Positions 1-64,000 of a stretch of 64,000 bases of DNA are shown one piece after another. Position 1 is the stretch's first letter. Every line of letters begins with the position of its first letter. A program made the position numbers and the translations under genes. A model generated the notes under the pieces. That model saw only the letters and a program-made list of their open reading frames with translations, searched no databases and was not told the DNA's origin. Source of the stretch: Alloacidobacterium dinghuense (lineage in GTDB: Bacteria; Acidobacteriota; Terriglobia; Terriglobales; Acidobacteriaceae); assembly GCF_014274465.1 (NCBI RefSeq), contig NZ_CP060394.1:1860001-1924000 (forward strand). The letters run 5' to 3'.

Positions 1-367
1 GATAGGTCAGGATGCGCCGTGTGTCGGTCAGGGGCAGAATCAGGGTAACGCCGGTAGAACTTCCGGTGGTGGAGCGCACCACGCCGCTCAAGTCAATTCC
101 AACTTCGTGGAGCCGCCGACAGCACATCTCGCCGAGCGCGTCGGGGCCAATGCGCGAGGTGAAACTCACGCGGGTGCCCATTGCGGAGAGGTTGTGCGCA
201 AGGATGGCCGAGGAACTGCCCAGCGTCATGGTGAAGCCGCTAGCCAGGATTTCCCGTTCCTCCGGCAAATCGCGCGGGATGCCGTACAAAATGAGATCCG
301 CGTTGAGTTCGCCGACGATACTGACGTCGGCTTGCGCGACTTGTGAGTTAGACATTGTCTTCGTCAT
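1..367 (-). CDS. PfkB-family carbohydrate kinase, N-terminal part (cut by window edge)
   Basis: Reading the minus strand from an ATG at 367 (or an in-frame ATG at 355) gives a frame open to the window edge. It begins with the beta strand typical of PfkB/ribokinase sugar kinases (VSIVGELNADLILYG), followed by a glycine-rich stretch (GSSSAILAHNLSAMGTRV), a pattern of the substrate-binding half of the family, then FTSRIGPDALG. The ATP-binding C-terminal half lies outside the window, so the substrate cannot be guessed from the kinase itself. It is divergent from an AgaS-like SIS gene and close to an APC permease and a DeoR repressor, which suggests phosphorylation of an imported sugar or aminosugar derivative. 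Confidence 0.85.
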   Translation of the reverse strand, partial: MTKTMSNSQVAQADVSIVGELNADLILYGIPRDLPEEREILASGFTMTLGSSSAILAHNLSAMGTRVSFTSRIGPDALGEMCCRRLHEVGIDLSGVVRSTTGSSTGVTLILPLTDTRRILTY

Positions 368-571
368 GGCTCCAGAGAAGATATAACAAGGCGTAGTTTA
401 TTGAGGAGATCTGCATCCTTCGATATCTATCACTCGAAACTGATTGCTGGTTACGTAATGTAGCGATATACTTTCGTAGTGTTTCATAATAGTTTCAAGG
501 CGACAAGATAGAGCATATTTCTCTTGATACCCTCTAGCCCACGCATAATGAAAAAAGAGAATCATATTCCA
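368..571. promoter_or_regulatory. Divergent promoter region with candidate DeoR-type operator
   Basis: This AT-rich gap separates the divergent kinase and SIS genes, so it should hold promoters for both. The segment 471-496 contains CTTTCGTAGT followed by GTTTCATAAT and GTTTC. The ten bases GTTTCATAAT (481-490) recur exactly at 4147-4156, in front of the DeoR-type regulator gene of the same locus, where they follow TTTC. TTTCG-rich half sites are common in operators of DeoR/GlpR/AgaR proteins. That this is the binding site is an inference from the shared word and the gene context. Confidence 0.4.
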
Positions 572-1705
572 ATGCCGATTTCCAATCATGCGAGCACAGA
601 GCTTGATCGCGTCATCCAAACGCTCTACACCTTCCAGGAGATCATGCAGCAGCCCGATTTGTGGCTTAATACGGTCGAGCGGGTTCGTGCTGCAGTTGAG
701 CAGTTGAATCTTACAACGAGATTGGCGAACGTGCGGGTGCTGCTTACGGGGGCCGGCACCTCAGCCTATGCGGCGGCCTCGATCGCCGCGGCCTGGCCGC
801 GGGCCGTAGCGGTTCCAACGACGGACTTGCTGGTGGACGCCGAGCGTTATCTCGCCGACATGGATGTGGTCATCTCTCTGGCACGTTCAGGAAACAGCCC
901 GGAGAGCGCTGCCGTAGTCAAGCGAGTACGGGCGGTGCGTCCGGAGATTCTTCAGTTAGCGATCACGTGCAACGAAGAAAGTACTCTGTCGCAATCGGGA
1001 TTGGACGGCTTGATTGTTCTTGATCCGAAGACAAATGATCGCAGCCTCGTGATGACCAGCTCCTTTTCAAATTTGGTGCTGGCTGGGCTCGCTCTTGCGC
1101 GATCTGACGAGATTGCGTCCACTGTCGGTGCCGTGAGCAAGAGGGTGGCTGAGCTGCTGCCATCGATCAATATAAGTTGCGAGCGCATTTCGGCGGATGT
1201 TCGTGATCGCGTCGTAATACTTGCCTCGTCGCCCTTTCGTGGCTGGACCTGCGAGGCCGGGCTTAAATTGCTCGAAATGACCGCGGGACACTTTTCCGTC
1301 GTAACGGAGAGTTTTCTCGGGTTGCGCCACGGTCCGATGTCTTTTGTTAAGCCGCAGACGCTCGTCCTGTGCCTGCTATCCAACGATCCGGTGCGTCGGA
1401 TGTACGAAGTGGACCTGATTCGCGAGTTACGCGCCAAGAAGATTGGCAGGCTGGTAGGCATCACACAGGCTACAGAAGAGAACGCGGCAGAAGCGGGAGA
1501 TCTATTCGACAACGTGCTGCCAGCGGTCGCTCCGCATCTGCCGGATGACTTGCGCACTTCCTTTGAGATCGTCACGCCACAGCTTCTCGGATACCATTTA
1601 AGCCTCAGTATTGGTTTGAATCCTGATAATCCAAGCCCAGACGGTATCATCAACCGTGTAGTTCAGGGGGTCAGAATTTATCCTGTGACCTCCGACAGAG
1701 GCTGA
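572..1705 (+). CDS. SIS-domain sugar isomerase/deaminase, AgaS-like
   Basis: The protein carries two SIS (phosphosugar isomerase) domains. The first has VLLTGAGTSAY and SLARSGNSPES, the phosphosugar-binding loops. The second has CEAGLKLLEMTAG and LGLRHGPMSFV, close to the pattern of AgaS-type proteins (tagatose-6-phosphate or galactosamine-6-phosphate ketose/aldose isomerases). Length is about 380 residues, as expected for AgaS. The frame is open from 524, but an ATG at 572 follows a purine-rich AAAAAAGAGA stretch and is preferred; ATG 548 is the alternative. It is followed 30 bases later by an APC permease. The SIS, PfkB kinase, APC permease and repressor set also resembles fructoselysine (frl) loci, so deglycation of an Amadori product is an alternative role. 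Confidence 0.8.
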   Translation: MPISNHASTELDRVIQTLYTFQEIMQQPDLWLNTVERVRAAVEQLNLTTRLANVRVLLTGAGTSAYAAASIAAAWPRAVAVPTTDLLVDAERYLADMDVVISLARSGNSPESAAVVKRVRAVRPEILQLAITCNEESTLSQSGLDGLIVLDPKTNDRSLVMTSSFSNLVLAGLALARSDEIASTVGAVSKRVAELLPSINISCERISADVRDRVVILASSPFRGWTCEAGLKLLEMTAGHFSVVTESFLGLRHGPMSFVKPQTLVLCLLSNDPVRRMYEVDLIRELRAKKIGRLVGITQATEENAAEAGDLFDNVLPAVAPHLPDDLRTSFEIVTPQLLGYHLSLSIGLNPDNPSPDGIINRVVQGVRIYPVTSDRG

Positions 1706-1735
1706 CTCCCGTACGCGCGGAGGTGACTCCCGCAT

Positions 1736-3187
1736 GTGCTGGCGCTAGCGACTGCACAAATCTATCTTTCTGGGAGCACGAGCTTGGCGCAACAGAAACA
1801 GACAGTTTCCGCATCAGCGGAAGGCGGAACAGCGAGCCTTCACCGGACGCTCGGCCTGTGGAATCTGATCATCATTGGATTGGTGATCATCCAGCCTACG
1901 GCGCCGATGGGAATCTATGGCGTCATCAGCAACAAGGCCAATGGCCACGTTGTTACTTCGATTCTCATCGCGATGGTCGCAATGCTGCTCACAGCCATCA
2001 GTTACGGCCGTATGGCGCGCGTTTATCCCAGCGCAGGCTCAGCCTATACGTATGTGGGGCAGGAGATCCACTCGGCTTTTGGCTATGTCGTCGGCTGGGG
2101 CATGGTGATGGATTACCTGCTGAATCCACTGATCTGCACAGCATTTTGCGCAAAGGCGGCGATGAATATTCTTCCCGGACTGTCCTACTACGTCTGGATC
2201 GTTATCTTCGCGGCCTTCTTCACATGGGTGAATCTGCGTGGTGTGAAGACCTCGGCACGCATGAACGAAGCGCTCTGCGCGGGCATGGTGATCGTGGTTG
2301 CAATCTTTCTGGTTTCTGTTGTCCGAACAGTTTGGCACATGCAACACGATCCCGGATTTTTCACGCGGCCCTTTTATGATCCGCAAAGCTTTCACCCTTC
2401 CAGCATCTTCGCTGGGACGTCTGTCGCAGTGCTTACCTATATCGGGTTCGATGCGGTATCGACGCTCTCGGAGGAAGCGGAGAATCCGCGACGCAATATT
2501 CTGCTTGCGACCGTCCTGGTCTGCCTGATTACGGGTCTGTTATCAGGCGTCGAAGTGTATGCGGCCCAGTTGATTTGGGGATCGAAGCCTTTTCCAAGCA
2601 ATCAGGTGGAATCATCATTTGCTCTCATCGCTCGGCAAGCAGGAGGTGCGCTACTCTTTCAGATCATCAATTTCACACTGCTGGTGGCGAATATGGGGTC
2701 CGGCATGGGATCGCAGCTCGCCGCTGGACGCCTGCTCTACGGTATGGGACGCGGCAACGCTTTGCCGAAATCATTTTTCGGAGCCATTGAGCCGAAGCGA
2801 CGTATTCCGCGCAACAACATCGTGGCGGTCGGGCTGTTTGCTTTCGCCGGGGCGGGGATTCTTGAATTCTTCTCCAGTCGTCTCGGAGGAGGCGCCTATG
2901 AAATCGGTGCGGAGGCGCTGAACTTTGGCGCTTTCATCGCATTTATGGGAGTGAATGCAGCGGCATTTGTCCACTACTGGCTGCATGGCAGGAACCGCAA
3001 CCTGAGCCATCTGTTCGTGCCTGTGCTCGGCTTTGTGATCTGCGGCTTTATCTGGGTTCATCTCAGCAGGCCCGCGCTAGTTCTCGGGGCGCTGTGGATG
3101 GTTGCAGGAATTACCTACGGAGCGATTCGCACACGCGGGTTCCGCTCTGAGCTCGTCACCTTCGAAGTGCCCCCAGAAGAGGCCTGA
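1736..3187 (+). CDS. APC-superfamily amino acid/amine permease
   Basis: This is a strongly hydrophobic protein of 483 residues with about 12 predicted membrane segments. It begins with the APC-type first helix (LGLWNLIIIGLVIIQPTAPMG) and has the SYGRMARVYPSAGSAYTYV segment of helices 2-3 and the GFDAVSTLSEEAENPRRN loop typical of the family. The start is a GTG at 1736, about ten bases after a strong GCGGAGGTGA ribosome binding site; an ATG two bases earlier is out of frame. It lies 30 bases after the SIS gene in the same direction, so co-transcription is likely. It probably imports the amino-containing substrate processed by the SIS protein and kinase. The substrate is not determined by sequence. 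Confidence 0.85.
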   Translation: MLALATAQIYLSGSTSLAQQKQTVSASAEGGTASLHRTLGLWNLIIIGLVIIQPTAPMGIYGVISNKANGHVVTSILIAMVAMLLTAISYGRMARVYPSAGSAYTYVGQEIHSAFGYVVGWGMVMDYLLNPLICTAFCAKAAMNILPGLSYYVWIVIFAAFFTWVNLRGVKTSARMNEALCAGMVIVVAIFLVSVVRTVWHMQHDPGFFTRPFYDPQSFHPSSIFAGTSVAVLTYIGFDAVSTLSEEAENPRRNILLATVLVCLITGLLSGVEVYAAQLIWGSKPFPSNQVESSFALIARQAGGALLFQIINFTLLVANMGSGMGSQLAAGRLLYGMGRGNALPKSFFGAIEPKRRIPRNNIVAVGLFAFAGAGILEFFSSRLGGGAYEIGAEALNFGAFIAFMGVNAAAFVHYWLHGRNRNLSHLFVPVLGFVICGFIWVHLSRPALVLGALWMVAGITYGAIRTRGFRSELVTFEVPPEEA

Positions 3188-3216
3188 TCACACATACGCG
3201 CGAGAGCGTCGGCGTT

Positions 3217-3975
3217 CTACGCCAAGATTAAGGTACAGCCTAGCGACCGCACCTTGGCCTGGATTTCATCGCGCAGGCCGGTGTCGCTCACGACGGTATC
3301 GATCTCGGAAAAAGCGGCAATACGCGACATGCTGCGCATGGTGAACTTGCTGGCGTCTGCCACCAGAATGATTTCGCGCGCAATTCGCAGCATCGCCCGG
3401 TTGACGGTTGTCTCTTCGAGATTTGCACCGCTGACGCCAAAGTCCGGATCGCATCCCGCGCCGCTCAGAAACAGCTTGTCAGCAGAGAATTGTTCGAGCA
3501 TGTCTTCAGTGGATCGGCCAATAATCGATGCCGACTCACCGCGCACGGTGCCGCCGACGATGAAGGTAGTTACACCGCGTGCGTCGAGCAACTCGGCTGC
3601 GATGTTCACTCCGTTGGTTATGACCTGAAGCGCCTGCTTGTTCTTGAGCTGGCGAGCTATTTCAAGTGTCGTGGTACCCGAGTCAAGAATGATGGTCTCG
3701 CCGTCGTTGATGAGCGTGGCCGCCATTGCGCCAATGCGCCGCTTCTCCTCGGCGTGGGCCTTTAGCCGCTCGGTGACGGGAGACTCGCGCAGGATGCGGT
3801 CGGGGAGCACCGCGCCACCGTGGGAGCGAAGCACTACGCCGCGCTGATGCAGTTCATTGAGGTCGTTGCGAATGGTGACCGCCGAGGTGTTGAACTTGTT
3901 CACCAGGTCATTGACCCGTACCCGGCCTTCACTGCGAACAATCTGCAGAATTTGCGAGCGCCGCTCTTCGGCCAT
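3217..3975 (-). CDS. DeoR/GlpR-family transcriptional repressor
   Basis: The N-terminus has the DeoR winged helix-turn-helix (MAEERRSQILQIV, then LVNKFNTSAVTIRNDLNEL and RGVVLRSHGGAV). The C-terminal DeoRC sensor domain follows, with DSGTTTLEIARQL and the TFIVGGTVRGESASIIG segment used to bind a phosphosugar. The frame is open up to 4128, but the HTH domain of this family begins only a few residues after the start, so the Met at 3975 (or 3978) is preferred over the 51-residue extension. It is convergent with the permease, 30 bases away. It most likely controls the adjacent sugar genes in response to a phosphorylated intermediate. Confidence 0.85.
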   Translation of the reverse strand: MAEERRSQILQIVRSEGRVRVNDLVNKFNTSAVTIRNDLNELHQRGVVLRSHGGAVLPDRILRESPVTERLKAHAEEKRRIGAMAATLINDGETIILDSGTTTLEIARQLKNKQALQVITNGVNIAAELLDARGVTTFIVGGTVRGESASIIGRSTEDMLEQFSADKLFLSGAGCDPDFGVSGANLEETTVNRAMLRIAREIILVADASKFTMRSMSRIAAFSEIDTVVSDTGLRDEIQAKVRSLGCTLILA

Positions 3976-4141
3976 CATTCCATCCGCAACCTGCTCTTCG
4001 ATGGCTCCGTTGCGGTTTGCATTCTTAACTGGCACGTTAGCGTGGGCCTTGACCATGTTCAACCTTCGCCTTTCAGTTTCTGTTGTCTTTGGCATTTTAT
4101 TGCGGTCTTCGAACCGCTCCGAATCCACTTACCATTCTGTT

Positions 4142-4185
4142 GTTTCGTTTCATAATGCGTAAGTAGTCACTCGATAAAACGAAAG
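4142..4185. promoter_or_regulatory. Candidate autoregulatory DeoR operator
   Basis: Upstream of the repressor gene the sequence holds TTTCGTTTCATAAT at 4143-4156 and the oppositely oriented AAAACGAAAG at 4176-4185. Together they form a spaced inverted repeat of a TTTCGTTT-like word. The GTTTCATAAT part is repeated in the kinase/SIS promoter gap at 481-490. A repressor that binds both sites would autoregulate and control the catabolic genes. Binding is inferred, not shown. Confidence 0.4.
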
Positions 4186-4340
4186 CAAATGTTAACCCCG
4201 AAACCGATGATTGACAAGGCTCAGAAAGTCTCCCGCACAGCTCCGATTGCCGCGAAGCCGGAGTTTTCCCGATAATTTGATCAGTTTTAGAGAGTCAGTC
4301 TGCGCCACTTGGACAGGACTGCACTTACATCAGGCTGTTC

Positions 4341-5384
4341 TCAACTCGCCTGCGTATAGTGAAGCGAGCACACGCAACGCTTGCATGTGGAGTTTTCCTG
4401 GACATTCAGTGTGCTTCGGAAGGCTCGCGCTTCCTCGTTGTTGAGCGCTTCTTCGAGTGTTGAAGCTTCGAGGCTGCCTGTCTTTGGGTGAAAGAAGCAA
4501 GGCCGCACTGATCCATCGACCTCAACCACAGCAGAAACCCAGGGCGCATTGCACTTTGGCGCTTCCGAGGAAACTTGCCCCAGATGAGCGCGGAAGTGGC
4601 GCGCAATCCGGCGAAGTTTTTCTGGGGATTCAACAATGAATCTGCTGTTAAAGTCATTGCCGTGCTCGCTGATCAATAGATCAATCTCTCTCTCCAGCAC
4701 CAGAATCTCAGTTGCTGATAACGCGATCTCATTCTGGCGTTCTCCAGGCCACACTAGTTCGCGATTGAATGCTTGCGAGGTGACATCTGCGGCAAGAAAT
4801 GAAATCGAGTCAAGCCCTAGTGATCGCGCAGCCTGTACCGTTTGTCTGAGAGATGAGTAGTTGGCTCTTTGCACTGTGCTGCGCCCACGGATTGGCAGGC
4901 TGGGGTTCAACTGTCGGAGGGCAAGAATACCGTCGCGTATGAGCTGAAAGCCGCCGCGCACGCGACGCACGCGATCATGTATCTCTTCGGGTCCATCGAG
5001 TGAGACGATGACTTCATCCGTCAACGTCGCCACTAACTCTGCACGTTTCTTTAAGAGCAGTCCAGTCGAAAGAAGAGTGATCGTGACTCCGCATTCCCGC
5101 AGAAAAGAGCAGAGCGCTTCAAGGTGACTGTGCAACAGCGGCTCGCCACCGGTTAACACAACCTGTCGTACGCCCAAGTTGATGATTGATTCTCGGTGGC
5201 GCGTGAGCTCTTCTGTGGTGAGTTCTCCAGCGTTGCTGCGCTTCCAAATGTCGCACATCAAGCAGCGGCAGTTGCACCGCTCATGCACATTCAAGATCAA
5301 GATCGGCAATTTCTGTAGGCGATCCGATGCGAGCAGTGTCGGCTTGATTTCAGCCAACCCGACGTGAACTAACTGGGACGACAT
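4341..5384 (-). CDS. Radical SAM protein with SPASM/twitch-like C-terminus
   Basis: The 347-residue protein has the radical SAM cluster motif C37-x3-C41-x2-C44, followed by the GGEPL motif (VLTGGEPLLHSH) and a SLDGPEEIHDRVR segment. The C-terminus has cysteines at 278, 296, 334, 337 and 339 with the CNAPW...VDGSVRPCFF arrangement of SPASM or twitch auxiliary-cluster domains. Such enzymes modify peptides or small molecules by radical chemistry. This is the last gene of the eight-gene minus-strand operon and overlaps the upstream fusion gene by 16 bases, so the two are translationally coupled. No short peptide substrate gene is visible next to it. The substrate is unknown. Confidence 0.85.
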   Translation of the reverse strand: MSSQLVHVGLAEIKPTLLASDRLQKLPILILNVHERCNCRCLMCDIWKRSNAGELTTEELTRHRESIINLGVRQVVLTGGEPLLHSHLEALCSFLRECGVTITLLSTGLLLKKRAELVATLTDEVIVSLDGPEEIHDRVRRVRGGFQLIRDGILALRQLNPSLPIRGRSTVQRANYSSLRQTVQAARSLGLDSISFLAADVTSQAFNRELVWPGERQNEIALSATEILVLEREIDLLISEHGNDFNSRFIVESPEKLRRIARHFRAHLGQVSSEAPKCNAPWVSAVVEVDGSVRPCFFHPKTGSLEASTLEEALNNEEARAFRSTLNVQENSTCKRCVCSLHYTQAS

Positions 5385-7327
5385 ACGGATTTTCCTCCCA
5401 GTCGCACAGCTCCTTCGCCGAGAACGCTCTCAGACTCGCGTAGCAGATCCTCAATTGGCGCCCGCAGCCAGCGAATATCGCCATCCACGGAAAGAGGCTC
5501 TAGTCCGTCTCGGTCTACATCTGGCAGACGCCCAAAGATAAATTGAGAGGCCAGCTGTACGCGCCCTGACAGCAGTACAAGCTCAATATCACTTGCACAA
5601 AGCGAAGAAAGGATTTCCGCTGGACTGCCCTGCCTGTCACGCACTGCAATCAAATCAGCCGGAGATCCCGAGCGAATCGAGCCTCTGCCATCCTTGATCC
5701 GCAGAATCGAAGCGGAAGAGTCTGTCACCATGGCAAACAACTTTTGCGCTGGCAGCTTACATGTTTCGTACGCAAAGCGGATTTCATCCAAAAGATCTCC
5801 TGCCGCTGTGAGAGGCGAGTCACTGCCAAGGGCCAGCCGTTCAACTGAATTCAAAACTTCAAGCCGCGGAGTTTTTCCGAAGAGAAAATCATTCGACGAG
5901 GGACACACAATGAGCGAGGTGCCACGAGAGTTTAATAAGTCTGCTGCTCTAACATCAAGAGCAAGCCCGTGAATGAGCACCGTCTTCTGATCCAACACCC
6001 CGAGCGTGTCGAGAGACACTAGCTCCTCGTTCGACTGATCGTCAATACCTTCGCAAGCATGAATCACGAACGGCCGGTCTTCTCCGCTACTAGAGTGCGC
6101 GGCCTGTATATCTGTGGCGAAGGCAAGCGAGTGTTCCCATCCAAGATCCGAGACAATGTGCACGGGAAAGTCTTGCGCTAATAAGGATGGATCAATGGGA
6201 TTGTGATGACAGACGGTCGTTACTCCACTCAGGAGATTGCGAATGCCTCCCCACCACAGGCGTGTGCGCTTCGGAATTCTTCGATGTACAGCGATAATCT
6301 CGGCATCACTCCGCTGAATATCCTGAGCCCACTGGGCTGCGTTCTTGTAACCTCCTCTTCCAAGTCTGGGGAAGAGAGCGAATTCCAGGTGATCGTGTGC
6401 GTTGATCAGTCCTGGAAAGATAAGGTAGCCGGTTAAGTCAATGCTCGTGATCGTCTGAGAGGCAATTGTCGGGGGGTGACTGCTCACTATCTCAACGCTT
6501 CCGTTATTCGTTGTTATGGACGTCGCGATTACTTCGCGTGGCCCTAGAGCGCATCTTGCTCCAGAGAGAAGAAGCCGATCTTTCTCCTCACCTGGAACGA
6601 GCGAACGATTATTATCTGCCTCGAGCTTCGTGAGATGCAGCAGATAAATCGCAGGAAGCCCCTCTGCCTCGGCGAAACGCTCCAAGCGGTTATGCGACGC
6701 GAAAAGATCTTTCTCCGGCGATCCAAATGCGGGTTCTATGACTGCCCGTTCCGAAAAACCCGCGGCTTTGAAGACATTCAATATCTCTGAGAGAGCCCAG
6801 CATTTCGCGGGCAATTCCAGTTCGGATTCGCCTATGTGAAATGACCGCTTCCAGCAAAGGCTCGTCGCCGTTTCTGGATGCATGTCGGATATAAAAACAT
6901 CGCAGCCTGGCCGAGCTACTCGCGCGAATTCTGCGGCGGCTTTGCCCAGATCATCTTCATAGCTCAGAACAAAGGATGCGAGCATTACATCCATTGTGGA
7001 GTCTTTGAACGGCAGGTTGGCGGACCCGGCCAAAGAGAGTTGTAGCTCCGGAATGTGCTTTGCGGCCGCTTGTGCAAGCATCTCCGGCGAAGGGTCTACA
7101 CCGTGTAGCGATTGGGGTCGTGATGATTGGCTGAACTGTGCGAGCCATCTGCCAGTGCCGCAACCCACGTCGAGAACGTCGCGCCCGTCTATTCTCGGAA
7201 GAATTCGCGATAAGTAGCGCTCTTCAAGCATCAGCAGAGGGTTTTCTTGCCGATCGTAGACGCTTGCCCACGCAGAGAACACATCTCCCGGTTGCGTTCT
7301 GGTTTCAAGTTGAGAAATCGCGCTCAC
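5369..7327 (-). CDS. Fusion of SAM methyltransferase and metal-dependent amidohydrolase
   Basis: Residues about 15-230 are a class I SAM-dependent methyltransferase: motif I VLDVGCGTGRW at 51-61, HGVDPSPEM at 75-83, and a predicted acceptor region. Residues about 245-640 are an amidohydrolase/cytosine deaminase-like TIM-barrel enzyme with metal ligands H311-x-H313 (NAHDHLEF), H423 (VIHACEG), H453 (LIHG) and D503 (GSDSPLT), plus the GSPADLIAV end typical of the superfamily. There is no stop or frameshift between the halves and the reading is continuous. It overlaps the upstream radical SAM gene by an ATGA. The amidohydrolase half could be a deaminase or ring hydrolase, and S-adenosylhomocysteine turnover is one possibility. 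This domain pairing is not one I recognise from a named pathway. Confidence 0.85.
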   Translation of the reverse strand: MSAISQLETRTQPGDVFSAWASVYDRQENPLLMLEERYLSRILPRIDGRDVLDVGCGTGRWLAQFSQSSRPQSLHGVDPSPEMLAQAAAKHIPELQLSLAGSANLPFKDSTMDVMLASFVLSYEDDLGKAAAEFARVARPGCDVFISDMHPETATSLCWKRSFHIGESELELPAKCWALSEILNVFKAAGFSERAVIEPAFGSPEKDLFASHNRLERFAEAEGLPAIYLLHLTKLEADNNRSLVPGEEKDRLLLSGARCALGPREVIATSITTNNGSVEIVSSHPPTIASQTITSIDLTGYLIFPGLINAHDHLEFALFPRLGRGGYKNAAQWAQDIQRSDAEIIAVHRRIPKRTRLWWGGIRNLLSGVTTVCHHNPIDPSLLAQDFPVHIVSDLGWEHSLAFATDIQAAHSSSGEDRPFVIHACEGIDDQSNEELVSLDTLGVLDQKTVLIHGLALDVRAADLLNSRGTSLIVCPSSNDFLFGKTPRLEVLNSVERLALGSDSPLTAAGDLLDEIRFAYETCKLPAQKLFAMVTDSSASILRIKDGRGSIRSGSPADLIAVRDRQGSPAEILSSLCASDIELVLLSGRVQLASQFIFGRLPDVDRDGLEPLSVDGDIRWLRAPIEDLLRESESVLGEGAVRLGGKSVCRPS

Positions 7328-8787
7328 AGGCTCTCACGTTTAGGTTTTCGCAATTGGATAAATTGATGTGCCCACTGCAACTCGATGGGGAAACTGTAAA
7401 TTCTCAGTGCGTAGCGCCAGGCGCTGAGAGTCTTTAGAACCGTCCTGCTCCAGCGGGGCGCGCGAATGTCCTGAACAGTGGGCCAGCGCGAGCCAACAAC
7501 AATCTCAAAATTATCAATGAGCTTCTTCGTCTTGCGTTTCATCCAGGGTGCGCTGGTATCAATACGAAGAGTGAAGTCCATCCACTTCTTCGTTGCCCAT
7601 TCCGCAGGTGTGTCGGGAAAGGATATTTGTCCATCGACATCTCCATACATCGAGCCTCGCTGCGGTGTCGGGGTATAGTGCTGAACAATGATCTCCGAAT
7701 CAGGATTGATCCGCTTGATCTTGCGGATGAAGCGCAGCGTCTCCCGGGTATCGCGCTCCGGGTCTTTGGGATTACCCACGACAAATGAGAACTCGGGAAT
7801 AATGCCGAACTGACGAGTGCGACGCGCCATGATCAACGTCTGCTCGGTCGTGATGCCTTTCTGCATCTCTTTGAGCGCCCAGTCCGATCCCGACTCTGCG
7901 CCGAAGAAGATCATGGCGCAACCAGCCCCTTTGATCGTCGCCATCGTTTCGTCGGAATATCGCGACATGATGTCTACGCGGCCCTCGCACCACCAGCGCA
8001 GATTCAGCGGCATCATCAGGTCCATCAATTTCCGTGCGTGATCTTCCCGTAGAAAGAAATTCATGTCGTAGAACTGGACCGAGTCAGCACCATATTTGGA
8101 TACGAGGTGCTTGAGTATGTCTACAGTTCGCTCTGGCGACTCCATGCGCTCTTCGCGTCCGTAGGCTGCGTGTACCCCACAAAAGCTGCAATTGAATGGG
8201 CAACCGATACTTGCATGATGAACGGCAGTTCGCTTCCCGAAAAACGATGGGCGAAGATACTGCTCCACTGGAAGCCGATGGAATGGTGACCATGGAAAAC
8301 TGTCTGGTCCTTTCATCGGACGCTCGGCGTTCGTGCGATGCAGGCCGAAAGTGTCTTTGTAGGAAAGACCAAGGATACTGTCGAACGATCGCTTGCCACG
8401 CAGCGCATCGATCAGTTCAAGCAGTGTTTCCTCACCCTGACCTCGCACCACAAAATCCACGTATTTTGCATTCAAAGTTGAGTCGGGGTAGATAGAAGGG
8501 AAGTATCCTCCCCAAACGATTTTGATATGCGGGCGCAGCCGCCTTATCTCTCGCGAAGCTTCCATGGCGGCGACCATTTGCGGGCCGGGCATGCAGGAAA
8601 CGCCGACGAGATCAACCTTACGGCTGTCTATGAAAGAAAGAATGGAGTCAACCGGCTTGTCGTCCAGGTTGCCATCAATAATCTCGTACTCTTCACGGCC
8701 TTCCAGGACAGCAGCCAAAGCCAGTATGGCAAGCGGAAGGCGGCAGTTGCGAGGTTTGGTAGCACGCGGATGGAAGAGAATGATCAC
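7324..8787 (-). CDS. B12-binding-domain radical SAM protein
   Basis: The N-terminal 150 residues form a Rossmann-like cobalamin-binding domain (VDLVGVSCMPGP, IKIVWGGYFPSIYP, VDFVVRGQGEETLLELI). The radical SAM motif is C196-x3-C200-x2-C203 (GCPFNCSFC), followed by an MIFFGAESGS segment and FVVGNPKD. This is the class B layout of radical SAM methylases and of BchE/HpnJ-like enzymes. Length, 487 residues, is normal for the group. The last 50 residues are basic and aromatic. It overlaps its downstream neighbour by an ATGA and starts within the end of the preceding methyltransferase gene, also by ATGA. The substrate cannot be read from sequence. It resembles the product of 13500-15020 in overall layout. 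Confidence 0.88.
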   Translation of the reverse strand: MIILFHPRATKPRNCRLPLAILALAAVLEGREEYEIIDGNLDDKPVDSILSFIDSRKVDLVGVSCMPGPQMVAAMEASREIRRLRPHIKIVWGGYFPSIYPDSTLNAKYVDFVVRGQGEETLLELIDALRGKRSFDSILGLSYKDTFGLHRTNAERPMKGPDSFPWSPFHRLPVEQYLRPSFFGKRTAVHHASIGCPFNCSFCGVHAAYGREERMESPERTVDILKHLVSKYGADSVQFYDMNFFLREDHARKLMDLMMPLNLRWWCEGRVDIMSRYSDETMATIKGAGCAMIFFGAESGSDWALKEMQKGITTEQTLIMARRTRQFGIIPEFSFVVGNPKDPERDTRETLRFIRKIKRINPDSEIIVQHYTPTPQRGSMYGDVDGQISFPDTPAEWATKKWMDFTLRIDTSAPWMKRKTKKLIDNFEIVVGSRWPTVQDIRAPRWSRTVLKTLSAWRYALRIYSFPIELQWAHQFIQLRKPKRESL

Positions 8788-9785
8788 GCAGTTTTCCTCG
8801 CACTGTAGATCCGGAAACGCGAGGGCTCACGTCTGCCGCGCAACTTTGCCAACAACGGACGCACGGTCCACTGCAGTCCATAGAAGGGGGTGTCGCGCTC
8901 CCATCGCACATTGAAAGCCTGCTCTAGGTGTGCGAGTCTTTTGTCCGTTAGATACTCAACGCTTGCGATTGAGTCTGACGCGGTACCGTATTGCTTAGTA
9001 AAGGCAGCCTGGCGCTCGGCAACCATCTGTTCGCCGCTCTTGGCCGCGGAATACCACGGAGAGTCGGCAATGATGACGGCTCCATGCTTCTTGGTGCACC
9101 GCAATGCTTCACGTATGGCTGCCTGATCATCCTCGGCATAGTGAAAGGAAGCATTGAAGATCACTGCATCAAACTGATCATCAGCAAAAGGAAGCCGGGA
9201 CATTTCCGCTCGGAAGCGAGGAAATAGATGATCGAGATGCTTTTCGAAATGGACGGCTGCACCTAATCCATCTTGATCGTTCGTCAAAATATCAACTGCT
9301 ATCGGCTTGTATCCTGCCAGTGCAAGGCGATAACTCATCCATCCATTTCCTGCGCCAAGATCAAGCACTATCGGCGATTGCTTACGATCATGAATGATTT
9401 GCGGCAGCACCTTTTTGATAAGGCAGTCAAAGGTGCGTGCGCGGATTTTCCATTGCCATGCGTTCTTGCCGGTTACATCTTGATAGGGGAGATTCAGATA
9501 GAAATCTTCCTGGAGGCTACCGCGGCCTTCTGCCGCTCGAATCGTTTGATAGTCCTCAATAAACCGAGAGAAGTGAGCAAGCCTCGCGGATGGGATCGCC
9601 TGCCCGATGTCCTTCTCGTTGCGCATTACAAATTCGCAATTTGAGCAATGGACGTCGGTTGGGTTTGCAGACTTGCACAAGGACAAATGCCCGAGGGTAG
9701 CAGCACAGCCGACACACTGCAACTGGATGCTATCAGCTGCAGCATGCAAGGTCTCACTCCTCATCTCGCAGAGTGTACTTGCCAC
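8784..9785 (-). CDS. SAM-dependent methyltransferase with N-terminal zinc-ribbon-like segment
   Basis: The core is a class I methyltransferase: motif I IVLDLGAGNGW near 139-149, then IAVDILTND, RLPFADDQFDAVIFNASFHY and KKHGAVIIADSP. The first 55 residues hold two CxxC pairs, C24/C27 and C47/C50, the spacing of a small zinc ribbon or rubredoxin-like knuckle. Similar Cys-rich heads occur on methyltransferases of sugar and natural-product clusters, so the arrangement is plausible for tailoring. It overlaps the next gene by ATGA and is separated from the preceding methyltransferase gene by two bases. It may methylate the product of the operon or serve a carrier-bound intermediate. ATG at 9764 is an alternative start. 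Confidence 0.85.
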   Translation of the reverse strand: MASTLCEMRSETLHAAADSIQLQCVGCAATLGHLSLCKSANPTDVHCSNCEFVMRNEKDIGQAIPSARLAHFSRFIEDYQTIRAAEGRGSLQEDFYLNLPYQDVTGKNAWQWKIRARTFDCLIKKVLPQIIHDRKQSPIVLDLGAGNGWMSYRLALAGYKPIAVDILTNDQDGLGAAVHFEKHLDHLFPRFRAEMSRLPFADDQFDAVIFNASFHYAEDDQAAIREALRCTKKHGAVIIADSPWYSAAKSGEQMVAERQAAFTKQYGTASDSIASVEYLTDKRLAHLEQAFNVRWERDTPFYGLQWTVRPLLAKLRGRREPSRFRIYSARKTA

Positions 9786-9787
9786 GA

Positions 9788-10597
9788 TTACACTCTCTCC
9801 ATCGACAACAACACGTGATCTCCGATGCTACGAAAGAACGGAAGATCACACAGGAGTTTGTCGACTTTTTTCATTGCAGCAAGCAGGCGCGTGTGTTCAG
9901 AGATCCAGCCTTCCAAATACGACGGTGGAGTCGTAATGCCGATACCAGTGATCGAACGTAGTCTGAACTCGGGGCTGAAGGATTTACGCAGCGACGCTAG
10001 CGTCGGGTAATAGACGAAAAAAGGGTGCCTTTCAAAGCTGGCGAGGGATTTTCCGCCCCATCGACGGATGGCCTTGCGAAAGTTGCCTTTGAGTGTGTAG
10101 TGCAGGGCCTCCCAGAGGCAGAAGCGCGTTGAGAGACACAGCAGGAGTTTTGCCCCGGGTCGAACGATTCTGGCAAGATCGCGGGAAACTCCGTGCAAAT
10201 CTTCGACGCAGTTGAGGCCTGAAAAATTCGAGAGCACACCGTCAAAATGCTGCTCAGGAAGCTCATGGATGCGCTCAGTAGGCAGCACCTGGAAGCTAAT
10301 TGGGGAATGCGGTACCTCAAGCTGGTGTCGTGCGCGCGCATGTCGAACCATCTGTTCTGAAGCGTCGCAAGCTGTGATGCGAATGCCTCTCTGAGCGAGA
10401 AAGATCGCATCCTCACCTGTACCGCAGTTAATCTCAAGGACGTGGTCGCCGGGGAGGAATGTTGAAGCTGCGCGATTCCAGACAATTTCGCGTTGTGCAC
10501 GACCGATGATCGTGAAGGTAAACAAATCATCGTAGTGGGTAGCCAGCGTGTCGAACGCTGCGCCTGCAGCGTGGGGAGAATCAAGAACGACGGTCAT
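9788..10597 (-). CDS. Class I SAM-dependent methyltransferase
   Basis: The 269-residue protein has methyltransferase motif I VLEINCGTGEDAIFLA (about residues 53-68), motif II-like ITACDASEQMV and a later FDGVLSNFSGLNCVED segment, a pattern common in UbiE-like enzymes. The start chosen is the ATG that overlaps the stop of the upstream radical SAM gene by ATGA. The longer frame to 10639 would overlap it by 46 bases and adds a Cys/Trp-rich head with no family support. The C-terminal third, rich in aromatic and basic residues, is not diagnostic. It is the fourth gene of the operon. No acceptor is evident. Confidence 0.85.
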   Translation of the reverse strand: MTVVLDSPHAAGAAFDTLATHYDDLFTFTIIGRAQREIVWNRAASTFLPGDHVLEINCGTGEDAIFLAQRGIRITACDASEQMVRHARARHQLEVPHSPISFQVLPTERIHELPEQHFDGVLSNFSGLNCVEDLHGVSRDLARIVRPGAKLLLCLSTRFCLWEALHYTLKGNFRKAIRRWGGKSLASFERHPFFVYYPTLASLRKSFSPEFRLRSITGIGITTPPSYLEGWISEHTRLLAAMKKVDKLLCDLPFFRSIGDHVLLSMERV

Positions 10598-11991
10598 TGT
10601 TCGACCTCGTGATAGGTAGACAACAGTCCAGCACGCCATTCGTGAATATGCTGATCGAGAACGCCAATCTCAGATGGTTCGCCTACGCCATCATTCTGAA
10701 TAAGCTTCGCGCGAGCCACTTCGTCACGCAACAGCTTGTCTGCAAAGCTGTAGAAGGCCTTCGTGTGCTTTCCCTTGACCTTCAACTCGCGATCGGAGGT
10801 CTTGCCCCACGGCTCAAGCTGAACGAGGCGATCAGATATCTTCTTGTAATAAGGCGTTCCCTTGATTGGATATGAGACGGTCGTAAAGAAAATATCCGGC
10901 TGTGACACGCTTACATGTTGAATCGTTGCTTCAATATCTTCGAGGTCTTCTCCTTCATAACCCCACATTAGGAACATACCGCTCTGTATGCCGCGCTCGC
11001 GGCTCATTTTCACTGCATTCTGGACCTGCTCTATTTTCACGCCGCGGTCCATCGCGTCGAGAATGCGCTGTGAACCGCTCTCCGAGCCAATCCAGAGACG
11101 AAAACAGCCGAGATCGGCGAGAAGATCCAACATTTCAGCATTCAGACGATCGGCGCGTGAGATGCACTCAAACGGAATGTGCAGATTCCGTCGACGCATC
11201 TCGTTCGCATACGAGCGAAGCCAAGCGTGATTGATGGTGAACACATCGTCGGAAACCCAGACCATATCCGGTGAGTAGTTTTGGAGAAGCCATTCAACCT
11301 CGTCCACAACTAAAATCGGATCGCGCCGGCGATGCGATTGCCCGAAGACCTGATGACTGCACCAATTGCAACGGAAAGGACATCCCCGCGCGGTGATGAA
11401 ATTGATCGAGCCGCTTCCGTGATGCGTTCGCCAAGTGTCCACATAGCGCTGAATATTGATGGCGTCGCGCGCGGGCCACGGCTGCAAATCAAGATTGGCG
11501 ATCTGGGCTTGTGGCGGCATCTGGCGCATCTCCCCATCCCTATCGAGAAACGCCAGGCCTGCAACCTTCGAAAAGTCAGTTTCGCCCGCGCGCATGGCCT
11601 CCAGAAGCTCTTCGAGCGTCAGTTCGCCTTCACCCGAGACGACAAAATCAGCGCCAGCCTGCAGATATTCAAGCGTGTAGGCGCCCGGCTCAGGGCCGCC
11701 TACTACGGTCTTCCATCCTGCTTCGCGAGCAACGCCAAGAATCTCAATGACATTGCTGCGCGTCATCAGGTTTGCATATACACCTAACAGAGATGGCTTT
11801 TCAGTGCGAAGCAGGGTAAAGAGTTCTTCGCGACTGGAAAATGTTGTGTCGAAGACATCTACGGCGAAACCTTTGTTCCGAAGATGGGAGCAGATGTAGA
11901 GAATTCCCAAGGGAGCGTACGGCTTCATAATCTGCCGCTCCTTTGGGTCTTCAAATAGGAAGTACCCGTGAGTAAGCAGAAGATCGCGCAT
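10594..11991 (-). CDS. B12-binding-domain radical SAM protein
   Basis: A 465-residue class B radical SAM protein. The N-terminal domain starts MRDLLLTHGYFLFEDPKE and continues MKPYAPLGILYICSHLRNKG, PSLLGVYANLM, KTVVGGPEP and ADFVVSGEGELTLEELL, as in cobalamin-binding Rossmann domains. The [4Fe-4S] motif is C204-x3-C208-x2-C211 (GCPFRCNWC), followed by WIGSESGSQRILDAMDRG, which closely matches the neighbouring paralogue. Its start directly abuts the stop of that paralogue (TGA then ATG, no gap). The shared LLTHGY/LLTHSY start and GCPF-CNWC motif suggest that this gene and 11992-13500 arose by duplication and may act on successive or similar positions. Confidence 0.88.
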   Translation of the reverse strand: MRDLLLTHGYFLFEDPKERQIMKPYAPLGILYICSHLRNKGFAVDVFDTTFSSREELFTLLRTEKPSLLGVYANLMTRSNVIEILGVAREAGWKTVVGGPEPGAYTLEYLQAGADFVVSGEGELTLEELLEAMRAGETDFSKVAGLAFLDRDGEMRQMPPQAQIANLDLQPWPARDAINIQRYVDTWRTHHGSGSINFITARGCPFRCNWCSHQVFGQSHRRRDPILVVDEVEWLLQNYSPDMVWVSDDVFTINHAWLRSYANEMRRRNLHIPFECISRADRLNAEMLDLLADLGCFRLWIGSESGSQRILDAMDRGVKIEQVQNAVKMSRERGIQSGMFLMWGYEGEDLEDIEATIQHVSVSQPDIFFTTVSYPIKGTPYYKKISDRLVQLEPWGKTSDRELKVKGKHTKAFYSFADKLLRDEVARAKLIQNDGVGEPSEIGVLDQHIHEWRAGLLSTYHEVEQ

Positions 11992-13500
11992 TCACGCACT
12001 CCTCGCAGCAATCAATCCGCTCACCGGAAACAGCCCTGATTCTGTAGCGTGCGGGGCCAGTTCTGTGAACTCCGCGTTTCTGCTCAAAGGTTCCAACAGA
12101 TGGACGCGTTGCCACAACTCTTCGGCGGTGGAAAGAGAGGATATGGCAGATGTTGAGTACCAACCGCTGACTTCTGCGTGCAACGCATCGCGCACAGCGC
12201 GGTAAAAATCAGTTGTGTACGCAGCCTTGAACATGATGCAGAGGTCATCACTGTCCGTCCAGTTCCGCTTTGCTCCTAGTTCCGCCTGCACGCGTTGATA
12301 GAAGACAGTGCCAGGCAGCGGATACGAGATAGAAATGCCGATGTCATCGGGCCGCGTTTTGCGGACAAACGCGATTGTCTCCTGGAGTTCGTGCCAGCTC
12401 TCACCTGGATATCCAAACTGGAGAAAATAGCAGGCGCGGATGCCGGCATGTTGCAGACGCTGACGTGCGGTAACGACTGACGAGAGTTTCAGCCGCTTGT
12501 CCATGGCGTCCAGAATCTTTTGCGATCCGGACTCCACCCCCATCCACACCTCGGTGCATCCAGCCGACTTCAGCGCCGCGACGGTTGATTCGCTCATCAG
12601 ATCCGCACGCGATTGAACCTTAAACGGCAGTGAAGCGTTTCGAGCCTTTACTTCTGCTGCAAATTCCTGCATCCAGTGCTGATTGAGAGCAAAGATGTCG
12701 TCGCCGAACCAGATGTGTTCGGCCCGTGCCACCTTCTTAAGCTGGCGCATTTCTTCGGCGACTTCTACCGCAGGACGCAGATGATACTTGTTCCCCGAGA
12801 TCGGCTTGGCGCACCAGTTGCAATGGAATGGGCATCCTCTTCCGGCAACCATGTTCACCGAGAAGTATCCGTGTGCCTCCTTCCACGCTTTGCGGTAGGG
12901 TTCAAGATTGATTAGGTTTCGTGAAGGTGCTGCCAGATTCGCCCATTCCGGATTTCGTGAAAACCTCTGCGAAGTGTGCACCAGTCGTCTTTGTACGTCG
13001 AGTCGCACTAGCCCGGGAATGTCGCCGACAGGCTCTGAGCGCAAAAGAGCTGAGCACAACTCTGCCAGCGTCTGCTCGGCTTCTCCTTGCAGAATGTAGT
13101 CGATGCCATTCTCAAGAAACAGTCTGGCATTGTCTGTCGCATCCGAGCCATGAGCGATCACGGTGGCGCCGCTCAAGCGACTCATTGCGGCAATCTCGAA
13201 TGCAACCTCACGCATCCGAGTCAGGCACATCTTGGAGAGGAAATTGAAGTCGTCCTCGTAGATAGTGACAATTCGCGGGCGATGAGCCTCGATCGCGCGT
13301 TGTATGCCGGCAATCGGGTCCTCAAGCATCGGGTCGAAGACGGCAACAGATATATGCTTTGCCCGCAGCGCAGTAGCCGCATACAACGTTCCAATCGGCG
13401 AGTACGGCTGCATCTTACGCATCTGCTTCTGGTCGTACGGAAGATGATACGAGTGCGTAAGCAGCACATCAGCGGGTTCCTGCATTTCAACGCCGCTCAT
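11992..13500 (-). CDS. B12-binding-domain radical SAM protein
   Basis: The start chosen is the ATG at 13500, which shares its A with the TGA of the upstream gene (TGATG). The open frame to 13656 overlaps the upstream coding region and lacks domain support. The 502-residue protein has a cobalamin-binding-like N-terminal domain (DVLLTHSYHLPYDQKQ, then YSPIGTLYAATALRAKH and DYILQGEAEQTLAEL) and the radical SAM motif C223-x3-C227-x2-C230 (GCPFHCNWC). WMGVESGSQKILDAMDKR follows, as in its downstream paralogue. The C-terminal 80 residues are specific to this protein. It is the second gene of the operon. Confidence 0.88.
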   Translation of the reverse strand: MSGVEMQEPADVLLTHSYHLPYDQKQMRKMQPYSPIGTLYAATALRAKHISVAVFDPMLEDPIAGIQRAIEAHRPRIVTIYEDDFNFLSKMCLTRMREVAFEIAAMSRLSGATVIAHGSDATDNARLFLENGIDYILQGEAEQTLAELCSALLRSEPVGDIPGLVRLDVQRRLVHTSQRFSRNPEWANLAAPSRNLINLEPYRKAWKEAHGYFSVNMVAGRGCPFHCNWCAKPISGNKYHLRPAVEVAEEMRQLKKVARAEHIWFGDDIFALNQHWMQEFAAEVKARNASLPFKVQSRADLMSESTVAALKSAGCTEVWMGVESGSQKILDAMDKRLKLSSVVTARQRLQHAGIRACYFLQFGYPGESWHELQETIAFVRKTRPDDIGISISYPLPGTVFYQRVQAELGAKRNWTDSDDLCIMFKAAYTTDFYRAVRDALHAEVSGWYSTSAISSLSTAEELWQRVHLLEPLSRNAEFTELAPHATESGLFPVSGLIAARSA

Positions 13501-15020
13501 CAGCACGCCGCCTCCGCCGGAGTATTCGCAAGTCGCTTTGCATCCACGGCCGGTTTCATTGCCGTGTACTTCTTCAGCTTGTTGTTCACCCACAGTTCGA
13601 CAGGGAACTTGTAGATATCGCGGTCGAGTCTCCAACGAGCAGGGAACGAAATACACTTTTGCGCGAGACGAGTGATTGTGCCGCGTTTGTCCGCTGCAAT
13701 TGGAATGCGGTCAAAGGCGATGCGCAGATAGTCCCTCGTTACCTGCAGGCGCTTGTGCTCGGCTCCATCCAGCCACGGCAGCCGGGTGTAGCGCGGAAAG
13801 AAATCCGCCCATTCTTCTAGAGACTTTGGAACCTCAATGCCAAGTTTCTCTGTTTTGTCGAAGATTGGCGAGCCTGGATACGGTGTAAAAATGTTGGTCC
13901 AAAACTCAGTGCCGGGAAGGCGGCGGCACATGTCCATCATGAAGTTGATGGTTTCACGCCGTTCTTTTCTCCCTTCTCCCGGAAAGGCGAAGATGATGTT
14001 GAAGGAGGGACGAATACCAGCCTCAAGGCAACGCGCGGCACTCTCGTAAATCGATTCAACGTCCTGCCAGCTCTTTTGCATTGCTTTCAGCACTGTGGGC
14101 GACCCTGATTCCGCTCCCTGACAGACCTGATGAAGCCCGGCACGCCGCAGCAGCTTCAGGTCCTCGGTCGAGAGTCGCGAGGTTAAATTGGTCGTCGCCT
14201 GAATGCTCCAGCGATAATGCGAATTGGCTCGCACCAGACCCTCGGCTATCGCCCGCGCACGATCGAGATCAACCAGGAAATTGTCATCGACGATCCAGAG
14301 CATCTCCAGTGCGTACCTGCGACTGAGATCAACTGTCTCCTCCACAAACTGCTCAGCGGGCAGAGCATTCCATTTACGCCCGTAGACGCCCGCGTTTGTG
14401 CAATACGCACAATTGAATGGGCACGCCAGGCTGGATGTATACATTGCCCAGCGCCTACCGCAAGTACGCTCGTAAGCATCGAAGTCAGCAATGTGATAGG
14501 CCTTGGGTGGCATTTCGACGAGCTGTCTCAGAGGCCGCTCAGGGGTCATAATCATCCGCCCGTCGCGCTTGAATCCGATGCCAGCTACAAAGTCCGGCGC
14601 GGAGCCGCTCGCAATGTGTTGAATAAGCTCAAGGAGTGAGTCCTCGCCCTGACCGCGAACGATGTAGTCGAGGTAAGGCGCCTCAAGCGTCTGCTTGGGA
14701 AGCAGGGACGGATGCCATCCACCGAGGATGATCGGGAAGTCGGGGTTCCAGGCCTTGATGGCCTTTGCGATCTCGACCGTTTCCCGAATCATGGGGCCTG
14801 TTACGAGAGAGATGCCGAGACAAAGTGCGTCCTGGACCTCAGTGAGCACCCGCTGTTTGAAATTTGGGGTGATTGTGGAATCGATCAGCACTACCTCAAA
14901 GCCGGCACGGAGCAGAGGAGTGGCAACAGCTAGAATCCCGAGCGGAGCCGTAGCTTCGGAACTCGCGAACGAAGGGAAAAAGAAGACGATTTTCCGAGAT
15001 TTTTTCAAGTTGCGCTTCAT
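13500..15020 (-). CDS. B12-binding-domain radical SAM protein, first gene of operon
   Basis: A 506-residue class B radical SAM protein beginning MKRNLKKSRKIVFFFPSF. The Rossmann-like cobalamin domain includes PLGILAVATPLLRAG, LGISLVTGP, IILGGWHPSLLP and LDYIVRGQGEDSLLELI. The cluster motif is C200-x3-C204-x2-C207 (ACPFNCAYC), followed by VCQGAESGSPTVLKAMQK and FNIIFAFPGEG. It has a basic C-terminal tail with KFPVELWVNNKLKKYTAMKP, comparable to the FPIELQWAHQFIQLRK end of the 7324-8787 product, so these two are likely paralogues. Because nothing lies upstream in the same direction for 200 bases, it is probably the promoter-proximal gene of the operon. Confidence 0.88.
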   Translation of the reverse strand: MKRNLKKSRKIVFFFPSFASSEATAPLGILAVATPLLRAGFEVVLIDSTITPNFKQRVLTEVQDALCLGISLVTGPMIRETVEIAKAIKAWNPDFPIILGGWHPSLLPKQTLEAPYLDYIVRGQGEDSLLELIQHIASGSAPDFVAGIGFKRDGRMIMTPERPLRQLVEMPPKAYHIADFDAYERTCGRRWAMYTSSLACPFNCAYCTNAGVYGRKWNALPAEQFVEETVDLSRRYALEMLWIVDDNFLVDLDRARAIAEGLVRANSHYRWSIQATTNLTSRLSTEDLKLLRRAGLHQVCQGAESGSPTVLKAMQKSWQDVESIYESAARCLEAGIRPSFNIIFAFPGEGRKERRETINFMMDMCRRLPGTEFWTNIFTPYPGSPIFDKTEKLGIEVPKSLEEWADFFPRYTRLPWLDGAEHKRLQVTRDYLRIAFDRIPIAADKRGTITRLAQKCISFPARWRLDRDIYKFPVELWVNNKLKKYTAMKPAVDAKRLANTPAEAAC

Positions 15021-15224
15021 GCTGGTGGTTACAGAGTAAGAAACGCAACGCTTGGATATGTCTCAGGATTGTCAGTTGAATGTCATCAATTCATCAAAAT
15101 TGGAGTGATGGCTGGAATAAATCAGGAGGGAAAGAGTTTAGGTTAGATGGGCAATGAGCCAAACCGGTTCATCTCCGATTTGGCCCAGTGTTATTGGAAA
15201 GCTGTGCCCTATGACTCAAATGAG
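15021..15224. promoter_or_regulatory. Upstream region of the radical SAM operon
   Basis: This 204-base gap must contain the operon promoter on the minus strand. I find no convincing -35/-10 pair. It holds an inverted repeat GCCAAA (15158-15163) / TTTGGC (15179-15184). Just at its end is a perfect palindrome TGACTCA-AA-TGAGTCA (15212-15227) that overlaps the stop codon of the DUF4097 gene. Either could be an operator or a weak transcription end signal. There is no T-tract. No plausible short peptide gene for the SPASM enzyme was found here. Confidence 0.35.
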
Positions 15225-16076
15225 TCAATGGATCCGAATATCGCCGGAGCCAGTTTCGACACGCACAGTGGGACCGCCACCGTTCACATCACCGGTAATG
15301 TGGTGCTTCTCGAAGCTTCCGTGCGTGGTGATCGGCGGATCGCTATGGACGGAGCCCGAGCCCGTCTGCGCATCCAGTGAAAACCGCGCACTGCCCGTGC
15401 CGAGAGTTACCGAACCAGATCCGGTCTGTAGTCGCCAGGACGATGTAGGCTGTCCCTGAACTTCAATATCGCCCGAGCCGGTTTCAGCATAGAGCTCGCC
15501 CTGCACGCCCTTCAGACGGATGGAGCCGCTGCCAGTCTCAGCTTTCACGTCCGTGGACGATTGCAGCTCTGCACGGATATCACCTGATCCAGTTTGCAAT
15601 GCCGTTCGCCCGCTTAAGCCGGAGGCATCGATGGAGCCCGACCCGGTATTGAGCTTCGCAGGGCCGCTCAGATCGGAAACGTGAATGTCTCCGGATCCGC
15701 TATTCGCGGAAAGATCGGTGCCCTTTGGCGTCGTGACGTCATAGTCGATCGAAATGTTCTTGTACTCGGTATGTTTGCCGATACTGATGGTGTTTCCGGT
15801 TTGCTCGATTGGTGGGTTCGCCACGACCTGGCGAACTCTCTCCTCCGGCGAACCGCTATCTATCCAGCTGTTCCATTTAGCCGCGTGCACGTGGCCAATG
15901 ATGTGAACGCTCGAATCCGAACCGGGCGTGATGTGGATGTAACCGGAACCAGTATTCACGGAGAGCGTAACCGCCCCGTTCGTCTGCAGCGTCTTGTCGA
16001 AGGTTCCGTCTGCTGCAAGAAGTGCCGCAGGCGTCAACAGCAGCGCCGTTAGCGCGAGTGCTTTATGAAGATGCAT
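15225..16076 (-). CDS. DUF4097-type exported beta-repeat protein
   Basis: From the ATG at 16076 the protein has a signal peptide (MHLHKALALTALLLTPAALLAA) followed by about 255 residues in which an N/Q/E-(T/S)-G-S-G-(D/S/Y)-I/V unit recurs nine times (for example NTGSGYIHI, NSGSGDIHV, ETGSGDIRI). Such spacing is that of the DUF4097 beta-helix-like family, whose biochemical role is not established. The longer frame to 16142 is dismissed because it puts a non-secretory segment in front of the signal peptide. The gene follows a HlyD-type adaptor gene on the same strand by 71 bases and may be expressed with it. Cell-envelope location is inferred. Confidence 0.8.
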   Translation of the reverse strand: MHLHKALALTALLLTPAALLAADGTFDKTLQTNGAVTLSVNTGSGYIHITPGSDSSVHIIGHVHAAKWNSWIDSGSPEERVRQVVANPPIEQTGNTISIGKHTEYKNISIDYDVTTPKGTDLSANSGSGDIHVSDLSGPAKLNTGSGSIDASGLSGRTALQTGSGDIRAELQSSTDVKAETGSGSIRLKGVQGELYAETGSGDIEVQGQPTSSWRLQTGSGSVTLGTGSARFSLDAQTGSGSVHSDPPITTHGSFEKHHITGDVNGGGPTVRVETGSGDIRIH

Positions 16077-16147
16077 AACGAAGTCCTTTGCTTGACATAG
16101 CGATGTGAAATAGATCTTATTGGCTGCGAAGAGCCAGCACACCTACT

Positions 16148-17353
16148 TTACTGCTGAAGGACGACCGTGTCTCCTTCTTTCAGTCCGTCCAGAATTTCGG
16201 TTCTGCTGCCATTTGAGATACCTGACTTTACCGCAATCTTGCGCTGACCATCTTTCTGCTTAGGATCGGGGACAAAAACGGAGGCGTTTTTCTGGTTGTC
16301 ATAGACCAGGGCCTGCTCCGGAACGCTGAGCGCATTCTTGTGCTCGGTAATCAGAATCTCGGCGTTTGCAGTCATATTAGCCTTCAGCTCACCAGTCGGA
16401 TTGTCGATAGAGACGCGCACCTCGAATGTTGTCACGTTGTCCTTCTCCACGCCGAGGGGAGCAATCTTCGTGACCTTGCCGTTGAAGGACTTATTCGGAA
16501 ACGACTCGACGCGAATGTGAGCCGGTTGGCCAAGATAGACGCTGCCAATGTCGGCTTCATCGACCTTGCCCTGAACGTACACCTGGGTGGTGTCGCCGAG
16601 CGTCATTACCAGAGTAGCTGTCGATCCAAGCACAAGAATCGAACTGACAGCATCGCCTATCTCCACGTCACGGGAAAGGACGACGCCATCCATCGGAGAA
16701 ACAAGCGTGGTATAGCTGAGCTGTTCGTTCAACTGATCAAGGCTGGCCTGTGATTGCTGCACCTGTGCCTGCGCCTGTTTCAACTTCGCCTGATCGACAC
16801 TGATCTGGGCTACGGAAGAGTCGCGCTTGTTCTCGGCGGCAACATAGTTCCGCTGCGCATCATCGAGCGTTTGCCTGGAAACGATGCCGTCATTTGACAT
16901 GGCAAGGTTGCGCTCATAGGTGGACTTATACATCGGAAGATCAGGGGCCGCGGCAGCAACCTTGTCCTGATCGATGTTCGCCTTGTATGTCACAACGTTG
17001 GCCTCAGACGCGGCAAGCTGTGCCTTCTGCGCTGCAACCTGGGCGAGAATCTCCTGCTGGTCAAGCTGCGCCAGGACCTGACCCTTATGAACATGCTGAT
17101 TAATGTCAACGAAAAGCTGTTCGACAATGCCGCTTGCCTTGGATTTAAGCTCGACTTTCGTGATGGGCTGAATCTTGCCTGTCGCCACGACGCTCTTGGC
17201 AATGTCGCCGCGCGTGGCCTTGGCCAGCTTGCTGGGGTCCATCTTGCTCCCGCTTCCGCGAGCCACCGCGACAATAATTACGAGCAGGACCACGACGACT
17301 GCCGGGATGGCCCAGAGCCACCATCTTTTCTTTCGCTTACGCTGCGTAGTCAC
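16148..17353 (-). CDS. HlyD/MacA-type periplasmic efflux adaptor
   Basis: The 401-residue protein has an N-terminal membrane anchor (WWLWAIPAVVVVLLVIIVAVA), a lipoyl/barrel-sandwich half (VELKSKASGIVEQLFVDINQHVHKGQVLAQLD), a long coiled-coil hairpin with many Ala/Gln/Lys residues (about 95-210), the returning half VSPMDGVVLSRDVEIGDAV and a beta-barrel/membrane-proximal domain. This is the layout of RND and MacAB-type membrane fusion proteins. No ABC transporter, RND pump or TolC gene is adjacent in the window, so the partner must be elsewhere. The DUF4097 gene follows on the same strand. The gene is divergent from the CorC-like gene, with a 114-base gap. Confidence 0.85.
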   Translation of the reverse strand: MTTQRKRKKRWWLWAIPAVVVVLLVIIVAVARGSGSKMDPSKLAKATRGDIAKSVVATGKIQPITKVELKSKASGIVEQLFVDINQHVHKGQVLAQLDQQEILAQVAAQKAQLAASEANVVTYKANIDQDKVAAAAPDLPMYKSTYERNLAMSNDGIVSRQTLDDAQRNYVAAENKRDSSVAQISVDQAKLKQAQAQVQQSQASLDQLNEQLSYTTLVSPMDGVVLSRDVEIGDAVSSILVLGSTATLVMTLGDTTQVYVQGKVDEADIGSVYLGQPAHIRVESFPNKSFNGKVTKIAPLGVEKDNVTTFEVRVSIDNPTGELKANMTANAEILITEHKNALSVPEQALVYDNQKNASVFVPDPKQKDGQRKIAVKSGISNGSRTEILDGLKEGDTVVLQQ

Positions 17354-17467
17354 GTACCATGCTCCCGCTTCTTAGACTTATCACGCGCAGATAGGTTCAT
17401 GTCGAAGTGGTATACGAGAACGCCAACCCGTTAGTTCCCTGATATGAACTGTTAAACTCAGAGAAAA

Positions 17468-18850
17468 ATGTCTGGTTTGCTGCTCTTCCGGTTCGTTTCG
17501 ATCGCGCTGCTGATTCTCGCCAACGGATTCTTCGTCGCGGCGGAATTCGCGCTCGTCAGCGTGCGCGAGACCCGCGTCGAGCAACTGATCGCGCAGCGCC
17601 GTCCCGGGGCGCGGACCGTTCGCCGCCTGCAGCAGAATCTGGACGATTTTTTACCAGCCGTTCAATTTGGTGTAACACTCTGCAGCCTGGCTCTCGGCTG
17701 GATCGGCGAACCAGTCGTCGCTTCTGTTTTCCGTGAATGGCTGTCGTATTTGCCGCACGTGAATATCTATGCCCACCTGATTGCCGTCCCAGTGGCGTTT
17801 GCTCTGATTACCTATTTCCATGTGCTGCTCGGCGAGCTCGTGCCAAAATCACTCACGCTGCGCAAGGTAGATCAGGTGGCGCTCGGCGTTGCGGGACCCA
17901 TGGACGTCTTCATCCACCTTACGCGTCCAGCGGTGCGACTGCTGAATATCTCCGCAGCCTTCGTCCTGCGGCTTTTTCGCGCCCAGAGGGTTCACGAGGG
18001 CACCGTTCATTCGCCGGAAGAACTGAAGCTCATCGCAACTGCGGCACGGCGCGTCGGCATGCTGCCTGAGTTTCAGGAAGCGCTCATACACCGCGCCGTC
18101 GAAGTCAATGAGATTCCAACGCGCGAGATCATGACACCCCGGCAACGCATCTTCTCCCTTCCGGCAGACATGCTGATCGAAGCAGCCAGCGCGCGCATCG
18201 TGGAAGAATTGCATTCCCGTATTCCGGTATACGATCCAGTGCGCGGGCCGGATCACATCGTCGGCGTCGTCTACTCGAAAGATATCTCCAGGCTCATGCA
18301 CTTCCGCGCTTCGGCCCGCACTCGCTTTGCTGATGCGCCGTTCACGGAGCTTCGTCTTCGGCAGGTGATGCGTGAAGTGCTGGTCGTACCAGAAACAAAA
18401 CCGGTCCTCGACCTCTTAATCGAATTCCAGCAGCGCCGGCGTCATCTTGCCATCGTGGTCGATGAATTCGGCACAACCGTCGGTTTGGTCACCGTAGAAG
18501 ACGCAATTGAGCAACTCGTCGGCGAAGTAGAGGACGAATTCGATGTCACAGCGAAGACCACACTCACCTCGGCGAGTGGAAGCGTGGTGCTCGACGGCGG
18601 CGTGAACCTGCGCGATCTGGAAACACAGATGAACTGGCATCTACCCCGCGATGGCGGCGTAGAGACTTTGGCTGGCTTCCTGCTCACGCGTCTCGGCAAG
18701 ATACCCAAGGGTGGAGAAACGGTCGAATTTGAAGGCCGCAAGATCACTGTCGCTGAGATGAACGGAAACCGCATCAGCAAGGTCGTCGTCGAAAACCACA
18801 AATCCCCGACTGACGAACAGGAGCCCTTCCAGCCGGAGAAAGCTTCCTGA
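17468..18850 (+). CDS. CNNM/CorC-family membrane protein with CBS domains
   Basis: The N-terminal DUF21/CNNM membrane domain (about residues 1-190; ANGFFVAAEFALVSVRETR, LGWIGEPVVA, LLGELVPKSLTLRK) is followed by two CBS domains (TREIMTPRQRIFSLPAD..., VMREVLVVPETKPVLDLL...) and a C-terminal transporter-associated domain with DEFGTTVGLVTVEDAIEQLVGEVEDEFD. The family includes magnesium/cobalt efflux proteins and the misnamed haemolysin TlyC/HlyC group; transport of Mg2+ is the best-supported role. Its TGA stop shares bases with the ATG of the following ABC permease gene (TGATG), which implies coupled translation. Confidence 0.87.
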   Translation: MSGLLLFRFVSIALLILANGFFVAAEFALVSVRETRVEQLIAQRRPGARTVRRLQQNLDDFLPAVQFGVTLCSLALGWIGEPVVASVFREWLSYLPHVNIYAHLIAVPVAFALITYFHVLLGELVPKSLTLRKVDQVALGVAGPMDVFIHLTRPAVRLLNISAAFVLRLFRAQRVHEGTVHSPEELKLIATAARRVGMLPEFQEALIHRAVEVNEIPTREIMTPRQRIFSLPADMLIEAASARIVEELHSRIPVYDPVRGPDHIVGVVYSKDISRLMHFRASARTRFADAPFTELRLRQVMREVLVVPETKPVLDLLIEFQQRRRHLAIVVDEFGTTVGLVTVEDAIEQLVGEVEDEFDVTAKTTLTSASGSVVLDGGVNLRDLETQMNWHLPRDGGVETLAGFLLTRLGKIPKGGETVEFEGRKITVAEMNGNRISKVVVENHKSPTDEQEPFQPEKAS

Positions 18851-19773
18851 TGCGGGCATTGCGGTCGCTAATCATGCGACTGGTGTATACCATCCCGGTT
18901 GTCTGGCTGGTGGTAACGCTGGTTTTTCTCCTGATTCACATTGTGCCAGGCGATCCTGTCGAGCAAATGCTTGGAGAGGGCGCCAGAGCGCAGGACATCG
19001 CAGCCCTGCGTCACGCATATGGGTTGGATATTCCGCTCGGCCAGCAATACATCCGCTATTGGCGTGGCGCGATCCACGGCGACCTTGGCCGTTCTGTTCG
19101 GTTAAACGATACCGTTACTCATCTGGTGCTCACCCGCTATCCATATACCCTGGAACTCACCGCTGCCGCGTTGACCGTCGCCTTACTGCTGTCAATTCCG
19201 GCAGGAATCTCGGCGGCGCTGCATCGCGGACGGTGGAAGGACAACGCAGTCGGCGTCATCAGCTTGCTTGGCTTGTCGTTTCCCGGGTTTGCCTTAGGCC
19301 CGATTCTGATCCTGTTGGTTTCGATCAAGCTGGGCTGGCTCCCGGTCAGCGGCGCCGGTGGTTGGGACCATCTCGTACTGCCAGCCATCACCATGGGCAG
19401 CGCGCTTGCTGCCATCCTCACGCGCATGGTGCGCACATCGATGCTCGAAGAGCTGGGCCAGGACTACATCCGTACCGCCAGAGCCAAAGGGCTATCCGAG
19501 CGAACGGTCGTCTATAAACATGCGCTGCGCAACGCAATGATTCCGGTGCTCACCTTGATCGGCCTGCAATTCGGAGCGCTGCTGGCCGGAGCCATCGTGA
19601 CCGAGACGATTTTCAGCTGGCCCGGGCTCGGACGCCTCACTGTCTCCGCTATCTCAAACCGTGACTATGCGCTCGTGCAGGGCTGCATCCTGGCCGTTGG
19701 GTTGACCTATGTACTGGTGAACCTGCTCACCGACGTGCTCTATATGGTCGTGAATCCGCGTATCCGGAATTGA
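18850..19773 (+). CDS. DppB/OppB-type ABC transporter permease (no partner visible)
   Basis: A 307-residue integral membrane protein of the dipeptide/nickel permease family. It has an N-terminal helix with VVTLVFLLIHIVPGDPVEQM, the DIPLGQQYIRYWRGAIHGDLGRS segment, and the EAA loop RTARAKGLSERTVVYKHALRNA, in which the ATPase docks, followed by FSWPGLGRL near the C-terminus. Normally dppB is followed by dppC, ATPase and a binding-protein gene, but here the next gene is a convergent phosphodiesterase and none of the partners is in the window. The start overlaps the CorC-like gene's stop (TGATG). It may use subunits encoded elsewhere. Confidence 0.88.
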   Translation: MRALRSLIMRLVYTIPVVWLVVTLVFLLIHIVPGDPVEQMLGEGARAQDIAALRHAYGLDIPLGQQYIRYWRGAIHGDLGRSVRLNDTVTHLVLTRYPYTLELTAAALTVALLLSIPAGISAALHRGRWKDNAVGVISLLGLSFPGFALGPILILLVSIKLGWLPVSGAGGWDHLVLPAITMGSALAAILTRMVRTSMLEELGQDYIRTARAKGLSERTVVYKHALRNAMIPVLTLIGLQFGALLAGAIVTETIFSWPGLGRLTVSAISNRDYALVQGCILAVGLTYVLVNLLTDVLYMVVNPRIRN

Positions 19774-19786
19774 TAGAAGTCATCCA

Positions 19787-20242
19787 TCAAACGATAGTTA
19801 CAAGTTTTGGCTCGACAACTTCGCCGCTGATATCAAGAAATCCAATCGAAACGGGCAGCGAAAAGCGGTGCGGTCCCGCACTGCCCGGATTAAAGTACAA
19901 CATGCGTTTCCTCCATTCGATCAACGGCTTGTGGGAATGCCCGCTGATAACAACGTGAATTCCGGCAGCAACCGGATCAAGATCAAGCGCTTGAAGGTCG
20001 TGCAGCATGTAAATGGAGCAGCCGCCGAGTTCAACCAATTCGATTTCCGGCAGTTTGGCGCAAGCGCCGCGCCGATCGACATTGCCTCGAATCGCTGTAA
20101 CTGGAGCGAGTTGCCGCAGCTCATCGAGAATCGCGGCATCGCCAACATCGCCCGCGTGGAGGATATGTTCGACGCCGCGAAGCGCCTCTACGGCTTCCAA
20201 CCGCAGCAGTCCGTGTGTATCCGAAATGACACCAATTCTCAT
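19787..20242 (-). CDS. YfcE/MJ0936-type metallophosphoesterase
   Basis: The 151-residue protein has the calcineurin-like phosphoesterase signature: GVISDTHG at the N-terminus, HAGDVGD, RGNVDRRG, SGHSHKP and a final FNPGSAGPHR. These supply the two-metal site (Asp, His, Asp, Asn, His, His). Length matches single-domain YfcE/MJ0936-like phosphodiesterases. The substrate is not known from sequence. It is convergent with the ABC permease gene, 13 bases away, and divergent from coaBC. Confidence 0.88.
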   Translation of the reverse strand: MRIGVISDTHGLLRLEAVEALRGVEHILHAGDVGDAAILDELRQLAPVTAIRGNVDRRGACAKLPEIELVELGGCSIYMLHDLQALDLDPVAAGIHVVISGHSHKPLIEWRKRMLYFNPGSAGPHRFSLPVSIGFLDISGEVVEPKLVTIV

Positions 20243-20346
20243 CTCTCAACTCACTCTAAATTACCCAATTCGTACCCGGATTTCCTCAGACGGCAGCCTG
20301 ATTTCTCAATAGGAACCGATCGTGAATCCAGCGTAAAATCACACAT

Positions 20347-21564
20347 ATGAAGGTCACAGTCGGAGTCTCTGGCGGCGTCGCTGCTTACAAGGCAGCTGAA
20401 CTTGTTCGCTCACTGCAGCGGCAGGCGCTGGATGTTCACGTGGTGATGACCGAAGCCGCGCAGCAGTTTGTACAGCCGCTCACTTTTGCTTCGCTCACGG
20501 GCCACAAAGTCATCACCAGCCTCTGGGCCGGCGACTCCGACGAGAGCAATCTCGATTCAGCAATCGAGCACATTGACGCCGCTCAGACAACGGATGCGCT
20601 GGTCGTGGCTCCGGCGACCGCAAACATTCTCGCCAAGTTCGCACATGGAATTGCCGACGACTTTTTGACCACGATGTACCTGGCCACGACCGCTCCGGTG
20701 ATCGTCGCTCCGGCAATGAACGTCAATATGTGGAACCATCCAGCTACGCGCGCAAACCTGTCGTTGCTTGAGGAGCGCGGCGTGCGCATCGTCTCTCCGG
20801 AGAGTGGTTATCTGGCGTGTGGCATGATCGGCAGTGGACGCCTTGCCGAGAACGACGCCATCGTGCAAGCGGTGCTCGACATCCTCAACCACCGCAACGA
20901 TCTGGCTGGCGAAACGGTGATGATTACTGCGGGCGGCACGCGTGAAGCCCTCGATCCGGTGCGCTTTCTGGGTAACCGTTCCAGCGGCAAAATGGGATAT
21001 GCCCTTGCCGACGCAGCCGCGAAGCGCGGAGCAAAGGTCATTCTGATTACCGCGCCAACCGCGCTGCGAGCCCCGGCAAACTGCGATGTCGTTCCTGTCG
21101 TCACGACAGAAGAGATGCGCGACGCGGTGCTCGGCAGGCTTGCCGAGGCGACCATCGTGATTAAAGCCGCTGCCGTAGCCGATTATCGTCCGGTAATGCA
21201 GGCCGAGCAGAAATTGAAGCGCAGCGGTCCTCTCACGATCGAGCTTCAACCAACCGAAGATATTCTGGCGGAAGTCGTTCGCTGTCGTCACGAGGGCATG
21301 CTTGTGATCGGCTTTGCCGCCGAAACCGAAAACGCCCTTGTTCATGGGCGCGACAAACTCCTTCGCAAAGGCGCCGATGCAATCGTCCTGAACGATGTTT
21401 CCCGGCCAGGTGTCGGTTTTGACTCCGATCGCAACGCCGTCACTTTTCTGACACAACAGACTGCGATCGACTTTCCGGAAATGAGCAAGCGTGAGCTAGC
21501 AGACCGTATTCTCGAAGAGGTCATGGCCTTGCGCCGTCCGCAGAAAGTGGTTGCAGAACGGTAA
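20347..21564 (+). CDS. coaBC: Phosphopantothenoylcysteine decarboxylase / phosphopantothenate-cysteine ligase (CoaBC)
   Basis: The N-terminal half is the flavoprotein decarboxylase CoaC: VGVSGGVAAYKAAEL, APATANILAKFAHGIADD, the APAMNVNMW loop with PAMN, and YLACGMIGSGRLAE carrying the catalytic Cys. The C-terminal half is the CoaB ligase: MITAGGTREALDPVRFLGNRSSG, KMGYALADAAAKRGA, AAAVADYRP and KGADAIVLNDVS. Together they convert 4'-phosphopantothenate to 4'-phosphopantetheine in CoA synthesis. At 405 residues it has the expected bifunctional length. The UDG gene begins two bases after the stop, so both genes are likely co-transcribed. Confidence 0.95.
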   Translation: MKVTVGVSGGVAAYKAAELVRSLQRQALDVHVVMTEAAQQFVQPLTFASLTGHKVITSLWAGDSDESNLDSAIEHIDAAQTTDALVVAPATANILAKFAHGIADDFLTTMYLATTAPVIVAPAMNVNMWNHPATRANLSLLEERGVRIVSPESGYLACGMIGSGRLAENDAIVQAVLDILNHRNDLAGETVMITAGGTREALDPVRFLGNRSSGKMGYALADAAAKRGAKVILITAPTALRAPANCDVVPVVTTEEMRDAVLGRLAEATIVIKAAAVADYRPVMQAEQKLKRSGPLTIELQPTEDILAEVVRCRHEGMLVIGFAAETENALVHGRDKLLRKGADAIVLNDVSRPGVGFDSDRNAVTFLTQQTAIDFPEMSKRELADRILEEVMALRRPQKVVAER

Positions 21565-21566
21565 CG

Positions 21567-22391
21567 ATGCCTCGCCTCGATTCCGAACAACAACAGGCAA
21601 TCGCCGCTCGCATACGTTACTATCGCGATCTGGGTGTTTTCGACTTCTATCGCCGCGGTGATGCCGTCGTCGAAGCCACGCCGGAGAACGTATCGTTGCA
21701 AGTTACAAATCCAGACGAAACCATGCCCAGAAAGCAGTCCCGCGTACAGTCTCAACCCTCAGTCAACGATCTTTTACCGGCAACACAGCCGGTCATTCCG
21801 CCAGCAGAGCGCGAGGGCGCGCTACGCGTCATCCGTGAAGACATCGGTGAATGCACTCGTTGCCCACTGGCATTTGCGGGGCGGCATACCATCGTCTTCG
21901 GGGAGGGCAATGCGAATGCGCGTCTCATGTTCGTCGGCGAAGGGCCGGGCGCTGATGAAGATGCGCAAGGCCGGCCATTTGTGGGCAGGGCGGGGCAGTT
22001 GCTGAACAACATGATTACGGCGATGGGGCTGAAGCGCGAAGACGTTTACATCGCCAATATCGTCAAGTGCCGTCCGCCGCAGAATCGAACCCCCGAGCCG
22101 GTTGAGGCAAACACCTGCTCGCAGTTTCTTTTTCGGCAGATCGACGTCATCCATCCGGAGATTTTGGTCGCCCTTGGCTCAACCGCTGCAACCTACCTGC
22201 TCGGCGGTAAGGCTCCGCTCAGTGCACTGCGTGGGCGTGTGCATGAGGCTCGCGGATCGAAACTGATCGTTACCTACCATCCTGCATATTTGTTGCGCGA
22301 TCCGCGGCAGAAGAAGGAAGCGTGGGCCGACCTGCAGATCGCAATGGCTGAGCTTGGCATGAAGCCTCCGAAGCGCACTCCGAGTGAGTGA
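21567..22391 (+). CDS. Family 4 uracil-DNA glycosylase (Fe-S type)
   Basis: The catalytic domain, from about residue 85, has the family 4 motif GEGPGADEDAQGRPFVGRAGQLL and the late VTYHPAYLLR motif with H238. Four cysteines that would bind the [4Fe-4S] cluster are at 96, 99, 168 and 184 (ECTRCP, VKCRPP, NTCSQ), as in thermophilic and many bacterial family 4 enzymes. The first 80 residues are a poorly conserved N-terminal extension (RIRYYRDLGVFDFYRRG...). It removes uracil from DNA in base excision repair. It is encoded immediately after coaBC. Confidence 0.9.
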   Translation: MPRLDSEQQQAIAARIRYYRDLGVFDFYRRGDAVVEATPENVSLQVTNPDETMPRKQSRVQSQPSVNDLLPATQPVIPPAEREGALRVIREDIGECTRCPLAFAGRHTIVFGEGNANARLMFVGEGPGADEDAQGRPFVGRAGQLLNNMITAMGLKREDVYIANIVKCRPPQNRTPEPVEANTCSQFLFRQIDVIHPEILVALGSTAATYLLGGKAPLSALRGRVHEARGSKLIVTYHPAYLLRDPRQKKEAWADLQIAMAELGMKPPKRTPSE

Positions 22392-22507
22392 GACTGGCAG
22401 TTCCGCCTTCACTCTACGCTAGTGTCTCTGCCCTGACTTGTGTCTCGGTTAGCGGGAAATGGCTGGATGACTTATACTGGCGTCGCTCTAAAGTAAGGAG
22501 AGCTTTT

Positions 22508-23302
22508 ATGAGCTCGTTTCCTCCTTCCTTGCCTGTCCCTCCGCTTCCAAGAGACCCATTCGCCGGACCCGAATGGGCGACGATACCGATCGCAGACAGG
22601 CCTGTTGTTATGGATCTGCTCGCTGGACTTTCAACGACCAAACTGCTCGAAACTTGCGGTTTGTGGAGCGAGGAAGATGCGCGCCGTATCGAACCGTTTC
22701 GAGGTCATGGTTTTCTTGATTTGAGAGGCACCTCGGCGGGAACAACTGATCGCCTGTTGAAATACATTCGCTATTTTTCGAATTTAGGTCATTTCCCGTA
22801 TTTCCTTCTTGACCAGCAGGCAAAGGCCGCGATTCTAGTTGGTCAGGCTGCGACGGCAAGACCGGGCCCGAGAAACCCTTTTCGAGCGGAAAAGCCGAAA
22901 GGCGTTGTGCCGTTTGTCATTATGATTAATGGCGAATGCCGTATCGGGCCCACGTTTAGACGTATCGAGATACGTCCGCTTCCGAGCACGGGGGTCAATC
23001 ATGCTTTTATTGCACAAATGGCCAGCCAAGTAGCGTTCGCCGGTGAACTGAAATTCGGTGGCATGGGTGAAGGCGCTGCTGGTGTGCTCATTAGCTGGTC
23101 AAATGAATCAGGTGGCTATCGATCTACTGGAAACGATGCGTACAAAGTTGGACTGCCGATGAATCTATTTAGCGGAAGGGGTCCGCTCTCTGCACCGAAA
23201 GATTTTGTGAATGCTTATGGCGCAGGGCGGTCAAAGATTAATTGGGGCAGGCATGGTCCACCAGAGAGCGCTCAGTCAAAAGGCGATTACTGGTATCGCT
23301 GA
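22508..23302 (+). CDS. Hypothetical protein, unrecognised
   Basis: Frame is open from 22388, but the ATG at 22508 is preferred: it follows TAAGGAGAGC at a good distance and the upstream part overlaps the UDG stop. The 264-residue protein begins with a Pro-rich segment (PPSLPVPPLPRDPF), has an LLAGLSTTKLLETCGLWSEEDARR helix, a middle region PFVIMINGECRIGPTFRRIEI and a Gly/Asn-rich C-terminus ending in KGDYWYR. There is no signal peptide, membrane helix or catalytic motif that I can name. Codon use is visibly less GC-rich than in coaBC and UDG, which hints at later acquisition. No function is proposed. Confidence 0.65.
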   Translation: MSSFPPSLPVPPLPRDPFAGPEWATIPIADRPVVMDLLAGLSTTKLLETCGLWSEEDARRIEPFRGHGFLDLRGTSAGTTDRLLKYIRYFSNLGHFPYFLLDQQAKAAILVGQAATARPGPRNPFRAEKPKGVVPFVIMINGECRIGPTFRRIEIRPLPSTGVNHAFIAQMASQVAFAGELKFGGMGEGAAGVLISWSNESGGYRSTGNDAYKVGLPMNLFSGRGPLSAPKDFVNAYGAGRSKINWGRHGPPESAQSKGDYWYR

Positions 23303-23409
23303 AACCTTTAGGTAAAACGGCGGGGAGACACGGCTGATCCTGAATACTCTCCCCTTGATTCTGCGGGTAGTCACGGAAAATAGCGAAATCTCCGCGTTCA
23401 CCAAGCAAA

Positions 23410-24153
23410 TTACCAGGGTAGAGCTTCACCCATGTGGAAGTAGCCGCCTGTCGGACCATCGGAAGCCAGCGTGGCGAGCTGGACGCTTGTTTTTGCGCCG
23501 TCTGGAAGTTCCATGGGCGCCGCATCTGTGCCCATGTCGGTCTTAACCCAGCCGGGATGTGCCGAATTCACCTTGATCTTTGTGTCGCGCAACTCATGCG
23601 CAAGATGCACCGTGAATGCGTTGAGCGCGGCCTTTGAAGCGTCGTATGCCAAGGCTTTGGCGCCATAGATAGGCGAATCTGGATCGGCGTGCAAAGTGAG
23701 GGATCCGAGGATGCTCGAAAGATTCACAATACGGCCTTCCGGAGCCTTCTTAATGAGCGGTAACAGAACCTGTGTTAATTCAATGGTGCCGAAGAAATTC
23801 GTATCGAATGTTTCGCGCAGGACGGCTTGCGTGACTGTGCTCGTGTTGTTCGGCGCCATGAATGTTTCCTTCGATACGCCGGCGTTGTTAATAAGGATGT
23901 CAAGCTTGCCATAATTCTTGTCAAAGTAATCGTAAGCTTCTTTGTAGTCGGCTGGCTTAGTGATGTCGAAGCGGATAACGTCCACGTCGGCGCCATCTGC
24001 GCGCAATTCTTTAGCGACCGCCTGTCCCTTCCCCAGATCGCGGGATCCGATCACAACTTTGATGCCGTCACCTTTCCCCAATTGACGTGCAGTTTCCAGG
24101 CCAATGCCCCTGTTTCCACCGGTAATAAAAGCAACCTTCTTTTCCTTAGCCAT
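23410..24153 (-). CDS. Short-chain dehydrogenase/reductase (SDR)
   Basis: The 247-residue protein has the classical SDR pattern: N-terminal TGGNRGIGLETA (TGxxxGIG cofactor loop), an NNAGVS motif, Ser in VNLSSILGS and a YDASKAAL catalytic Tyr/Lys motif. NADP(H) use is suggested by the Arg in the cofactor loop and a later GSRDLGKGQ. It resembles carbonyl reductase-like SDRs. It is divergent from the ferritin-like gene and convergent with the hypothetical gene before it. The substrate is unknown. Confidence 0.88.
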   Translation of the reverse strand: MAKEKKVAFITGGNRGIGLETARQLGKGDGIKVVIGSRDLGKGQAVAKELRADGADVDVIRFDITKPADYKEAYDYFDKNYGKLDILINNAGVSKETFMAPNNTSTVTQAVLRETFDTNFFGTIELTQVLLPLIKKAPEGRIVNLSSILGSLTLHADPDSPIYGAKALAYDASKAALNAFTVHLAHELRDTKIKVNSAHPGWVKTDMGTDAAPMELPDGAKTSVQLATLASDGPTGGYFHMGEALPW

Positions 24154-24389
24154 TTGATTAGGCCCTCCTGCTCAGTGTTCAGATGTTGCAACAGGAAATA
24201 GGATTCATACGAATCAGTTCAATGAAAATCAGACGGCTCATCAAAAAAAACCTTTACTCTGCCAATCCACTTACCACTTGCAGGCGTACTAAAAACGCCA
24301 GGGAATTGGGCGCCGTGATCGGGCCCATGAAAAACATCCGCAGGATGCGCTCCAGTTCTCCGGAAAATCCCTCCCTAGGAGACTGGATC

Positions 24390-25262
24390 ATGAATCTGTC
24401 CAAAGATACCGAAATCGTCATCCCGGCCAGCGACGGCTCATCCGGTATGTCACGTAGATTATTTTTCAAGCGCGCCACAATTGCCGGAGCCACAAGTGCG
24501 GTTGCACTCAGCGGCCTCGTCGGTCTGGGCGCTGCTTCCGGCCAGGAAGTCGATGCAGACGCAAGAGATGAACGCTTCGGTCCTCATTCGTTAAAGAAGG
24601 GCGACCACGACATTTTGGTTGCTGCCGAAGTTGCCGAGGCACTCGCGGTTACAACCTATTCCAACATCATCAATACCGCGCCGTTTTTCACAAGGCTTGA
24701 ATCCGACGATCAGGGCTACCTGATGGCTGCTCTGCAGGAAGAGATGTCCCACTACCTGCTGGAGCAGGAGGTCACTGACGAGTTCACCCCATTCACTTCT
24801 TTCTTCTATCCGCCCAAGATGTTTGCCGACGCGCAGACGACACTGAACACGCTCGTTACGCTGGAAGATGCATTCATTGCTGCTTATCTGGTGGGCGTGC
24901 GCAATTTCAGCACAACGCATCTGCGTGTGACTGCGGCACGCATTATGGGCATCGAGAGCGATCATCGCACGCTGGCACGCGTTATAGGCCCCGGCGTGGC
25001 GGCGCAGGACGCCGGCCCAATTGAGATGATCACCGGCGCTCAGGGAGTAGCAGAGAGCGTCGATCCCCCTAACAACAACGGCTATGAAAGAACCTTATGC
25101 TGGACCAACATCAATCAGGCACTTGCCGCACTCATGCCTTTCGTCGACAAAACTGCGGCCAAGAAGGCTGGATTTGATACCTCCAAATCGTATCCGTTCG
25201 AGCCGTTCAATCCGGTTCTGCCGAATCCCCTGGGCGAATTCATTTCTTTTAAAGGTTGCTAA
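24390..25262 (+). CDS. Tat-exported ferritin-like domain protein
   Basis: The ATG at 24390 lies 9-15 bases after a CTAGGAGA ribosome binding site and is preferred over the open frame from 24183. The N-terminus carries a Tat-type signal (SRRLFFKRA followed by a hydrophobic ATIAGATSAVALSGLVGLG segment). The body has two helical repeats of the ferritin-like fold: AAEVAEALAVTTYSNIINT, LMAALQEEMSHYLLEQEV, TLVTLEDAFIAAYLVGVR and ARIMGIESDHRTLARVI, supplying the Glu/His of a di-metal site. Such proteins (the ferritin_2/PF13668 type) are common in soil bacteria, with uncertain roles in oxidative stress or cuticle/spore-like layers. Confidence 0.82.
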   Translation: MNLSKDTEIVIPASDGSSGMSRRLFFKRATIAGATSAVALSGLVGLGAASGQEVDADARDERFGPHSLKKGDHDILVAAEVAEALAVTTYSNIINTAPFFTRLESDDQGYLMAALQEEMSHYLLEQEVTDEFTPFTSFFYPPKMFADAQTTLNTLVTLEDAFIAAYLVGVRNFSTTHLRVTAARIMGIESDHRTLARVIGPGVAAQDAGPIEMITGAQGVAESVDPPNNNGYERTLCWTNINQALAALMPFVDKTAAKKAGFDTSKSYPFEPFNPVLPNPLGEFISFKGC

Positions 25263-25377
25263 TGATGGCTGGCGGAAGACAGGGCCACGATGCGCGGCGT
25301 GGCCTTTGTCGCTTTCTGAATTGGGCTAGCGCGCGTGAGCGTGCTAAAACGTTGTCGTCAAGTATTTCGGAGCCAGC

Positions 25378-25749
25378 ATGCCACCCACACTCGCCAACGG
25401 AAAAATCTGCTACATCGAAATACCCGCAACTGACGTCGCACGCTCGGCTGATTTCTACAGCAAGGTCTTTGGCTGGCAAATCCGGCAACGAGGTGATGGC
25501 GCCACGGCTTTCGATGACGCAGTAGGCCAAGTGAGTGGCGCATGGGTCACGGGACGTCCGGCCGCCGCGCAGCCAGGTTTTATGATCTACATCTGGGTGG
25601 ACAGCGTCGCTGCAACCATCGATGCCGTCGTGGCGAATGGCTGCGAGATTGTGCAGCGCATCGGAGCAGACGCGCCCGAGATCACAGCGCGCTTCCGTGA
25701 TCCCGGAGGCAATGTTGTCGGTCTTTATCAGGAGCCGCCTCAGAGCTAG
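25378..25749 (+). CDS. VOC-family (glyoxalase-like) protein
   Basis: A single-domain 123-residue protein of the vicinal oxygen chelate superfamily. It has CYIEIPATDVARSADFYSKVFGW at the N-terminus, and IYIWVDSVAATIDAVVANGCEIVQ and FRDPGGNVVGLYQEP at the C-terminus, the usual beta-alpha-beta-beta-beta half. Short members of this group typically dimerise. It is 116 bases after the ferritin-like gene and convergent with ccmB at the end. No substrate can be named. Confidence 0.85.
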   Translation: MPPTLANGKICYIEIPATDVARSADFYSKVFGWQIRQRGDGATAFDDAVGQVSGAWVTGRPAAAQPGFMIYIWVDSVAATIDAVVANGCEIVQRIGADAPEITARFRDPGGNVVGLYQEPPQS

Positions 25750-25755
25750 GGCCAG

Positions 25756-26427
25756 CTATTCGGCGTGGAGGACGATCTCGAAAAGCAGGAGGCAGATGGT
25801 CGTGTAAATCACATCGTAGCCAGCCAGCAACTTGATCCAGAGCCCCGGATCTGACTCGCCCGTAAGGATCGCGCTCGCGCCGAGGACCATCGCCAGCAGC
25901 GCTGGAATGAACAGCGGGAAGAGAATCAGCGGCAGCAGCAGTTCGCGGTTGCGTGTGCGAATGGAGAGTGCAGCAAAGAATGTTCCATTCGCTACCAAAG
26001 CCCAGGTCCCCAGCGGCAGAACCAGCGCCAGCAGCCAGCCGTTTCCCAGGGCGTGCAGGTTGTAAAAAATGATGAAGACCGGCGCAAGAATCAACTCCAC
26101 TACCGTTACGAATAGAAAATTTGCCAGCACCTTGCCCAGAAAAAGCGAAGCCGCTGGGGCTGGCGTCATCCGCTGCGCGTCGAGCACCTGATGTCGCAGC
26201 TCCCGCGCCCACGCCTGATTCAGCGCCGACACCGACGCGAACATGGTAGCAACGCAGAGTATTCCACCCGCAATCTGTCGCGAAGACTCGCGCGTCGGAT
26301 CAAAGGCCAGGCTGAAAAGCACCACCACCAGCAATGCAAAGAAGAGCATGGAGTTGATGGCATCCTTCGACCGCCACTCCAGCCGCAGGTCTTTCAACAA
26401 ATGTGTAACAAAGTAAGGAGCCTTCAC
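25756..26427 (-). CDS. ccmB: Heme exporter membrane subunit CcmB
   Basis: The 223-residue hydrophobic protein has about six transmembrane segments and begins LLKDLRLEWRSKDAINSMLFFALLVVVLF, close to the CcmB consensus. It also has LNQAWARELRHQVLDAQRMTP and a GTWALVANGTFFAALSIRTRNRELLLPLILFPLFIP region. Together with CcmA it forms the ABC-type part of the system I cytochrome c maturation pathway. It is fourth in the ccmE-ccmA-ybaK-ccmB order and overlaps ybaK by ATGA. No ccmC follows in the window. Confidence 0.88.
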   Translation of the reverse strand: MKAPYFVTHLLKDLRLEWRSKDAINSMLFFALLVVVLFSLAFDPTRESSRQIAGGILCVATMFASVSALNQAWARELRHQVLDAQRMTPAPAASLFLGKVLANFLFVTVVELILAPVFIIFYNLHALGNGWLLALVLPLGTWALVANGTFFAALSIRTRNRELLLPLILFPLFIPALLAMVLGASAILTGESDPGLWIKLLAGYDVIYTTICLLLFEIVLHAE

Positions 26428-26903
26428 GAAGCGTGCTCCTTTGTGAGATCAGCCAGCGTAGCGTGGGATGCGCGGATGTAGTCGACGGGCGAGACAATGA
26501 TCTGGGTGCCGCGCGTTCCCGCCGAGACGGAGATCACATCGAAAAGCTCAAGCGTCTCGTCGGCGTAGACAGGGAAGTTCTTCTTAGCGCCAAAGACGGT
26601 GACACCACCACGAATGTAGCCCGTGAGCGGCTGAATCTCTTTGAGAGAAACCATTTCGGCCTTACGGGTTCCCGCAGCATTCGCGAGCTTCTTGAAGTCG
26701 AGCTCGGCATTGCCGGGAACCACGGCAAAGGCGTGCTCCTTGTCGCTGGTAACACAGAGCAGCGTCTTGAAAACCTGCTCTGGCGGAAGCCCAATCTTTT
26801 CCGCGACAAGAATAGCGGAGAAGTCTTCGCTATCGAGTTCGTATTCACGCAGCTCATATTGAATACCGAGAGAGTCGAGATAGCGGGCGGCGTTGGTCTT
26901 CAT
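26424..26903 (-). CDS. ybaK: YbaK/EbsC-type aminoacyl-tRNA deacylase (Cys-tRNA(Pro) type)
   Basis: The 159-residue protein begins MKTNAARYLDSLGIQYELREYE and has the YbaK core VAEKIGLPPEQVFKTLLC, AFAVVPGNAELDFKKLANAAG, MVSLKEIQPLTGYIRGGVTVFGAKKN and VSAGTRGTQIIVSP. These residues line the editing-domain pocket that hydrolyses Cys-tRNA(Pro). It is embedded between ccmA and ccmB by ATGA overlaps on both sides, and there is no known functional link with heme delivery. Co-regulation may simply reflect operon drift. Confidence 0.9.
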   Translation of the reverse strand: MKTNAARYLDSLGIQYELREYELDSEDFSAILVAEKIGLPPEQVFKTLLCVTSDKEHAFAVVPGNAELDFKKLANAAGTRKAEMVSLKEIQPLTGYIRGGVTVFGAKKNFPVYADETLELFDVISVSAGTRGTQIIVSPVDYIRASHATLADLTKEHAS

Positions 26904-27562
26904 GCGTGGATCGCGCTTCTCTGTGGTTTCTCAACGACCGCGCTCAAGCTGCCCGCAACCAACGTAATCAGCGAATCCGCAAGCGGCTCGGCTAGCTCGC
27001 GCTGATGCGTCGTCAGCACAATCGTCCGCTGCTCGGCCTTGATTCCGGCCAGCAGATCGAGCATCTGGTGCGCGCTGCCGATGTCCATGTTGGAAAAAGG
27101 CTCATCGAGCAGTAGCAGATCCGGCTTCGAAAGCAGAACACGAGCCAGCGCTGCCCGCTGACGCATCCCTTGTGAATACTGCCCCACCGGACGAGTAAGC
27201 GCCGGATCGAGGCCAACGGAGCGCAAAGCCTCTTCCGGCACCAGGCATACCTTTGCACGATAAAGATCGCCAAAGTAGCGAAGGTTCTCCACAGCCGTGT
27301 ATTCGTCGTAGAGCATCGGAGCGTGGCTCATATAGCCAATGCGATCGCGCGCGTCATGTGAAGCGGTTCCCAGCACTTTGACCGTTCCATATGTAGGCCG
27401 CAGTAATCCGGCGAGAATGCGTAACAAGGTAGACTTACCGGCGCCGTTTTCTCCAAGAAGCACGTAGCAGCGACCCGCTTCGAGGGTGAGCGAAACCTTG
27501 CGCAGCGCGGCAAATGTGCCGTAGAGCTTCGAGACGGTCTCCAGTTGTGCGGTGATCGACAT
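26900..27562 (-). CDS. ccmA: Heme exporter ATPase CcmA
   Basis: An ABC ATPase of about 220 residues with Walker A GENGAGKSTLLRILAG, signature YSQGMRQRAALARVLLSKPDLLLLDEPFSNMD (C-loop and Walker B) and the H-loop TTHQ. The early TYGTVKVLGTASHDARDRIGYMSH segment fits the CcmA type. The chosen start is the ATG at 27562; the codon two triplets upstream (27568) is TTG. It powers the heme-handling ABC complex with CcmB. It follows ccmE by 49 bases and overlaps ybaK by ATGA. Confidence 0.88.
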   Translation of the reverse strand: MSITAQLETVSKLYGTFAALRKVSLTLEAGRCYVLLGENGAGKSTLLRILAGLLRPTYGTVKVLGTASHDARDRIGYMSHAPMLYDEYTAVENLRYFGDLYRAKVCLVPEEALRSVGLDPALTRPVGQYSQGMRQRAALARVLLSKPDLLLLDEPFSNMDIGSAHQMLDLLAGIKAEQRTIVLTTHQRELAEPLADSLITLVAGSLSAVVEKPQRSAIHA

Positions 27563-27611
27563 GCGCAAAAATCAGTTTACAGGCTCAGGGCCCATAAGCC
27601 TGATTCCCGCG

Positions 27612-28067
27612 TCACCGAGGTGGAACGACCGATGCCGTGCTTGCGGGTGTGGCCGCCGGAGCCTGACCTGGCGGGGGCGGAGCATACTTCGAGGCACACT
27701 TGGCCTGCAACTGCGTCGCGTGGAATACCCCATCACGTCCAAAGGTGCCGATGGCAAGAGCCTGCGAATTGTCTTTGAAGGTATCCGGCGGCGGCTCATC
27801 GCCCTTGTAGGAAACGCGAAGCGTGCGGGTGTTTTCAACGAGCACGAAATCGGCGTCGGAGCCCTTGTGCTGGATGGAGCCGGGCTGCACATTTCCAGCA
27901 ACGCGCAAATGGCGCGTATAAGCCTTGTTACCCATCCCTTGCAGTTCCTGAATCGTGACGTAGTAGCTCTTGTTGGCCTGAACGCCGCTCACTGCAAGGT
28001 AGATGATGGCGCCAAGAATGACTACGATAGCGATGCCGATGCGCGTGCCCTGATTGGTGCTCTTCAT
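27612..28067 (-). CDS. ccmE: Periplasmic heme chaperone CcmE, Cys-type
   Basis: The protein has an N-terminal anchor (GIAIVVILGAIIYLAVSG) and the CcmE OB-fold domain (LRVAGNVQPGSI, DADFVLVENTRTLRVSYKGDEPPDTF-like segment, QALAIGTFGRDGVFHATQL). It ends with CASKY (C124 to Y128, counting from ATG 28067), whereas the classic E. coli protein uses HDENY with a covalent histidine. A C-x3-Y motif instead of H-x3-Y is known for a CcmE subgroup of archaea and some anaerobic or deep-branching bacteria. The C-terminus is a Pro/Ala-rich tail. It is the first gene of the ccm group. GTG 28076 is an alternative start. Confidence 0.88.
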   Translation of the reverse strand: MKSTNQGTRIGIAIVVILGAIIYLAVSGVQANKSYYVTIQELQGMGNKAYTRHLRVAGNVQPGSIQHKGSDADFVLVENTRTLRVSYKGDEPPPDTFKDNSQALAIGTFGRDGVFHATQLQAKCASKYAPPPPGQAPAATPASTASVVPPR

Positions 28068-28142
28068 AGCTGTCACTATTTTACTGCGGATTCAGAAACG
28101 ATCTACCTTTAAGAGATCAAAGCAGTTTCACGATGTTTATAA

Positions 28143-29705
<1,563 letters not shown>

Positions 29706-29759
29706 AACGCACGCTCTGGAAGCGTTTACATCAAGATGCGGATCGTGTAAGAAGAGTGC

Positions 29760-31856
29760 ATGCGAACTGCCAACTCTTCGAGATCTGCACTTGGCCTTTG
29801 CGTCGTTCTTCTCTCAGCGTTTCTCCCTTGTGTTGCGCGGTCGCAGGAGCCGGTAACGGCTCGCACGCCCGCAACACCGCTTGTCCTGCATGATCCGTAT
29901 TTCAGCGTTTGGTCATTTGATGATGACTTGACCGCCGGTCCAACACGACACTGGACGGGCACGCGTCAGCAGATGGCAGGGCTCGTACGCATTGATGGAA
30001 AGACTTTTCGCTTTCTTGGTGATGACCGCGACACGCCCGCGTTGAAACAAGTCTCTCGCGCCATCTGGCCCACGCGCACAATCTACGATTTCGAAGATGC
30101 TGGAATTCACCTCACCCTGACCTTTTTCACACCAGCATTGCCGCAGGATCTCGACGTGCTCTCGCACCCTGTGACCTACGTGAGCTGGGATGTACGCTCC
30201 ATAGACGACCAACCGCACGCAACATCGCTCTACTTTGATGCTTCCGCACAGTTGGCCACGAACACCGACGATGACACGGTCGTTTGGGGCCGCGAACGAG
30301 TTGGCGACATGCAGGCACTGCGCATTGGCACGAACGCGCAGCCCGTGCTCGCGAAGTCAGGCGACAACCTGCGTATCGACTGGGGCTGGTTGTACGTGGC
30401 TGTTCCGCCACAAGCGGGCACAGAAACAGCAGCCAGCAGCTACGCTGCCCGCGAGCAATTCGCCAAAGACGGAACGCTGCCCACGAGCGACGATCTCGAT
30501 ATGCCGAGCGCTGTGAAGCAGGGGCTGCCGCTGCTGGCCGTGCGCTTCGGTCTCGGCAGCGTAGGAAGCACTCCTGTTTCGCGCCGCGTTCTGCTGGCAT
30601 ACGACGATCGTTTTTCCATCGAATACCTCAATCGCCGCCTGCGCGCTTACTGGCGTCGCAACGGTATGACGACCGCTGAGATGCTGCAGAAGGCCGAGGC
30701 CGAGGAATCATCGCTGCGCTCGCGTGCCGAGGCATTTGACAAAGAGCTTGTCGCGGACCTCGAACACGAAGGCGGCGCGCACTATGCACAACTGGCAACG
30801 CTCGCCTATCGGCAGACCATCGCCGCTCACAAGCTCGTCGCCGATGTCGATGGCACGCCGATGCTCTTTTCAAAGGAAAACTTCAGCAACGGCTGCATCG
30901 ACACCGTCGACGTAACCTACCCGTCAGCGCCATTTTTCCTGCTGCTCAATCCAAAGCTGCTGCAGGCGCAACTGGAACCGATGTTCGCCTATGCCAGTCT
31001 GGCTCGCTGGCGCTGGCCGTTCGCGCCGCATGATCTCGGCACCTATCCGCTGGCTAACGGACAGGTCTACGGCGGCGGCGAGCGCACCGAAGAAGACCAG
31101 ATGCCGGTCGAAGAGAGCGGCAACCTCATCATTCTCACTAACGCTCTTGCACATGCGCAAAACTCAGGGGACTTCGCGCAGAAATACTGGCCGGTGCTCA
31201 CCAAGTGGGCCCAATACCTCAAAGAAAAGGGCATGGACCCGGAGAACCAGCTCAGCACCGACGACTTCGCCGGACACCTCCCGCACAACACCAACCTCTC
31301 CATCAAGGCCATTGAGGCCCTCGGCAGCTATGCGCAGCTTGCCGACCGCCTTGGGAAAAAGCAGGAGGCATCCGAATACCGCAAGCTCGCCGAGCAGATG
31401 GCTGCGAAATGGAAAGATATGGCCGTCGATGGCGATCACTACAAGCTAGCCTTTGACCAATCCGGCAGCTGGAGCCAGAAGTACAACCTGGTGTGGGACC
31501 GCGTGCTCGGCTTGCACCTGTTCTCTCCGCAAATCGTCGATCAGGAACTCGCCTTTTACTTGAAGCACCAGAATGCCTTCGGCCTGCCGCTCGACAACCG
31601 CAAGACCTACACCAAGCTCGACTGGATTGTCTGGACGGCAACACTGAGCACGAAACAGAACGATTTCATTGCGCTCACTGACCCGCTGTACAAATTCATG
31701 ACCGAATCGCCGACGCGCGTTCCGCTGAGCGACTGGTTTGAGACAACGGATGGCAAACAGGTGGGTTTCCAGGCGCGGTCTGTGGTCGGCGGCGTTTATA
31801 TGAAAATGTTGGCCGATCCGCAGATGTGGTCGAAGTGGACAGGGAAGGCAAAATAA
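29760..31856 (+). CDS. Exported glutaminase-like protein (DUF4965/DUF5127/DUF1793 type)
   Basis: The protein of 698 residues has an N-terminal signal peptide (about residues 1-28, ending near VARSQE). The first domain includes LHDPYFSVWSFDDDLTAGPTRHWTGTRQQMAGLVRIDGKTF, a strongly conserved start of the fungal/bacterial glutaminase-like family. The later part has the (alpha/alpha) barrel (AYRQTIAAHKLVAD, FSKENFSNGCIDTVDVTYPSAPFFLLLNP, ANGQVYGGGERTEEDQMPVEESGNLIILTNAL, LPHNTNLSIKAIEAL). Hydrolysis of glutamine or of glutaminyl-like amides outside the cytoplasm is the usual annotation, but the activity of bacterial members is not well proved. It is followed by a convergent peptidase gene. Confidence 0.82.
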   Translation: MRTANSSRSALGLCVVLLSAFLPCVARSQEPVTARTPATPLVLHDPYFSVWSFDDDLTAGPTRHWTGTRQQMAGLVRIDGKTFRFLGDDRDTPALKQVSRAIWPTRTIYDFEDAGIHLTLTFFTPALPQDLDVLSHPVTYVSWDVRSIDDQPHATSLYFDASAQLATNTDDDTVVWGRERVGDMQALRIGTNAQPVLAKSGDNLRIDWGWLYVAVPPQAGTETAASSYAAREQFAKDGTLPTSDDLDMPSAVKQGLPLLAVRFGLGSVGSTPVSRRVLLAYDDRFSIEYLNRRLRAYWRRNGMTTAEMLQKAEAEESSLRSRAEAFDKELVADLEHEGGAHYAQLATLAYRQTIAAHKLVADVDGTPMLFSKENFSNGCIDTVDVTYPSAPFFLLLNPKLLQAQLEPMFAYASLARWRWPFAPHDLGTYPLANGQVYGGGERTEEDQMPVEESGNLIILTNALAHAQNSGDFAQKYWPVLTKWAQYLKEKGMDPENQLSTDDFAGHLPHNTNLSIKAIEALGSYAQLADRLGKKQEASEYRKLAEQMAAKWKDMAVDGDHYKLAFDQSGSWSQKYNLVWDRVLGLHLFSPQIVDQELAFYLKHQNAFGLPLDNRKTYTKLDWIVWTATLSTKQNDFIALTDPLYKFMTESPTRVPLSDWFETTDGKQVGFQARSVVGGVYMKMLADPQMWSKWTGKAK

Positions 31857-31903
31857 ACTGCCCCCCCTCCCACTGCTTTGCACGGAGATCGTTTCGGGCT
31901 CGT

Positions 31904-33973
31904 TCAAGCCACGTTCAGTTGCTTCAGCAAAAACGCGTAGTCCATCGCGATTTCCTTCAGATAGTCGTAGCGTCCCGATGCGCCGCCATGTCCGGCTGTC
32001 ATATTCGTGTGCAGCAGCAGGGAATTGTCGTCCGTTTTGAGAGTGCGCAGCTTCGCCACATACTTGGCTGGCTCCCAATACATGACCTGGCTGTCGTAGA
32101 GCGACGTCTTCACCAGCATTGCTGGATACGCCTTCGCCTCAAGGTTGTCATACGGGGAGTAGCTGAGCATGTAGTCGAATGCTGCTTTCTCATTCGGATT
32201 ACCCCACTCTTCATATTCAGGAACTGTCAGCGGTAGCGAGGCATCGAGCATGGTGTTCATCACGTCGACAAAGGGAACATGCGAAATCACGGCGCGGAAG
32301 AGATCGGGACGAATGTTGGCGACGGCGCCCATCAGCAATCCGCCAGCGCTGCCGCCTTCCATGGCAACCCGTCCGGGTTCACCGTAGCCGTTTGCGAGCA
32401 GGTATTCGGCCGCGGCGATGAAGTCGGTGAAGGTATTGCGCTTCTGCATCAGCCGTCCGGCATCGTGCCACGGCTTGCCCAGATCGCCTCCGCCGCGAAT
32501 ATGCGCGTAGGCCATCACAAAGCCGCGGTCGAGCAGGCTAAGGCGGTTGCCGTTAAATCCAATTGGCAGCGAATATCCGTACGAGCCGTAGCCGTAGACG
32601 TAGAGCGGATTCTTGCCGCGCTCAAATTTGTCTTTCCGGTAAACCAGCGAAACTGGAACGGTGACGCCATCAGCAGCCGAGGCAAAGACGCGCTCCGAAG
32701 CGTACAGCGTGCGATCGAAGCCGCCGGGAATTTCAAGCTGCTTGAGCAGCTTCGATTCGCCGGTCGTGACGTCGTATTCGTACACCGAACTCGGCGTAAC
32801 CAGGGACTGGTAGGCGTAGCGGTACGTCGTGGTGTCGAAGATGCGATTCTGATGCGGATGCGCGCTGTAGACCGGCTCGGGAAAAGCAATCTCCACCGAG
32901 TTCGGCGTTTCCGTGCCATCTCCGGAAAAGCGCAGCACACGCAAGTGTTGCAGGCCGTCGCGGCGTTCACAGGCAACGTAGAATCCTTTGAATAGATCAA
33001 CTTCCTCAAGCATTACATCGGCTCTGTGGGGAAGCATTTCTGTCCAGTTCACGATCTCCGGGCTATCCACCGGAACAGTCACCAGCCGGAAATTGCGGCC
33101 TGTGTCGTTTACGCGAATGAAGAACAGCCCGTTGCGGTGGTCGAGGTAGTACTCAATGTTGTCACGGCGTGGAGCTACCAGGCGAAACGCGGCCTCTGGC
33201 GTATCCGCTGGCAGGAACTGCGCCTCGCTCGTTGTGTGGCTTCCGGCCTCAAGCACGATGTATTTGTCATCGCGCGTGCGTCCAGCACCGATGTTGAAGC
33301 GCTCGTCCGTTTCTTCGTAAACGAGCACATCCTGCGCGTGCGAAGTGCTGAGCGTGTGACGAAAAAGCTGATACTGCCGTTTCTGCTCCTCATCCTCGAC
33401 GGTATAGAAGAGCGTCTTGTTATCTGTGGCCCAGACGATGGAACCGACGCGCTCGACGCGCTCGGAGAGAAGCTCACCTGTGCGGAGATCCTTGACCTGC
33501 AGCGTGTACTGCCGGAAGCCCTTGTTGTCGACCGAATAGGCGAGCAGGTTGCCGTCATCGGAGACGGCTGTCGCGCCGACCGCCATGAAGCTCTCACCCT
33601 CGGCGAGCTTGTTCACATCCAGAATCACCGCTTCTGGAGCATCCAGGGAGCCCGGCTTACGGCAAAAGATTGGATACTGCAGCCCTTCTTCGGTGCGCGT
33701 GTAGTACCAGTAGTCGCCATCGCGAAAGGGAACCGAGACGTCGGTCTCCTTGATGTGGCTCAACATCTCGCGATAGAGCTTCTCCTGCAGCTCCGTCGTC
33801 GGCTCAAGAACCGCAGTAGTGTAATCGTTCTCTGCCTTGAGATAGGCGAGCGTATCGGGGCTCTCTTTATCGCGGAGCCACGCGTAGTTGTCAACCAGCG
33901 TGTGGCCGTGCAGCGCGGTTTCGGTGTGTTGGGGCTTTGCCACGGGAGGAGTGAGGCGTGTCGCAGTCGTCAT
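31904..33973 (-). CDS. Oligopeptidase B-like S9 serine peptidase
   Basis: The N-terminal 430 residues form the beta-propeller of prolyl oligopeptidase family proteins. The C-terminal alpha/beta hydrolase has the nucleophile elbow GGSAGG with S542, acid D627 (TSLYDSQV) and H662 (TAGHGGASGRY). The MAYAHIRGGGDLGKPWHDAGR and PFVDVMNTMLDASLPLTVPEYEEWGNP segments match PtrB/oligopeptidase B, which cuts after basic residues in short peptides. No signal peptide is seen, so it is probably cytoplasmic or periplasm-adjacent. It is divergent from the YkgJ-like gene. Confidence 0.88.
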   Translation of the reverse strand: MTTATRLTPPVAKPQHTETALHGHTLVDNYAWLRDKESPDTLAYLKAENDYTTAVLEPTTELQEKLYREMLSHIKETDVSVPFRDGDYWYYTRTEEGLQYPIFCRKPGSLDAPEAVILDVNKLAEGESFMAVGATAVSDDGNLLAYSVDNKGFRQYTLQVKDLRTGELLSERVERVGSIVWATDNKTLFYTVEDEEQKRQYQLFRHTLSTSHAQDVLVYEETDERFNIGAGRTRDDKYIVLEAGSHTTSEAQFLPADTPEAAFRLVAPRRDNIEYYLDHRNGLFFIRVNDTGRNFRLVTVPVDSPEIVNWTEMLPHRADVMLEEVDLFKGFYVACERRDGLQHLRVLRFSGDGTETPNSVEIAFPEPVYSAHPHQNRIFDTTTYRYAYQSLVTPSSVYEYDVTTGESKLLKQLEIPGGFDRTLYASERVFASAADGVTVPVSLVYRKDKFERGKNPLYVYGYGSYGYSLPIGFNGNRLSLLDRGFVMAYAHIRGGGDLGKPWHDAGRLMQKRNTFTDFIAAAEYLLANGYGEPGRVAMEGGSAGGLLMGAVANIRPDLFRAVISHVPFVDVMNTMLDASLPLTVPEYEEWGNPNEKAAFDYMLSYSPYDNLEAKAYPAMLVKTSLYDSQVMYWEPAKYVAKLRTLKTDDNSLLLHTNMTAGHGGASGRYDYLKEIAMDYAFLLKQLNVA

Positions 33974-34070
33974 AGCTTACTTAGAATATCGTCCAGCCTC
34001 ATCGATGCCAAAACTGCGGCTTCAGGGCAACCCCAATCAGGTCAGATACAATGGGCAACGCGCCTTGATT

Positions 34071-34871
34071 ATGTCCGACACTCCCCAGCCCTCGCCCGCG
34101 GTAGAAGTCGCATTCTCGCTGCGTATTGGCGAGGGGACGCTCAACGCCAAGCTCGACGTTCCGGCAGGCAAGACCACACTGACCGAGCTGCTCCCTATTC
34201 TGCAGAACTTCGACAGCAGCATAATCGATCACGTTGTGAGCGAGGCCACGGGGGCAGGACATCCCGTCTCCTGCCGTGCCGGATGCGGTGCATGCTGCCG
34301 CCAGATGGTCCCGCTCAGCATCTTCGAGGCGGAGTTTCTCAGTAAATGGTTCAGCACTCTACCAGTGGAGCGCCAGGCTGAGCTTGAAGAACGTTTCCGC
34401 CGCGCGCTCATCCGTCTCAAAGAGGCCGGTGTGCTCGACAAGATCATGGACCCGAACTGGGGCACCGATGAAAAGTCTTTCGTGCAGATGGCGGTCGATT
34501 ATTTTCACGCGGGTGTTCCATGTCCGTTTCTTGAGGACGAGAGTTGCAGCATCCACCCGATCCGTCCGCTCATCTGTCGCGAATATCTCGTCACCTCCCC
34601 GGCAGAACTCTGTCAGGACCCTTCGGTTCATCAGATCAGCGCAATTCACCTGCCGATCATGCTGTCGCAGGCACTGTACAAAATGGGCCAGGAATTAACG
34701 CGCGATCCGCGCGGATGGATGCCGCTGATTTTTCTGCTTGCCTGGGGCAAGCGCGGCGTAAAGCCAGGCGATTACTTTTCGGGAACCGGTCAGGAAGTGC
34801 TGCGCATGTTTATGGAGCACCTCACAAATGAACCACCAGCAGCGGGTGCAACTCTGATGCAGCCGCGATAA
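34071..34871 (+). CDS. YkgJ-family cysteine cluster protein
   Basis: The start at 34071 (ATG of MSDTPQPSP) is preferred, since the longer frame back to 33888 overlaps the divergent peptidase gene. The 266-residue protein carries the cysteine cluster pattern CRAGCGACCRQMVPLS, followed by VPCPFLEDESCSIHPIRPLICREYLVTSPAELC, the zinc/iron-chelating arrangement of YkgJ-type proteins. The N-terminal 60 residues are a non-diagnostic extension. Many family members are linked to metal binding, but no reaction is known. It is convergent with the next gene. Confidence 0.85.
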   Translation: MSDTPQPSPAVEVAFSLRIGEGTLNAKLDVPAGKTTLTELLPILQNFDSSIIDHVVSEATGAGHPVSCRAGCGACCRQMVPLSIFEAEFLSKWFSTLPVERQAELEERFRRALIRLKEAGVLDKIMDPNWGTDEKSFVQMAVDYFHAGVPCPFLEDESCSIHPIRPLICREYLVTSPAELCQDPSVHQISAIHLPIMLSQALYKMGQELTRDPRGWMPLIFLLAWGKRGVKPGDYFSGTGQEVLRMFMEHLTNEPPAAGATLMQPR

Positions 34872-34877
34872 GTCAGG

Positions 34878-35441
34878 CTAGTTTTTTTCAAGAAGCATCA
34901 ACGCCGCGAGCGCGGCTGTTTTCTCATCCTTTGTCCATGGTGGTCCAATCGAACGCCCTAGAGCCGAAAGGCGGCTCATCGTCTCTGTATCCAAGTCGCG
35001 CTCACGAAATCCAGTGACCGGAACACACAGCTTCTCAAAAGCTTCACGAAAAATCCGACGGAAAAATTCACCCTCCGCCGTGTGAATGAGAGCATGCGAA
35101 GCCAGAATGTCAGGAAGAGGCGGTAAAGCGCGTCCAGAAGCAAGCAACAGCGCGCAGCCTGCAAGGTTACAGCCACGTCCGCGCAGATCACTCAGGAACG
35201 CATCGAGAATCGCAAGCGCCAACCGATTCGAAGCCGCTGCGCAATCTGAGATGTGCTTTTCCGCCGCCGCAATCGCCATGCTTTCCGCAAAGTGATACGG
35301 CTGCTTTGCTCCAGGCTTCGTGGGATCGATGACGACGATGTGCTTGCGGTCAACGATCTGCGGCGCAGAAGTGTCGCCAGAAACAGCCACCAGCGCGCCC
35401 CAGCCGGAGTGCACGCGAACGCCGATGGCCGCGGCCTTCAT
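34878..35441 (-). CDS. Hypothetical protein, third gene of the kinase/CsgG operon
   Basis: A 187-residue soluble protein. It begins KAAAIGVRVHSGWGALVAVSGD, which has the look of the first beta strands of an RNase H/actin-like fold, and contains HFAESMAIAAAEKHISDC, LALAILDAFLSDL, CALLLASGRALPPL and a final DEKTAALAALMLLEKN. I do not recognise a family name. It starts one base after the CsgG-like gene stop, so it is translated from the same message. The likely role is tied to that operon, but no function can be given. Confidence 0.72.
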   Translation of the reverse strand: MKAAAIGVRVHSGWGALVAVSGDTSAPQIVDRKHIVVIDPTKPGAKQPYHFAESMAIAAAEKHISDCAAASNRLALAILDAFLSDLRGRGCNLAGCALLLASGRALPPLPDILASHALIHTAEGEFFRRIFREAFEKLCVPVTGFRERDLDTETMSRLSALGRSIGPPWTKDEKTAALAALMLLEKN

Positions 35442-35442
35442 G

Positions 35443-36429
35443 CTATGGAGTCTTTACCGTGTCGCCTGTCTGCGGCTTGCCCGATCCGCTGAAGGTACCA
35501 ACCGCCGAACTCGCGTCGACGCTGGTAATCGTCAGCTGCCCCACTGCGTTTTCAATCGACCGCAGCGGCTTGCCGGTTGCCGGGTCTTTCACCACGCGCA
35601 CCACACGCGAAACCGCGAGTTTGTCGCCAACCTTCAGACCAGCGGAGGTACCGACGTTGACAATCACGCTGTCCGGAGCCGACGCATCCGCGATCAGGCC
35701 GTTGACCGAAACCGTGGGCGCGACAATCGTGGGCAGCTTCGCGCTGTCTGCATTCAGATTCGTTGCCAGATCCGTGACCGCCTTCGTCGTGGCCTCGCCG
35801 ATAATCGTCTGGGCAAAGTTGCTGCTGCCCATTCCTGCACCGCCGCCGCCAAAGCCGCCAGTGCCGGCGCCGCCGCCGCTCAGCATCGCGCCCGAGCGCG
35901 CCGATTCGCCCTTGCCGCTGGCCGAGGCGAGAATCTCGCCCGTATTGACGTCAATCATGCGAGCGGTGATCGCAACTTCAGCCTTCGACTTCGACGTTCC
36001 GACGCCGCCCAGCCCATAGCCGCTGCCCCACTTGCCCAGCATGCCGCCGATGTTCTTGTTCTGGTCGTCGCGCCCGAACTGCGTAATGTCGCCGGTGATC
36101 ACCGCGTCCACGCCCAGAACGTGCCCAATCTTCGCCGCTGTCGCCGAATCCGCACGATTGCTGTTCGAAAAATTCTGCTCATTCAGAATCTTGTCGATCT
36201 GGTTGCGCTCGATCACGCGATAGGTCCCGTCGTTTACCAGTTCGTTGATCAGCATGTCCGAGATTCCCTTGCCGATATCGACATTCGTGCCGAAGATCGC
36301 CTGCGACGCCGACATCACCGTGGCATAGTTGAAATCGAGCACCGCTACTTTGTGCTTGACCGGTTGCTGCGCGACAACCGTCGAGCCCATTACCAGAAAT
36401 GTGAAGAGAGCCGAAACTACGGTACGCAT
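35443..36429 (-). CDS. CsgG/HfaB-like exported protein
   Basis: The 328-residue protein has an N-terminal signal (VVSALFTFLVMGSTVVAQ) and the CsgG-like core KVAVLDF, GKGISDMLINELVNDGTYRVIERNQIDKIL, LGVDAVITGDITQFG, and VNTGEILASASGKGES. A Gly-rich insertion (about 190-215) and a C-terminal domain with VNVGTSAGLKVGDKLAVSR, found in many soil bacteria, follow. CsgG itself is a lipoprotein secretion pore, but here no lipobox Cys is present after the signal, so it may be a periplasmic or non-lipidated homologue. It lies 12 bases after the kinase gene and one base before the hypothetical gene. Confidence 0.82.
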   Translation of the reverse strand: MRTVVSALFTFLVMGSTVVAQQPVKHKVAVLDFNYATVMSASQAIFGTNVDIGKGISDMLINELVNDGTYRVIERNQIDKILNEQNFSNSNRADSATAAKIGHVLGVDAVITGDITQFGRDDQNKNIGGMLGKWGSGYGLGGVGTSKSKAEVAITARMIDVNTGEILASASGKGESARSGAMLSGGGAGTGGFGGGGAGMGSSNFAQTIIGEATTKAVTDLATNLNADSAKLPTIVAPTVSVNGLIADASAPDSVIVNVGTSAGLKVGDKLAVSRVVRVVKDPATGKPLRSIENAVGQLTITSVDASSAVGTFSGSGKPQTGDTVKTP

Positions 36430-36441
36430 GGATACTGTCTC

Positions 36442-38022
36442 CTATTTGATGTTCAAGAATTTTTCCAAAGTCGAAACTTCCTTGTCGGCGCGATCCATAT
36501 AGTCATTCGCTGCCTGAAGGTCGTTTTGCCCGAGTGCGCGATTCGCCTCGCTCATCGAGCTGTTCATTCTGTTGAGGGAACCGAGGATGTCGCCGCGTAT
36601 ATCGAATCCCTGCGCCTGCTGCTGGCTGCGAAGCTGCTGCACGCCGCTGCGAGCCGCGTCTGCCCGCGCTTCAAGATTTGCATAGCGATCATGCGCGTCG
36701 CGAACCTCCTGCGCTGAAGGCCCTGTGGGCGGAGCGGGAACAGCCGGCGCTGTCGCGGCAGGCTGCGTGCTCGCGATGGGCGTCTGGTGAGGTTTCGCGG
36801 CTGTTACTACCGGATGCGCGGGCGATGTAACGGCCGGACTCGCACTCGTACTCGTAGGAGTGCTGGGCTGCGGCGTTGCCGTGTTCAGCGGATTCGGCTG
36901 CTGTGCCGTATCCACTGCTGGAGTTGTTGGCTGCGCGGTGCTGGTGTCAGGAGGAGGGTTTGCAGTCTGCGTATCCGTTACGGCTGCAGCTTTTGGGCTG
37001 GCGTTCGTCTTAAACAGATGCGGGAGCAACGTAGCCGCCGCGACCAGAGCCAGAATCGCCGCCACGGCTCCGAGTCCGATCCACAACCCACGATGACTTT
37101 TAGCGCTGGAGTTCGCACCTAGCCCAGCCGGAGCGCTCATGGAAACGGGCGCGAATCCCTGTTGCTGCTCCACAGGTTGCGCTGGTTGTTGGCCGGCGGC
37201 AGCCTTCCCCTGCACACTCTTAATCGCATCGCGGAACTCATCAGCGGTGCGAAAGCGCCCATCGGGATTCTTGACCATAGCCCGCAGCACAATGTTGTTC
37301 AGCTCCGGAGAGAGCGCTGGATTAATCTCCACCGGAGGCTTCGGCGCTTCATTGAGCTGCGCATTCAATACGCTGTATGAGGTATCCGCTTGGAACGGCT
37401 TCCGTCCGGTGAGCATTTCGTATAACGTCACGCCAAACGAGTAAAGATCCGAGCGCTGGTCTACCGTGCCACCGCGCACCTGCTCCGGAGACATGTAGTA
37501 GACCGACCCCATCGTCGTTCCCGGCCTGGTCAGCTGCATGTCATTCGCCGACTTGGCAATGCCGAAGTCGGTCAGCTTGACCAGCCCGTGCGACGTGATC
37601 ATGATATTCGCGGGCTTGATGTCGCGGTGTGTCACCCCGCGTCCATGCGCGTAGCTCAGCGCCGAGAGTACCTGTGTCGAAAAATCCAGCGCACGATCCG
37701 GAGGAATGCGCGTCTGGCTCGCCAGTGCTTCCAGCGTGGCGCCTTCGACGAACTCCATGATCATCACCAGCTGATTCTGGAACTGAAACGCCGTGCGCAG
37801 CTGTGCGATATTCGGATGCTCCAGGCCCGCCAGCGTCCGGATCTCGCTCATGAAGCGCGCGGCAAGCTCCGGCTCCGACGCATAGTCGGGCAGCAGGATT
37901 TTCATCGCTTCTTCGCGATTGGAGATGATGTTTCGGACCTTGTAGACGCGGCCCATGCCGCCCGAACCCAGCAGCGCCAGAACTTCATAGTCACCGACGC
38001 GCTGGCCAACCTCAAGTGCCAT
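36442..38022 (-). CDS. Membrane Ser/Thr protein kinase (Hanks type)
   Basis: From the ATG at 38022 the kinase domain has the G-loop LLGSGGMGRVYKV, catalytic Lys in EEAMKILLP, HRDIKPANIM catalytic loop, DFGIAKS and SVYYMSPEQVRG (activation segment and APE-equivalent). A predicted transmembrane helix (GLWIGLGAVAAILALVAAATLLPHLF) separates it from an Ala/Pro/Thr-rich stretch and a C-terminal coiled-coil-like segment (DRYANLEARADAARSGVQQLRSQQQAQ). The open frame to 38163 adds 47 residues without domain support. It is the first gene of an operon with CsgG-like and hypothetical genes. Its substrates are unknown; the PP2C phosphatase encoded divergently at 38690 may oppose it. Confidence 0.88.
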   Translation of the reverse strand: MALEVGQRVGDYEVLALLGSGGMGRVYKVRNIISNREEAMKILLPDYASEPELAARFMSEIRTLAGLEHPNIAQLRTAFQFQNQLVMIMEFVEGATLEALASQTRIPPDRALDFSTQVLSALSYAHGRGVTHRDIKPANIMITSHGLVKLTDFGIAKSANDMQLTRPGTTMGSVYYMSPEQVRGGTVDQRSDLYSFGVTLYEMLTGRKPFQADTSYSVLNAQLNEAPKPPVEINPALSPELNNIVLRAMVKNPDGRFRTADEFRDAIKSVQGKAAAGQQPAQPVEQQQGFAPVSMSAPAGLGANSSAKSHRGLWIGLGAVAAILALVAAATLLPHLFKTNASPKAAAVTDTQTANPPPDTSTAQPTTPAVDTAQQPNPLNTATPQPSTPTSTSASPAVTSPAHPVVTAAKPHQTPIASTQPAATAPAVPAPPTGPSAQEVRDAHDRYANLEARADAARSGVQQLRSQQQAQGFDIRGDILGSLNRMNSSMSEANRALGQNDLQAANDYMDRADKEVSTLEKFLNIK

Positions 38023-38334
38023 ATTATGGGCCTCTGCGGGGGGTAAGTTGTGCCGGGGGAGTGAGGGGGCCAAACTGCCTGAACGCCCCGAGTGTACCCC
38101 ATTTCCGGTGCATAAGCCCGAAAAAAGTCGCACTCCGCGACCATTTCGCAGCTCGCGTATCAAGCGTCCCGGACCGGCTATTTTGCTGCTCCGGAAAATG
38201 GTGCAGGCCGGGCTTTGATCGTTGCAGGGTAGAAGGTTATGAAGCGATTTCGAGTCGCGGGCAAAATTCCGGATGGGATGAGGCAGGCCGCAAGGGGTAT
38301 AATCGGCCCCGCAGAACGACCGAGGTTGGCTGCA
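38023..38334. promoter_or_regulatory. Intergenic region upstream of the kinase, with a TATAAT box
   Basis: This stretch of about 310 bases between the kinase start and the small gene at 38335 has no credible coding frame. It contains a perfect TATAAT at 38298-38303, about 32 bases before the start at 38335, which could be the -10 element of the small gene, although the -35 position (GGGATG) is poor. A G-rich run lies at about 38036-38070 near the kinase start and would form part of the leader on the other strand. No hairpin terminator is apparent. Confidence 0.35.
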
Positions 38335-38544
38335 ATGAAATCATCATGGCAAACAGAGATCGGACATCTCGCGTGCTGCTGGTGTGAATCGGGTCCGAGC
38401 GCGCAGTATAGCCTGCGTTGGATGCAGGAGACCTCAGATATCAAGAGCGGCCACCTTCCGCCTATTCCGGATTTTGCCAGCCACAGTCCATTCGGCGGAG
38501 CGTCATGGTTCCAGCCTCACATAGTTGACGAAAATTCCAAATAG
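38335..38544 (+). CDS. Small hypothetical protein, Trp/His/Cys-rich
   Basis: This frame of 69 residues begins MKSSWQTEIGHLACCWCE and continues with RWMQETSDIKSGHLPPIPDF and a SHSPFGGASWFQPHIV end. The ordered mix of Trp, Gly, Pro and His residues looks like a real protein rather than a chance frame, and I have an impression that small proteins of this type occur in other Acidobacteriota, but cannot check it. It is preceded by a TATAAT box 32 bases upstream, while no obvious ribosome binding site is visible. The frame extends upstream to 38239. It lies between the divergent kinase gene and the PP2C gene. No function is proposed. Confidence 0.55.
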   Translation: MKSSWQTEIGHLACCWCESGPSAQYSLRWMQETSDIKSGHLPPIPDFASHSPFGGASWFQPHIVDENSK

Positions 38545-38689
38545 CTCTCTCGATTCGAACCAAACCACTATCCTTGTCTTGTAATCTTTACAGACACTCA
38601 CGCATCTGGCAGTCTTATCCAGCAGCCGGCTTGTAAATCCGATTGCAATCGGCGAGACAATTTGCATTGGGAACAAGTCTCTCAACAAG

Positions 38690-39469
38690 ATGGAAAGCCA
38701 AACCGGATTGAAGCTCGAAGTCGCGGGATTGACCGACGTTGGCTGCAAACGCACCAACAACGAAGACAGTTTGGGCTACGACCTCGCCTCGCAAGTCTTT
38801 GTTGTTTGCGATGGCATGGGAGGAATGGCCGCCGGAGAAGTTGCCAGCAGCACCGCCGTCCACAAGCTGATTCAATCCTTCGGCGAGATGGCCACCTCGC
38901 CGGTAGCCGAATCCTTAACCATCGAAGAACGCCTCTATTACGCCATCGCCGCCGCGAATCAGGAAGTCTGCGCTCTCGCGCGCGCCAACCATGACCTGCG
39001 CGGCATGGGCACAACGCTGGTAGCTGCTTGCTTGGATGGCCGCAAGATCGTCATCGGCAACGTAGGCGACAGCCGCGCCTATTTCCTGCGCGACGGAGGC
39101 TGCGTGCAGATCACCCTCGACCACTCCTACCTCGCCGAACAGATCCGCAATGGCGTCATGACTGAAGACGACGCCGAAGCCTCGCCGCTGCAGTCGCTCA
39201 TCACCCGCGCTATCGGAACCACCGATTCCGTCGAACCGGACCTCTTCAGCGCGGAACTGGAAGCGGGCGACATCGTTCTGCTCACCACCGATGGCCTCAC
39301 CCGCTACGCCGACGCCAACGCCATAGCCCGGCTGATTTTCGGGCAGGCCAACCTGCAGCAGGCGTGTCAGGCGCTGATTGACGCCGCTAAAGTACAGGGA
39401 GCGGTAGACAACGTGACCTGCGTATTGCTGCACTTTTCCGAAGGAGATTCAGGCGCGTATTCCATTTGA
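38690..39469 (+). CDS. PP2C-family Ser/Thr protein phosphatase
   Basis: The 259-residue protein shows all PP2C/PPM motifs: LTDVGCKRTNNEDSLGYD, VCDGMGGMAAGEVASS, MGTTLVAACL, IGNVGDSRAYFLRDG, LTTDGLTRY and VDNVTCVLL. The aspartates of these motifs bind the two metal ions. No membrane segment is present, so it is soluble. It is encoded divergently to a membrane Ser/Thr kinase and about 1.2 kb from the T6SS tssM end. PpkA/PppA kinase-phosphatase pairs regulate some T6SS; here the link is by location only. Confidence 0.9.
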   Translation: MESQTGLKLEVAGLTDVGCKRTNNEDSLGYDLASQVFVVCDGMGGMAAGEVASSTAVHKLIQSFGEMATSPVAESLTIEERLYYAIAAANQEVCALARANHDLRGMGTTLVAACLDGRKIVIGNVGDSRAYFLRDGGCVQITLDHSYLAEQIRNGVMTEDDAEASPLQSLITRAIGTTDSVEPDLFSAELEAGDIVLLTTDGLTRYADANAIARLIFGQANLQQACQALIDAAKVQGAVDNVTCVLLHFSEGDSGAYSI

Positions 39470-39495
39470 AATATGGAGCCGCGAAGGGCGGGTGC

Positions 39496-39521
39496 CCCAT
39501 GTCTCGATTTTGAGACATGGG
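39496..39521. repeat. Perfect palindrome (REP-like or terminator)
   Basis: CCCATGTCTC (39496-39505) and GAGACATGGG (39512-39521) form a perfect 10-base inverted repeat with loop GATTTT. It lies 27 bases after the PP2C stop and is preceded by GGGCGGGTGC. There is no U-tract after the stem. I recall similar GGTGCCCCATxxC-type palindromes between acidobacterial genes, but this could also be a simple transcription end signal. Confidence 0.6.
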
Positions 39522-39528
39522 ATTTACT

Positions 39529-39693
39529 TTAGCAGCGCGAAAGCGATTGAAGCCGGTAATTCACCGATACCTGATCAGCCATCACCGTGAGAACCAACCA
39601 ATTGGTCGACGTAGCAAGCGGAATCTGCCCGATGAGCAAGTCGATCGCCGCAAAGATCCAGAGCGTGCCCGATTTATAGATACGGAATCTCAT
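39529..39693 (-). CDS. Possible small hydrophobic protein (weak)
   Basis: A minus-strand frame of 54 residues begins with ATG at 39693 after an AGGAAAGC ribosome binding site. It encodes MRFRIYKSGTLWIFAAIDLL and a further hydrophobic stretch that could be one membrane segment. No homologue or family is recognised. The frame extends upstream to 39867, without support. It may be a genuine small membrane protein or chance. Confidence 0.25.
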   Translation of the reverse strand: MRFRIYKSGTLWIFAAIDLLIGQIPLATSTNWLVLTVMADQVSVNYRLQSLSRC

Positions 39694-40167
39694 TGCTTTC
39701 CTATTCTTTGATTCTTCCGGCTGATCCGGGGTTGATTGCTGGAGATTCCATATTTTCCGCCATGCCTCTCCAGAGGCTCTGGCGTCAAGAAAAAATCGGC
39801 GGCGCTCATGGCTTACTCCTTCATCCGATACCACGATGATGGCCGGTAAACGATTTGCAAACAACACTAGAAGGAGCGTTTTTCAACTCACAGAATCTTG
39901 TGACTTTGCGATACCGCTTTCGAGGAAGCGTAAGAGACTACGACGTGGATACTGGACGGCTGCCACGAAGCATCTACCGCAAAGTTGACTCCACCTGTAT
40001 GGCCAGCCTCTTCGAGGAAATTCTCAAGTGGTATGGAGCCATAGGGCCCTCGATTTGATCTAAGCTTCGTTCCAGAATGGGAAGATAGACAGTGAAATAA
40101 TCGTTGTTCGAACAACTACTGGCGTGAAATTATGCCTAAATTTGCTATCCTGAAAATAGGAGCAAAG
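39694..40167. other. Intergenic stretch without a convincing gene
   Basis: About 470 bases between the possible small minus-strand frame and the terminator at 40168. A plus-strand frame from a TTG at 39855 to 40058 encodes 67 residues (FRGSVRDYDVDTGRLPRSIY...). It has GAAGGAG inside it rather than before a start codon and no recognised domain. It could be a decayed gene or unclassified small protein. I see nothing else. Confidence 0.3.
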
Positions 40168-40194
40168 AAGCCCGCTGATCTTGGCGGGCTTTTT
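40168..40194 (+). terminator. Rho-independent terminator
   Basis: AAGCCCGC (40168-40175) and GCGGGCTT (40184-40191) form a perfect 8-base stem with an 8-base loop. The U-tract of the transcript is TTTTT at 40190-40194. It would end plus-strand transcription coming from the 39.5-40.1 kb region, although no solid gene is seen just before it. Confidence 0.7.
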
Positions 40195-40242
40195 CAATTG
40201 CTCCGCTCCAGCGGTGGTAACGGTAATGCCGCCAAGTATTTT

Positions 40243-40275
40243 TATTTGGACGAATTTACGAAAATATAGGGGGGC
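40243..40275. repeat. 33-base direct repeat, copy A
   Basis: This sequence begins TATTTGGACGAATTTACG and ends in a run of G followed by C, then the CTA that is the yjbR stop on the minus strand. Its relative at 40669-40701 matches at 27 of 33 positions. Similarity continues weakly for about 9 bases on the left (AAGTA) and into the last codons of both genes on the right. The two copies flank the yjbR coding region. Confidence 0.75.
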
Positions 40276-40656
40276 CTAACCCAGACCTTCCTCAACCTGA
40301 GCGGCCAGCCTCTTGGGCGCAACCTGAAGATAACTGGCAGTGATCAGGTCGCGAACCTCGTTCCAGTCGATCTTCCCGCGGTCAAGCCGAAGCCCAACCC
40401 AGCCCCGCGGACCGACATAAGCCGGCAGATAAAACTTCTGGGGATGGGCAGCGATTAGCGCGCTGTTTTCTCCCGGCAGAGCCTTCGCGCAGACCGAAAC
40501 GATACCGTCGCCGTGATGGTCGTTCAGAAAGTACGCGAAGTTCTTCTTCCGTACGGTGAAAGCCGCGTGCTGCCCCTGATCGCACCGCACGGCTTCAGGC
40601 AGAGCCAGGCAGATCTCCGTAAGTTGGGACAGACGCGGATCTTGACCGTACTTCAT
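40276..40656 (-). CDS. YjbR/MmcQ-type DNA-binding-like protein
   Basis: The ATG at 40656 (MKYGQDPRLSQL) is preferred over the open frame to 40695, which lies in repeat sequence. The 126-residue protein contains EICLALPEAV, HAAFTVRKKNFAYFLNDHHGDG, SVCAKALPGENSAL, YLPAYVGPRGWVGLRLD and WNEVRDLITASYLQVAPKRL, the MmcQ/YjbR fold pattern with a CyaY-like structure. Function is unknown for the family. It is downstream of tssM by 46 bases, on the same strand, but is probably a cargo gene rather than a T6SS component. Direct repeats flank it. Confidence 0.85.
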   Translation of the reverse strand: MKYGQDPRLSQLTEICLALPEAVRCDQGQHAAFTVRKKNFAYFLNDHHGDGIVSVCAKALPGENSALIAAHPQKFYLPAYVGPRGWVGLRLDRGKIDWNEVRDLITASYLQVAPKRLAAQVEEGLG

Positions 40657-40668
40657 CGGAAGTACCTG

Positions 40669-40701
40669 TATTTGGAAGAATTTACAAAAACACAAGGGGG
40701 A
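40669..40701. repeat. 33-base direct repeat, copy B
   Basis: This copy begins TATTTGGAAGAATTTACA and ends GGGGGA, directly before the CTA of the tssM stop on the minus strand. It matches copy A at 40243-40275 at 27 of 33 positions. It forms the whole interval between the tssM stop and the leader of yjbR, so the two copies are each placed just after the stop codon of the preceding gene. Confidence 0.75.
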
Positions 40702-43700
40702 CTAACGCCCAACCTCCGACACGCAGCGCATCGCGAGCCCGCCCGGCATGAGCAGTCCGGCGTTCGGTCCGGAAAGCTCGATCCGCACAACCAGCGGGGT
40801 GTTGTCGACCACAATCGGCGTATTCGCAATCTCCAGCGGATATGCCAGCCGCACCGGATTGCCCGGCTGCTCGACCTTGCCCTTGTCGATCAGGTGGAAA
40901 AGCGCCCACGTGCCGTTGAACTGTAAAGGCAAACTATTCGACCCGTAGTTCGCCACCAGCTGTGCCATCTGCGCCGACTGTGCCGACCAAGTCAGCTGCT
41001 TTGAAATGTTGGCCCCCGAGAGCCGCTGCGCATCGACGGCCAGCGTGACGCTCTGAATGCCTTTCGAAGGCAGGATGTTCGCCGTGAAGTTCAGCGCGGG
41101 GGAAGTCGAACCCGCGGGATAGAGCGCCGACGACAATGCCGTCGCCTGGTTGAAAAAGTGCAGGAACGCCGGATTCAGCTTGATGGGAGCGTTCGGCGCG
41201 GGAACGTATGTCGAGCCCTGCTGCTGCAGCATCGGCTTCAGCGTCGCATCGTAGAACTGCCAGAGCGACCCCGTCCCCGGCTGGAAGACGGCGCCAACTT
41301 CGGCCGTGCTCGCCTCGACTGTTGAGTTTGGCGCAAAGGGGAACTTCGCCATCAGCGCCGAGAAGCCGCCGCAGAAGCTCTTGCCGCCGCCGTTCGCCTG
41401 CTCGGGCCGCGCGCCGCGCACTGCATCTTCAACGGAGTTGATGGGAGCCTGCATCAACGCAATCACCGTCTGCTCCACGTGCGCCTGCGGATCAATATTG
41501 AACGCCTGCGACGCCTGGCTGACCGCGCCATGAGCGCTGACGGCAGCGCCGATAATCGGCTGCGCAGCGTTGGGATCGGTAGGATTCGGGCTCTGCGCTA
41601 CTTGGGAAACCGCGCCCTGCAACCCGACCAGCGCATTGATGTACCCGCTGTTGCTGGGAAATACGAGATGTTCCGTGCAGTCGGCAGGAACAAGCGCCTG
41701 CGTCGGCTGAAACGCCTTTTGAATGTCCGGGTTGGAGACCGCCGTGTTGTGCGAAGCGGTGCAGACCAGGGCCAGCAGCGGGGAATTGGGATTCGAAAGA
41801 ATCTGCAGCTTTTGTCCCGCATCCGGAAGCCCGCGATAGCGCACGACAGAGGCCTGCTTCAAGTAGGTTCGCCACTCGCTGAGGTAATCAGCCAGATATC
41901 GGCCAGCAAGCTCCTGTGTGAGGTTGGCGCGGTCGAGCGACGGAGGAGCCTGATCGCCCAGCACCCACGCCTCGCCGCTAAAGTAGCGGTCCGGATGCAG
42001 AATTGCATCCTGCATGAACGCAAAGCCGTTACGTGAAAACGCTCCTGGAACGACGTGCGACTCGACAACAACGACAGAAGAGCCGGGATAGATCCGGTTG
42101 AAATCAATCGAAGGATTGGCCTTGTTCGCCGCAGCAAGCATGTTCTGGTAAATGCGGTCGTACCCGCCAAAGCTGCCGAGGTACGTGCGCGCATGCGTGA
42201 CCACTGGCATTGCCGGCGCGATGGAATACGGGTTCCCACGCTTTAGTTCATTGGCATAGAAATCGAACTGCTGTTGCGCCAGTTGCTTCTGCTGCTCGGT
42301 TTCAGGAGTGCGGCCGTTGAGCCAATACTGCATCATCACCGGAGTAAGAAATTCCGCTGTGCTCTTATCCGCATTCGAGGTGGTGATGAGATACGCGCGC
42401 AGCGGATTGTAAGCCGCCGAGTAATCGGCTCCCGCCTGCGGTGTAGCTGGAAGTCCGCCCAACATGGTGACGATGTTGACCTGCGTATTGGTCAGCAGGA
42501 GCCGCTGGAAACGATCGAAGTAAATCCGTCGTGCTGCTTCGAGCAGGCTGTCGCCGTGATACAGCCCCCAGCGATACATCAGTGGCGGCCCGTTCTGCTG
42601 ATAGCCCTCAAGCTGGAGAACAGCCGAACGAAGCTGGTCGAGCGACGAAAGATCCTGCGTTGAAGCCAGCATGGTTGCAGGCACAGTCCTCGGCGGGAGC
42701 GCTTCGGCGGCGGACGAAATCTGCTTTTCCAGGTGGGAGTTGTTGCCGTAGGAAATGACCAGGCAAAGCAGGTAGATCAGCAGCAGGGCGGAAACCGTCC
42801 CGAAGACGATGCGACGGAACGTATGTGTGCGCCCACTGTTGCTGGTGCTTGAAAGCGCGCTTCGATCCTGCAGGATGACAACGGGGAAGAGCTTCGGCAG
42901 GAAGGCCCACTGGGCGATCTTCTGCGATACCACCTGCGGAGCCGGAGCTGCTTGCGCAGCTTGCATCTGCTGGACAGAGAATATGCGCGTGGCACTTGCG
43001 TCTGCCGGTGCCGTCTGCCGCACCGCGGCCGGAGCGCTGACCATCTGCTCGACGATGTGCGCGCGCACGCCGGTGAAATAGAAGCCGCGCAGATACGGAT
43101 TCGCATTCAGATGACTGGGCCTCGCCAACTCCACCAGGTAGGACGAGAGATTGTTTCGCAGCTTGCGCAGCTCGCGCGGAAATTCGTAAACCGGATCGAC
43201 GTTGCGCTGATCGTTCTCCCGCGAAAGCATCTCGAGGCGATATTCACCTAGCGAGAAGACCAGCTGGTCGACCGCATTTGTAACTTCGCGAGTTGCTTGT
43301 TCCGCATAAAGGCCGCTCGATACGCCACTGCGCGCCGTCGGAATGCCAAGCGCCTGCGAAGCTTCTTCGTTCGAGAGATTGCGGACGTACTCCGTGAATC
43401 CGGGAACACGATCGAGCTTGGTGAGGATGACGTAGACCGGAACCTCGGTCCCGAGTTGTTGCGCCAGATCGCGCAGCATCTGATTGTTCTGGCGGGCCGA
43501 TGCAGCTACGGCCTCGGTTGCAGAGGCACCAAGAAACTGCTCGCAACTCATGCAGACGACAGCCGCGCGAATTGGAGCCTGCGACCCCATCGCTGCGCGA
43601 TAGGCCTTGGGGCGCGTCCTGCGAATCAGCTTCGACCACAGCGCGGGGCTTCTGCGAACCGCATCACCGGCTTCCACGATGACGCACTGCTGCGTGTACC

Positions 43701-44130
43701 AAAGATTCGCAACCGGTGTAGCTACAATATCCTGATCTCGATACATCTGTCCGCCCAGCAACTCGGGGTCCAGGCCGGACTTCATCACCGTCGTCGTCTT
43801 AGCGGAATTCGCCTCGCCCAACATGTAAAGCAGCGGCAGGGAATCGAGCGTTTTCGCGCCAGTCCGCTGCGCAGAAGCAAGCTTTTTCTCCGCGTCGCGC
43901 AAGAGCGTATCGAGTTCCGTATTACCCTGAACATTCTTTGTTGAGCCTTCACGCTTCTTCTTGCGGAAGTGCAACACGAGGATGGTCGTGGCTGCGGCGA
44001 CACCAAGGAGAACCAACAGCACGCGCAGGATCACCAGTGCTGTGCCCTCTACATGGAGCACCGGACCAGCCATCCAGGCAAGCACAAGCGAGAGCAGAAA
44101 AATAACGATCGAGATGACAATCGAAACCAC
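40702..44130 (-). CDS. tssM: T6SS inner-membrane protein TssM (IcmF)
   Basis: The 1142-residue protein starts with two membrane helices (about residues 1-22 and 32-55), has a cytoplasmic domain, a third helix (LLLIYLLCLVISYG, near 440-455) and a long periplasmic region ending in the C-terminal IcmF/TssM domain. The P-loop region reads GEANSAKTTT (residues 105-114), so a Walker A with Ala instead of the second Gly (GxxxxAKT). A Walker B DxxG-type motif is not obvious (VIVEAGDAVRR). TssM links the baseplate to the outer-membrane lipoprotein TssJ in many systems. No tssJ gene is in the window. It follows tssL by nine bases. Confidence 0.9.
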   Translation of the reverse strand: MVSIVISIVIFLLSLVLAWMAGPVLHVEGTALVILRVLLVLLGVAAATTILVLHFRKKKREGSTKNVQGNTELDTLLRDAEKKLASAQRTGAKTLDSLPLLYMLGEANSAKTTTVMKSGLDPELLGGQMYRDQDIVATPVANLWYTQQCVIVEAGDAVRRSPALWSKLIRRTRPKAYRAAMGSQAPIRAAVVCMSCEQFLGASATEAVAASARQNNQMLRDLAQQLGTEVPVYVILTKLDRVPGFTEYVRNLSNEEASQALGIPTARSGVSSGLYAEQATREVTNAVDQLVFSLGEYRLEMLSRENDQRNVDPVYEFPRELRKLRNNLSSYLVELARPSHLNANPYLRGFYFTGVRAHIVEQMVSAPAAVRQTAPADASATRIFSVQQMQAAQAAPAPQVVSQKIAQWAFLPKLFPVVILQDRSALSSTSNSGRTHTFRRIVFGTVSALLLIYLLCLVISYGNNSHLEKQISSAAEALPPRTVPATMLASTQDLSSLDQLRSAVLQLEGYQQNGPPLMYRWGLYHGDSLLEAARRIYFDRFQRLLLTNTQVNIVTMLGGLPATPQAGADYSAAYNPLRAYLITTSNADKSTAEFLTPVMMQYWLNGRTPETEQQKQLAQQQFDFYANELKRGNPYSIAPAMPVVTHARTYLGSFGGYDRIYQNMLAAANKANPSIDFNRIYPGSSVVVVESHVVPGAFSRNGFAFMQDAILHPDRYFSGEAWVLGDQAPPSLDRANLTQELAGRYLADYLSEWRTYLKQASVVRYRGLPDAGQKLQILSNPNSPLLALVCTASHNTAVSNPDIQKAFQPTQALVPADCTEHLVFPSNSGYINALVGLQGAVSQVAQSPNPTDPNAAQPIIGAAVSAHGAVSQASQAFNIDPQAHVEQTVIALMQAPINSVEDAVRGARPEQANGGGKSFCGGFSALMAKFPFAPNSTVEASTAEVGAVFQPGTGSLWQFYDATLKPMLQQQGSTYVPAPNAPIKLNPAFLHFFNQATALSSALYPAGSTSPALNFTANILPSKGIQSVTLAVDAQRLSGANISKQLTWSAQSAQMAQLVANYGSNSLPLQFNGTWALFHLIDKGKVEQPGNPVRLAYPLEIANTPIVVDNTPLVVRIELSGPNAGLLMPGGLAMRCVSEVGR

Positions 44131-44139
44131 AACAGACTC

Positions 44140-44838
44140 CTAACGAGCGCTCACAGGGCTGTTCTGGCCCTGGCTCTGAACTTGGGAGACACCGGAACCA
44201 AGAAGAATTTCAAAACCGCCAAAGGCAATCACCGTCAGGCCCGCCAGCACGCAGGCGGTAATCAACAATCCACGGCTCCACGCATCTTTCGCGCGCGTGG
44301 GTTTCACTTCAGGCGCAGGCATTGGCGGAATCAGATATGCCTGACCGCGAATGCGCTGGATCTTCTCGCGCGCTTGACGAAGCAACTGGTGAAGCTCGCC
44401 GCTGTCGCCGAAGGCATAGCGCCCGCGATAGCCCATCTGGAGGCACAGGCAGTGCAATTCGAGAGCGTCGGCCACTTCAGCCGAGTCCGGCTGTGTGAGC
44501 AGCTTGCGAAGGTTAACGAAGAAGGTCTCTCCGGCAAGATGACCGCCGAACAGCTCTTCCTGCAAAGGCCGCCGGGCCCAGTCTGCAAAGTTGGGGCTTT
44601 GCAGATTAAGGACGCTCTCGTCGAGATACGCGACGGCGGCGAAGACGCCCATCTGCACCGTTTCGCTCGTGTAGCCAAGCGACTTCGCATCCTGCATCGC
44701 AGTCTGCAGAGAGCGCCGCATCTGCGCGCGGAAGCTCTCCGAGTCCTGTACCTGCTGGCGCTGAAAACGGACACGAAGAATCGCCGTAAGAACTTCCTGA
44801 AACGAAAACGCCAGGCTGTTAACGCGGGCTGTACTCAT
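44140..44838 (-). CDS. tssL: T6SS inner-membrane protein TssL (DotU)
   Basis: The 232-residue protein has the DotU-type cytoplasmic domain with FAAVAYLDESVLN, LFGGHLAGETFFVNLRKLL and the hallmark CLQMGYRGRY (132-141), followed by a proline-rich linker and one C-terminal membrane helix (about 190-213, LLITACVLAGLTVIAFGGF). There is no peptidoglycan-binding OmpA-like extension, as in many short TssL proteins. Its ATG overlaps the stop of tssK1 (TGATG) and tssM follows after nine bases. TssL recruits the TssK-containing baseplate to the membrane complex. Confidence 0.92.
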   Translation of the reverse strand: MSTARVNSLAFSFQEVLTAILRVRFQRQQVQDSESFRAQMRRSLQTAMQDAKSLGYTSETVQMGVFAAVAYLDESVLNLQSPNFADWARRPLQEELFGGHLAGETFFVNLRKLLTQPDSAEVADALELHCLCLQMGYRGRYAFGDSGELHQLLRQAREKIQRIRGQAYLIPPMPAPEVKPTRAKDAWSRGLLITACVLAGLTVIAFGGFEILLGSGVSQVQSQGQNSPVSAR

Positions 44839-46190
44839 CAGGACGCCTCCACAATCACGGTAAGGTCAAATTCCGGGTCCGAAAGATCACCCGGAATATA
44901 CACGCCAACCTTGCGGGTTTGAAGAATGTGCTCCCAACACGGCCCCGCGGTTTCAACAACGAAATATTGCATGTCCGCCTCCGCGCGAATCGCCGTAGGA
45001 GGCACGGGCAAGTGCGTGAGCGTCATTCCCGGCAAAGCTCGCTTCACCAACTCCGGCACAAATCGCGCCGAGCAGACCTTGACCAGCCGCGGCACCATAT
45101 TCAACAGCGCCGACTCGCCCAGGCTCGAACGCACGCCGAGCACCCAGCGGGCACGGCGCAGACAGCGTTCGTCCACAACATCCGCCTCCTGAATGTAAGG
45201 CTCTGTCGGATCGAACTTCAGAGTTACAGTATTTGACGGGACGACAATCTCAAGATGCCGTTTGATGTGCGCATCGAGTGCCTGGAATCCCGGCCCGGGA
45301 TCGCGATGATCGTACGAGGGAAGCGTGCGTGGATCGGAATCGACGGCAAAGGTGCAGAGCGCTCCCGCAAGACGTGACAGCTCGACAAACAATTCCTCCG
45401 GATGCGCATGCTTGGTGGCGCTGAGGTGCTGCAAGGGCGGAATCGCGTTGTGTAGCGCATGCAGAAACCAGTAATTGGCAACATCGAGGGCGGAAGTCCC
45501 GGCCTCGAAGCGTCCGTGGCGGCGAGCGCTGCGGGCAATCGTCGCGCTCTTCTCACCGATCGTTTCAATCAGCCGCTTGAAGAGCAGCATCAACGGTTCG
45601 CTGGCGCTGGCTCGCAGGCATGTGGGAATGAATTCTTCATCGTAGATCAAGTGACCGCGGCCATCACGTAGCACGCGCGCAATCGGAATCGATTGCATCT
45701 CGGGAGTGAGTTCCGCTTCGGTAAGGACACGAATATTTTTCCGCCCCAGCTCGATCTCGCGCTCATCGATGCCGTTCGTCTCGTCGCGTAGAACGCGTTG
45801 CATGCGAGCGTAGCGGGTGCCGCTGGCAACGTCCTTCAGATCGCAGTCGAAGCCATTGTCCTTACGCGTGGGAACAGCGAGATACAGCGGCAGCGCCGCA
45901 TCGGTCGACGGAAAAACCTCGGCGAGATTGCGTGCTGCCGGTGGTGGATCGGAATTCGGCAGCTCGAAGGTCAACCCATCTGGAAAAACGCCGGAAGCAT
46001 GCAGGACGACAGCACTGCCGTTTCGAATGGCCTTCTGATCCAGCTCAAAATGGAGAAATCCCCAAGGCTCGTGCCACAAGCTGGCAACGAGAAACGCGAT
46101 CGAGTCTTCAAAGTACCGGCTCTGGGTCTGAAAATGGTGCGGTCCCAGATACATGCCTTCGGACCAGACCACACGCGACAAAAATTTCAT
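44838..46190 (-). CDS. tssK: T6SS baseplate protein TssK, copy 1
   Basis: From ATG 46190 the 450-residue protein begins KFLSRVVWSEGMYLGPHHFQTQSRYFED, the TssK N-terminal signature. It ends with a C-terminal head region containing LPGMTLTHLPVPPTAIRAEADMQYF and VGVYIPGDLSDPEFDL. It joins the baseplate to the TssL/TssM membrane complex. The longer frame to 46343 adds 51 residues that no TssK has. It is divergent from the FTQ-repeat gene and coupled to tssL by TGATG. A second TssK gene lies at 48196-49551. Confidence 0.9.
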   Translation of the reverse strand: MKFLSRVVWSEGMYLGPHHFQTQSRYFEDSIAFLVASLWHEPWGFLHFELDQKAIRNGSAVVLHASGVFPDGLTFELPNSDPPPAARNLAEVFPSTDAALPLYLAVPTRKDNGFDCDLKDVASGTRYARMQRVLRDETNGIDEREIELGRKNIRVLTEAELTPEMQSIPIARVLRDGRGHLIYDEEFIPTCLRASASEPLMLLFKRLIETIGEKSATIARSARRHGRFEAGTSALDVANYWFLHALHNAIPPLQHLSATKHAHPEELFVELSRLAGALCTFAVDSDPRTLPSYDHRDPGPGFQALDAHIKRHLEIVVPSNTVTLKFDPTEPYIQEADVVDERCLRRARWVLGVRSSLGESALLNMVPRLVKVCSARFVPELVKRALPGMTLTHLPVPPTAIRAEADMQYFVVETAGPCWEHILQTRKVGVYIPGDLSDPEFDLTVIVEAS

Positions 46191-46435
46191 AAATATTGAA
46201 CCATTAGGCGAATCGGCGAAACGTTGTTGGTGAATGGCGCACAACCATACAGGCCGTGAAGAACGACACTTCACAGCATAGTGAATGCATCGCGCTTTTA
46301 GTTTCTGCTGCTTGAATTTATTGCGGCCAATTCGTGTGTGCATCCTAGGGTGTCAAGGCTTTACTGTCAAGATTTTGCGATGTAAGCTTGGACTCCAGAA
46401 TCAACAGTCAATTTCGAAGTCACGGGTTGCATAAC
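46191..46435. promoter_or_regulatory. Divergent promoter region between tssK1 and the FTQ-repeat gene
   Basis: This AT-rich gap must hold promoters for tssK1-tssL-tssM (leftward) and for the repeat protein (rightward). A TGTCAAG direct repeat with 14-base periodicity is present at about 46350-46371. I see no strong -35/-10 pair and no palindrome like that found at the tssB promoter. Confidence 0.3.
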
Positions 46436-48199
46436 ATGGACTCATCCAAGTCACCATTTGACAGCTCTCATTCCTCTGGTCCGGGTGAGTCGGCAGCAAA
46501 CGAGCCCGCGAGCGCGACCGGAATGTTCGGCGCGGTTGCGCCTAAGTCTGATGGCCCATCTGCTGAACAGGACGATCTGCTGAAATCGCTGCTGCGCTCG
46601 GAAGCAGCACCCGCGAAGAGCAACCCTACTGCACCTCCGCCGCAACCGTTTGCTCCACCATCCAGCCCGCCAACAGCAGGCGGCGCGGGAAGCTTCACGC
46701 AACTGTTTCAGTCGCTCGCGCCTGCTGGAGCGCAGCCTCTCAAAACCGAGAGCCAGCCCACGGCTCCCATAGCATCACCGCTTCCCCCTGCGCCGCAAAA
46801 ACCTCCCAAGGATCTCACCAGCGTCTTTACTCCGGTTTCGATCAACAAGCCTTTGGCCCCCGCAGCTTCGTCAGCATCTCCCACACCTTTCGCTCCGCCG
46901 CAAACGCCCGGAGAATTCACGCAGCTTTTACAAACTCTGAGCAACTCGCCTGCAAAAGAACAAGTAGCCGCTCCAGCGCCAATACCAGCAACCCAAATGA
47001 AGCCGTCTCAGCAGCCCGGAGTCTTCACCCAGGTGTTTAAGACAGCTCCGGCTCAACCGGCACCCGCCGAAGCCGGATTCGCCCCGGTTCCAATTCCTGA
47101 AGAGACTGCGTCTGCTCCCGCGCAACCGAGCGCGCCGGTACCGACCACCGAACAGACTGCCGCACCCGGAGCATTCACGCAGATGTTCCAATCACTCTCT
47201 CCGTCACAACGCGTAGCTGAAACCGCGCCAATGCCGACGCAGCCTATCGCGCCTCAGCAGCCCACACCCGCTGGCGGCTTCACCCAGATGTTTCAATCGT
47301 TCGCGGGATCGAAGGAGCAAGCGCCAACTCCAGCTCCGGCGCAACCGCGGCCTGCCGCAACATTCGAAGCACCAGCCGCGCCGCCGCAATCTGGCCCCGG
47401 CGCGTTTACGCAGATGTTCTCGCATGCGGGCGCTCAAAATACGCCGCAGGAAGATCCGCTTGCGTCCTTGAAGCAGCAACAGACTCCGCCGAGCAACTTC
47501 TCGTTTTCGACGCCCGCACCCTCGGCGAGTTCGTTCGGAAGCCCAGCCAGCCCAACTGCTGCACCAGCGCAGGGAGGCTTCACCCAGCTCTTTCAGGCTC
47601 TGGGAAAAGAAAACACGGCTCCGGCGAAAGAGCCGCCGCCGTTTATGCCGTCTCCTTCACCTGCAGCCGCCCCGAGCATTCCCGCAGCCGGTGGTTTCAC
47701 TCAGCTGCTGCAGACTCTGAACGCCGGAAACGCAGCTCCGCCCGCGCAGGCAGCACCGCAGCCCCTAGCTCCCAGTACTCCGCAGCCGATGCCGCAAAGC
47801 GGCCCCGGTGAATTCACCAGAATTATTTCCGGTTCGATGTTGCGCGAGTCGCAAGGACAGAACGTGGCTCCCGGCAGTCCGCCCGTCATGCCGCCACCGG
47901 CGCAGGCCGCTGGTGGCCAGCCCGGTTTTCAGATGCCGCAGCCTCCGCCATTTGCGAAGATGCCCCCTGCCGCCCCACCACCGGTGCCACAGATGCACGC
48001 CGGTGGAGCAGGCGCCGCGCACCCAGCGCCACACTTTCAGCCGCCCGCTTTTCAGTTTCCTCCGGCTCCAGCACCTGCGCCCGCACCACCAGCTCCGCCA
48101 AGCAAGCTGCAGCAGTATCTGCCGCTGATCCTGATCGTGAACGTCTTCGTTTTGATCGTGGTGATCCTGATTCTGTTCTTCGCGCTGCGTCACCACTAA
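46436..48199 (+). CDS. Tail-anchored Pro/Ala-rich protein with nine G-x-F-T-(Q/R) repeats
   Basis: The 587-residue protein has no folded domain that I can name. It is rich in Pro, Ala and Gln, and contains nine short linear motifs of type (P/A/Q)-G-x-F-T-(Q/R)-(L/M/I/V)-(F/L/I)-(Q/K/S), with the Phe of FT at residues about 87, 161, 197, 247, 282, 324, 382, 421 and 460. Examples are AGSFTQLFQSL, AGGFTQMFQSF and PGEFTRIISGS. A single hydrophobic segment near residues 562-584 is followed by RHH, so it is probably C-terminally anchored with the repeats in the cytoplasm. ATG 46436 is chosen; a TTG at 46388 is in frame. It lies between the two tssK genes. A scaffold or TssK-binding role is speculative. 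Confidence 0.8.
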   Translation: MDSSKSPFDSSHSSGPGESAANEPASATGMFGAVAPKSDGPSAEQDDLLKSLLRSEAAPAKSNPTAPPPQPFAPPSSPPTAGGAGSFTQLFQSLAPAGAQPLKTESQPTAPIASPLPPAPQKPPKDLTSVFTPVSINKPLAPAASSASPTPFAPPQTPGEFTQLLQTLSNSPAKEQVAAPAPIPATQMKPSQQPGVFTQVFKTAPAQPAPAEAGFAPVPIPEETASAPAQPSAPVPTTEQTAAPGAFTQMFQSLSPSQRVAETAPMPTQPIAPQQPTPAGGFTQMFQSFAGSKEQAPTPAPAQPRPAATFEAPAAPPQSGPGAFTQMFSHAGAQNTPQEDPLASLKQQQTPPSNFSFSTPAPSASSFGSPASPTAAPAQGGFTQLFQALGKENTAPAKEPPPFMPSPSPAAAPSIPAAGGFTQLLQTLNAGNAAPPAQAAPQPLAPSTPQPMPQSGPGEFTRIISGSMLRESQGQNVAPGSPPVMPPPAQAAGGQPGFQMPQPPPFAKMPPAAPPPVPQMHAGGAGAAHPAPHFQPPAFQFPPAPAPAPAPPAPPSKLQQYLPLILIVNVFVLIVVILILFFALRHH

Positions 48200-49551
48200 T
48201 CAGGATTGGCAAAGAGAATAATCAGCTCCATATCCGGGTTCGGGATTTCTCCCGGCACATAGACGCCGAAGTTGCGCGCGCGCAGCACAGCATCCCACAC
48301 CGGGCCGCTGCGATCCACGCTGAAGTACTGATAGCGCAGTTTCACCGGAATCGCTCGCGGAGGCACAGGCACGTGCGTCAGCGGTAATCCAGGAAGCGCC
48401 TGGCGAATCAGTTGCTCGATATGCGTCGCCGAACATGCCTTGGCGAGACTGGGTATGCGGCTGATAAGGTCGGCTTCCCGCATGTCGGCCGAGACAGCAA
48501 TATAGAAGCGCGAATTCTCAAAGTATTGGTCTTTGTCGATGGCGGTGGCGTAAATCGAATCGCGCAGCTGCTTCAACGGGAGCGCCACAAAGTTGCTTGG
48601 CACCACTGTCTCAAGCAGTTCGGCAATGATGGCATCGAGCGCGATGAAGCATTTCCCCTGGTCTTCATGTTCGTATTTCGGCAAATCACGGGGCTCGATC
48701 TTCTGCGAAAACGTGGTCAGCGCGCCCGCAAGCGAAAGCATCTGCGTATAGAGCGATTCCGGATGAACGTGGCTCGCTTCGAGCAGATGCCGCAGCACTG
48801 GAAGGTGAGCGTTCATGGTGTAGAGCAGCCAGAAATTGGCGACGTCTGACGCGCTGAAGTCGGCAAGCGATTGATTGCGCTGACGGCGTGAACCGGCAAG
48901 CTGGCTGCTGCGCGCGACCAGCACTTCAATCAGGCCACGCAGAATGCCGGAGAGCACTTCGCTGCCTTTTACATTCAGCATCGGCGGGACGAACTTCGCA
49001 TCCAGCCGATAGCCACCCGCCTCCGTCTTCTCGATCCTCGCCAGCGGCAACAATACGGAGCCTTCTAAATTCTCTCCATCCGCAAGAATCTGCAGGTTCT
49101 TCCGTGCGAGCGACACCGGCTTTTCGATACCGGAGCTGTTCTCATCGCGCAGCATCTGCAGCTCCGCGTAGAAGCGTGTGTTGATGCCTCCGCGTTGCAG
49201 ACCTACATTGATTCCGCCGGGCCGCTCCTGGGGAACTGCGAGATAGAACGAGCATGTTTCCTGGCCCGGATGAAAGCACTCATCGAGCGTGCGTAAACGC
49301 GGAGCCGCATCTGACGAAGGCAGATCCAGCAAAAGCCCATCGGGCAAAACTCCGGAAGCCTGCGAAATGCTGAGTTGTCCTTCGCTCAACGCGGTGCCGT
49401 CGATCTGCAAGGAAGTAAATCCCCAGTAGCGAAACGAGAGCGCTTCTACAACGAAGCGAAGACTTTCTTCAAAAAAACGGTCCTGTGCCTGTAAGTGCTG
49501 CGGGGATAGAAAGACGCCTTTCGACCAGACAACCGGCTGTAACTGTCGCAT
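48196..49551 (-). CDS. tssK: T6SS baseplate protein TssK, copy 2
   Basis: A second 451-residue TssK, starting MRQLQPVVWSKGVFLSPQHLQAQDRFFEESLRFV-like in the N-terminal half and ending with LPLTHVPVPPRAIPVKLRYQYFSVD and FGVYVPGEIPNPDMELIILF. It shares the family's landmarks with copy 1 (VVWS-G-(M/V)-(Y/F)-L-x-P-x-H, THxPVPPxAI, GVY(I/V)PG) but is clearly divergent. Its stop overlaps that of the repeat gene by four bases, in convergent orientation. It is divergent from tssB across a 298-base control region. Whether both TssK proteins build one baseplate is unknown. Confidence 0.9.
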   Translation of the reverse strand: MRQLQPVVWSKGVFLSPQHLQAQDRFFEESLRFVVEALSFRYWGFTSLQIDGTALSEGQLSISQASGVLPDGLLLDLPSSDAAPRLRTLDECFHPGQETCSFYLAVPQERPGGINVGLQRGGINTRFYAELQMLRDENSSGIEKPVSLARKNLQILADGENLEGSVLLPLARIEKTEAGGYRLDAKFVPPMLNVKGSEVLSGILRGLIEVLVARSSQLAGSRRQRNQSLADFSASDVANFWLLYTMNAHLPVLRHLLEASHVHPESLYTQMLSLAGALTTFSQKIEPRDLPKYEHEDQGKCFIALDAIIAELLETVVPSNFVALPLKQLRDSIYATAIDKDQYFENSRFYIAVSADMREADLISRIPSLAKACSATHIEQLIRQALPGLPLTHVPVPPRAIPVKLRYQYFSVDRSGPVWDAVLRARNFGVYVPGEIPNPDMELIILFANPD

Positions 49552-49660
49552 AAGTTTTTTAAGTTAGGATACCTATCGGGGTTTGAGTATACAGGGATGG
49601 TGAAACCCAGTTAACAAAACGCTTCAAGTCTTCGCCAAACGCATGTGAAACGATTTCAAC

Positions 49661-49688
49661 TTGACACACACTATGGGGCAGTTAATAA
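49661..49688 (+). promoter_or_regulatory. Candidate sigma-70 promoter of the tssB operon
   Basis: A perfect TTGACA (49661-49666) is followed after 16 bases by TAATAA (49683-49688), close to the TATAAT consensus. Transcription from it would start near 49695 and read into tssB. It is the best promoter match I found upstream of the operon. Confidence 0.55.
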
Positions 49689-49695
49689 TTGCCCC
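49675..49695. promoter_or_regulatory. Near-perfect palindrome over the tssB -10 region (operator candidate)
   Basis: GGGGCAGTTA (49675-49684), one central A, and TAATTGCCCC (49686-49695) form a 10-base inverted repeat with a single mismatch. It covers the predicted -10 element, where a dimeric repressor could block RNA polymerase. It could also be a hairpin in RNA, but there is no U-tract. The regulator is unknown. Confidence 0.5.
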
Positions 49696-49849
49696 GCTCT
49701 CATCAGACAGCCAAATAGCGCGCTCAAAGTGCACGAGGGGACATTGAGCGGGGAAACGCAATTGGCATAATCAGCAACCGGTTACCAAACTGTATTGATT
49801 CGAATCAAGGGCGGGCGGTGCCTTCGCGCGTCTATCGAGGAATAAAGAA

Positions 49850-50368
49850 ATGGCTAAGGAAAGTACGCAGCATAAACTGGACCGCGTGCGTTCGCCGCGC
49901 GTGCACATCACCTACGATGTCGAGATCGGCGACGCGATTGAACTGAAAGAGCTGCCTTTTGTCATGGGTGTGCTCGGAGACCTCACCGGCCAGCCTGAAC
50001 AACCGCTTGCCGCCTTGAAAGACCGCAAATTCGTAGAGATCAATCCTGACAACTTTGACACCGTCCTGAAGGGAATGCAGCCCCACCTCGCCTACTCAGT
50101 TGCCAACAAGCTGAGCGACGATCCGAATGCGGGCCAGATTGCCGTCAATCTGAAATTCGAAAGCCTCGATGACTTTTCGCCCGAGAACGTGGCGAAACAA
50201 GTTGGGCCGCTGAAAGAGCTGCTCGACCTGCGTCAGCGTCTGTCTGATCTGCGGGGTAGCCTGCAGGGCAACGACAAGCTCGATGAGGCGTTGTTTGATG
50301 CTGTTTCGAGCACGGAGAAGCGCGAGAAGCTTCGCAGCGAACTTGGTACCGCTGGGGGTGAGAAATGA
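49850..50368 (+). CDS. tssB: T6SS sheath protein TssB (VipA)
   Basis: A 172-residue protein with the TssB signature: VRSPRVHITYDVEIGDAIELKELPFVMGVLGDLTG, then FVEINPDNFDTVLKGMQPHLAYSV and a C-terminal helix LLDLRQRLSDLRGSLQGNDKLDEALF. TssB and TssC polymerise as the contractile sheath. Its stop overlaps the tssC start by ATGA. It is the promoter-proximal gene of the main T6SS operon, with GAGGAATAAAG as ribosome binding site. Confidence 0.95.
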   Translation: MAKESTQHKLDRVRSPRVHITYDVEIGDAIELKELPFVMGVLGDLTGQPEQPLAALKDRKFVEINPDNFDTVLKGMQPHLAYSVANKLSDDPNAGQIAVNLKFESLDDFSPENVAKQVGPLKELLDLRQRLSDLRGSLQGNDKLDEALFDAVSSTEKREKLRSELGTAGGEK

Positions 50369-51858
50369 GTACAACCAATACCGCAACTGCTGCCGCGGGG
50401 CAGGCAGTCGAACAGACTGCAGATCAGTCCCTGCTCGACCAGATTGTTGCGCAGGGGCGCTTCAATCGCGACGCCGCCACGCTTGAGCGCGGGCGCGACA
50501 TGGTCAAGGAGTTCGTCTCGCAGGTGCTTGAAGGGCATATGACCCTCACCCGCGACGCGGAAGCCTCGATCCAGGCCCGCATCGCGCAGATCGATCATTT
50601 GATTTCGCTGCAGCTCAACGAAGTGCTGCACTATCCCGCCTTCCAGAAGCTTGAAGGCACATGGCGCGGATTGAAGTATCTGCTCGATCAGTCCGAGACC
50701 AGCGACATGCTGAAGATCAAGGTGCTCAACGTCTCCAAGCGCGAGCTGCTGAAAGACCTGCAGCGCGCCGCCGAGTTCGACCAGAGCGCTCTCTTCAAGA
50801 AGGTCTACGAAGAGGAATTCGGCGTCTTCGGCGGCGCTCCGTTTGCGTCGATTATCGGTGACTACGAGTTCGGCAAGGGGCCGGAAGACATGGAGCTTCT
50901 GGAGAAGATTTCCCAGGTTGCTTCGGCAGCCCACGCGCCTTTCCTCTCCGCTGCTAACTCCGATTTGCTTAACCTGAGCAGCTACACGCAGCTTGGCTCA
51001 CCCCGCGACATCGGAAAGATCTTCGATTCGACGGAATATGCCAAGTGGAAATCCTTCCGCCAGTCGGACGATTCCCGCTACGTCGCTCTCACGCTCCCTC
51101 ACGTCCTCATGCGTCTGCCCTATGGCAAGGACACGAAGACGATCGACGCCTTCGACTATGAAGAAGGCGTAGACGGCAGCGATCACTCCAAGTATCTCTG
51201 GGGCAACGCAGCTTTCGCTTTGGGCGCAAGGTTGACCAACTCCTTCGCCAAGTATGGCTGGTGCGCTGCGATCCGCGGCGTGGAAGGCGGCGGCCTGGTC
51301 GAAGGCATGCCTGCGCACACTTTCCGCACCGATGAGGGCGACGTCGCTCTCAAGTGCCCAACGGAAGTTGCCATTACCGATCGCCGCGAAAAGGAACTCG
51401 CCGATCAGGGACTGGTTCCGCTCGTGCACTGCAAAGGAACGGACTATGCGGCTTTCTTCAGCGTGCAGACGGCCAACAAGCCCAAGCTGTATGACAAAGA
51501 CGCTGCCAACGCGAATGCGCGGCTCTCAGCCCAGTTGCCTTACATTCTCGCCATGTCCCGCTTCGCTCATTATCTAAAGGCGATGATGCGCGACAAGATC
51601 GGCAGCTTCATGAGCCGTCAGGACTGCGAACGATTCCTGAACCAGTGGATCATGAACTACGTCTGCGCGGATGACGACGCATCGCAGGCAGCGAAGGCGA
51701 AATTGCCGTTGCGCGAAGCAGCGATCCAGGTCTCCGAAATTCCCGGAAAGCCCGGCGCATATCGCGCAGTCGCATTCCTGAAACCACATTTCCAACTCGA
51801 CGAGCTATCAGTCTCGCTCCGTCTTGTTGCCGACCTGCCGGAATCGGCAAGGAAGTAG
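50365..51858 (+). CDS. tssC: T6SS sheath protein TssC (VipB)
   Basis: A 497-residue large sheath subunit. It includes FQKLEGTWRGLKYLLDQSETSDMLKIKVLNVSKRELLKDLQ-like N-terminal region, FGGAPFASIIGDYEFG, HVLMRLPYGKDT, LWGNAAFALGARLTNSFAKYGW and a C-terminal RFAHYLKAMMRDKIGSFMS...LNQWI region. Length and motifs are standard for TssC. It overlaps tssB by ATGA. The hcp gene begins 70 bases after the stop. Confidence 0.95.
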   Translation: MSTTNTATAAAGQAVEQTADQSLLDQIVAQGRFNRDAATLERGRDMVKEFVSQVLEGHMTLTRDAEASIQARIAQIDHLISLQLNEVLHYPAFQKLEGTWRGLKYLLDQSETSDMLKIKVLNVSKRELLKDLQRAAEFDQSALFKKVYEEEFGVFGGAPFASIIGDYEFGKGPEDMELLEKISQVASAAHAPFLSAANSDLLNLSSYTQLGSPRDIGKIFDSTEYAKWKSFRQSDDSRYVALTLPHVLMRLPYGKDTKTIDAFDYEEGVDGSDHSKYLWGNAAFALGARLTNSFAKYGWCAAIRGVEGGGLVEGMPAHTFRTDEGDVALKCPTEVAITDRREKELADQGLVPLVHCKGTDYAAFFSVQTANKPKLYDKDAANANARLSAQLPYILAMSRFAHYLKAMMRDKIGSFMSRQDCERFLNQWIMNYVCADDDASQAAKAKLPLREAAIQVSEIPGKPGAYRAVAFLKPHFQLDELSVSLRLVADLPESARK

Positions 51859-51928
51859 TAGGCAGCAGGGATCATAGCTTCCCCTTTGCCCACGCGGTAC
51901 ACAAGTTACGAAATGAAAGGAGCCAGAA

Positions 51929-52405
51929 ATGGCAGTTGATTATTTCCTCGACCTTGATGGGATTCCCGGAGAATCTCAAGACGAAAAATTTAAAAACAAG
52001 ATCCAGCTCCTGAGCTGGAGCTGGGGAGCTTCGAACATCTCCTCCGTTGCCGGAACGGGCGGTTCGGGTGCCGGTAAGGTGGATCTGTCTGACTTCAGCA
52101 CGATGACCTTTTTCGACAAATCGACCCCAAAGCTGTTCAAGTCGATCGTGAAAGGAACCCACATTACGAAGGGGACCATGAGCGCCGTCAAGACAGGCGC
52201 GGATGGCAAGCCCTATCTGAAGGTGAACTTTACGGAAATTTTCATTACCGGCCTGCAGATGTCGGCTTCTTCTGAAGTGCCAAGTGTCAGCATTTCATTC
52301 ACCTATAACGAAATCGGCATTGACTACTCGACGCAGGATGAGAAGGGCAATGTCGCCAGCGTTGGCGAAGTCAAGTACAGCACGAAACAGAACAAACAGT
52401 CGTAA
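51929..52405 (+). CDS. hcp: T6SS tube protein Hcp (TssD)
   Basis: A 158-residue Hcp protein beginning AVDYFLDLDGIPGESQDEKF, with IQLLSWSWGASN, a KGTHITKGTMSAVKTG middle segment and ITGLQMSASSEVPSVSISFTYNEIGIDY near the end. Hcp hexamers form the inner tube and can carry small effectors in the lumen. AAAGGAGCC precedes the ATG. The 70-base gap before it has no terminator. Confidence 0.93.
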   Translation: MAVDYFLDLDGIPGESQDEKFKNKIQLLSWSWGASNISSVAGTGGSGAGKVDLSDFSTMTFFDKSTPKLFKSIVKGTHITKGTMSAVKTGADGKPYLKVNFTEIFITGLQMSASSEVPSVSISFTYNEIGIDYSTQDEKGNVASVGEVKYSTKQNKQS

Positions 52406-52415
52406 GGCGGTTTGG

Positions 52416-53144
52416 ATGGACGGGCTCTCTTATTACCGCGATGGCCAGCTTCAGCTGGCCATCACTGCGCTTGGCGACGAGTTGAAGAAGCAACCGCTCG
52501 ACGTCAAGCGCCGTACGTTCTTGTTTGAATTGCTGTGCTTCGCGGGAGATTACGACCGCGCCAGCAAGCAACTCGATGTTCTTTCTGACGCGAACAAGGA
52601 GGCTGCGGCCGGAGCGATGCTGTATCGCGCGGCTCTGCATGCTGAGAAGACGCGGCAGGAAATGTTCGCCAAGGATGAGCTGCCTCTCGGAACAACACAT
52701 CCCGCACCCTCGGGCTCTCTCAATGGCGAAGAGTTCACTAGCCTCGAAGATGCCGATCCGCGCATCGGCGCGCATCTGGAGGCATTCATCGCAGGCAGCT
52801 ACACCTGGATTCCACTCGCTTACGTAGAGTCCGTCGAGGTACAGGCTCCGAAAAAGCTGCGCGATCTGCTATGGGCGCCGGCGATTCTGCATACCACCGA
52901 AGCTTTTCGCCTGCAGGATCTGGGAGAGGTTTTGATTCCGGTGCTCGCGCCGCTTTCCTGGAAGCATTCCGACGATGCCGTTCGGTTGGGCCGCTCAACC
53001 GCCTGGGAAGACAACGAAAAATATGGGGCCGTTCCCTACGGCCAGAAAATGCTGATGCGAGGGGAAGAGGAAGTGCCGTTCCTCGAGCTGCGCAATCTGA
53101 CCTTCCACCACGCCAGGGAGACGGCTGAAAGTGCCACTACGTGA
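52416..53144 (+). CDS. tagJ: T6SS accessory protein TagJ (ImpE)
   Basis: ATG 52416 is chosen, ten bases after the hcp stop, because the longer frame overlaps hcp. The 242-residue protein has the ImpE pattern: YRDGQLQLAITALGDELKKQPLDVKRRTFLFELLCFAGDYDRASKQLD (TPR-like), then the C-terminal ImpE domain with FIAGSYTWIPLAYVESVEVQAPKKLRDLLWAPA and VPYGQKMLMRGEEEVPFLELRNL. TagJ binds the TssB N-terminus in some systems and may aid sheath turnover. Its stop overlaps tssA by 14 bases. Confidence 0.9.
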   Translation: MDGLSYYRDGQLQLAITALGDELKKQPLDVKRRTFLFELLCFAGDYDRASKQLDVLSDANKEAAAGAMLYRAALHAEKTRQEMFAKDELPLGTTHPAPSGSLNGEEFTSLEDADPRIGAHLEAFIAGSYTWIPLAYVESVEVQAPKKLRDLLWAPAILHTTEAFRLQDLGEVLIPVLAPLSWKHSDDAVRLGRSTAWEDNEKYGAVPYGQKMLMRGEEEVPFLELRNLTFHHARETAESATT

Positions 53145-54534
53145 TGATCTATTAAATCCGATTCCGGGCGACAATCCTTCCGGAGCCAGCCTCCGTTACG
53201 ACAAGATCTACGACCAGATCAAAGAAGCGCGGACCGAAGATGACGACAGCCTTCCCAGTGGAGCCTGGGAACGCACGGTCAAGAAGGCCGACTTTAACCT
53301 GGTGATCAAGCTGGCGGGTGAAGCGCTGTCTACTAAAAGCAAGGACCTCCAGCTGGCGGCGTGGCTCACCGAGGCCCACGTCAAAAAGGAAGGCCTGTCT
53401 CTCGTCGAGCCTTGCTTTAAGCTCATCCATGACCTGCAGGAGCAGTTCTGGGATACGATCTATCCCCTCATCGAGGACGACGACGTAGGCCTGCGCGCGA
53501 TGCCTATTGAATGGGCCGCCAATCGCGTTGCCGCTCTCGTGCGCGAAGCCCCGATTACCAAGAAGGGTCTGAACTTCTTCCAATACAAGGAATCCCGCAC
53601 CGTTGGCTACGAAGGCGACGCCGAATCCAGCGACAGCAAGCGCGAAGCGCGCAGGCAGGCGATCGAAGACGGCAAAACCACCGGAGAGGATTTTGACGCA
53701 GCCTTCGCGGCGACCTCCAAGGCGTTTTATGTCGGCCTTCACGACTCTCTGCAATCCACGCTGACCACGCTGGAAACGTTGCAGAGCTTCAGCGAAGAAA
53801 AGTATCGCGATGAAGGGCCATCGTTCGCCAAGCTGCGCACGTCGATCCAGGAAGTCGACCAGGTGGTCAACAGCCTCCTCGCCGAAAAGAGAAAGCTGGA
53901 GCCGGATCCGGTAGACGAAGCAGCAGTCGAAGGCCATGAAGAAATGTCAGAGACGGAAGAAAGCGCCGGTGCGCTGGTTGCTGTGCATGCGGGGAGAGGG
54001 AAGTCCCTCTCAAGCCTAGCCATGAGAAATGCAGGATTTGTTTCAGCCAAGCCAACGGACTGGAGCGATGCCGTCAACCGAATCCGCGAATGCACCCTCT
54101 TCATTCAGGAAGAGCGGCCTTCGAGCCCCGCCACCTTTTTGCTGCAGGCTGTTGTGCAACTCGGAGAAATGGGGGAACAGGACGATCTTGCCCGCGACAT
54201 GATTCGCCAGGGCCAACTGCCCCAGGCAATTCAGCTGCTGTTGCGCGATGCGGCGCGGCAGCCCAACGGCCGCGCCCGTTTTCAGAGCAGGCTGCACATC
54301 GCCCAGCTATGCGTCGACGCAGGCGAGAAGCGAGTCGCGGTTCGCGTTTTAGACGAGCTGATCAAGGAAATTGACGAGCGCAAGCTGGAAGAATGGGAGG
54401 CGGGTGAACTGATCGCGCAGCCGCTGGCGCTGCTTCTCAAGTGCATTGAATCCGATGACGACGGGAGAAGGGAAGAGCTGTTCTCGCGTCTTTGCCGTAT
54501 CGACCCCATAGCGGCGCTGAATGTTTCACATTGA
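53131..54534 (+). CDS. tssA: T6SS TssA (ImpA N-terminal domain)
   Basis: A 467-residue protein starting with GTG at 53131, inside the end of tagJ. It has the ImpA_N signature (LLNPIPGDNPSGASLRYDKIYDQIKEARTEDDD, LITEAHVKKEGL-like, GLSLVEPCFKLIHDLQEQFWDTIYP) followed by a linker and a C-terminal VasJ-like domain with NRIRECTLFIQEERPSSPATFLLQAVVQLGEM and later helical segments. TssA caps or primes sheath and tube assembly. The tssE gene is 29 bases downstream. Confidence 0.9.
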   Translation: MPLRDDLLNPIPGDNPSGASLRYDKIYDQIKEARTEDDDSLPSGAWERTVKKADFNLVIKLAGEALSTKSKDLQLAAWLTEAHVKKEGLSLVEPCFKLIHDLQEQFWDTIYPLIEDDDVGLRAMPIEWAANRVAALVREAPITKKGLNFFQYKESRTVGYEGDAESSDSKREARRQAIEDGKTTGEDFDAAFAATSKAFYVGLHDSLQSTLTTLETLQSFSEEKYRDEGPSFAKLRTSIQEVDQVVNSLLAEKRKLEPDPVDEAAVEGHEEMSETEESAGALVAVHAGRGKSLSSLAMRNAGFVSAKPTDWSDAVNRIRECTLFIQEERPSSPATFLLQAVVQLGEMGEQDDLARDMIRQGQLPQAIQLLLRDAARQPNGRARFQSRLHIAQLCVDAGEKRVAVRVLDELIKEIDERKLEEWEAGELIAQPLALLLKCIESDDDGRREELFSRLCRIDPIAALNVSH

Positions 54535-54563
54535 TTTGATCTACGCTCCAGGAGTTCGCCGGC

Positions 54564-55028
54564 TTGGCACGTTCAGCTACAGAAACGCTGGTAACGCAAT
54601 CAGTCCTTGACCGCCTGATGGCCGTTGAGGACTGGCCGACCACGCGCGCCCAATCTCTTCGCTACTTCAAAGAAGCCCTGAAGCGTGACCTCGAATGGTT
54701 GCTGAACACCCGCCAGCCTCCCATTGAGGCGCTTGCCGATTACGAACTGGCATCGGCTTCCACCCTCAACTACGGACTGCCTGACATTTCCTCGATGGGC
54801 CTCAACTCCGCGTCTGACAATCGACGCTTACGGCAGGCCATCGAGGCTTGCTTGCGCAACTACGAGCCTCGCCTGACCGACGTGCGCGTGACTCTCGAAA
54901 AAGGCGACACGGCGGAGCGCCGTCTGCGCTTCCACATCGAAGGCAGCATGAAGCTCGACCCGGCCCCCGAGGAAATATCATTTGACACTGTGCTCGAGCT
55001 ATCCAGCGGCGAGTACAAGGTGAAATAA
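54564..55028 (+). CDS. tssE: T6SS baseplate protein TssE (gp25-like)
   Basis: A 154-residue protein starting with TTG at 54564, ten bases after CAGGAG. It carries the gp25/TssE domain: SVLDRLMAVEDWPTTRAQSLRYFKEALKRDLEWLLNTRQP, LADYELASASTLNYGLPDISSMGLNS and EISFDTVLELSSGEYKV. It is a wedge component of the baseplate. It lies between tssA and tssF with three bases before the tssF start. Confidence 0.9.
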   Translation: MARSATETLVTQSVLDRLMAVEDWPTTRAQSLRYFKEALKRDLEWLLNTRQPPIEALADYELASASTLNYGLPDISSMGLNSASDNRRLRQAIEACLRNYEPRLTDVRVTLEKGDTAERRLRFHIEGSMKLDPAPEEISFDTVLELSSGEYKVK

Positions 55029-55031
55029 GCG

Positions 55032-56873
55032 ATGCGCGAAGACTTGCTCGAATACTATGAGCGCGAGCTTGCTTATGTCCGGCAGCTTGGGGCGGAGTTC
55101 GCGCAAAAATACCCGCGCGTCGCCAGCCGTCTGCTGCTTGAGCCCGATCGCTGCGACGATCCGCATGTCGAGCGACTGATCGAAGCCTTCGCGTTTCTAG
55201 CCGCGCGCGTTCACTTACGCATCGACGACGACTTTCCGGAAATCACGTCGGCGCTCCTCGGAATCGTCTCGCCCCATTACCTGCGGCCCATCCCATCGAT
55301 GTCGGTCGTCGAATGCCAGCTCGATCCGGAGCAGGGAAAGCAGACCACCGGCCTGCGAATTCCTGTCGGAACCCAGCTCGCAACTAAACGCACTTTCGAT
55401 GGACTTCCTTGCCGCTTTCACACCGCCTACCCCGTGCACCTATGGCCATTCTCCGTAGGCGAATGCGAGTGGCGCCATCCCGAGCGTCTTACGCAGCCCA
55501 TCCGCGTCCACGGAGCAGCTGGAGTCATCCGCATGCGCCTTGATTGCGCCCGCGATGTCTTCTTCGACAAGCTCCAGATCAGCAAATTAGGTTTTCATGT
55601 CACCGGCGAAACCAACGTCGTCCACACGCTCTACGAGCTGCTTTGCCGAAACTGCATCGCAATTTTCGTGCGCGACCCGCAGCAGCGCGGCGGCAAAGTT
55701 GTGCCCATCGCGCCTTCAGACCTGCGCCCTGTCGGCTTTGAAGAGGACGAAGCTCTCCTGCCATACCCCAGGCGCTCCTTCGAAGGCTATCGCCTCTTGC
55801 AGGAATACTTCACTTTCTCGGAAAAATTCCTGTTCTTCGAACTGAGCAGCCTCGAAGCGATCCGCGAAGCAGGCTGCAAGGAACAAGCCGAAATCCTCTT
55901 CTATTTCTCGCGCTTTGATCGCCCCGAGCGCCAGCAGGACCTCGAAATCGGTGTCACATCGCGCACGCTGCGTCTGGGATGCACTCCCATCATCAATCTC
56001 TTTCCACAAACGGCCGAACCGATATTAGTCACGCACACCAAGCACGAGTACCTCGTCATCCCCGATGTGCGCCATCAGGAAACAACCGAAATCTTCTCCA
56101 TCGAAGACGTCATGGCGTCGAACACGAGCCGCCGCGAAAGCATCGAACTCGACCCGCTGTACTCCTACCGCTTTGAAGGCCGCAAAACAACCGGACGCAC
56201 CTACTGGCACGCGATGCGCCGCCCGAATGTCCTCGGCGAGCGCGAGCCGTCCACCATGCACATATCGCTCGTCGACGTAGACGGACAGGTAACGCACCCC
56301 GACGCGGAAGTCCTCACCGTCCGCACCACCTGCTCCAACTTCGACTTGCCGTCGCGCCTGCCATTCGGACTCGAAGAAGGAGATTTCTCCGCAGAAGATT
56401 TTCCTGCAGTACAAAAGATCACGGCGCTCCGCCGTCCCACTCCCAGCTACGATCCGCCGGATGAAAAAGGACAGCTGTGGCGGCTGGTCTCACAGCTCTC
56501 GCTCAACTATCTGTCGCTCGTCGAAGAAGGCGTAACGGCACTGCAGGAAATTCTCCGCCTGCACAACTTCACTGATTCGTCGTACCTCGAAAACCAGATC
56601 GGCGGCATCACCGCCATGTCCTCGCGCCCGCACTTCGCCATCATGCAATCGGGATTCGGCAACATTCCGGCACGCGGCATGCGCATTGAAATCGACTTTG
56701 ACGAGCGCCAGTTTGTCGGCGGAGGTGTATACCTGTTCGCGAACGTGCTCGACCGCTTCCTCGGCAACTACACCTCTATCAACAGCTTCTGCCAGTTGGC
56801 TGCGCGCACCAACCAGAGAAAGGAGATGCTTGGCGAATGGCCACCCAGAGCCGGGAACAAGCCCCTAATTTGA
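55032..56873 (+). CDS. tssF: T6SS baseplate protein TssF
   Basis: A 613-residue protein with the TssF N-terminal segment LLEYYERELAYVRQLGAEFAQKYPRVASRLLLEPDRCDDPHVERLIEAFAFLAARVHLRIDDDFPEI, then IPVGTQLATKRTFDGLPCRFHTAYP. It has a conserved C-terminal region with VEEGVTALQEILRLHNF and ALRRPTPSYDPPDEK. TssF is a baseplate wedge component with TssG and TssE. It overlaps tssG by 37 bases. Confidence 0.92.
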   Translation: MREDLLEYYERELAYVRQLGAEFAQKYPRVASRLLLEPDRCDDPHVERLIEAFAFLAARVHLRIDDDFPEITSALLGIVSPHYLRPIPSMSVVECQLDPEQGKQTTGLRIPVGTQLATKRTFDGLPCRFHTAYPVHLWPFSVGECEWRHPERLTQPIRVHGAAGVIRMRLDCARDVFFDKLQISKLGFHVTGETNVVHTLYELLCRNCIAIFVRDPQQRGGKVVPIAPSDLRPVGFEEDEALLPYPRRSFEGYRLLQEYFTFSEKFLFFELSSLEAIREAGCKEQAEILFYFSRFDRPERQQDLEIGVTSRTLRLGCTPIINLFPQTAEPILVTHTKHEYLVIPDVRHQETTEIFSIEDVMASNTSRRESIELDPLYSYRFEGRKTTGRTYWHAMRRPNVLGEREPSTMHISLVDVDGQVTHPDAEVLTVRTTCSNFDLPSRLPFGLEEGDFSAEDFPAVQKITALRRPTPSYDPPDEKGQLWRLVSQLSLNYLSLVEEGVTALQEILRLHNFTDSSYLENQIGGITAMSSRPHFAIMQSGFGNIPARGMRIEIDFDERQFVGGGVYLFANVLDRFLGNYTSINSFCQLAARTNQRKEMLGEWPPRAGNKPLI

Positions 56874-57916
56874 ACCCAGACGAAGGCGCCGAACTGCAGA
56901 CCGCTCCCATCTTTCAGCGTCTCGACGAGATGCTGAAGCGCGATCCCTACAGCGTGCAGTTCTTTCAGGCCGTGCGTCTTCTGGAGCGACTCCATCCGGA
57001 GCGCCGCCCCGTCGGCCTTTTTGTGTCTCCCGGCTCTGAAGTCGTCCGCTTCTCATCCGTTCCGACATTCTCTTTCCCGGCCAGCGAACTCCAGGGTCTC
57101 GAAAAAGCGAAGGACGGCCAACTGAAGATGTCCGTCAACTTCATGGGACTCTGCGCCGCGGTCGGCACGCTGCCGCATGTCTACACGGATTTTCTCCTGG
57201 AACGCGCCAAAGCAAAGGATCACGGCCCCGGCGACTTCTTCGATCTCTTCAACCATCGCCTCATCTCGCTCTTCTATCGCGCATGGCAGAAGTATCGCTT
57301 CTACGTCGCATACGAGCGCACGGGCGCAGGTGATGATGCCATCAGCACGCGCCTGCTCGATCTGGTTGGACTCGGCACGAAGGGTCTCACCCGGCGCATG
57401 CAGATTGCCGACGAAGCCTGCCTCTACTACACCGGCCTCCTGTCGCAGCGTCGTCCAAGTGCGCAAGCATTGAGGCAGCTGCTCGAAGATTACTTCGAAG
57501 TCCCGGTTGAGATTCACCAGTTCACCGGAACATGGAACCGTCTGCCCCCTGAGAATCAATCCTTCCTGCGCGACACAGGAATGTTCTGCGAACGTCTCGG
57601 CATGGGCACCATTGTCGGCGACGAAGTATGGGACCAGCACGGCACCGTAACCATCCGCCTCGGCCCCATGATGTTCGAGCGCTATCAGCAGTTCCTGCCC
57701 GGAGCCGACGCCCATCGCGATCTGCGTTCCTGGCTGCGCTTTTATGCGAGCCGTGAATTCGACTTTATCGTCCAGCTCGTTCTCGAACGCGAGGAGACGC
57801 CCGGCATGGAGCTTGGTGTCGCCGGTCCCGCCGCATCGCGCCTAGGCCTCGTGAGCTGGGTCAAGAACCGTCCGCTTAGCCGAGATCCGGACGAGGCCAC
57901 GTACAAGCTGTCCTAA
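56837..57916 (+). CDS. tssG: T6SS baseplate protein TssG
   Basis: A 359-residue protein that contains FQAVRLLERLHPERRPVGLFVSPGSEVVRFSSVPTFSFPASELQGL and the characteristic FMGLCAAVGTLPHVYTDFL. It also has YYTGLLSQRRPSAQALRQLLEDYFEVPVEIHQFTGTWNRLP and a final GVAGPAASRLGLVSWVKN. This is the standard TssG pattern. It starts inside the end of tssF. A 32-base gap with GATGAGGGAGCAAG then leads to clpV. Confidence 0.92.
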   Translation: MATQSREQAPNLNPDEGAELQTAPIFQRLDEMLKRDPYSVQFFQAVRLLERLHPERRPVGLFVSPGSEVVRFSSVPTFSFPASELQGLEKAKDGQLKMSVNFMGLCAAVGTLPHVYTDFLLERAKAKDHGPGDFFDLFNHRLISLFYRAWQKYRFYVAYERTGAGDDAISTRLLDLVGLGTKGLTRRMQIADEACLYYTGLLSQRRPSAQALRQLLEDYFEVPVEIHQFTGTWNRLPPENQSFLRDTGMFCERLGMGTIVGDEVWDQHGTVTIRLGPMMFERYQQFLPGADAHRDLRSWLRFYASREFDFIVQLVLEREETPGMELGVAGPAASRLGLVSWVKNRPLSRDPDEATYKLS

Positions 57917-57948
57917 CAGTATTCATTCTTGATGAGGGAGCAAGAAAG

Positions 57949-60609
57949 ATGAGCCTGAACCTGAAGTCGCTGATCACTAAACTGGACGACGCAACCCGCA
58001 GCGCCTTTGAAGCTGCCGCCGGTCTCTGCGTCTCGCGCACGCACTATGACATCGAAGTCGAGCATTACCTGATGAAGGCAATCGACAGCTCCGACAACGA
58101 CATCGCCTTCATCCTCAAGCAATACGGCGTGGACAAATCGCGCCTCACCAATGAACTCCAGCGCAGCCTCGACCGCCTGAAGACCGGCAACGCACGTAGT
58201 CCAGCCTTCAGCCCGCAGCTCGTCAAGATGCTCACCGAAGCGTGGACCATCGCCACCATCGAATACGATGCGAACCAGATTCGTACCGGACACACGCTGC
58301 TCGCTCTGCTTACGAACGATGAATTGGTTCGCCTCATCCGCGACGTCAGCAAAGAATTGCAGCTGATTCCAGTGGAAACACTGCGAACGGATTTCTTCGC
58401 CGTCACCGCCAAGTCGCGTGAAGAGCACTCCGCCGCCGGCGCTGCCGCTCCTGCGGCTGCAGGAGCAGATGGTGCGCCGCGACCCGCAGGCTCCGGCAAA
58501 ACACAGCACCTCGACCAATACACAGAGAACCTCACGGCGAAGGCCAAGGCAGGCAAGATCGATCCCGTCCTCGGTCGCGATTCCGAGATTCGCCAGGTCG
58601 TCGATATCCTCATGCGCCGCCGCCAGAACAATCCCATCATGACCGGCGAAGCAGGCGTTGGCAAAACAGCAGTCGTTGAGGGCTTCGCGCTACGCGTAAG
58701 CCAGGGCGATGTTCCGCCTCCGCTGCGCAACGTGCAGTTGCACAGCCTCGACCTCGCTCTCTTGCAAGCCGGAGCAGGCGTAAAGGGCGAATTCGAAAAT
58801 CGCCTTAAGGGCCTCATCAATGAAGTCAAGTCTTCGCCGCATCCCATCATTCTCTTCATCGATGAAGCGCACACCATGATCGGAGCAGGCGGACAGGCGG
58901 GACAGAACGACGCCGCCAACCTGTTGAAGCCCGCACTGGCGCGCGGCGAACTTCGCACCATCGCCGCCACCACATGGTCCGAATACAAAAAGTTCTTCGA
59001 GAAAGACGCCGCGTTAGCCCGCCGCTTCCAGGTTGTCAAAGTCGAAGAGCCAAGCGAAGAGCAATGCGCGACCATGCTGCGCGGCATCATCGCGGCCATG
59101 GAGAAACACCACAACCTGCGTATTCTCGATCAGGCAGTCACCTCCACCGTGAAGCTCACGCACCGCTATCTCGCCGGACGCCAGCTTCCAGACAAAGCCG
59201 TCAGCGTGCTCGACACGGCATGCGCGCGCCTCGCATTGGGGCAGACCACTATCCCGCCGGCAATCGAAGATGCCAACCGCCGCATCGATGATCTCAAAGT
59301 CCAGAAGCAGATTCTCGAACGCGAGACCACCGTAGGTGAAGACCACGCCGAGCGCCTGCAGACGATCGAAGACCAGCTAGCAAAGACCGAAGAATCTCTC
59401 GGGAAGCTGAAGGCGCAATGGGAGAAAGAAGTCGATCTCGTCAGCCGCATTCGCGTCATGCGTGAAGCCCTCGAGTCCGGCGCAGAGACAGTCAAGGCCG
59501 AAGGCGACGGCAAGCCTGAAGTAAAGCCCTCGCTCGAAGCGTTGCAGGCCCTCGAAGCCGAGCTAGAAAAAGTGCAGGGCGAGAACCCGCTCATGCACGT
59601 CTGCGTCGACGAGCAAATCGTCGGCGAAGTCATCTCTGCATGGACCGGCATCCCGCTCGGCAAGATGGTCAAGGACGAAATCACCTCCGTCCTCGAACTC
59701 GACCAGCACCTCAAGAAGCGCGTCATCGGGCAGGACCACGGTCTCGCTGCCATCGCCCAGCGCATTATCACCTCACGCGCCTCGCTCGACGATCCCGGCA
59801 AGCCCGTCGGCGTCTTCATGCTGGTCGGACCCAGCGGCGTAGGCAAAACCGAAACCGCTCTCGCGCTCTCCGATCTGCTCTACGGCGGCGAGCGCAACAT
59901 GATCACCATCAACATGTCGGAGTTTCAAGAAGCGCACACCGTTTCGTCGCTGAAAGGCTCGCCTCCGGGATACGTCGGTTACGGTGAAGGAGGAGTGTTA
60001 ACTGAAGCAGTCCGGCGCCGTCCCTACTCCGTCGTCCTGCTAGACGAGGTAGAAAAAGCGCACCCTGACGTGCTTGAGCTTTTCTATCAGGTCTTCGACA
60101 AAGGCAACATGGAAGACGGCGAAGGCCGCTCCATCGATTTCAAGAACACCATCATCATCCTCACCAGCAACGCCGCAACCGACACGCTGGCCAAGCTCAC
60201 TGCCGACAAGGAGACAATGCCCGATGCCGATGGCCTGCTCGCCGCCATCAAGCCCGAGCTGAACAAAATCTTTAAGCCGGCATTCCTCGGCCGCATGATG
60301 GTCATTCCCTACTTCCCGGTGCGCGACGAGGCGTTGAAGCAGATCATTCGCCTGAAGATCGCCAAAATCCAACGCCGCATCCAGGAGACGCACAAGATCG
60401 CACTCCACTACGACGATGCCGTGCTGGAAGAAGTGGCCAAGCGCTGTACTGAAGTCGAAAGCGGCGCGCGCAACGTCGACAACATCCTCACCAACACCAT
60501 GCTGCCCGAAATTTCTCGTCAGGTGCTCAGCTGCATGGCAGAGGAAACACTCACCGAAAGAGTCTCAGTCGGTGTTTCACCCGAAGGACGCTTTACCTAC
60601 CAATGGTAG
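57949..60609 (+). CDS. clpV: T6SS AAA+ ATPase ClpV (TssH)
   Basis: The 886-residue Clp-type ATPase has an N-terminal domain with SLNLKSLITKLDDATRSAFEAAAGLCVSRTH typical of ClpV rather than ClpB. The first nucleotide site is GEAGVGKTAVVEGFA with ILFIDEAHTMIGAG, a middle coiled coil with ETTVGEDHAERLQTIEDQL, and the second site is GPSGVGKTETALALSD with VVLLDEVEKAHPDV. The arginine finger segments are near expected positions. ClpV disassembles contracted sheath. It ends 68 bases before vgrG, with a hairpin between. Confidence 0.94.
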   Translation: MSLNLKSLITKLDDATRSAFEAAAGLCVSRTHYDIEVEHYLMKAIDSSDNDIAFILKQYGVDKSRLTNELQRSLDRLKTGNARSPAFSPQLVKMLTEAWTIATIEYDANQIRTGHTLLALLTNDELVRLIRDVSKELQLIPVETLRTDFFAVTAKSREEHSAAGAAAPAAAGADGAPRPAGSGKTQHLDQYTENLTAKAKAGKIDPVLGRDSEIRQVVDILMRRRQNNPIMTGEAGVGKTAVVEGFALRVSQGDVPPPLRNVQLHSLDLALLQAGAGVKGEFENRLKGLINEVKSSPHPIILFIDEAHTMIGAGGQAGQNDAANLLKPALARGELRTIAATTWSEYKKFFEKDAALARRFQVVKVEEPSEEQCATMLRGIIAAMEKHHNLRILDQAVTSTVKLTHRYLAGRQLPDKAVSVLDTACARLALGQTTIPPAIEDANRRIDDLKVQKQILERETTVGEDHAERLQTIEDQLAKTEESLGKLKAQWEKEVDLVSRIRVMREALESGAETVKAEGDGKPEVKPSLEALQALEAELEKVQGENPLMHVCVDEQIVGEVISAWTGIPLGKMVKDEITSVLELDQHLKKRVIGQDHGLAAIAQRIITSRASLDDPGKPVGVFMLVGPSGVGKTETALALSDLLYGGERNMITINMSEFQEAHTVSSLKGSPPGYVGYGEGGVLTEAVRRRPYSVVLLDEVEKAHPDVLELFYQVFDKGNMEDGEGRSIDFKNTIIILTSNAATDTLAKLTADKETMPDADGLLAAIKPELNKIFKPAFLGRMMVIPYFPVRDEALKQIIRLKIAKIQRRIQETHKIALHYDDAVLEEVAKRCTEVESGARNVDNILTNTMLPEISRQVLSCMAEETLTERVSVGVSPEGRFTYQW

Positions 60610-60614
60610 GCAGT

Positions 60615-60647
60615 CCGCGCGATCGTGAAGCGCTCACGGTCGCGCGG
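60615..60647. repeat. Intercistronic hairpin between clpV and vgrG
   Basis: CCGCGCGATCGTGA (60615-60628) and TCACGGTCGCGCGG (60634-60647) pair as a 14-base stem with one G-U wobble and the loop AGCGC. It is followed by TCAACTCAATG rather than a U-tract, so it is not a classical terminator. It may protect or process the message, or tune vgrG/PAAR levels. Confidence 0.65.
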
Positions 60648-60677
60648 TCAACTCAATGAAAGCTGTGGCGAACCCGT

Positions 60678-63638
60678 ATGGCATCGATACAAGCAGACCG
60701 GATTCTCAACTTCACCAGCCCGCTGGGAGCCGACGTTCTCCTGCCCGAATTTCTCGCCGGAGCAGAAGGCGTCTCCGAACTCTTCTACTATCAAGCGGAG
60801 CTGGTCGCCGACGTCAACACGACGATCGATCCTAAAAAGATCATCGGCAGCAAGGTCACCATCGGCATCGTTGCTGACGACAACGGCACAAATCGCTACA
60901 TCAACGGAATCGTCGCCAGCTTCGAATCCAGCGGTGGCGATGACGAGTACAACAACTACAAGGCGTACATCGTCCCCAACATCTGGCTGCTCACGCTCAA
61001 CGTCAACACCCGCGTCTTCCAGGACAAGACCGTCACAGACGTCATCAAAGCCGTACTCTCGCCATACAACATCAGCCCTTCGATTCAAACTTCCGGCACC
61101 TACACACCCATGGAGTACTGCACCCAATACCGGGAGACCGACTTCGCTTTCATCTCGCGTCTCATGGAGCAGCACGGAATCCTCTATTACTTCACGCACA
61201 CTAAGGATGACCACACCTTCACGCTGCAGGACACATCCACAAAACTCAGCGCCTGCCCTCTTCAAGATTCCCTCATGTACTCACCAGAAGGCGACAAGAG
61301 CGCGGGCTTCTACGAATTTGTCATCACTGGCCTGCGCGCTAAGACCAGCATGGTCACTGGCAAGTACACCGCATGGGACTACAGCTTCATCCGCTACCAG
61401 AAGTTGCCGAACCCGCTCGCCAGCACACAGACCGCAGGTCCGCTTGGCGCAAACAGCAATGAGCAATACGACTACGCCGACAGCGCAGCAGCTTACCTGA
61501 AGAAGCCCGGCTCCGATTCCACCATCGCCGACCTCTCCAACTTCTTCCAGACCATGCGCCGCGATGCCGGCGACGCAGAGTGCGTCGTCATCGAAGGTGT
61601 ATCCAATGCCATCTCGATGCAAAGCGGCTTCAACTTCACGCTGACCGAGTACCCGCAGTCGGCCATCAACACAAAATACCTGCTCACCCGCATCGAGCAC
61701 AGCGTGCGACAAACGCCGCCCTATCGCGCTCGCGGAACCGCAACGACCACCCCCTACAACAACTCCTTCACCGCAATCCCATTCGCCACGCTTTATCGCC
61801 CGCTGCGCGCAACGCCGAAGCCAGTCGTCAACGGCATGCATACGGGCCAGGTCGTCGTTCCCTCCGGCGAAGACTCCTACATGGACAAGTACGGCCGCGT
61901 CAACGTCCAGTTCTTCTGGGACCGCCTGCGCAAGGCGAACACGCCTGACAACACCCTTCTGCGCGTCGCCCAAGGCTGGGCCGGCAAAGGCTGGGGCACC
62001 TACTTCTGGCCGCGCGTCAACGACGAAGTCCTCATCGACTTCATCGAAGGCGACCCCGATCAGCCCATCGTCGTTGGCTCCGTCTACAACGGCGTCAACA
62101 TGCCGAAGTACGACCCCGCGGGCCAGTACACGCTCTCGGGCATCCTCACGCGCAGCTCCAAAGACGGAGGCGACGCCAACGCCAACGAGCTCCGCTTCGA
62201 AGACCTGAAAGGTAAAGAGCAGGTCTTCATGAACGCCGAGCGCGACTATGACCTCCACGTCGAGCACGACCACCACACGCTCATCGGCAATGAACAGCAT
62301 GAAAAGATCACGTCCAATCACTTCATGGAAACCGATGGCGACACCCATCTGCTCATCAAGGGAGTTCTCAACGAAGAAGTCGATGGCGATGTCAGCCAGA
62401 ATCTGAAAGGCAAGCAGATCATCAAAATCGGCTCTGACCGTGACGAGGACATCGGTTCGAACGCCGTCATCAAGATAGGGTCAAACAAGGATGAAAATGT
62501 CGGCTCCAACCTCACCGAGAAAGTAGGGTCGAGCTACTCCCTCGATGTCGGCATGAGCGAAAACCACAAAATCGGCATGTCCTACAACATCGATTCCGGT
62601 ATGACGGTCAACATCAAAGCCGGCATGTCGATCGTGATCGATGCTCCCCTGGGCGTGAGCCTCACCTGCGGCGGCAACTTCGTCAACCTCACTCCTGCCG
62701 GCGTCATGATTCAGGGCATTCTAGTCAATATCAACAGTGGCGGAGCGGCCATGTCAGCGCAGTCCGCAAGCACGCAATCTCCGCAATCTCCAGGCTCACC
62801 CACCGCGCCCACCGCGCCTACCTTCCCCGGCGACACGCCGCCCTCGCAAGCCGCCTCCGGTTCATCCGGATCGTCAACCACGACGCCAAAGGCTACCACT
62901 GGAAGCGCCGGCGGCCCCGCCTCGCCATCAACGCCTCCTGCTCCTCCACCGGCTCCGGCAGCGGCAGGAGCGGCTTCGAGCGCCGCAGGCCCGGCACAAC
63001 AGGCAACACAACAAGCTGCGCAAGCTGCTCAACAAGCTGCAAATCAAGCACAGCAGGCTGCGAATCAGGCACAACAGGCAGCCCAACAAACCGAGCAGCA
63101 GGCGCAGCAAGCCGTCCAGCAGGTCACGCAGGAAGCCCGTCAGGCTTACCAGCAGGCAAATCAAGCCGTTCAGCAGGCACAGCAGCAGGTGAGCCAGGCC
63201 GCAGCGCAAGGACAGGCCGCAGCCCAGCAAGCTCTCAATCAGGCTCAGCAACAAGCGCAACAAACCGCGCAGCAGGCAGCAGGCGCTGTCCAGGCTGCGC
63301 AAAAGCAGGCGGCGCAAGTTGAACAGCAGGCACAACAGGCCGCGCAACAAGCACAGCAACAGGCCCAGCAAGCCGAGCAGCAAGCGCAACAAGCAGCACA
63401 GGCGGCACAACAGCAAGGACAACAGGCGCAACAACAAGCCCAGCAAGCCGCGCAGCAGGCACAACAGGCGGCAAAGCAGGCGCAACAACAAGCCCAGCAG
63501 GCGCAGCAACAGGCGCAACAGGCCGCCAATCAGGTCAAGGGAGCAGCATCCCAGGCAACGCAGCAGGCGCAACAGGCCGCCAATCAGGCTCAGCAAGCAG
63601 CACAACAAGCCATCGGCCAGGCAATGAAAGGGTTCTAG
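60678..63638 (+). CDS. vgrG: T6SS spike VgrG (TssI) with long Ala/Gln-rich tail
   Basis: The 986-residue protein starts MASIQADRILNFTSPLGADVLL and has the gp27-like part (ELFYYQAELVAD, YRETDFAFISRLMEQHGILYYF). Its gp5 OB-fold includes GQVVVPSGEDSYMDKYGRVNVQFFWDR, and a beta-helix needle follows with repeated KIGS/VGS-type rungs (KIGSDRDEDIGS, KIGSNKDENVGS, KVGSSYSLDVG) up to about residue 680. After a Ser/Thr/Pro linker the last 210 residues (about 774-986) are a nearly pure Ala/Gln coiled coil. No known enzymatic toxin domain is seen. It is followed by PAAR. Confidence 0.93.
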   Translation: MASIQADRILNFTSPLGADVLLPEFLAGAEGVSELFYYQAELVADVNTTIDPKKIIGSKVTIGIVADDNGTNRYINGIVASFESSGGDDEYNNYKAYIVPNIWLLTLNVNTRVFQDKTVTDVIKAVLSPYNISPSIQTSGTYTPMEYCTQYRETDFAFISRLMEQHGILYYFTHTKDDHTFTLQDTSTKLSACPLQDSLMYSPEGDKSAGFYEFVITGLRAKTSMVTGKYTAWDYSFIRYQKLPNPLASTQTAGPLGANSNEQYDYADSAAAYLKKPGSDSTIADLSNFFQTMRRDAGDAECVVIEGVSNAISMQSGFNFTLTEYPQSAINTKYLLTRIEHSVRQTPPYRARGTATTTPYNNSFTAIPFATLYRPLRATPKPVVNGMHTGQVVVPSGEDSYMDKYGRVNVQFFWDRLRKANTPDNTLLRVAQGWAGKGWGTYFWPRVNDEVLIDFIEGDPDQPIVVGSVYNGVNMPKYDPAGQYTLSGILTRSSKDGGDANANELRFEDLKGKEQVFMNAERDYDLHVEHDHHTLIGNEQHEKITSNHFMETDGDTHLLIKGVLNEEVDGDVSQNLKGKQIIKIGSDRDEDIGSNAVIKIGSNKDENVGSNLTEKVGSSYSLDVGMSENHKIGMSYNIDSGMTVNIKAGMSIVIDAPLGVSLTCGGNFVNLTPAGVMIQGILVNINSGGAAMSAQSASTQSPQSPGSPTAPTAPTFPGDTPPSQAASGSSGSSTTTPKATTGSAGGPASPSTPPAPPPAPAAAGAASSAAGPAQQATQQAAQAAQQAANQAQQAANQAQQAAQQTEQQAQQAVQQVTQEARQAYQQANQAVQQAQQQVSQAAAQGQAAAQQALNQAQQQAQQTAQQAAGAVQAAQKQAAQVEQQAQQAAQQAQQQAQQAEQQAQQAAQAAQQQGQQAQQQAQQAAQQAQQAAKQAQQQAQQAQQQAQQAANQVKGAASQATQQAQQAANQAQQAAQQAIGQAMKGF
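62998..63630. repeat. Low-complexity CAACAGGC-rich repeat tract
   Basis: The 3' third of vgrG is a degenerate tandem array built from CAG/CAA/GCA/GCG codons in units such as QQAQQAANQA. Unit lengths vary (about 9-33 bases) and no single period is exact. It could grow or shrink by slippage. It also generates meaningless minus-strand frames rich in Leu/Cys. Confidence 0.8.
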
Positions 63639-63644
63639 TCAGCC

Positions 63645-64000
63645 ATGGGAATGCCAGCGGCAACCATCACCAGCATGACCGCGCACGGCGGCAACGTCGT
63701 CATGGGTTTCCCCACGGTCATGATCAACTTCCTGCCGGCCTCGCGCATCACCGACATGCACGTCTGCCCCATGGTCACAGTACTCGTCCCGCACGTCGGC
63801 GGTCCGTTTGTCCTTGGATCGCCAACCGTCCTGGTTGGCTTCATGCCGCAATCCCGCGTGACTGACCAGCTTGTCTGCGTTGGCCCGCCGGATATCTGTG
63901 TCATGGGCGCCATGACAGTGCTCGTTGGTATGGCTGGCGCTGGAGGAGCCGCAGGCGCGGGCGGCGGCATCGGAGCAATGGGAGCGTCGGTTCCCATGCA
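63645..64000 (+). CDS. PAAR-domain spike tip protein, cut by window edge
   Basis: A frame from ATG 63645 has no stop before the window ends, giving 118 residues. It has PAAR-repeat features: MPAATITSMTAHGGNVVMGF, PASRITDMHVCPMVTVLVPHVGGPF, VLVGFMPQSRVTDQLVCVGPPDIC. The two D-x-x-H/C-type loops and VGGP are those of PAAR proteins that cap VgrG. It ends in a Gly/Ala/Met-rich stretch (GMAGAGGAAGAGGG) that may lead into further domains. It begins six bases after the vgrG stop. Confidence 0.88.
   Translation, partial: MGMPAATITSMTAHGGNVVMGFPTVMINFLPASRITDMHVCPMVTVLVPHVGGPFVLGSPTVLVGFMPQSRVTDQLVCVGPPDICVMGAMTVLVGMAGAGGAAGAGGGIGAMGASVPM

Follow-up and report, generated by a model that had tools for sequence, protein, structure and literature searches.

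An eight-gene operon of SAM-using enzymes

Within the window, i.e., the complete 64,000-nucleotide stretch of Alloacidobacterium dinghuense DNA that was analyzed, eight genes follow each other on the minus strand from position 15020 to position 4341. All eight ORFs are open at the coordinates given below, and each encodes a SAM-using domain according to Pfam. Their products comprise four B12-binding-type radical SAM proteins, one radical SAM/SPASM enzyme, two separate methyltransferases, and a fusion of a methyltransferase with an amidohydrolase, which confirms the gene content that a preliminary description had read from the sequence. The operon starts with G1 (13500..15020; 506 amino acids), a B12-binding-type radical SAM protein (Pfam B12-binding, 65.7 bits; Radical_SAM, 72.3 bits). 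It is followed by the AprD4-like radical SAM protein G2 (11992..13500; 502 amino acids; Radical_SAM, 70.8 bits), with a weak B12-binding match of 36.3 bits (cut-off, 32.1), and by G3 (10594..11991; 465 amino acids), again of the B12-binding type with both Pfam domains. G4 (9788..10639; 283 amino acids; Methyltransf_25, 55.9 bits) and G5 (8784..9785; 333 amino acids; Methyltransf_11, 54.1 bits) are class I SAM methyltransferases, and G6 (7324..8787; 487 amino acids) is of the B12-binding type (B12-binding, 76.7 bits; Radical_SAM, 55.6 bits). In G7 (5369..7327), a methyltransferase domain (approximately residues 1 to 215) is fused to a zinc-type amidohydrolase (Amidohydro_1; approximately residues 240 to 652). 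The last gene, G8 (4341..5384; 347 amino acids), encodes the radical SAM/SPASM protein (Radical_SAM, 65.9 bits; SPASM, 41.4 bits). A longer G2 ORF, reaching 13656, begins within G1, and the 502-amino-acid form was used; G4 shortens to 269 amino acids with the ATG at 10597, which is in frame, as its start codon.

The junctions include a TGATG overlap of 1 nt, a direct TGA|ATG contact, a 2-nt gap, and a 16-nt overlap, all as previously described. The 4-nt overlaps, reported earlier as ATGA throughout, are two GTGA overlaps and, at the third junction, either one ATGA overlap with the G4 start at 10597 or, as read from the first ATG, an overlap of 46 nt. Such close junctions fit a single operon and hence the coordinated expression that had been proposed. 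A promoter and terminator scan returned 5 and 13 sites, respectively, within the spread of shuffled sequences. None of the eight proteins attained the cut-off of any NCBIfam model listed, and judged by titles and the starts of abstracts among the matches listed, the open literature describes no such operon, in keeping with the earlier failure to match it to a known cluster. As also noted before, no NRPS, PKS, or lanthipeptide gene was detected by Pfam in the operon and 21 flanking ORFs of the window. We judge it unusual that a single operon encodes five radical SAM enzymes.

Four B12-type radical SAM proteins in two paralogue pairs

Every radical SAM protein, five in all, contains the CxxxCxxC motif, previously described as intact, a single time (at position 200 in G1, 204 in G3, and 196 in G6), and the other three products lack it. 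Two paralogue pairs among the four B12-type proteins, proposed from the sequence, proved to be real: G2 and G3 share 31.7% identity over 439 amino acids (236 bits), and G1 and G6 share 29.9% over 418 amino acids (186 bits), compared to 77 to 101 bits for the cross pairs. In a phylogenetic tree, the orthologue groups of the four enzymes separate cleanly across phyla, and G6 belongs to a single clade of 69 sequences from multiple phyla with a support of 1.0. These clean groups argue against recent duplication of one methylase; the paralogues rather look old and specialized, and probably are not recent copies repeating one step. Among 29 loci, the identity of the best G1 copy per locus has a median of 75% (range, 37 to 90). 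A second G1-like gene is present in 14 of 34 loci but absent elsewhere in the genome of the window, where the best-matching place is G1 itself (40%).

G1, G3, and G6 combine both Pfam domains above cut-off with the CxxxCxxC motif, as expected for radical SAM proteins of the cobalamin-dependent type. We regard them as putative cobalamin-dependent radical SAM enzymes that are predicted to bind cobalamin and may transfer methyl groups or catalyze another cobalamin-dependent step. The best relatives of G1 in the PDB were TokK and MgmA (9ccb), MgmA was also the best relative of G3, and AprD4 and MgmA were level for G6. TokK, CysS, TsrM, OxsB, and MgmA share the B12-type domain and the radical SAM core with G1, G3, and G6, but the operon proteins attain no NCBIfam cut-off. 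With the BchE model, G3 scored 161.5 bits (cut-off, 481). In a plasmid search with G3, the best match had 29% identity among the 15 best of 125 records.

For G2, AprD4 from the apramycin pathway was the best relative in the PDB, by sequence (82 bits with phmmer and 101 bits with a profile) as well as by fold. Among Foldseek's top 1000 chains, VIA-align superimposed G2 and AprD4 with a Z score of 30.4 (rmsd, 3.2; 425 aligned residues; 22% identity), followed by OxsB with 27.3. AprD4 is a radical SAM 1,2-diol dehydratase according to its PDB title and was solved with paromamine. With the NCBIfam AprD4 model, G2 scored 90.1 bits, far below the curated cut-off of 500 (NF033070). Because AprD4 is nearest to G2 by both sequence and fold, at least one of the four B12-type enzymes need not be a methylase, and the successive or repeated radical methylations suggested in the preliminary description are unsupported as stated.

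Conservation and co-inheritance of the gene set

A search with the fusion protein yielded 54 loci, all of which carry the amidohydrolase, as this was the query, and many of which are short contigs. The whole gene order was found in 24 of them, and 47 are colinear. Such recurrence of the full order places the arrangement beyond chance. Sequence of 9 kb or more upstream of the amidohydrolase was available for 34 loci, among which G2 was present in 33, G4 in 32, G6 and G8 in 30 each, G3 and G5 in 28 each, and G1 in 26. Values of dN for the operon proteins, compared to two loci (L030 and L031), were 0.05 to 0.33, whereas dS was high or saturated, which points to strong selection on these proteins.

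In a sample of 396 genomes of the phylum, the amidohydrolase was detected in 27 (E ≤ 1e-40) and G6 in 34 (E ≤ 1e-90). Both occurred together in 22 genomes, the amidohydrolase alone in 5, and G6 alone in 12 (Fisher p = 5e-23). Thus, at the thresholds used, 12 of 34 G6 genomes have modules without the amidohydrolase, and no amidohydrolase above 45 bits was found in 12 such stretches (L181 to L192, of which L184 and L191 are shorter than 6 kb). A reduced acidobacterial version consists of G2, G5, and the amidohydrolase and lacks most radical SAM genes (L053 and L056 to L058). Lack of conservation outside close relatives, named earlier as a finding that would refute the preliminary interpretation, was not what the survey returned: the set is widespread, with orthologues across Acidobacteriota and partial sets in records of three other phyla (Anaerolineales, Ignavibacteria, and Elusimicrobia). 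For the Elusimicrobia record, 1 of 247 genomes from its phylum matched, namely that record's own genome.

The fusion protein, the SPASM protein, and the methyltransferases

The C-terminal domain of G7 belongs to the TRZ/ATZ-deaminase-like amidohydrolases by its fold and its HxH, His, His, and Asp metal and catalytic set. H79xH81, H191, E194, H221, and D271 (domain-alignment numbering) are invariant in 38 alignment rows. In the G7 model (pLDDT, 93.5), the closest folds were those of adenosine, MTA, and SAH deaminases (4f0s, TM0936 [1p1m], 4gbd, and 4dzh; Z of approximately 36), which display the same residue pattern but only 18 to 22% identity, and the amidohydrolase of the window differs from them in being fused to a methyltransferase. 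Methyltransferase and amidohydrolase share a single open frame in 19 of 47 scorable loci and do not in 28, a class that may include assembly errors.

These deaminase-like features raise the possibility, in our view an unlikely one that would be compatible with other readings, that this domain removes by-products, deaminating SAH and 5'-deoxyadenosine so that neither the methyltransferases nor the radical SAM enzymes suffer product inhibition; being fused to one of the methyltransferases would then aid channeling. The closest folds, the invariant catalytic set, and the SAM-using domain encoded by every gene of the operon are in line with such a role, and 5'-deoxyadenosine, which radical SAM enzymes generate, is described as a toxic by-product in PMC6079011. 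However, G7 stayed far below the cut-offs of the NCBIfam deaminase models (49.9 bits with that for 5'-deoxyadenosine deaminase, NF005557; cut-off, 522), some modules do without the amidohydrolase, and the reduced version retains it with G2 and G5 in the absence of most radical SAM genes.

In G8, C37, C41, and C44 as well as C278, C296, C334, C337, and C339 are invariant in 32 rows, and with both domains above the Pfam cut-off and the five C-terminal cysteines conserved, the protein classifies as a radical SAM/SPASM enzyme. Its nearest solved relatives are the cytosylglucuronate decarboxylase BlsE, at the radical SAM core (79.5 bits by profile), and BtrN, at the C-terminal part (37.9 bits). With the BlsE family model, G8 reaches 57.8 bits, far below the curated cut-off of 400 (TIGR04466). 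G4 matched the model of the corrinoid protein-associated methyltransferase CpaM with 63 bits (cut-off, 180), and the G5 sequence contains two CxxC pairs close to the N terminus.

Glycan genes are enriched near partial modules outside Acidobacteriota

At 31 non-acidobacterial loci, nine queries (eight glycan genes and one nucleotidyltransferase) gave 58 matches, or 2.10 per 20 kb, compared to 0.15 in 20 control stretches drawn at random from the same set of genomes (13 represented). L113, a gene-for-gene repeat of L080, was excluded from these loci; its genome contributed 2 of the 20 controls. Loci with a match numbered 21 of 31 outside Acidobacteriota and 6 of 50 within the phylum, compared to 3 of 20 controls, with the acidobacterial stretches L141 to L156, several of which repeat loci of the 54, left out of the 50. 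The queries originated from six loci, five of them inside the tested non-acidobacterial set, and the effect survives removal of these five (16 of 26 loci; p = 3e-4). In the strict count, which also omits the nucleotidyltransferase, 14 of 26 loci had a match versus 2 of 20 controls (Fisher p = 0.002). Pfam domains at representative loci include GT4, GT87, GT9, GT2, flippase, Wzy_C, UDPGT, and Poly_export.

The full acidobacterial operon displays no such enrichment: acidobacterial loci have 0.15 matches per 20 kb, equal to the control level, and four of the six with a match (L053 and L056 to L058) carry the reduced version. A UDPGT-type glycosyltransferase lies near the reduced version at six loci, and GT87, NTP_transf_5, an HPr-kinase-like protein (below cut-off), and Poly_export neighbor it at L143. 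A GTP cyclohydrolase II gene beside the reduced cluster at L143 was considered as a clue to the substrate and set aside, being a likely housekeeping neighbor judging from L056. Pfam detected no glycan gene in the operon and 21 flanking ORFs of the window and no sugar-nucleotide enzyme within the operon.

Possible products of the operon

Our best explanation, put forward tentatively, is that the operon constitutes a biosynthetic module remodeling a residue that resembles a sugar, an aminosugar, or a cyclitol and that most likely would enter a glycan or glycolipid of the cell envelope. We infer all substrates, all reactions, and the envelope destination in the organism of the window. The radical SAM steps would alter the carbon skeleton of the residue, with G2 performing an AprD4-kind deoxygenation or dehydration, G1, G3, and G6 carrying out B12-type C-methylations or ring changes, and G8 contributing a BlsE/BtrN-kind oxidation or decarboxylation. 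G4, G5, and the N-terminal domain of G7 might methylate N or O, and the amidohydrolase domain might hydrolyze a C-N bond, be it in a pathway intermediate or in SAH and 5'-deoxyadenosine as by-products. Co-inheritance of the genes, the glycan genes adjoining partial modules in other phyla, and the glycosyltransferase near the reduced version are consistent with this proposal, as is the nature of the nearest solved relatives (AprD4, BlsE/BtrN, and the adenosine, MTA, and SAH deaminases), which act on sugars, cyclitols, and nucleosides. The last argument is weak, because these relatives are remote and radical SAM enzymes readily change substrate. The proposal is further weakened by the location of the full acidobacterial operon away from glycan genes, by modules without the amidohydrolase, by the missing sugar-nucleotide enzyme, and by the lack of further matches in the phylum of the Elusimicrobia record.

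The same sugar or cyclitol chemistry might instead yield a free small molecule akin to aminoglycosides or nucleoside antibiotics, secreted rather than built into the envelope. The solved proteins nearest to G2 (AprD4) and to G8 (BlsE and BtrN) belong to pathways of this type, the full acidobacterial operon has no adjacent glycan genes, and the distribution is patchy, as the amidohydrolase counts in the phylum illustrate. Among neighbor families present at three or more loci, however, no dedicated exporter or resistance gene was recognized by eye, and the tendency of partial modules toward glycan loci outside Acidobacteriota also makes us consider a secreted product quite unlikely. The largest of the neighbor families (14 of 67 loci) looks HPr-kinase-like by eye.

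Tailoring of a hopanoid or another membrane lipid, methylated or cyclized by the B12-type enzymes in the manner of HpnJ, HpnR, or ladderane-type enzymes, appears improbable. The corresponding models (HpnJ, HpnR, and rSAM_ladder) scored 64 to 119 bits on the four proteins, a superfamily-level similarity far below the cut-offs, and a hopene cyclase is encoded in all seven acidobacterial genomes tested, including that of the window. Outside Acidobacteriota, 25 genomes that carry the amidohydrolase gave no hopene cyclase above the TIGR01507 cut-off (three had weak partial matches), and it is therefore unlikely that the module generally acts on hopanoids.

Peptides are frequent substrates of SPASM enzymes, and G8 carries this domain; the ApyD and rSAM_ocin_1 models reach 65 to 113 bits, below cut-off, on the four B12-type proteins. 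A RiPP pathway, in which radical SAM C-methylases, a methyltransferase, and the amidohydrolase would act on a precursor peptide, recalls the bottromycin cluster with its three radical SAM methyltransferases, O-methyltransferase, and amidohydrolase (PMC5103208). The operon differs from that cluster in encoding five radical SAM enzymes, of which G8 has a SPASM domain, and Pfam detected no YcaO domain in any of its products. In addition, no small ORF (20 to 110 amino acids) located 2 kb or less from either end of the operon is widely conserved (largest family at 4 of 32 loci), which argues against an adjacent precursor, whereas a distant one may exist. We consider a RiPP pathway very improbable.

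Returning to the remodeling of a sugar-like residue, it is tempting to speculate on an envelope-glycan chemistry of an undescribed class shared across phyla, although we consider this rather doubtful. As many as five radical SAM enzymes of the B12 type together with the SPASM enzyme would rebuild one sugar-like residue by deoxygenation, C-methylation, and perhaps a ring change, and would depend, in the organism of the window, on cobalamin from neighbors. CobS, the one gene looked for in 13 genomes, was not detected in the window's own genome. With such a dependence, a surface structure would be tied to the vitamin supply in soil. Were the remodeling of a sugar-like residue correct, the operon would represent a new type of envelope chemistry with several new radical reactions, and if not, it would still be a conserved pathway without an assigned product. 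The defined orthologue groups of the four B12-type enzymes make single enzymes ready for testing. Moreover, named soil isolates, namely Edaphobacter lichenicola (L033, L037, and L038) and a Granulicella sp. (L036), carry the set in full order, which makes the operon accessible to deletion and to a search for its product.

RESULTS AND DISCUSSION

The eight genes on the minus strand of the window, from the start of G1 at 15020 to the end of G8 at 4341, form a real biosynthetic module that is strongly selected, since dN of the operon proteins is small and dS is high or saturated. G1, G2, and G3 each encode a B12-type radical SAM protein and are followed by the methyltransferase genes G4 and G5, a further B12-type radical SAM gene (G6), the methyltransferase-amidohydrolase gene G7, and the radical SAM/SPASM gene G8. 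G1 and G2 overlap by 1 nt, G2 and G3 are in direct contact, G3 and G4 overlap by 46 nt (or by 4 nt if G4 starts at 10597), G4 and G5 are separated by 2 nt, and the last three junctions, from G5 to G8, are overlaps of 4, 4, and 16 nt. The motif CxxxCxxC was found in all five radical SAM proteins. None of the eight proteins reached an NCBIfam curated cut-off among the matches listed (for four proteins, the best 25 only). We found no product of the module in the literature searched and know of none; the evidence fits best with a pathway in which radical SAM enzymes tailor a sugar- or cyclitol-like residue.

Conservation of the gene set

A single scan of one-genome-per-species contigs, many of them short, yielded 54 loci matching the fusion protein, with Acidobacteria records nearest to the window. 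By tblastn, 24 loci carried all nine domains in order on a single strand, a count that tolerates an extra copy of a gene next to the first, and 47 were colinear if missing genes were tolerated, the exceptions being L056, L057, L058, L059, L079, L080, and L083. Gene presence was counted in the 34 loci with 9 kb or more of sequence upstream of the amidohydrolase: G2 was present in 33, G4 in 32, the G7 methyltransferase domain in 31, G6 and G8 in 30 each, G3 and G5 in 28 each, and G1 in 26. Fourteen of these loci had a second G1-like gene (38 to 41% identity to G1), which the window lacks; in a search of its genome, the closest match was G1 itself. The methyltransferase-amidohydrolase fusion characterizes only part of the family: the two domains share one open frame in 19 of 47 scorable loci and not in the other 28.

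Among 396 sampled genomes of the phylum, the amidohydrolase was detected in 27 (E ≤ 1e-40), G6 in 34 (E ≤ 1e-90), and both in 22. At these thresholds, 12 genomes had G6 without the amidohydrolase; the stretches around G6 contained G2, G3, G4, or G5 homologs in several of them and no amidohydrolase match above 45 bits in any.

Beyond Acidobacteriota, a profile search with a domain alignment (A1, E ≤ 1e-60, centre genomes counted) matched 17/298 genomes in the class of an Anaerolineales record, 13/294 in that of an Ignavibacteria record, and 1/247 in the phylum of an Elusimicrobia record, solely that record's own genome. In a tree of 228 B12-type proteins, all G6 (69/69, support 1.0), G2 (63/63, support 0.65), and G3 (46/46, support 1.0) proteins fell into one group each, comprising Acidobacteriota and other phyla, while 50 G1-like proteins split into 46, acidobacterial throughout, and 4. 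Labels were derived from best matches to the window's proteins, and the tree is thus a test of consistency.

Substrate class and destination

The amidohydrolase model (pLDDT 93.5) was closest in fold to adenosine/MTA/SAH deaminases (best seven matches: Z 36.4 to 35.6, rmsd 2.7 to 3.2, 342 to 362 residues aligned), and its catalytic residues were invariant across 38 alignment rows. The G2 model (pLDDT 85.9) was nearest to AprD4 (Z 30.4, rmsd 3.2, 425 aligned), followed by OxsB (Z 27.3) and MgmA (Z 26.9). BlsE was the best profile match of G8, and BtrN matched its C terminus. These relatives are taken to use sugars, aminocyclitols, or nucleosides as substrates, in part from their PDB names and titles, which point to paromamine, cytosylglucuronate, and adenosine. 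The relatives are remote (18 to 22% identity for the top structural matches of the amidohydrolase and G2); therefore, this substrate class is suggested rather than proven.

Glycan genes were searched with glycosyltransferase (GT4, GT87, GT9, GT2, and UDPGT), polysaccharide flippase, Wzy-type protein, and nucleotidyltransferase queries. The 31 non-acidobacterial loci had 2.10 matches per 20 kb, whereas 20 control stretches, taken at random from 13 genomes belonging to the same set, had 0.15 (Mann-Whitney p = 4e-5). Without the five query-supplying loci the value was 1.72 (p = 3e-4), and upon additional omission of the nucleotidyltransferase query, 14/26 loci had matches versus 2/20 controls (Fisher p = 0.002). 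An envelope destination is thus supported outside Acidobacteriota and, by analogy, might apply to the window's organism. The full acidobacterial operon had no glycan-gene surroundings: matches occurred in 6 of 50 acidobacterial loci (0.15 per 20 kb), four of them accounted for by a reduced version lacking most radical SAM genes. A UDPGT-type glycosyltransferase was near this reduced version (G2-G5-amidohydrolase in a row) in six loci, and in L143, GT87, NTP_transf_5, HPr-kinase-like, and Poly_export proteins were nearby.

Hopanoid tailoring is unlikely as the general role of the module: hopene cyclase exceeded the cut-off in each of the seven acidobacterial genomes tested, including that of the window, but in none of 25 non-acidobacterial genomes carrying the amidohydrolase. 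Across 32 loci, no small ORF flanking the operon was widely conserved.

The window's genome, one contig of 6.27 Mb with an estimated completeness of 99.99%, has ten places with a B12-binding domain, four in the operon and six outside, one below cut-off. CobS was not detected in this complete genome or in 9 of 12 relatives (10/14 controls were positive); it was present in two of three other searched genomes of the genus. Because CobS was undetected and four of the ten places lie in the operon, this organism may rely on cobalamin import.

Neighboring genes

A nucleotidyltransferase-like family of about 314 amino acids, with Pfam matches below cut-off, occurred in 15 loci (Anaerolineae, Ignavibacteria, and one acidobacterial), including L083 (17297-18238), often immediately before G2. 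In some Acidobacteria, reduced clusters were flanked by GTP cyclohydrolase II in L143 (6021-6680) and, judging from sequence appearance, by riboflavin-type genes in L056 (2436-3128 and 6859-7599). In the window, G1 is directly preceded, on its own strand, by a gene (15225-16142) for a DUF4097 "toastrack" protein containing numerous TGSGDI-like repeats. Directly downstream of the operon (524-4128) are genes for an AgaS-family sugar isomerase (SIS), an amino acid permease, and an AgaR-like DeoR repressor, which scored 257.1 bits with the AgaR model (cut-off 260). A type VI secretion cluster at roughly 40700-63640 contains two TssK/VasE-type genes (44838-46343 and 48196-49551), both matching Pfam T6SS_VasE.
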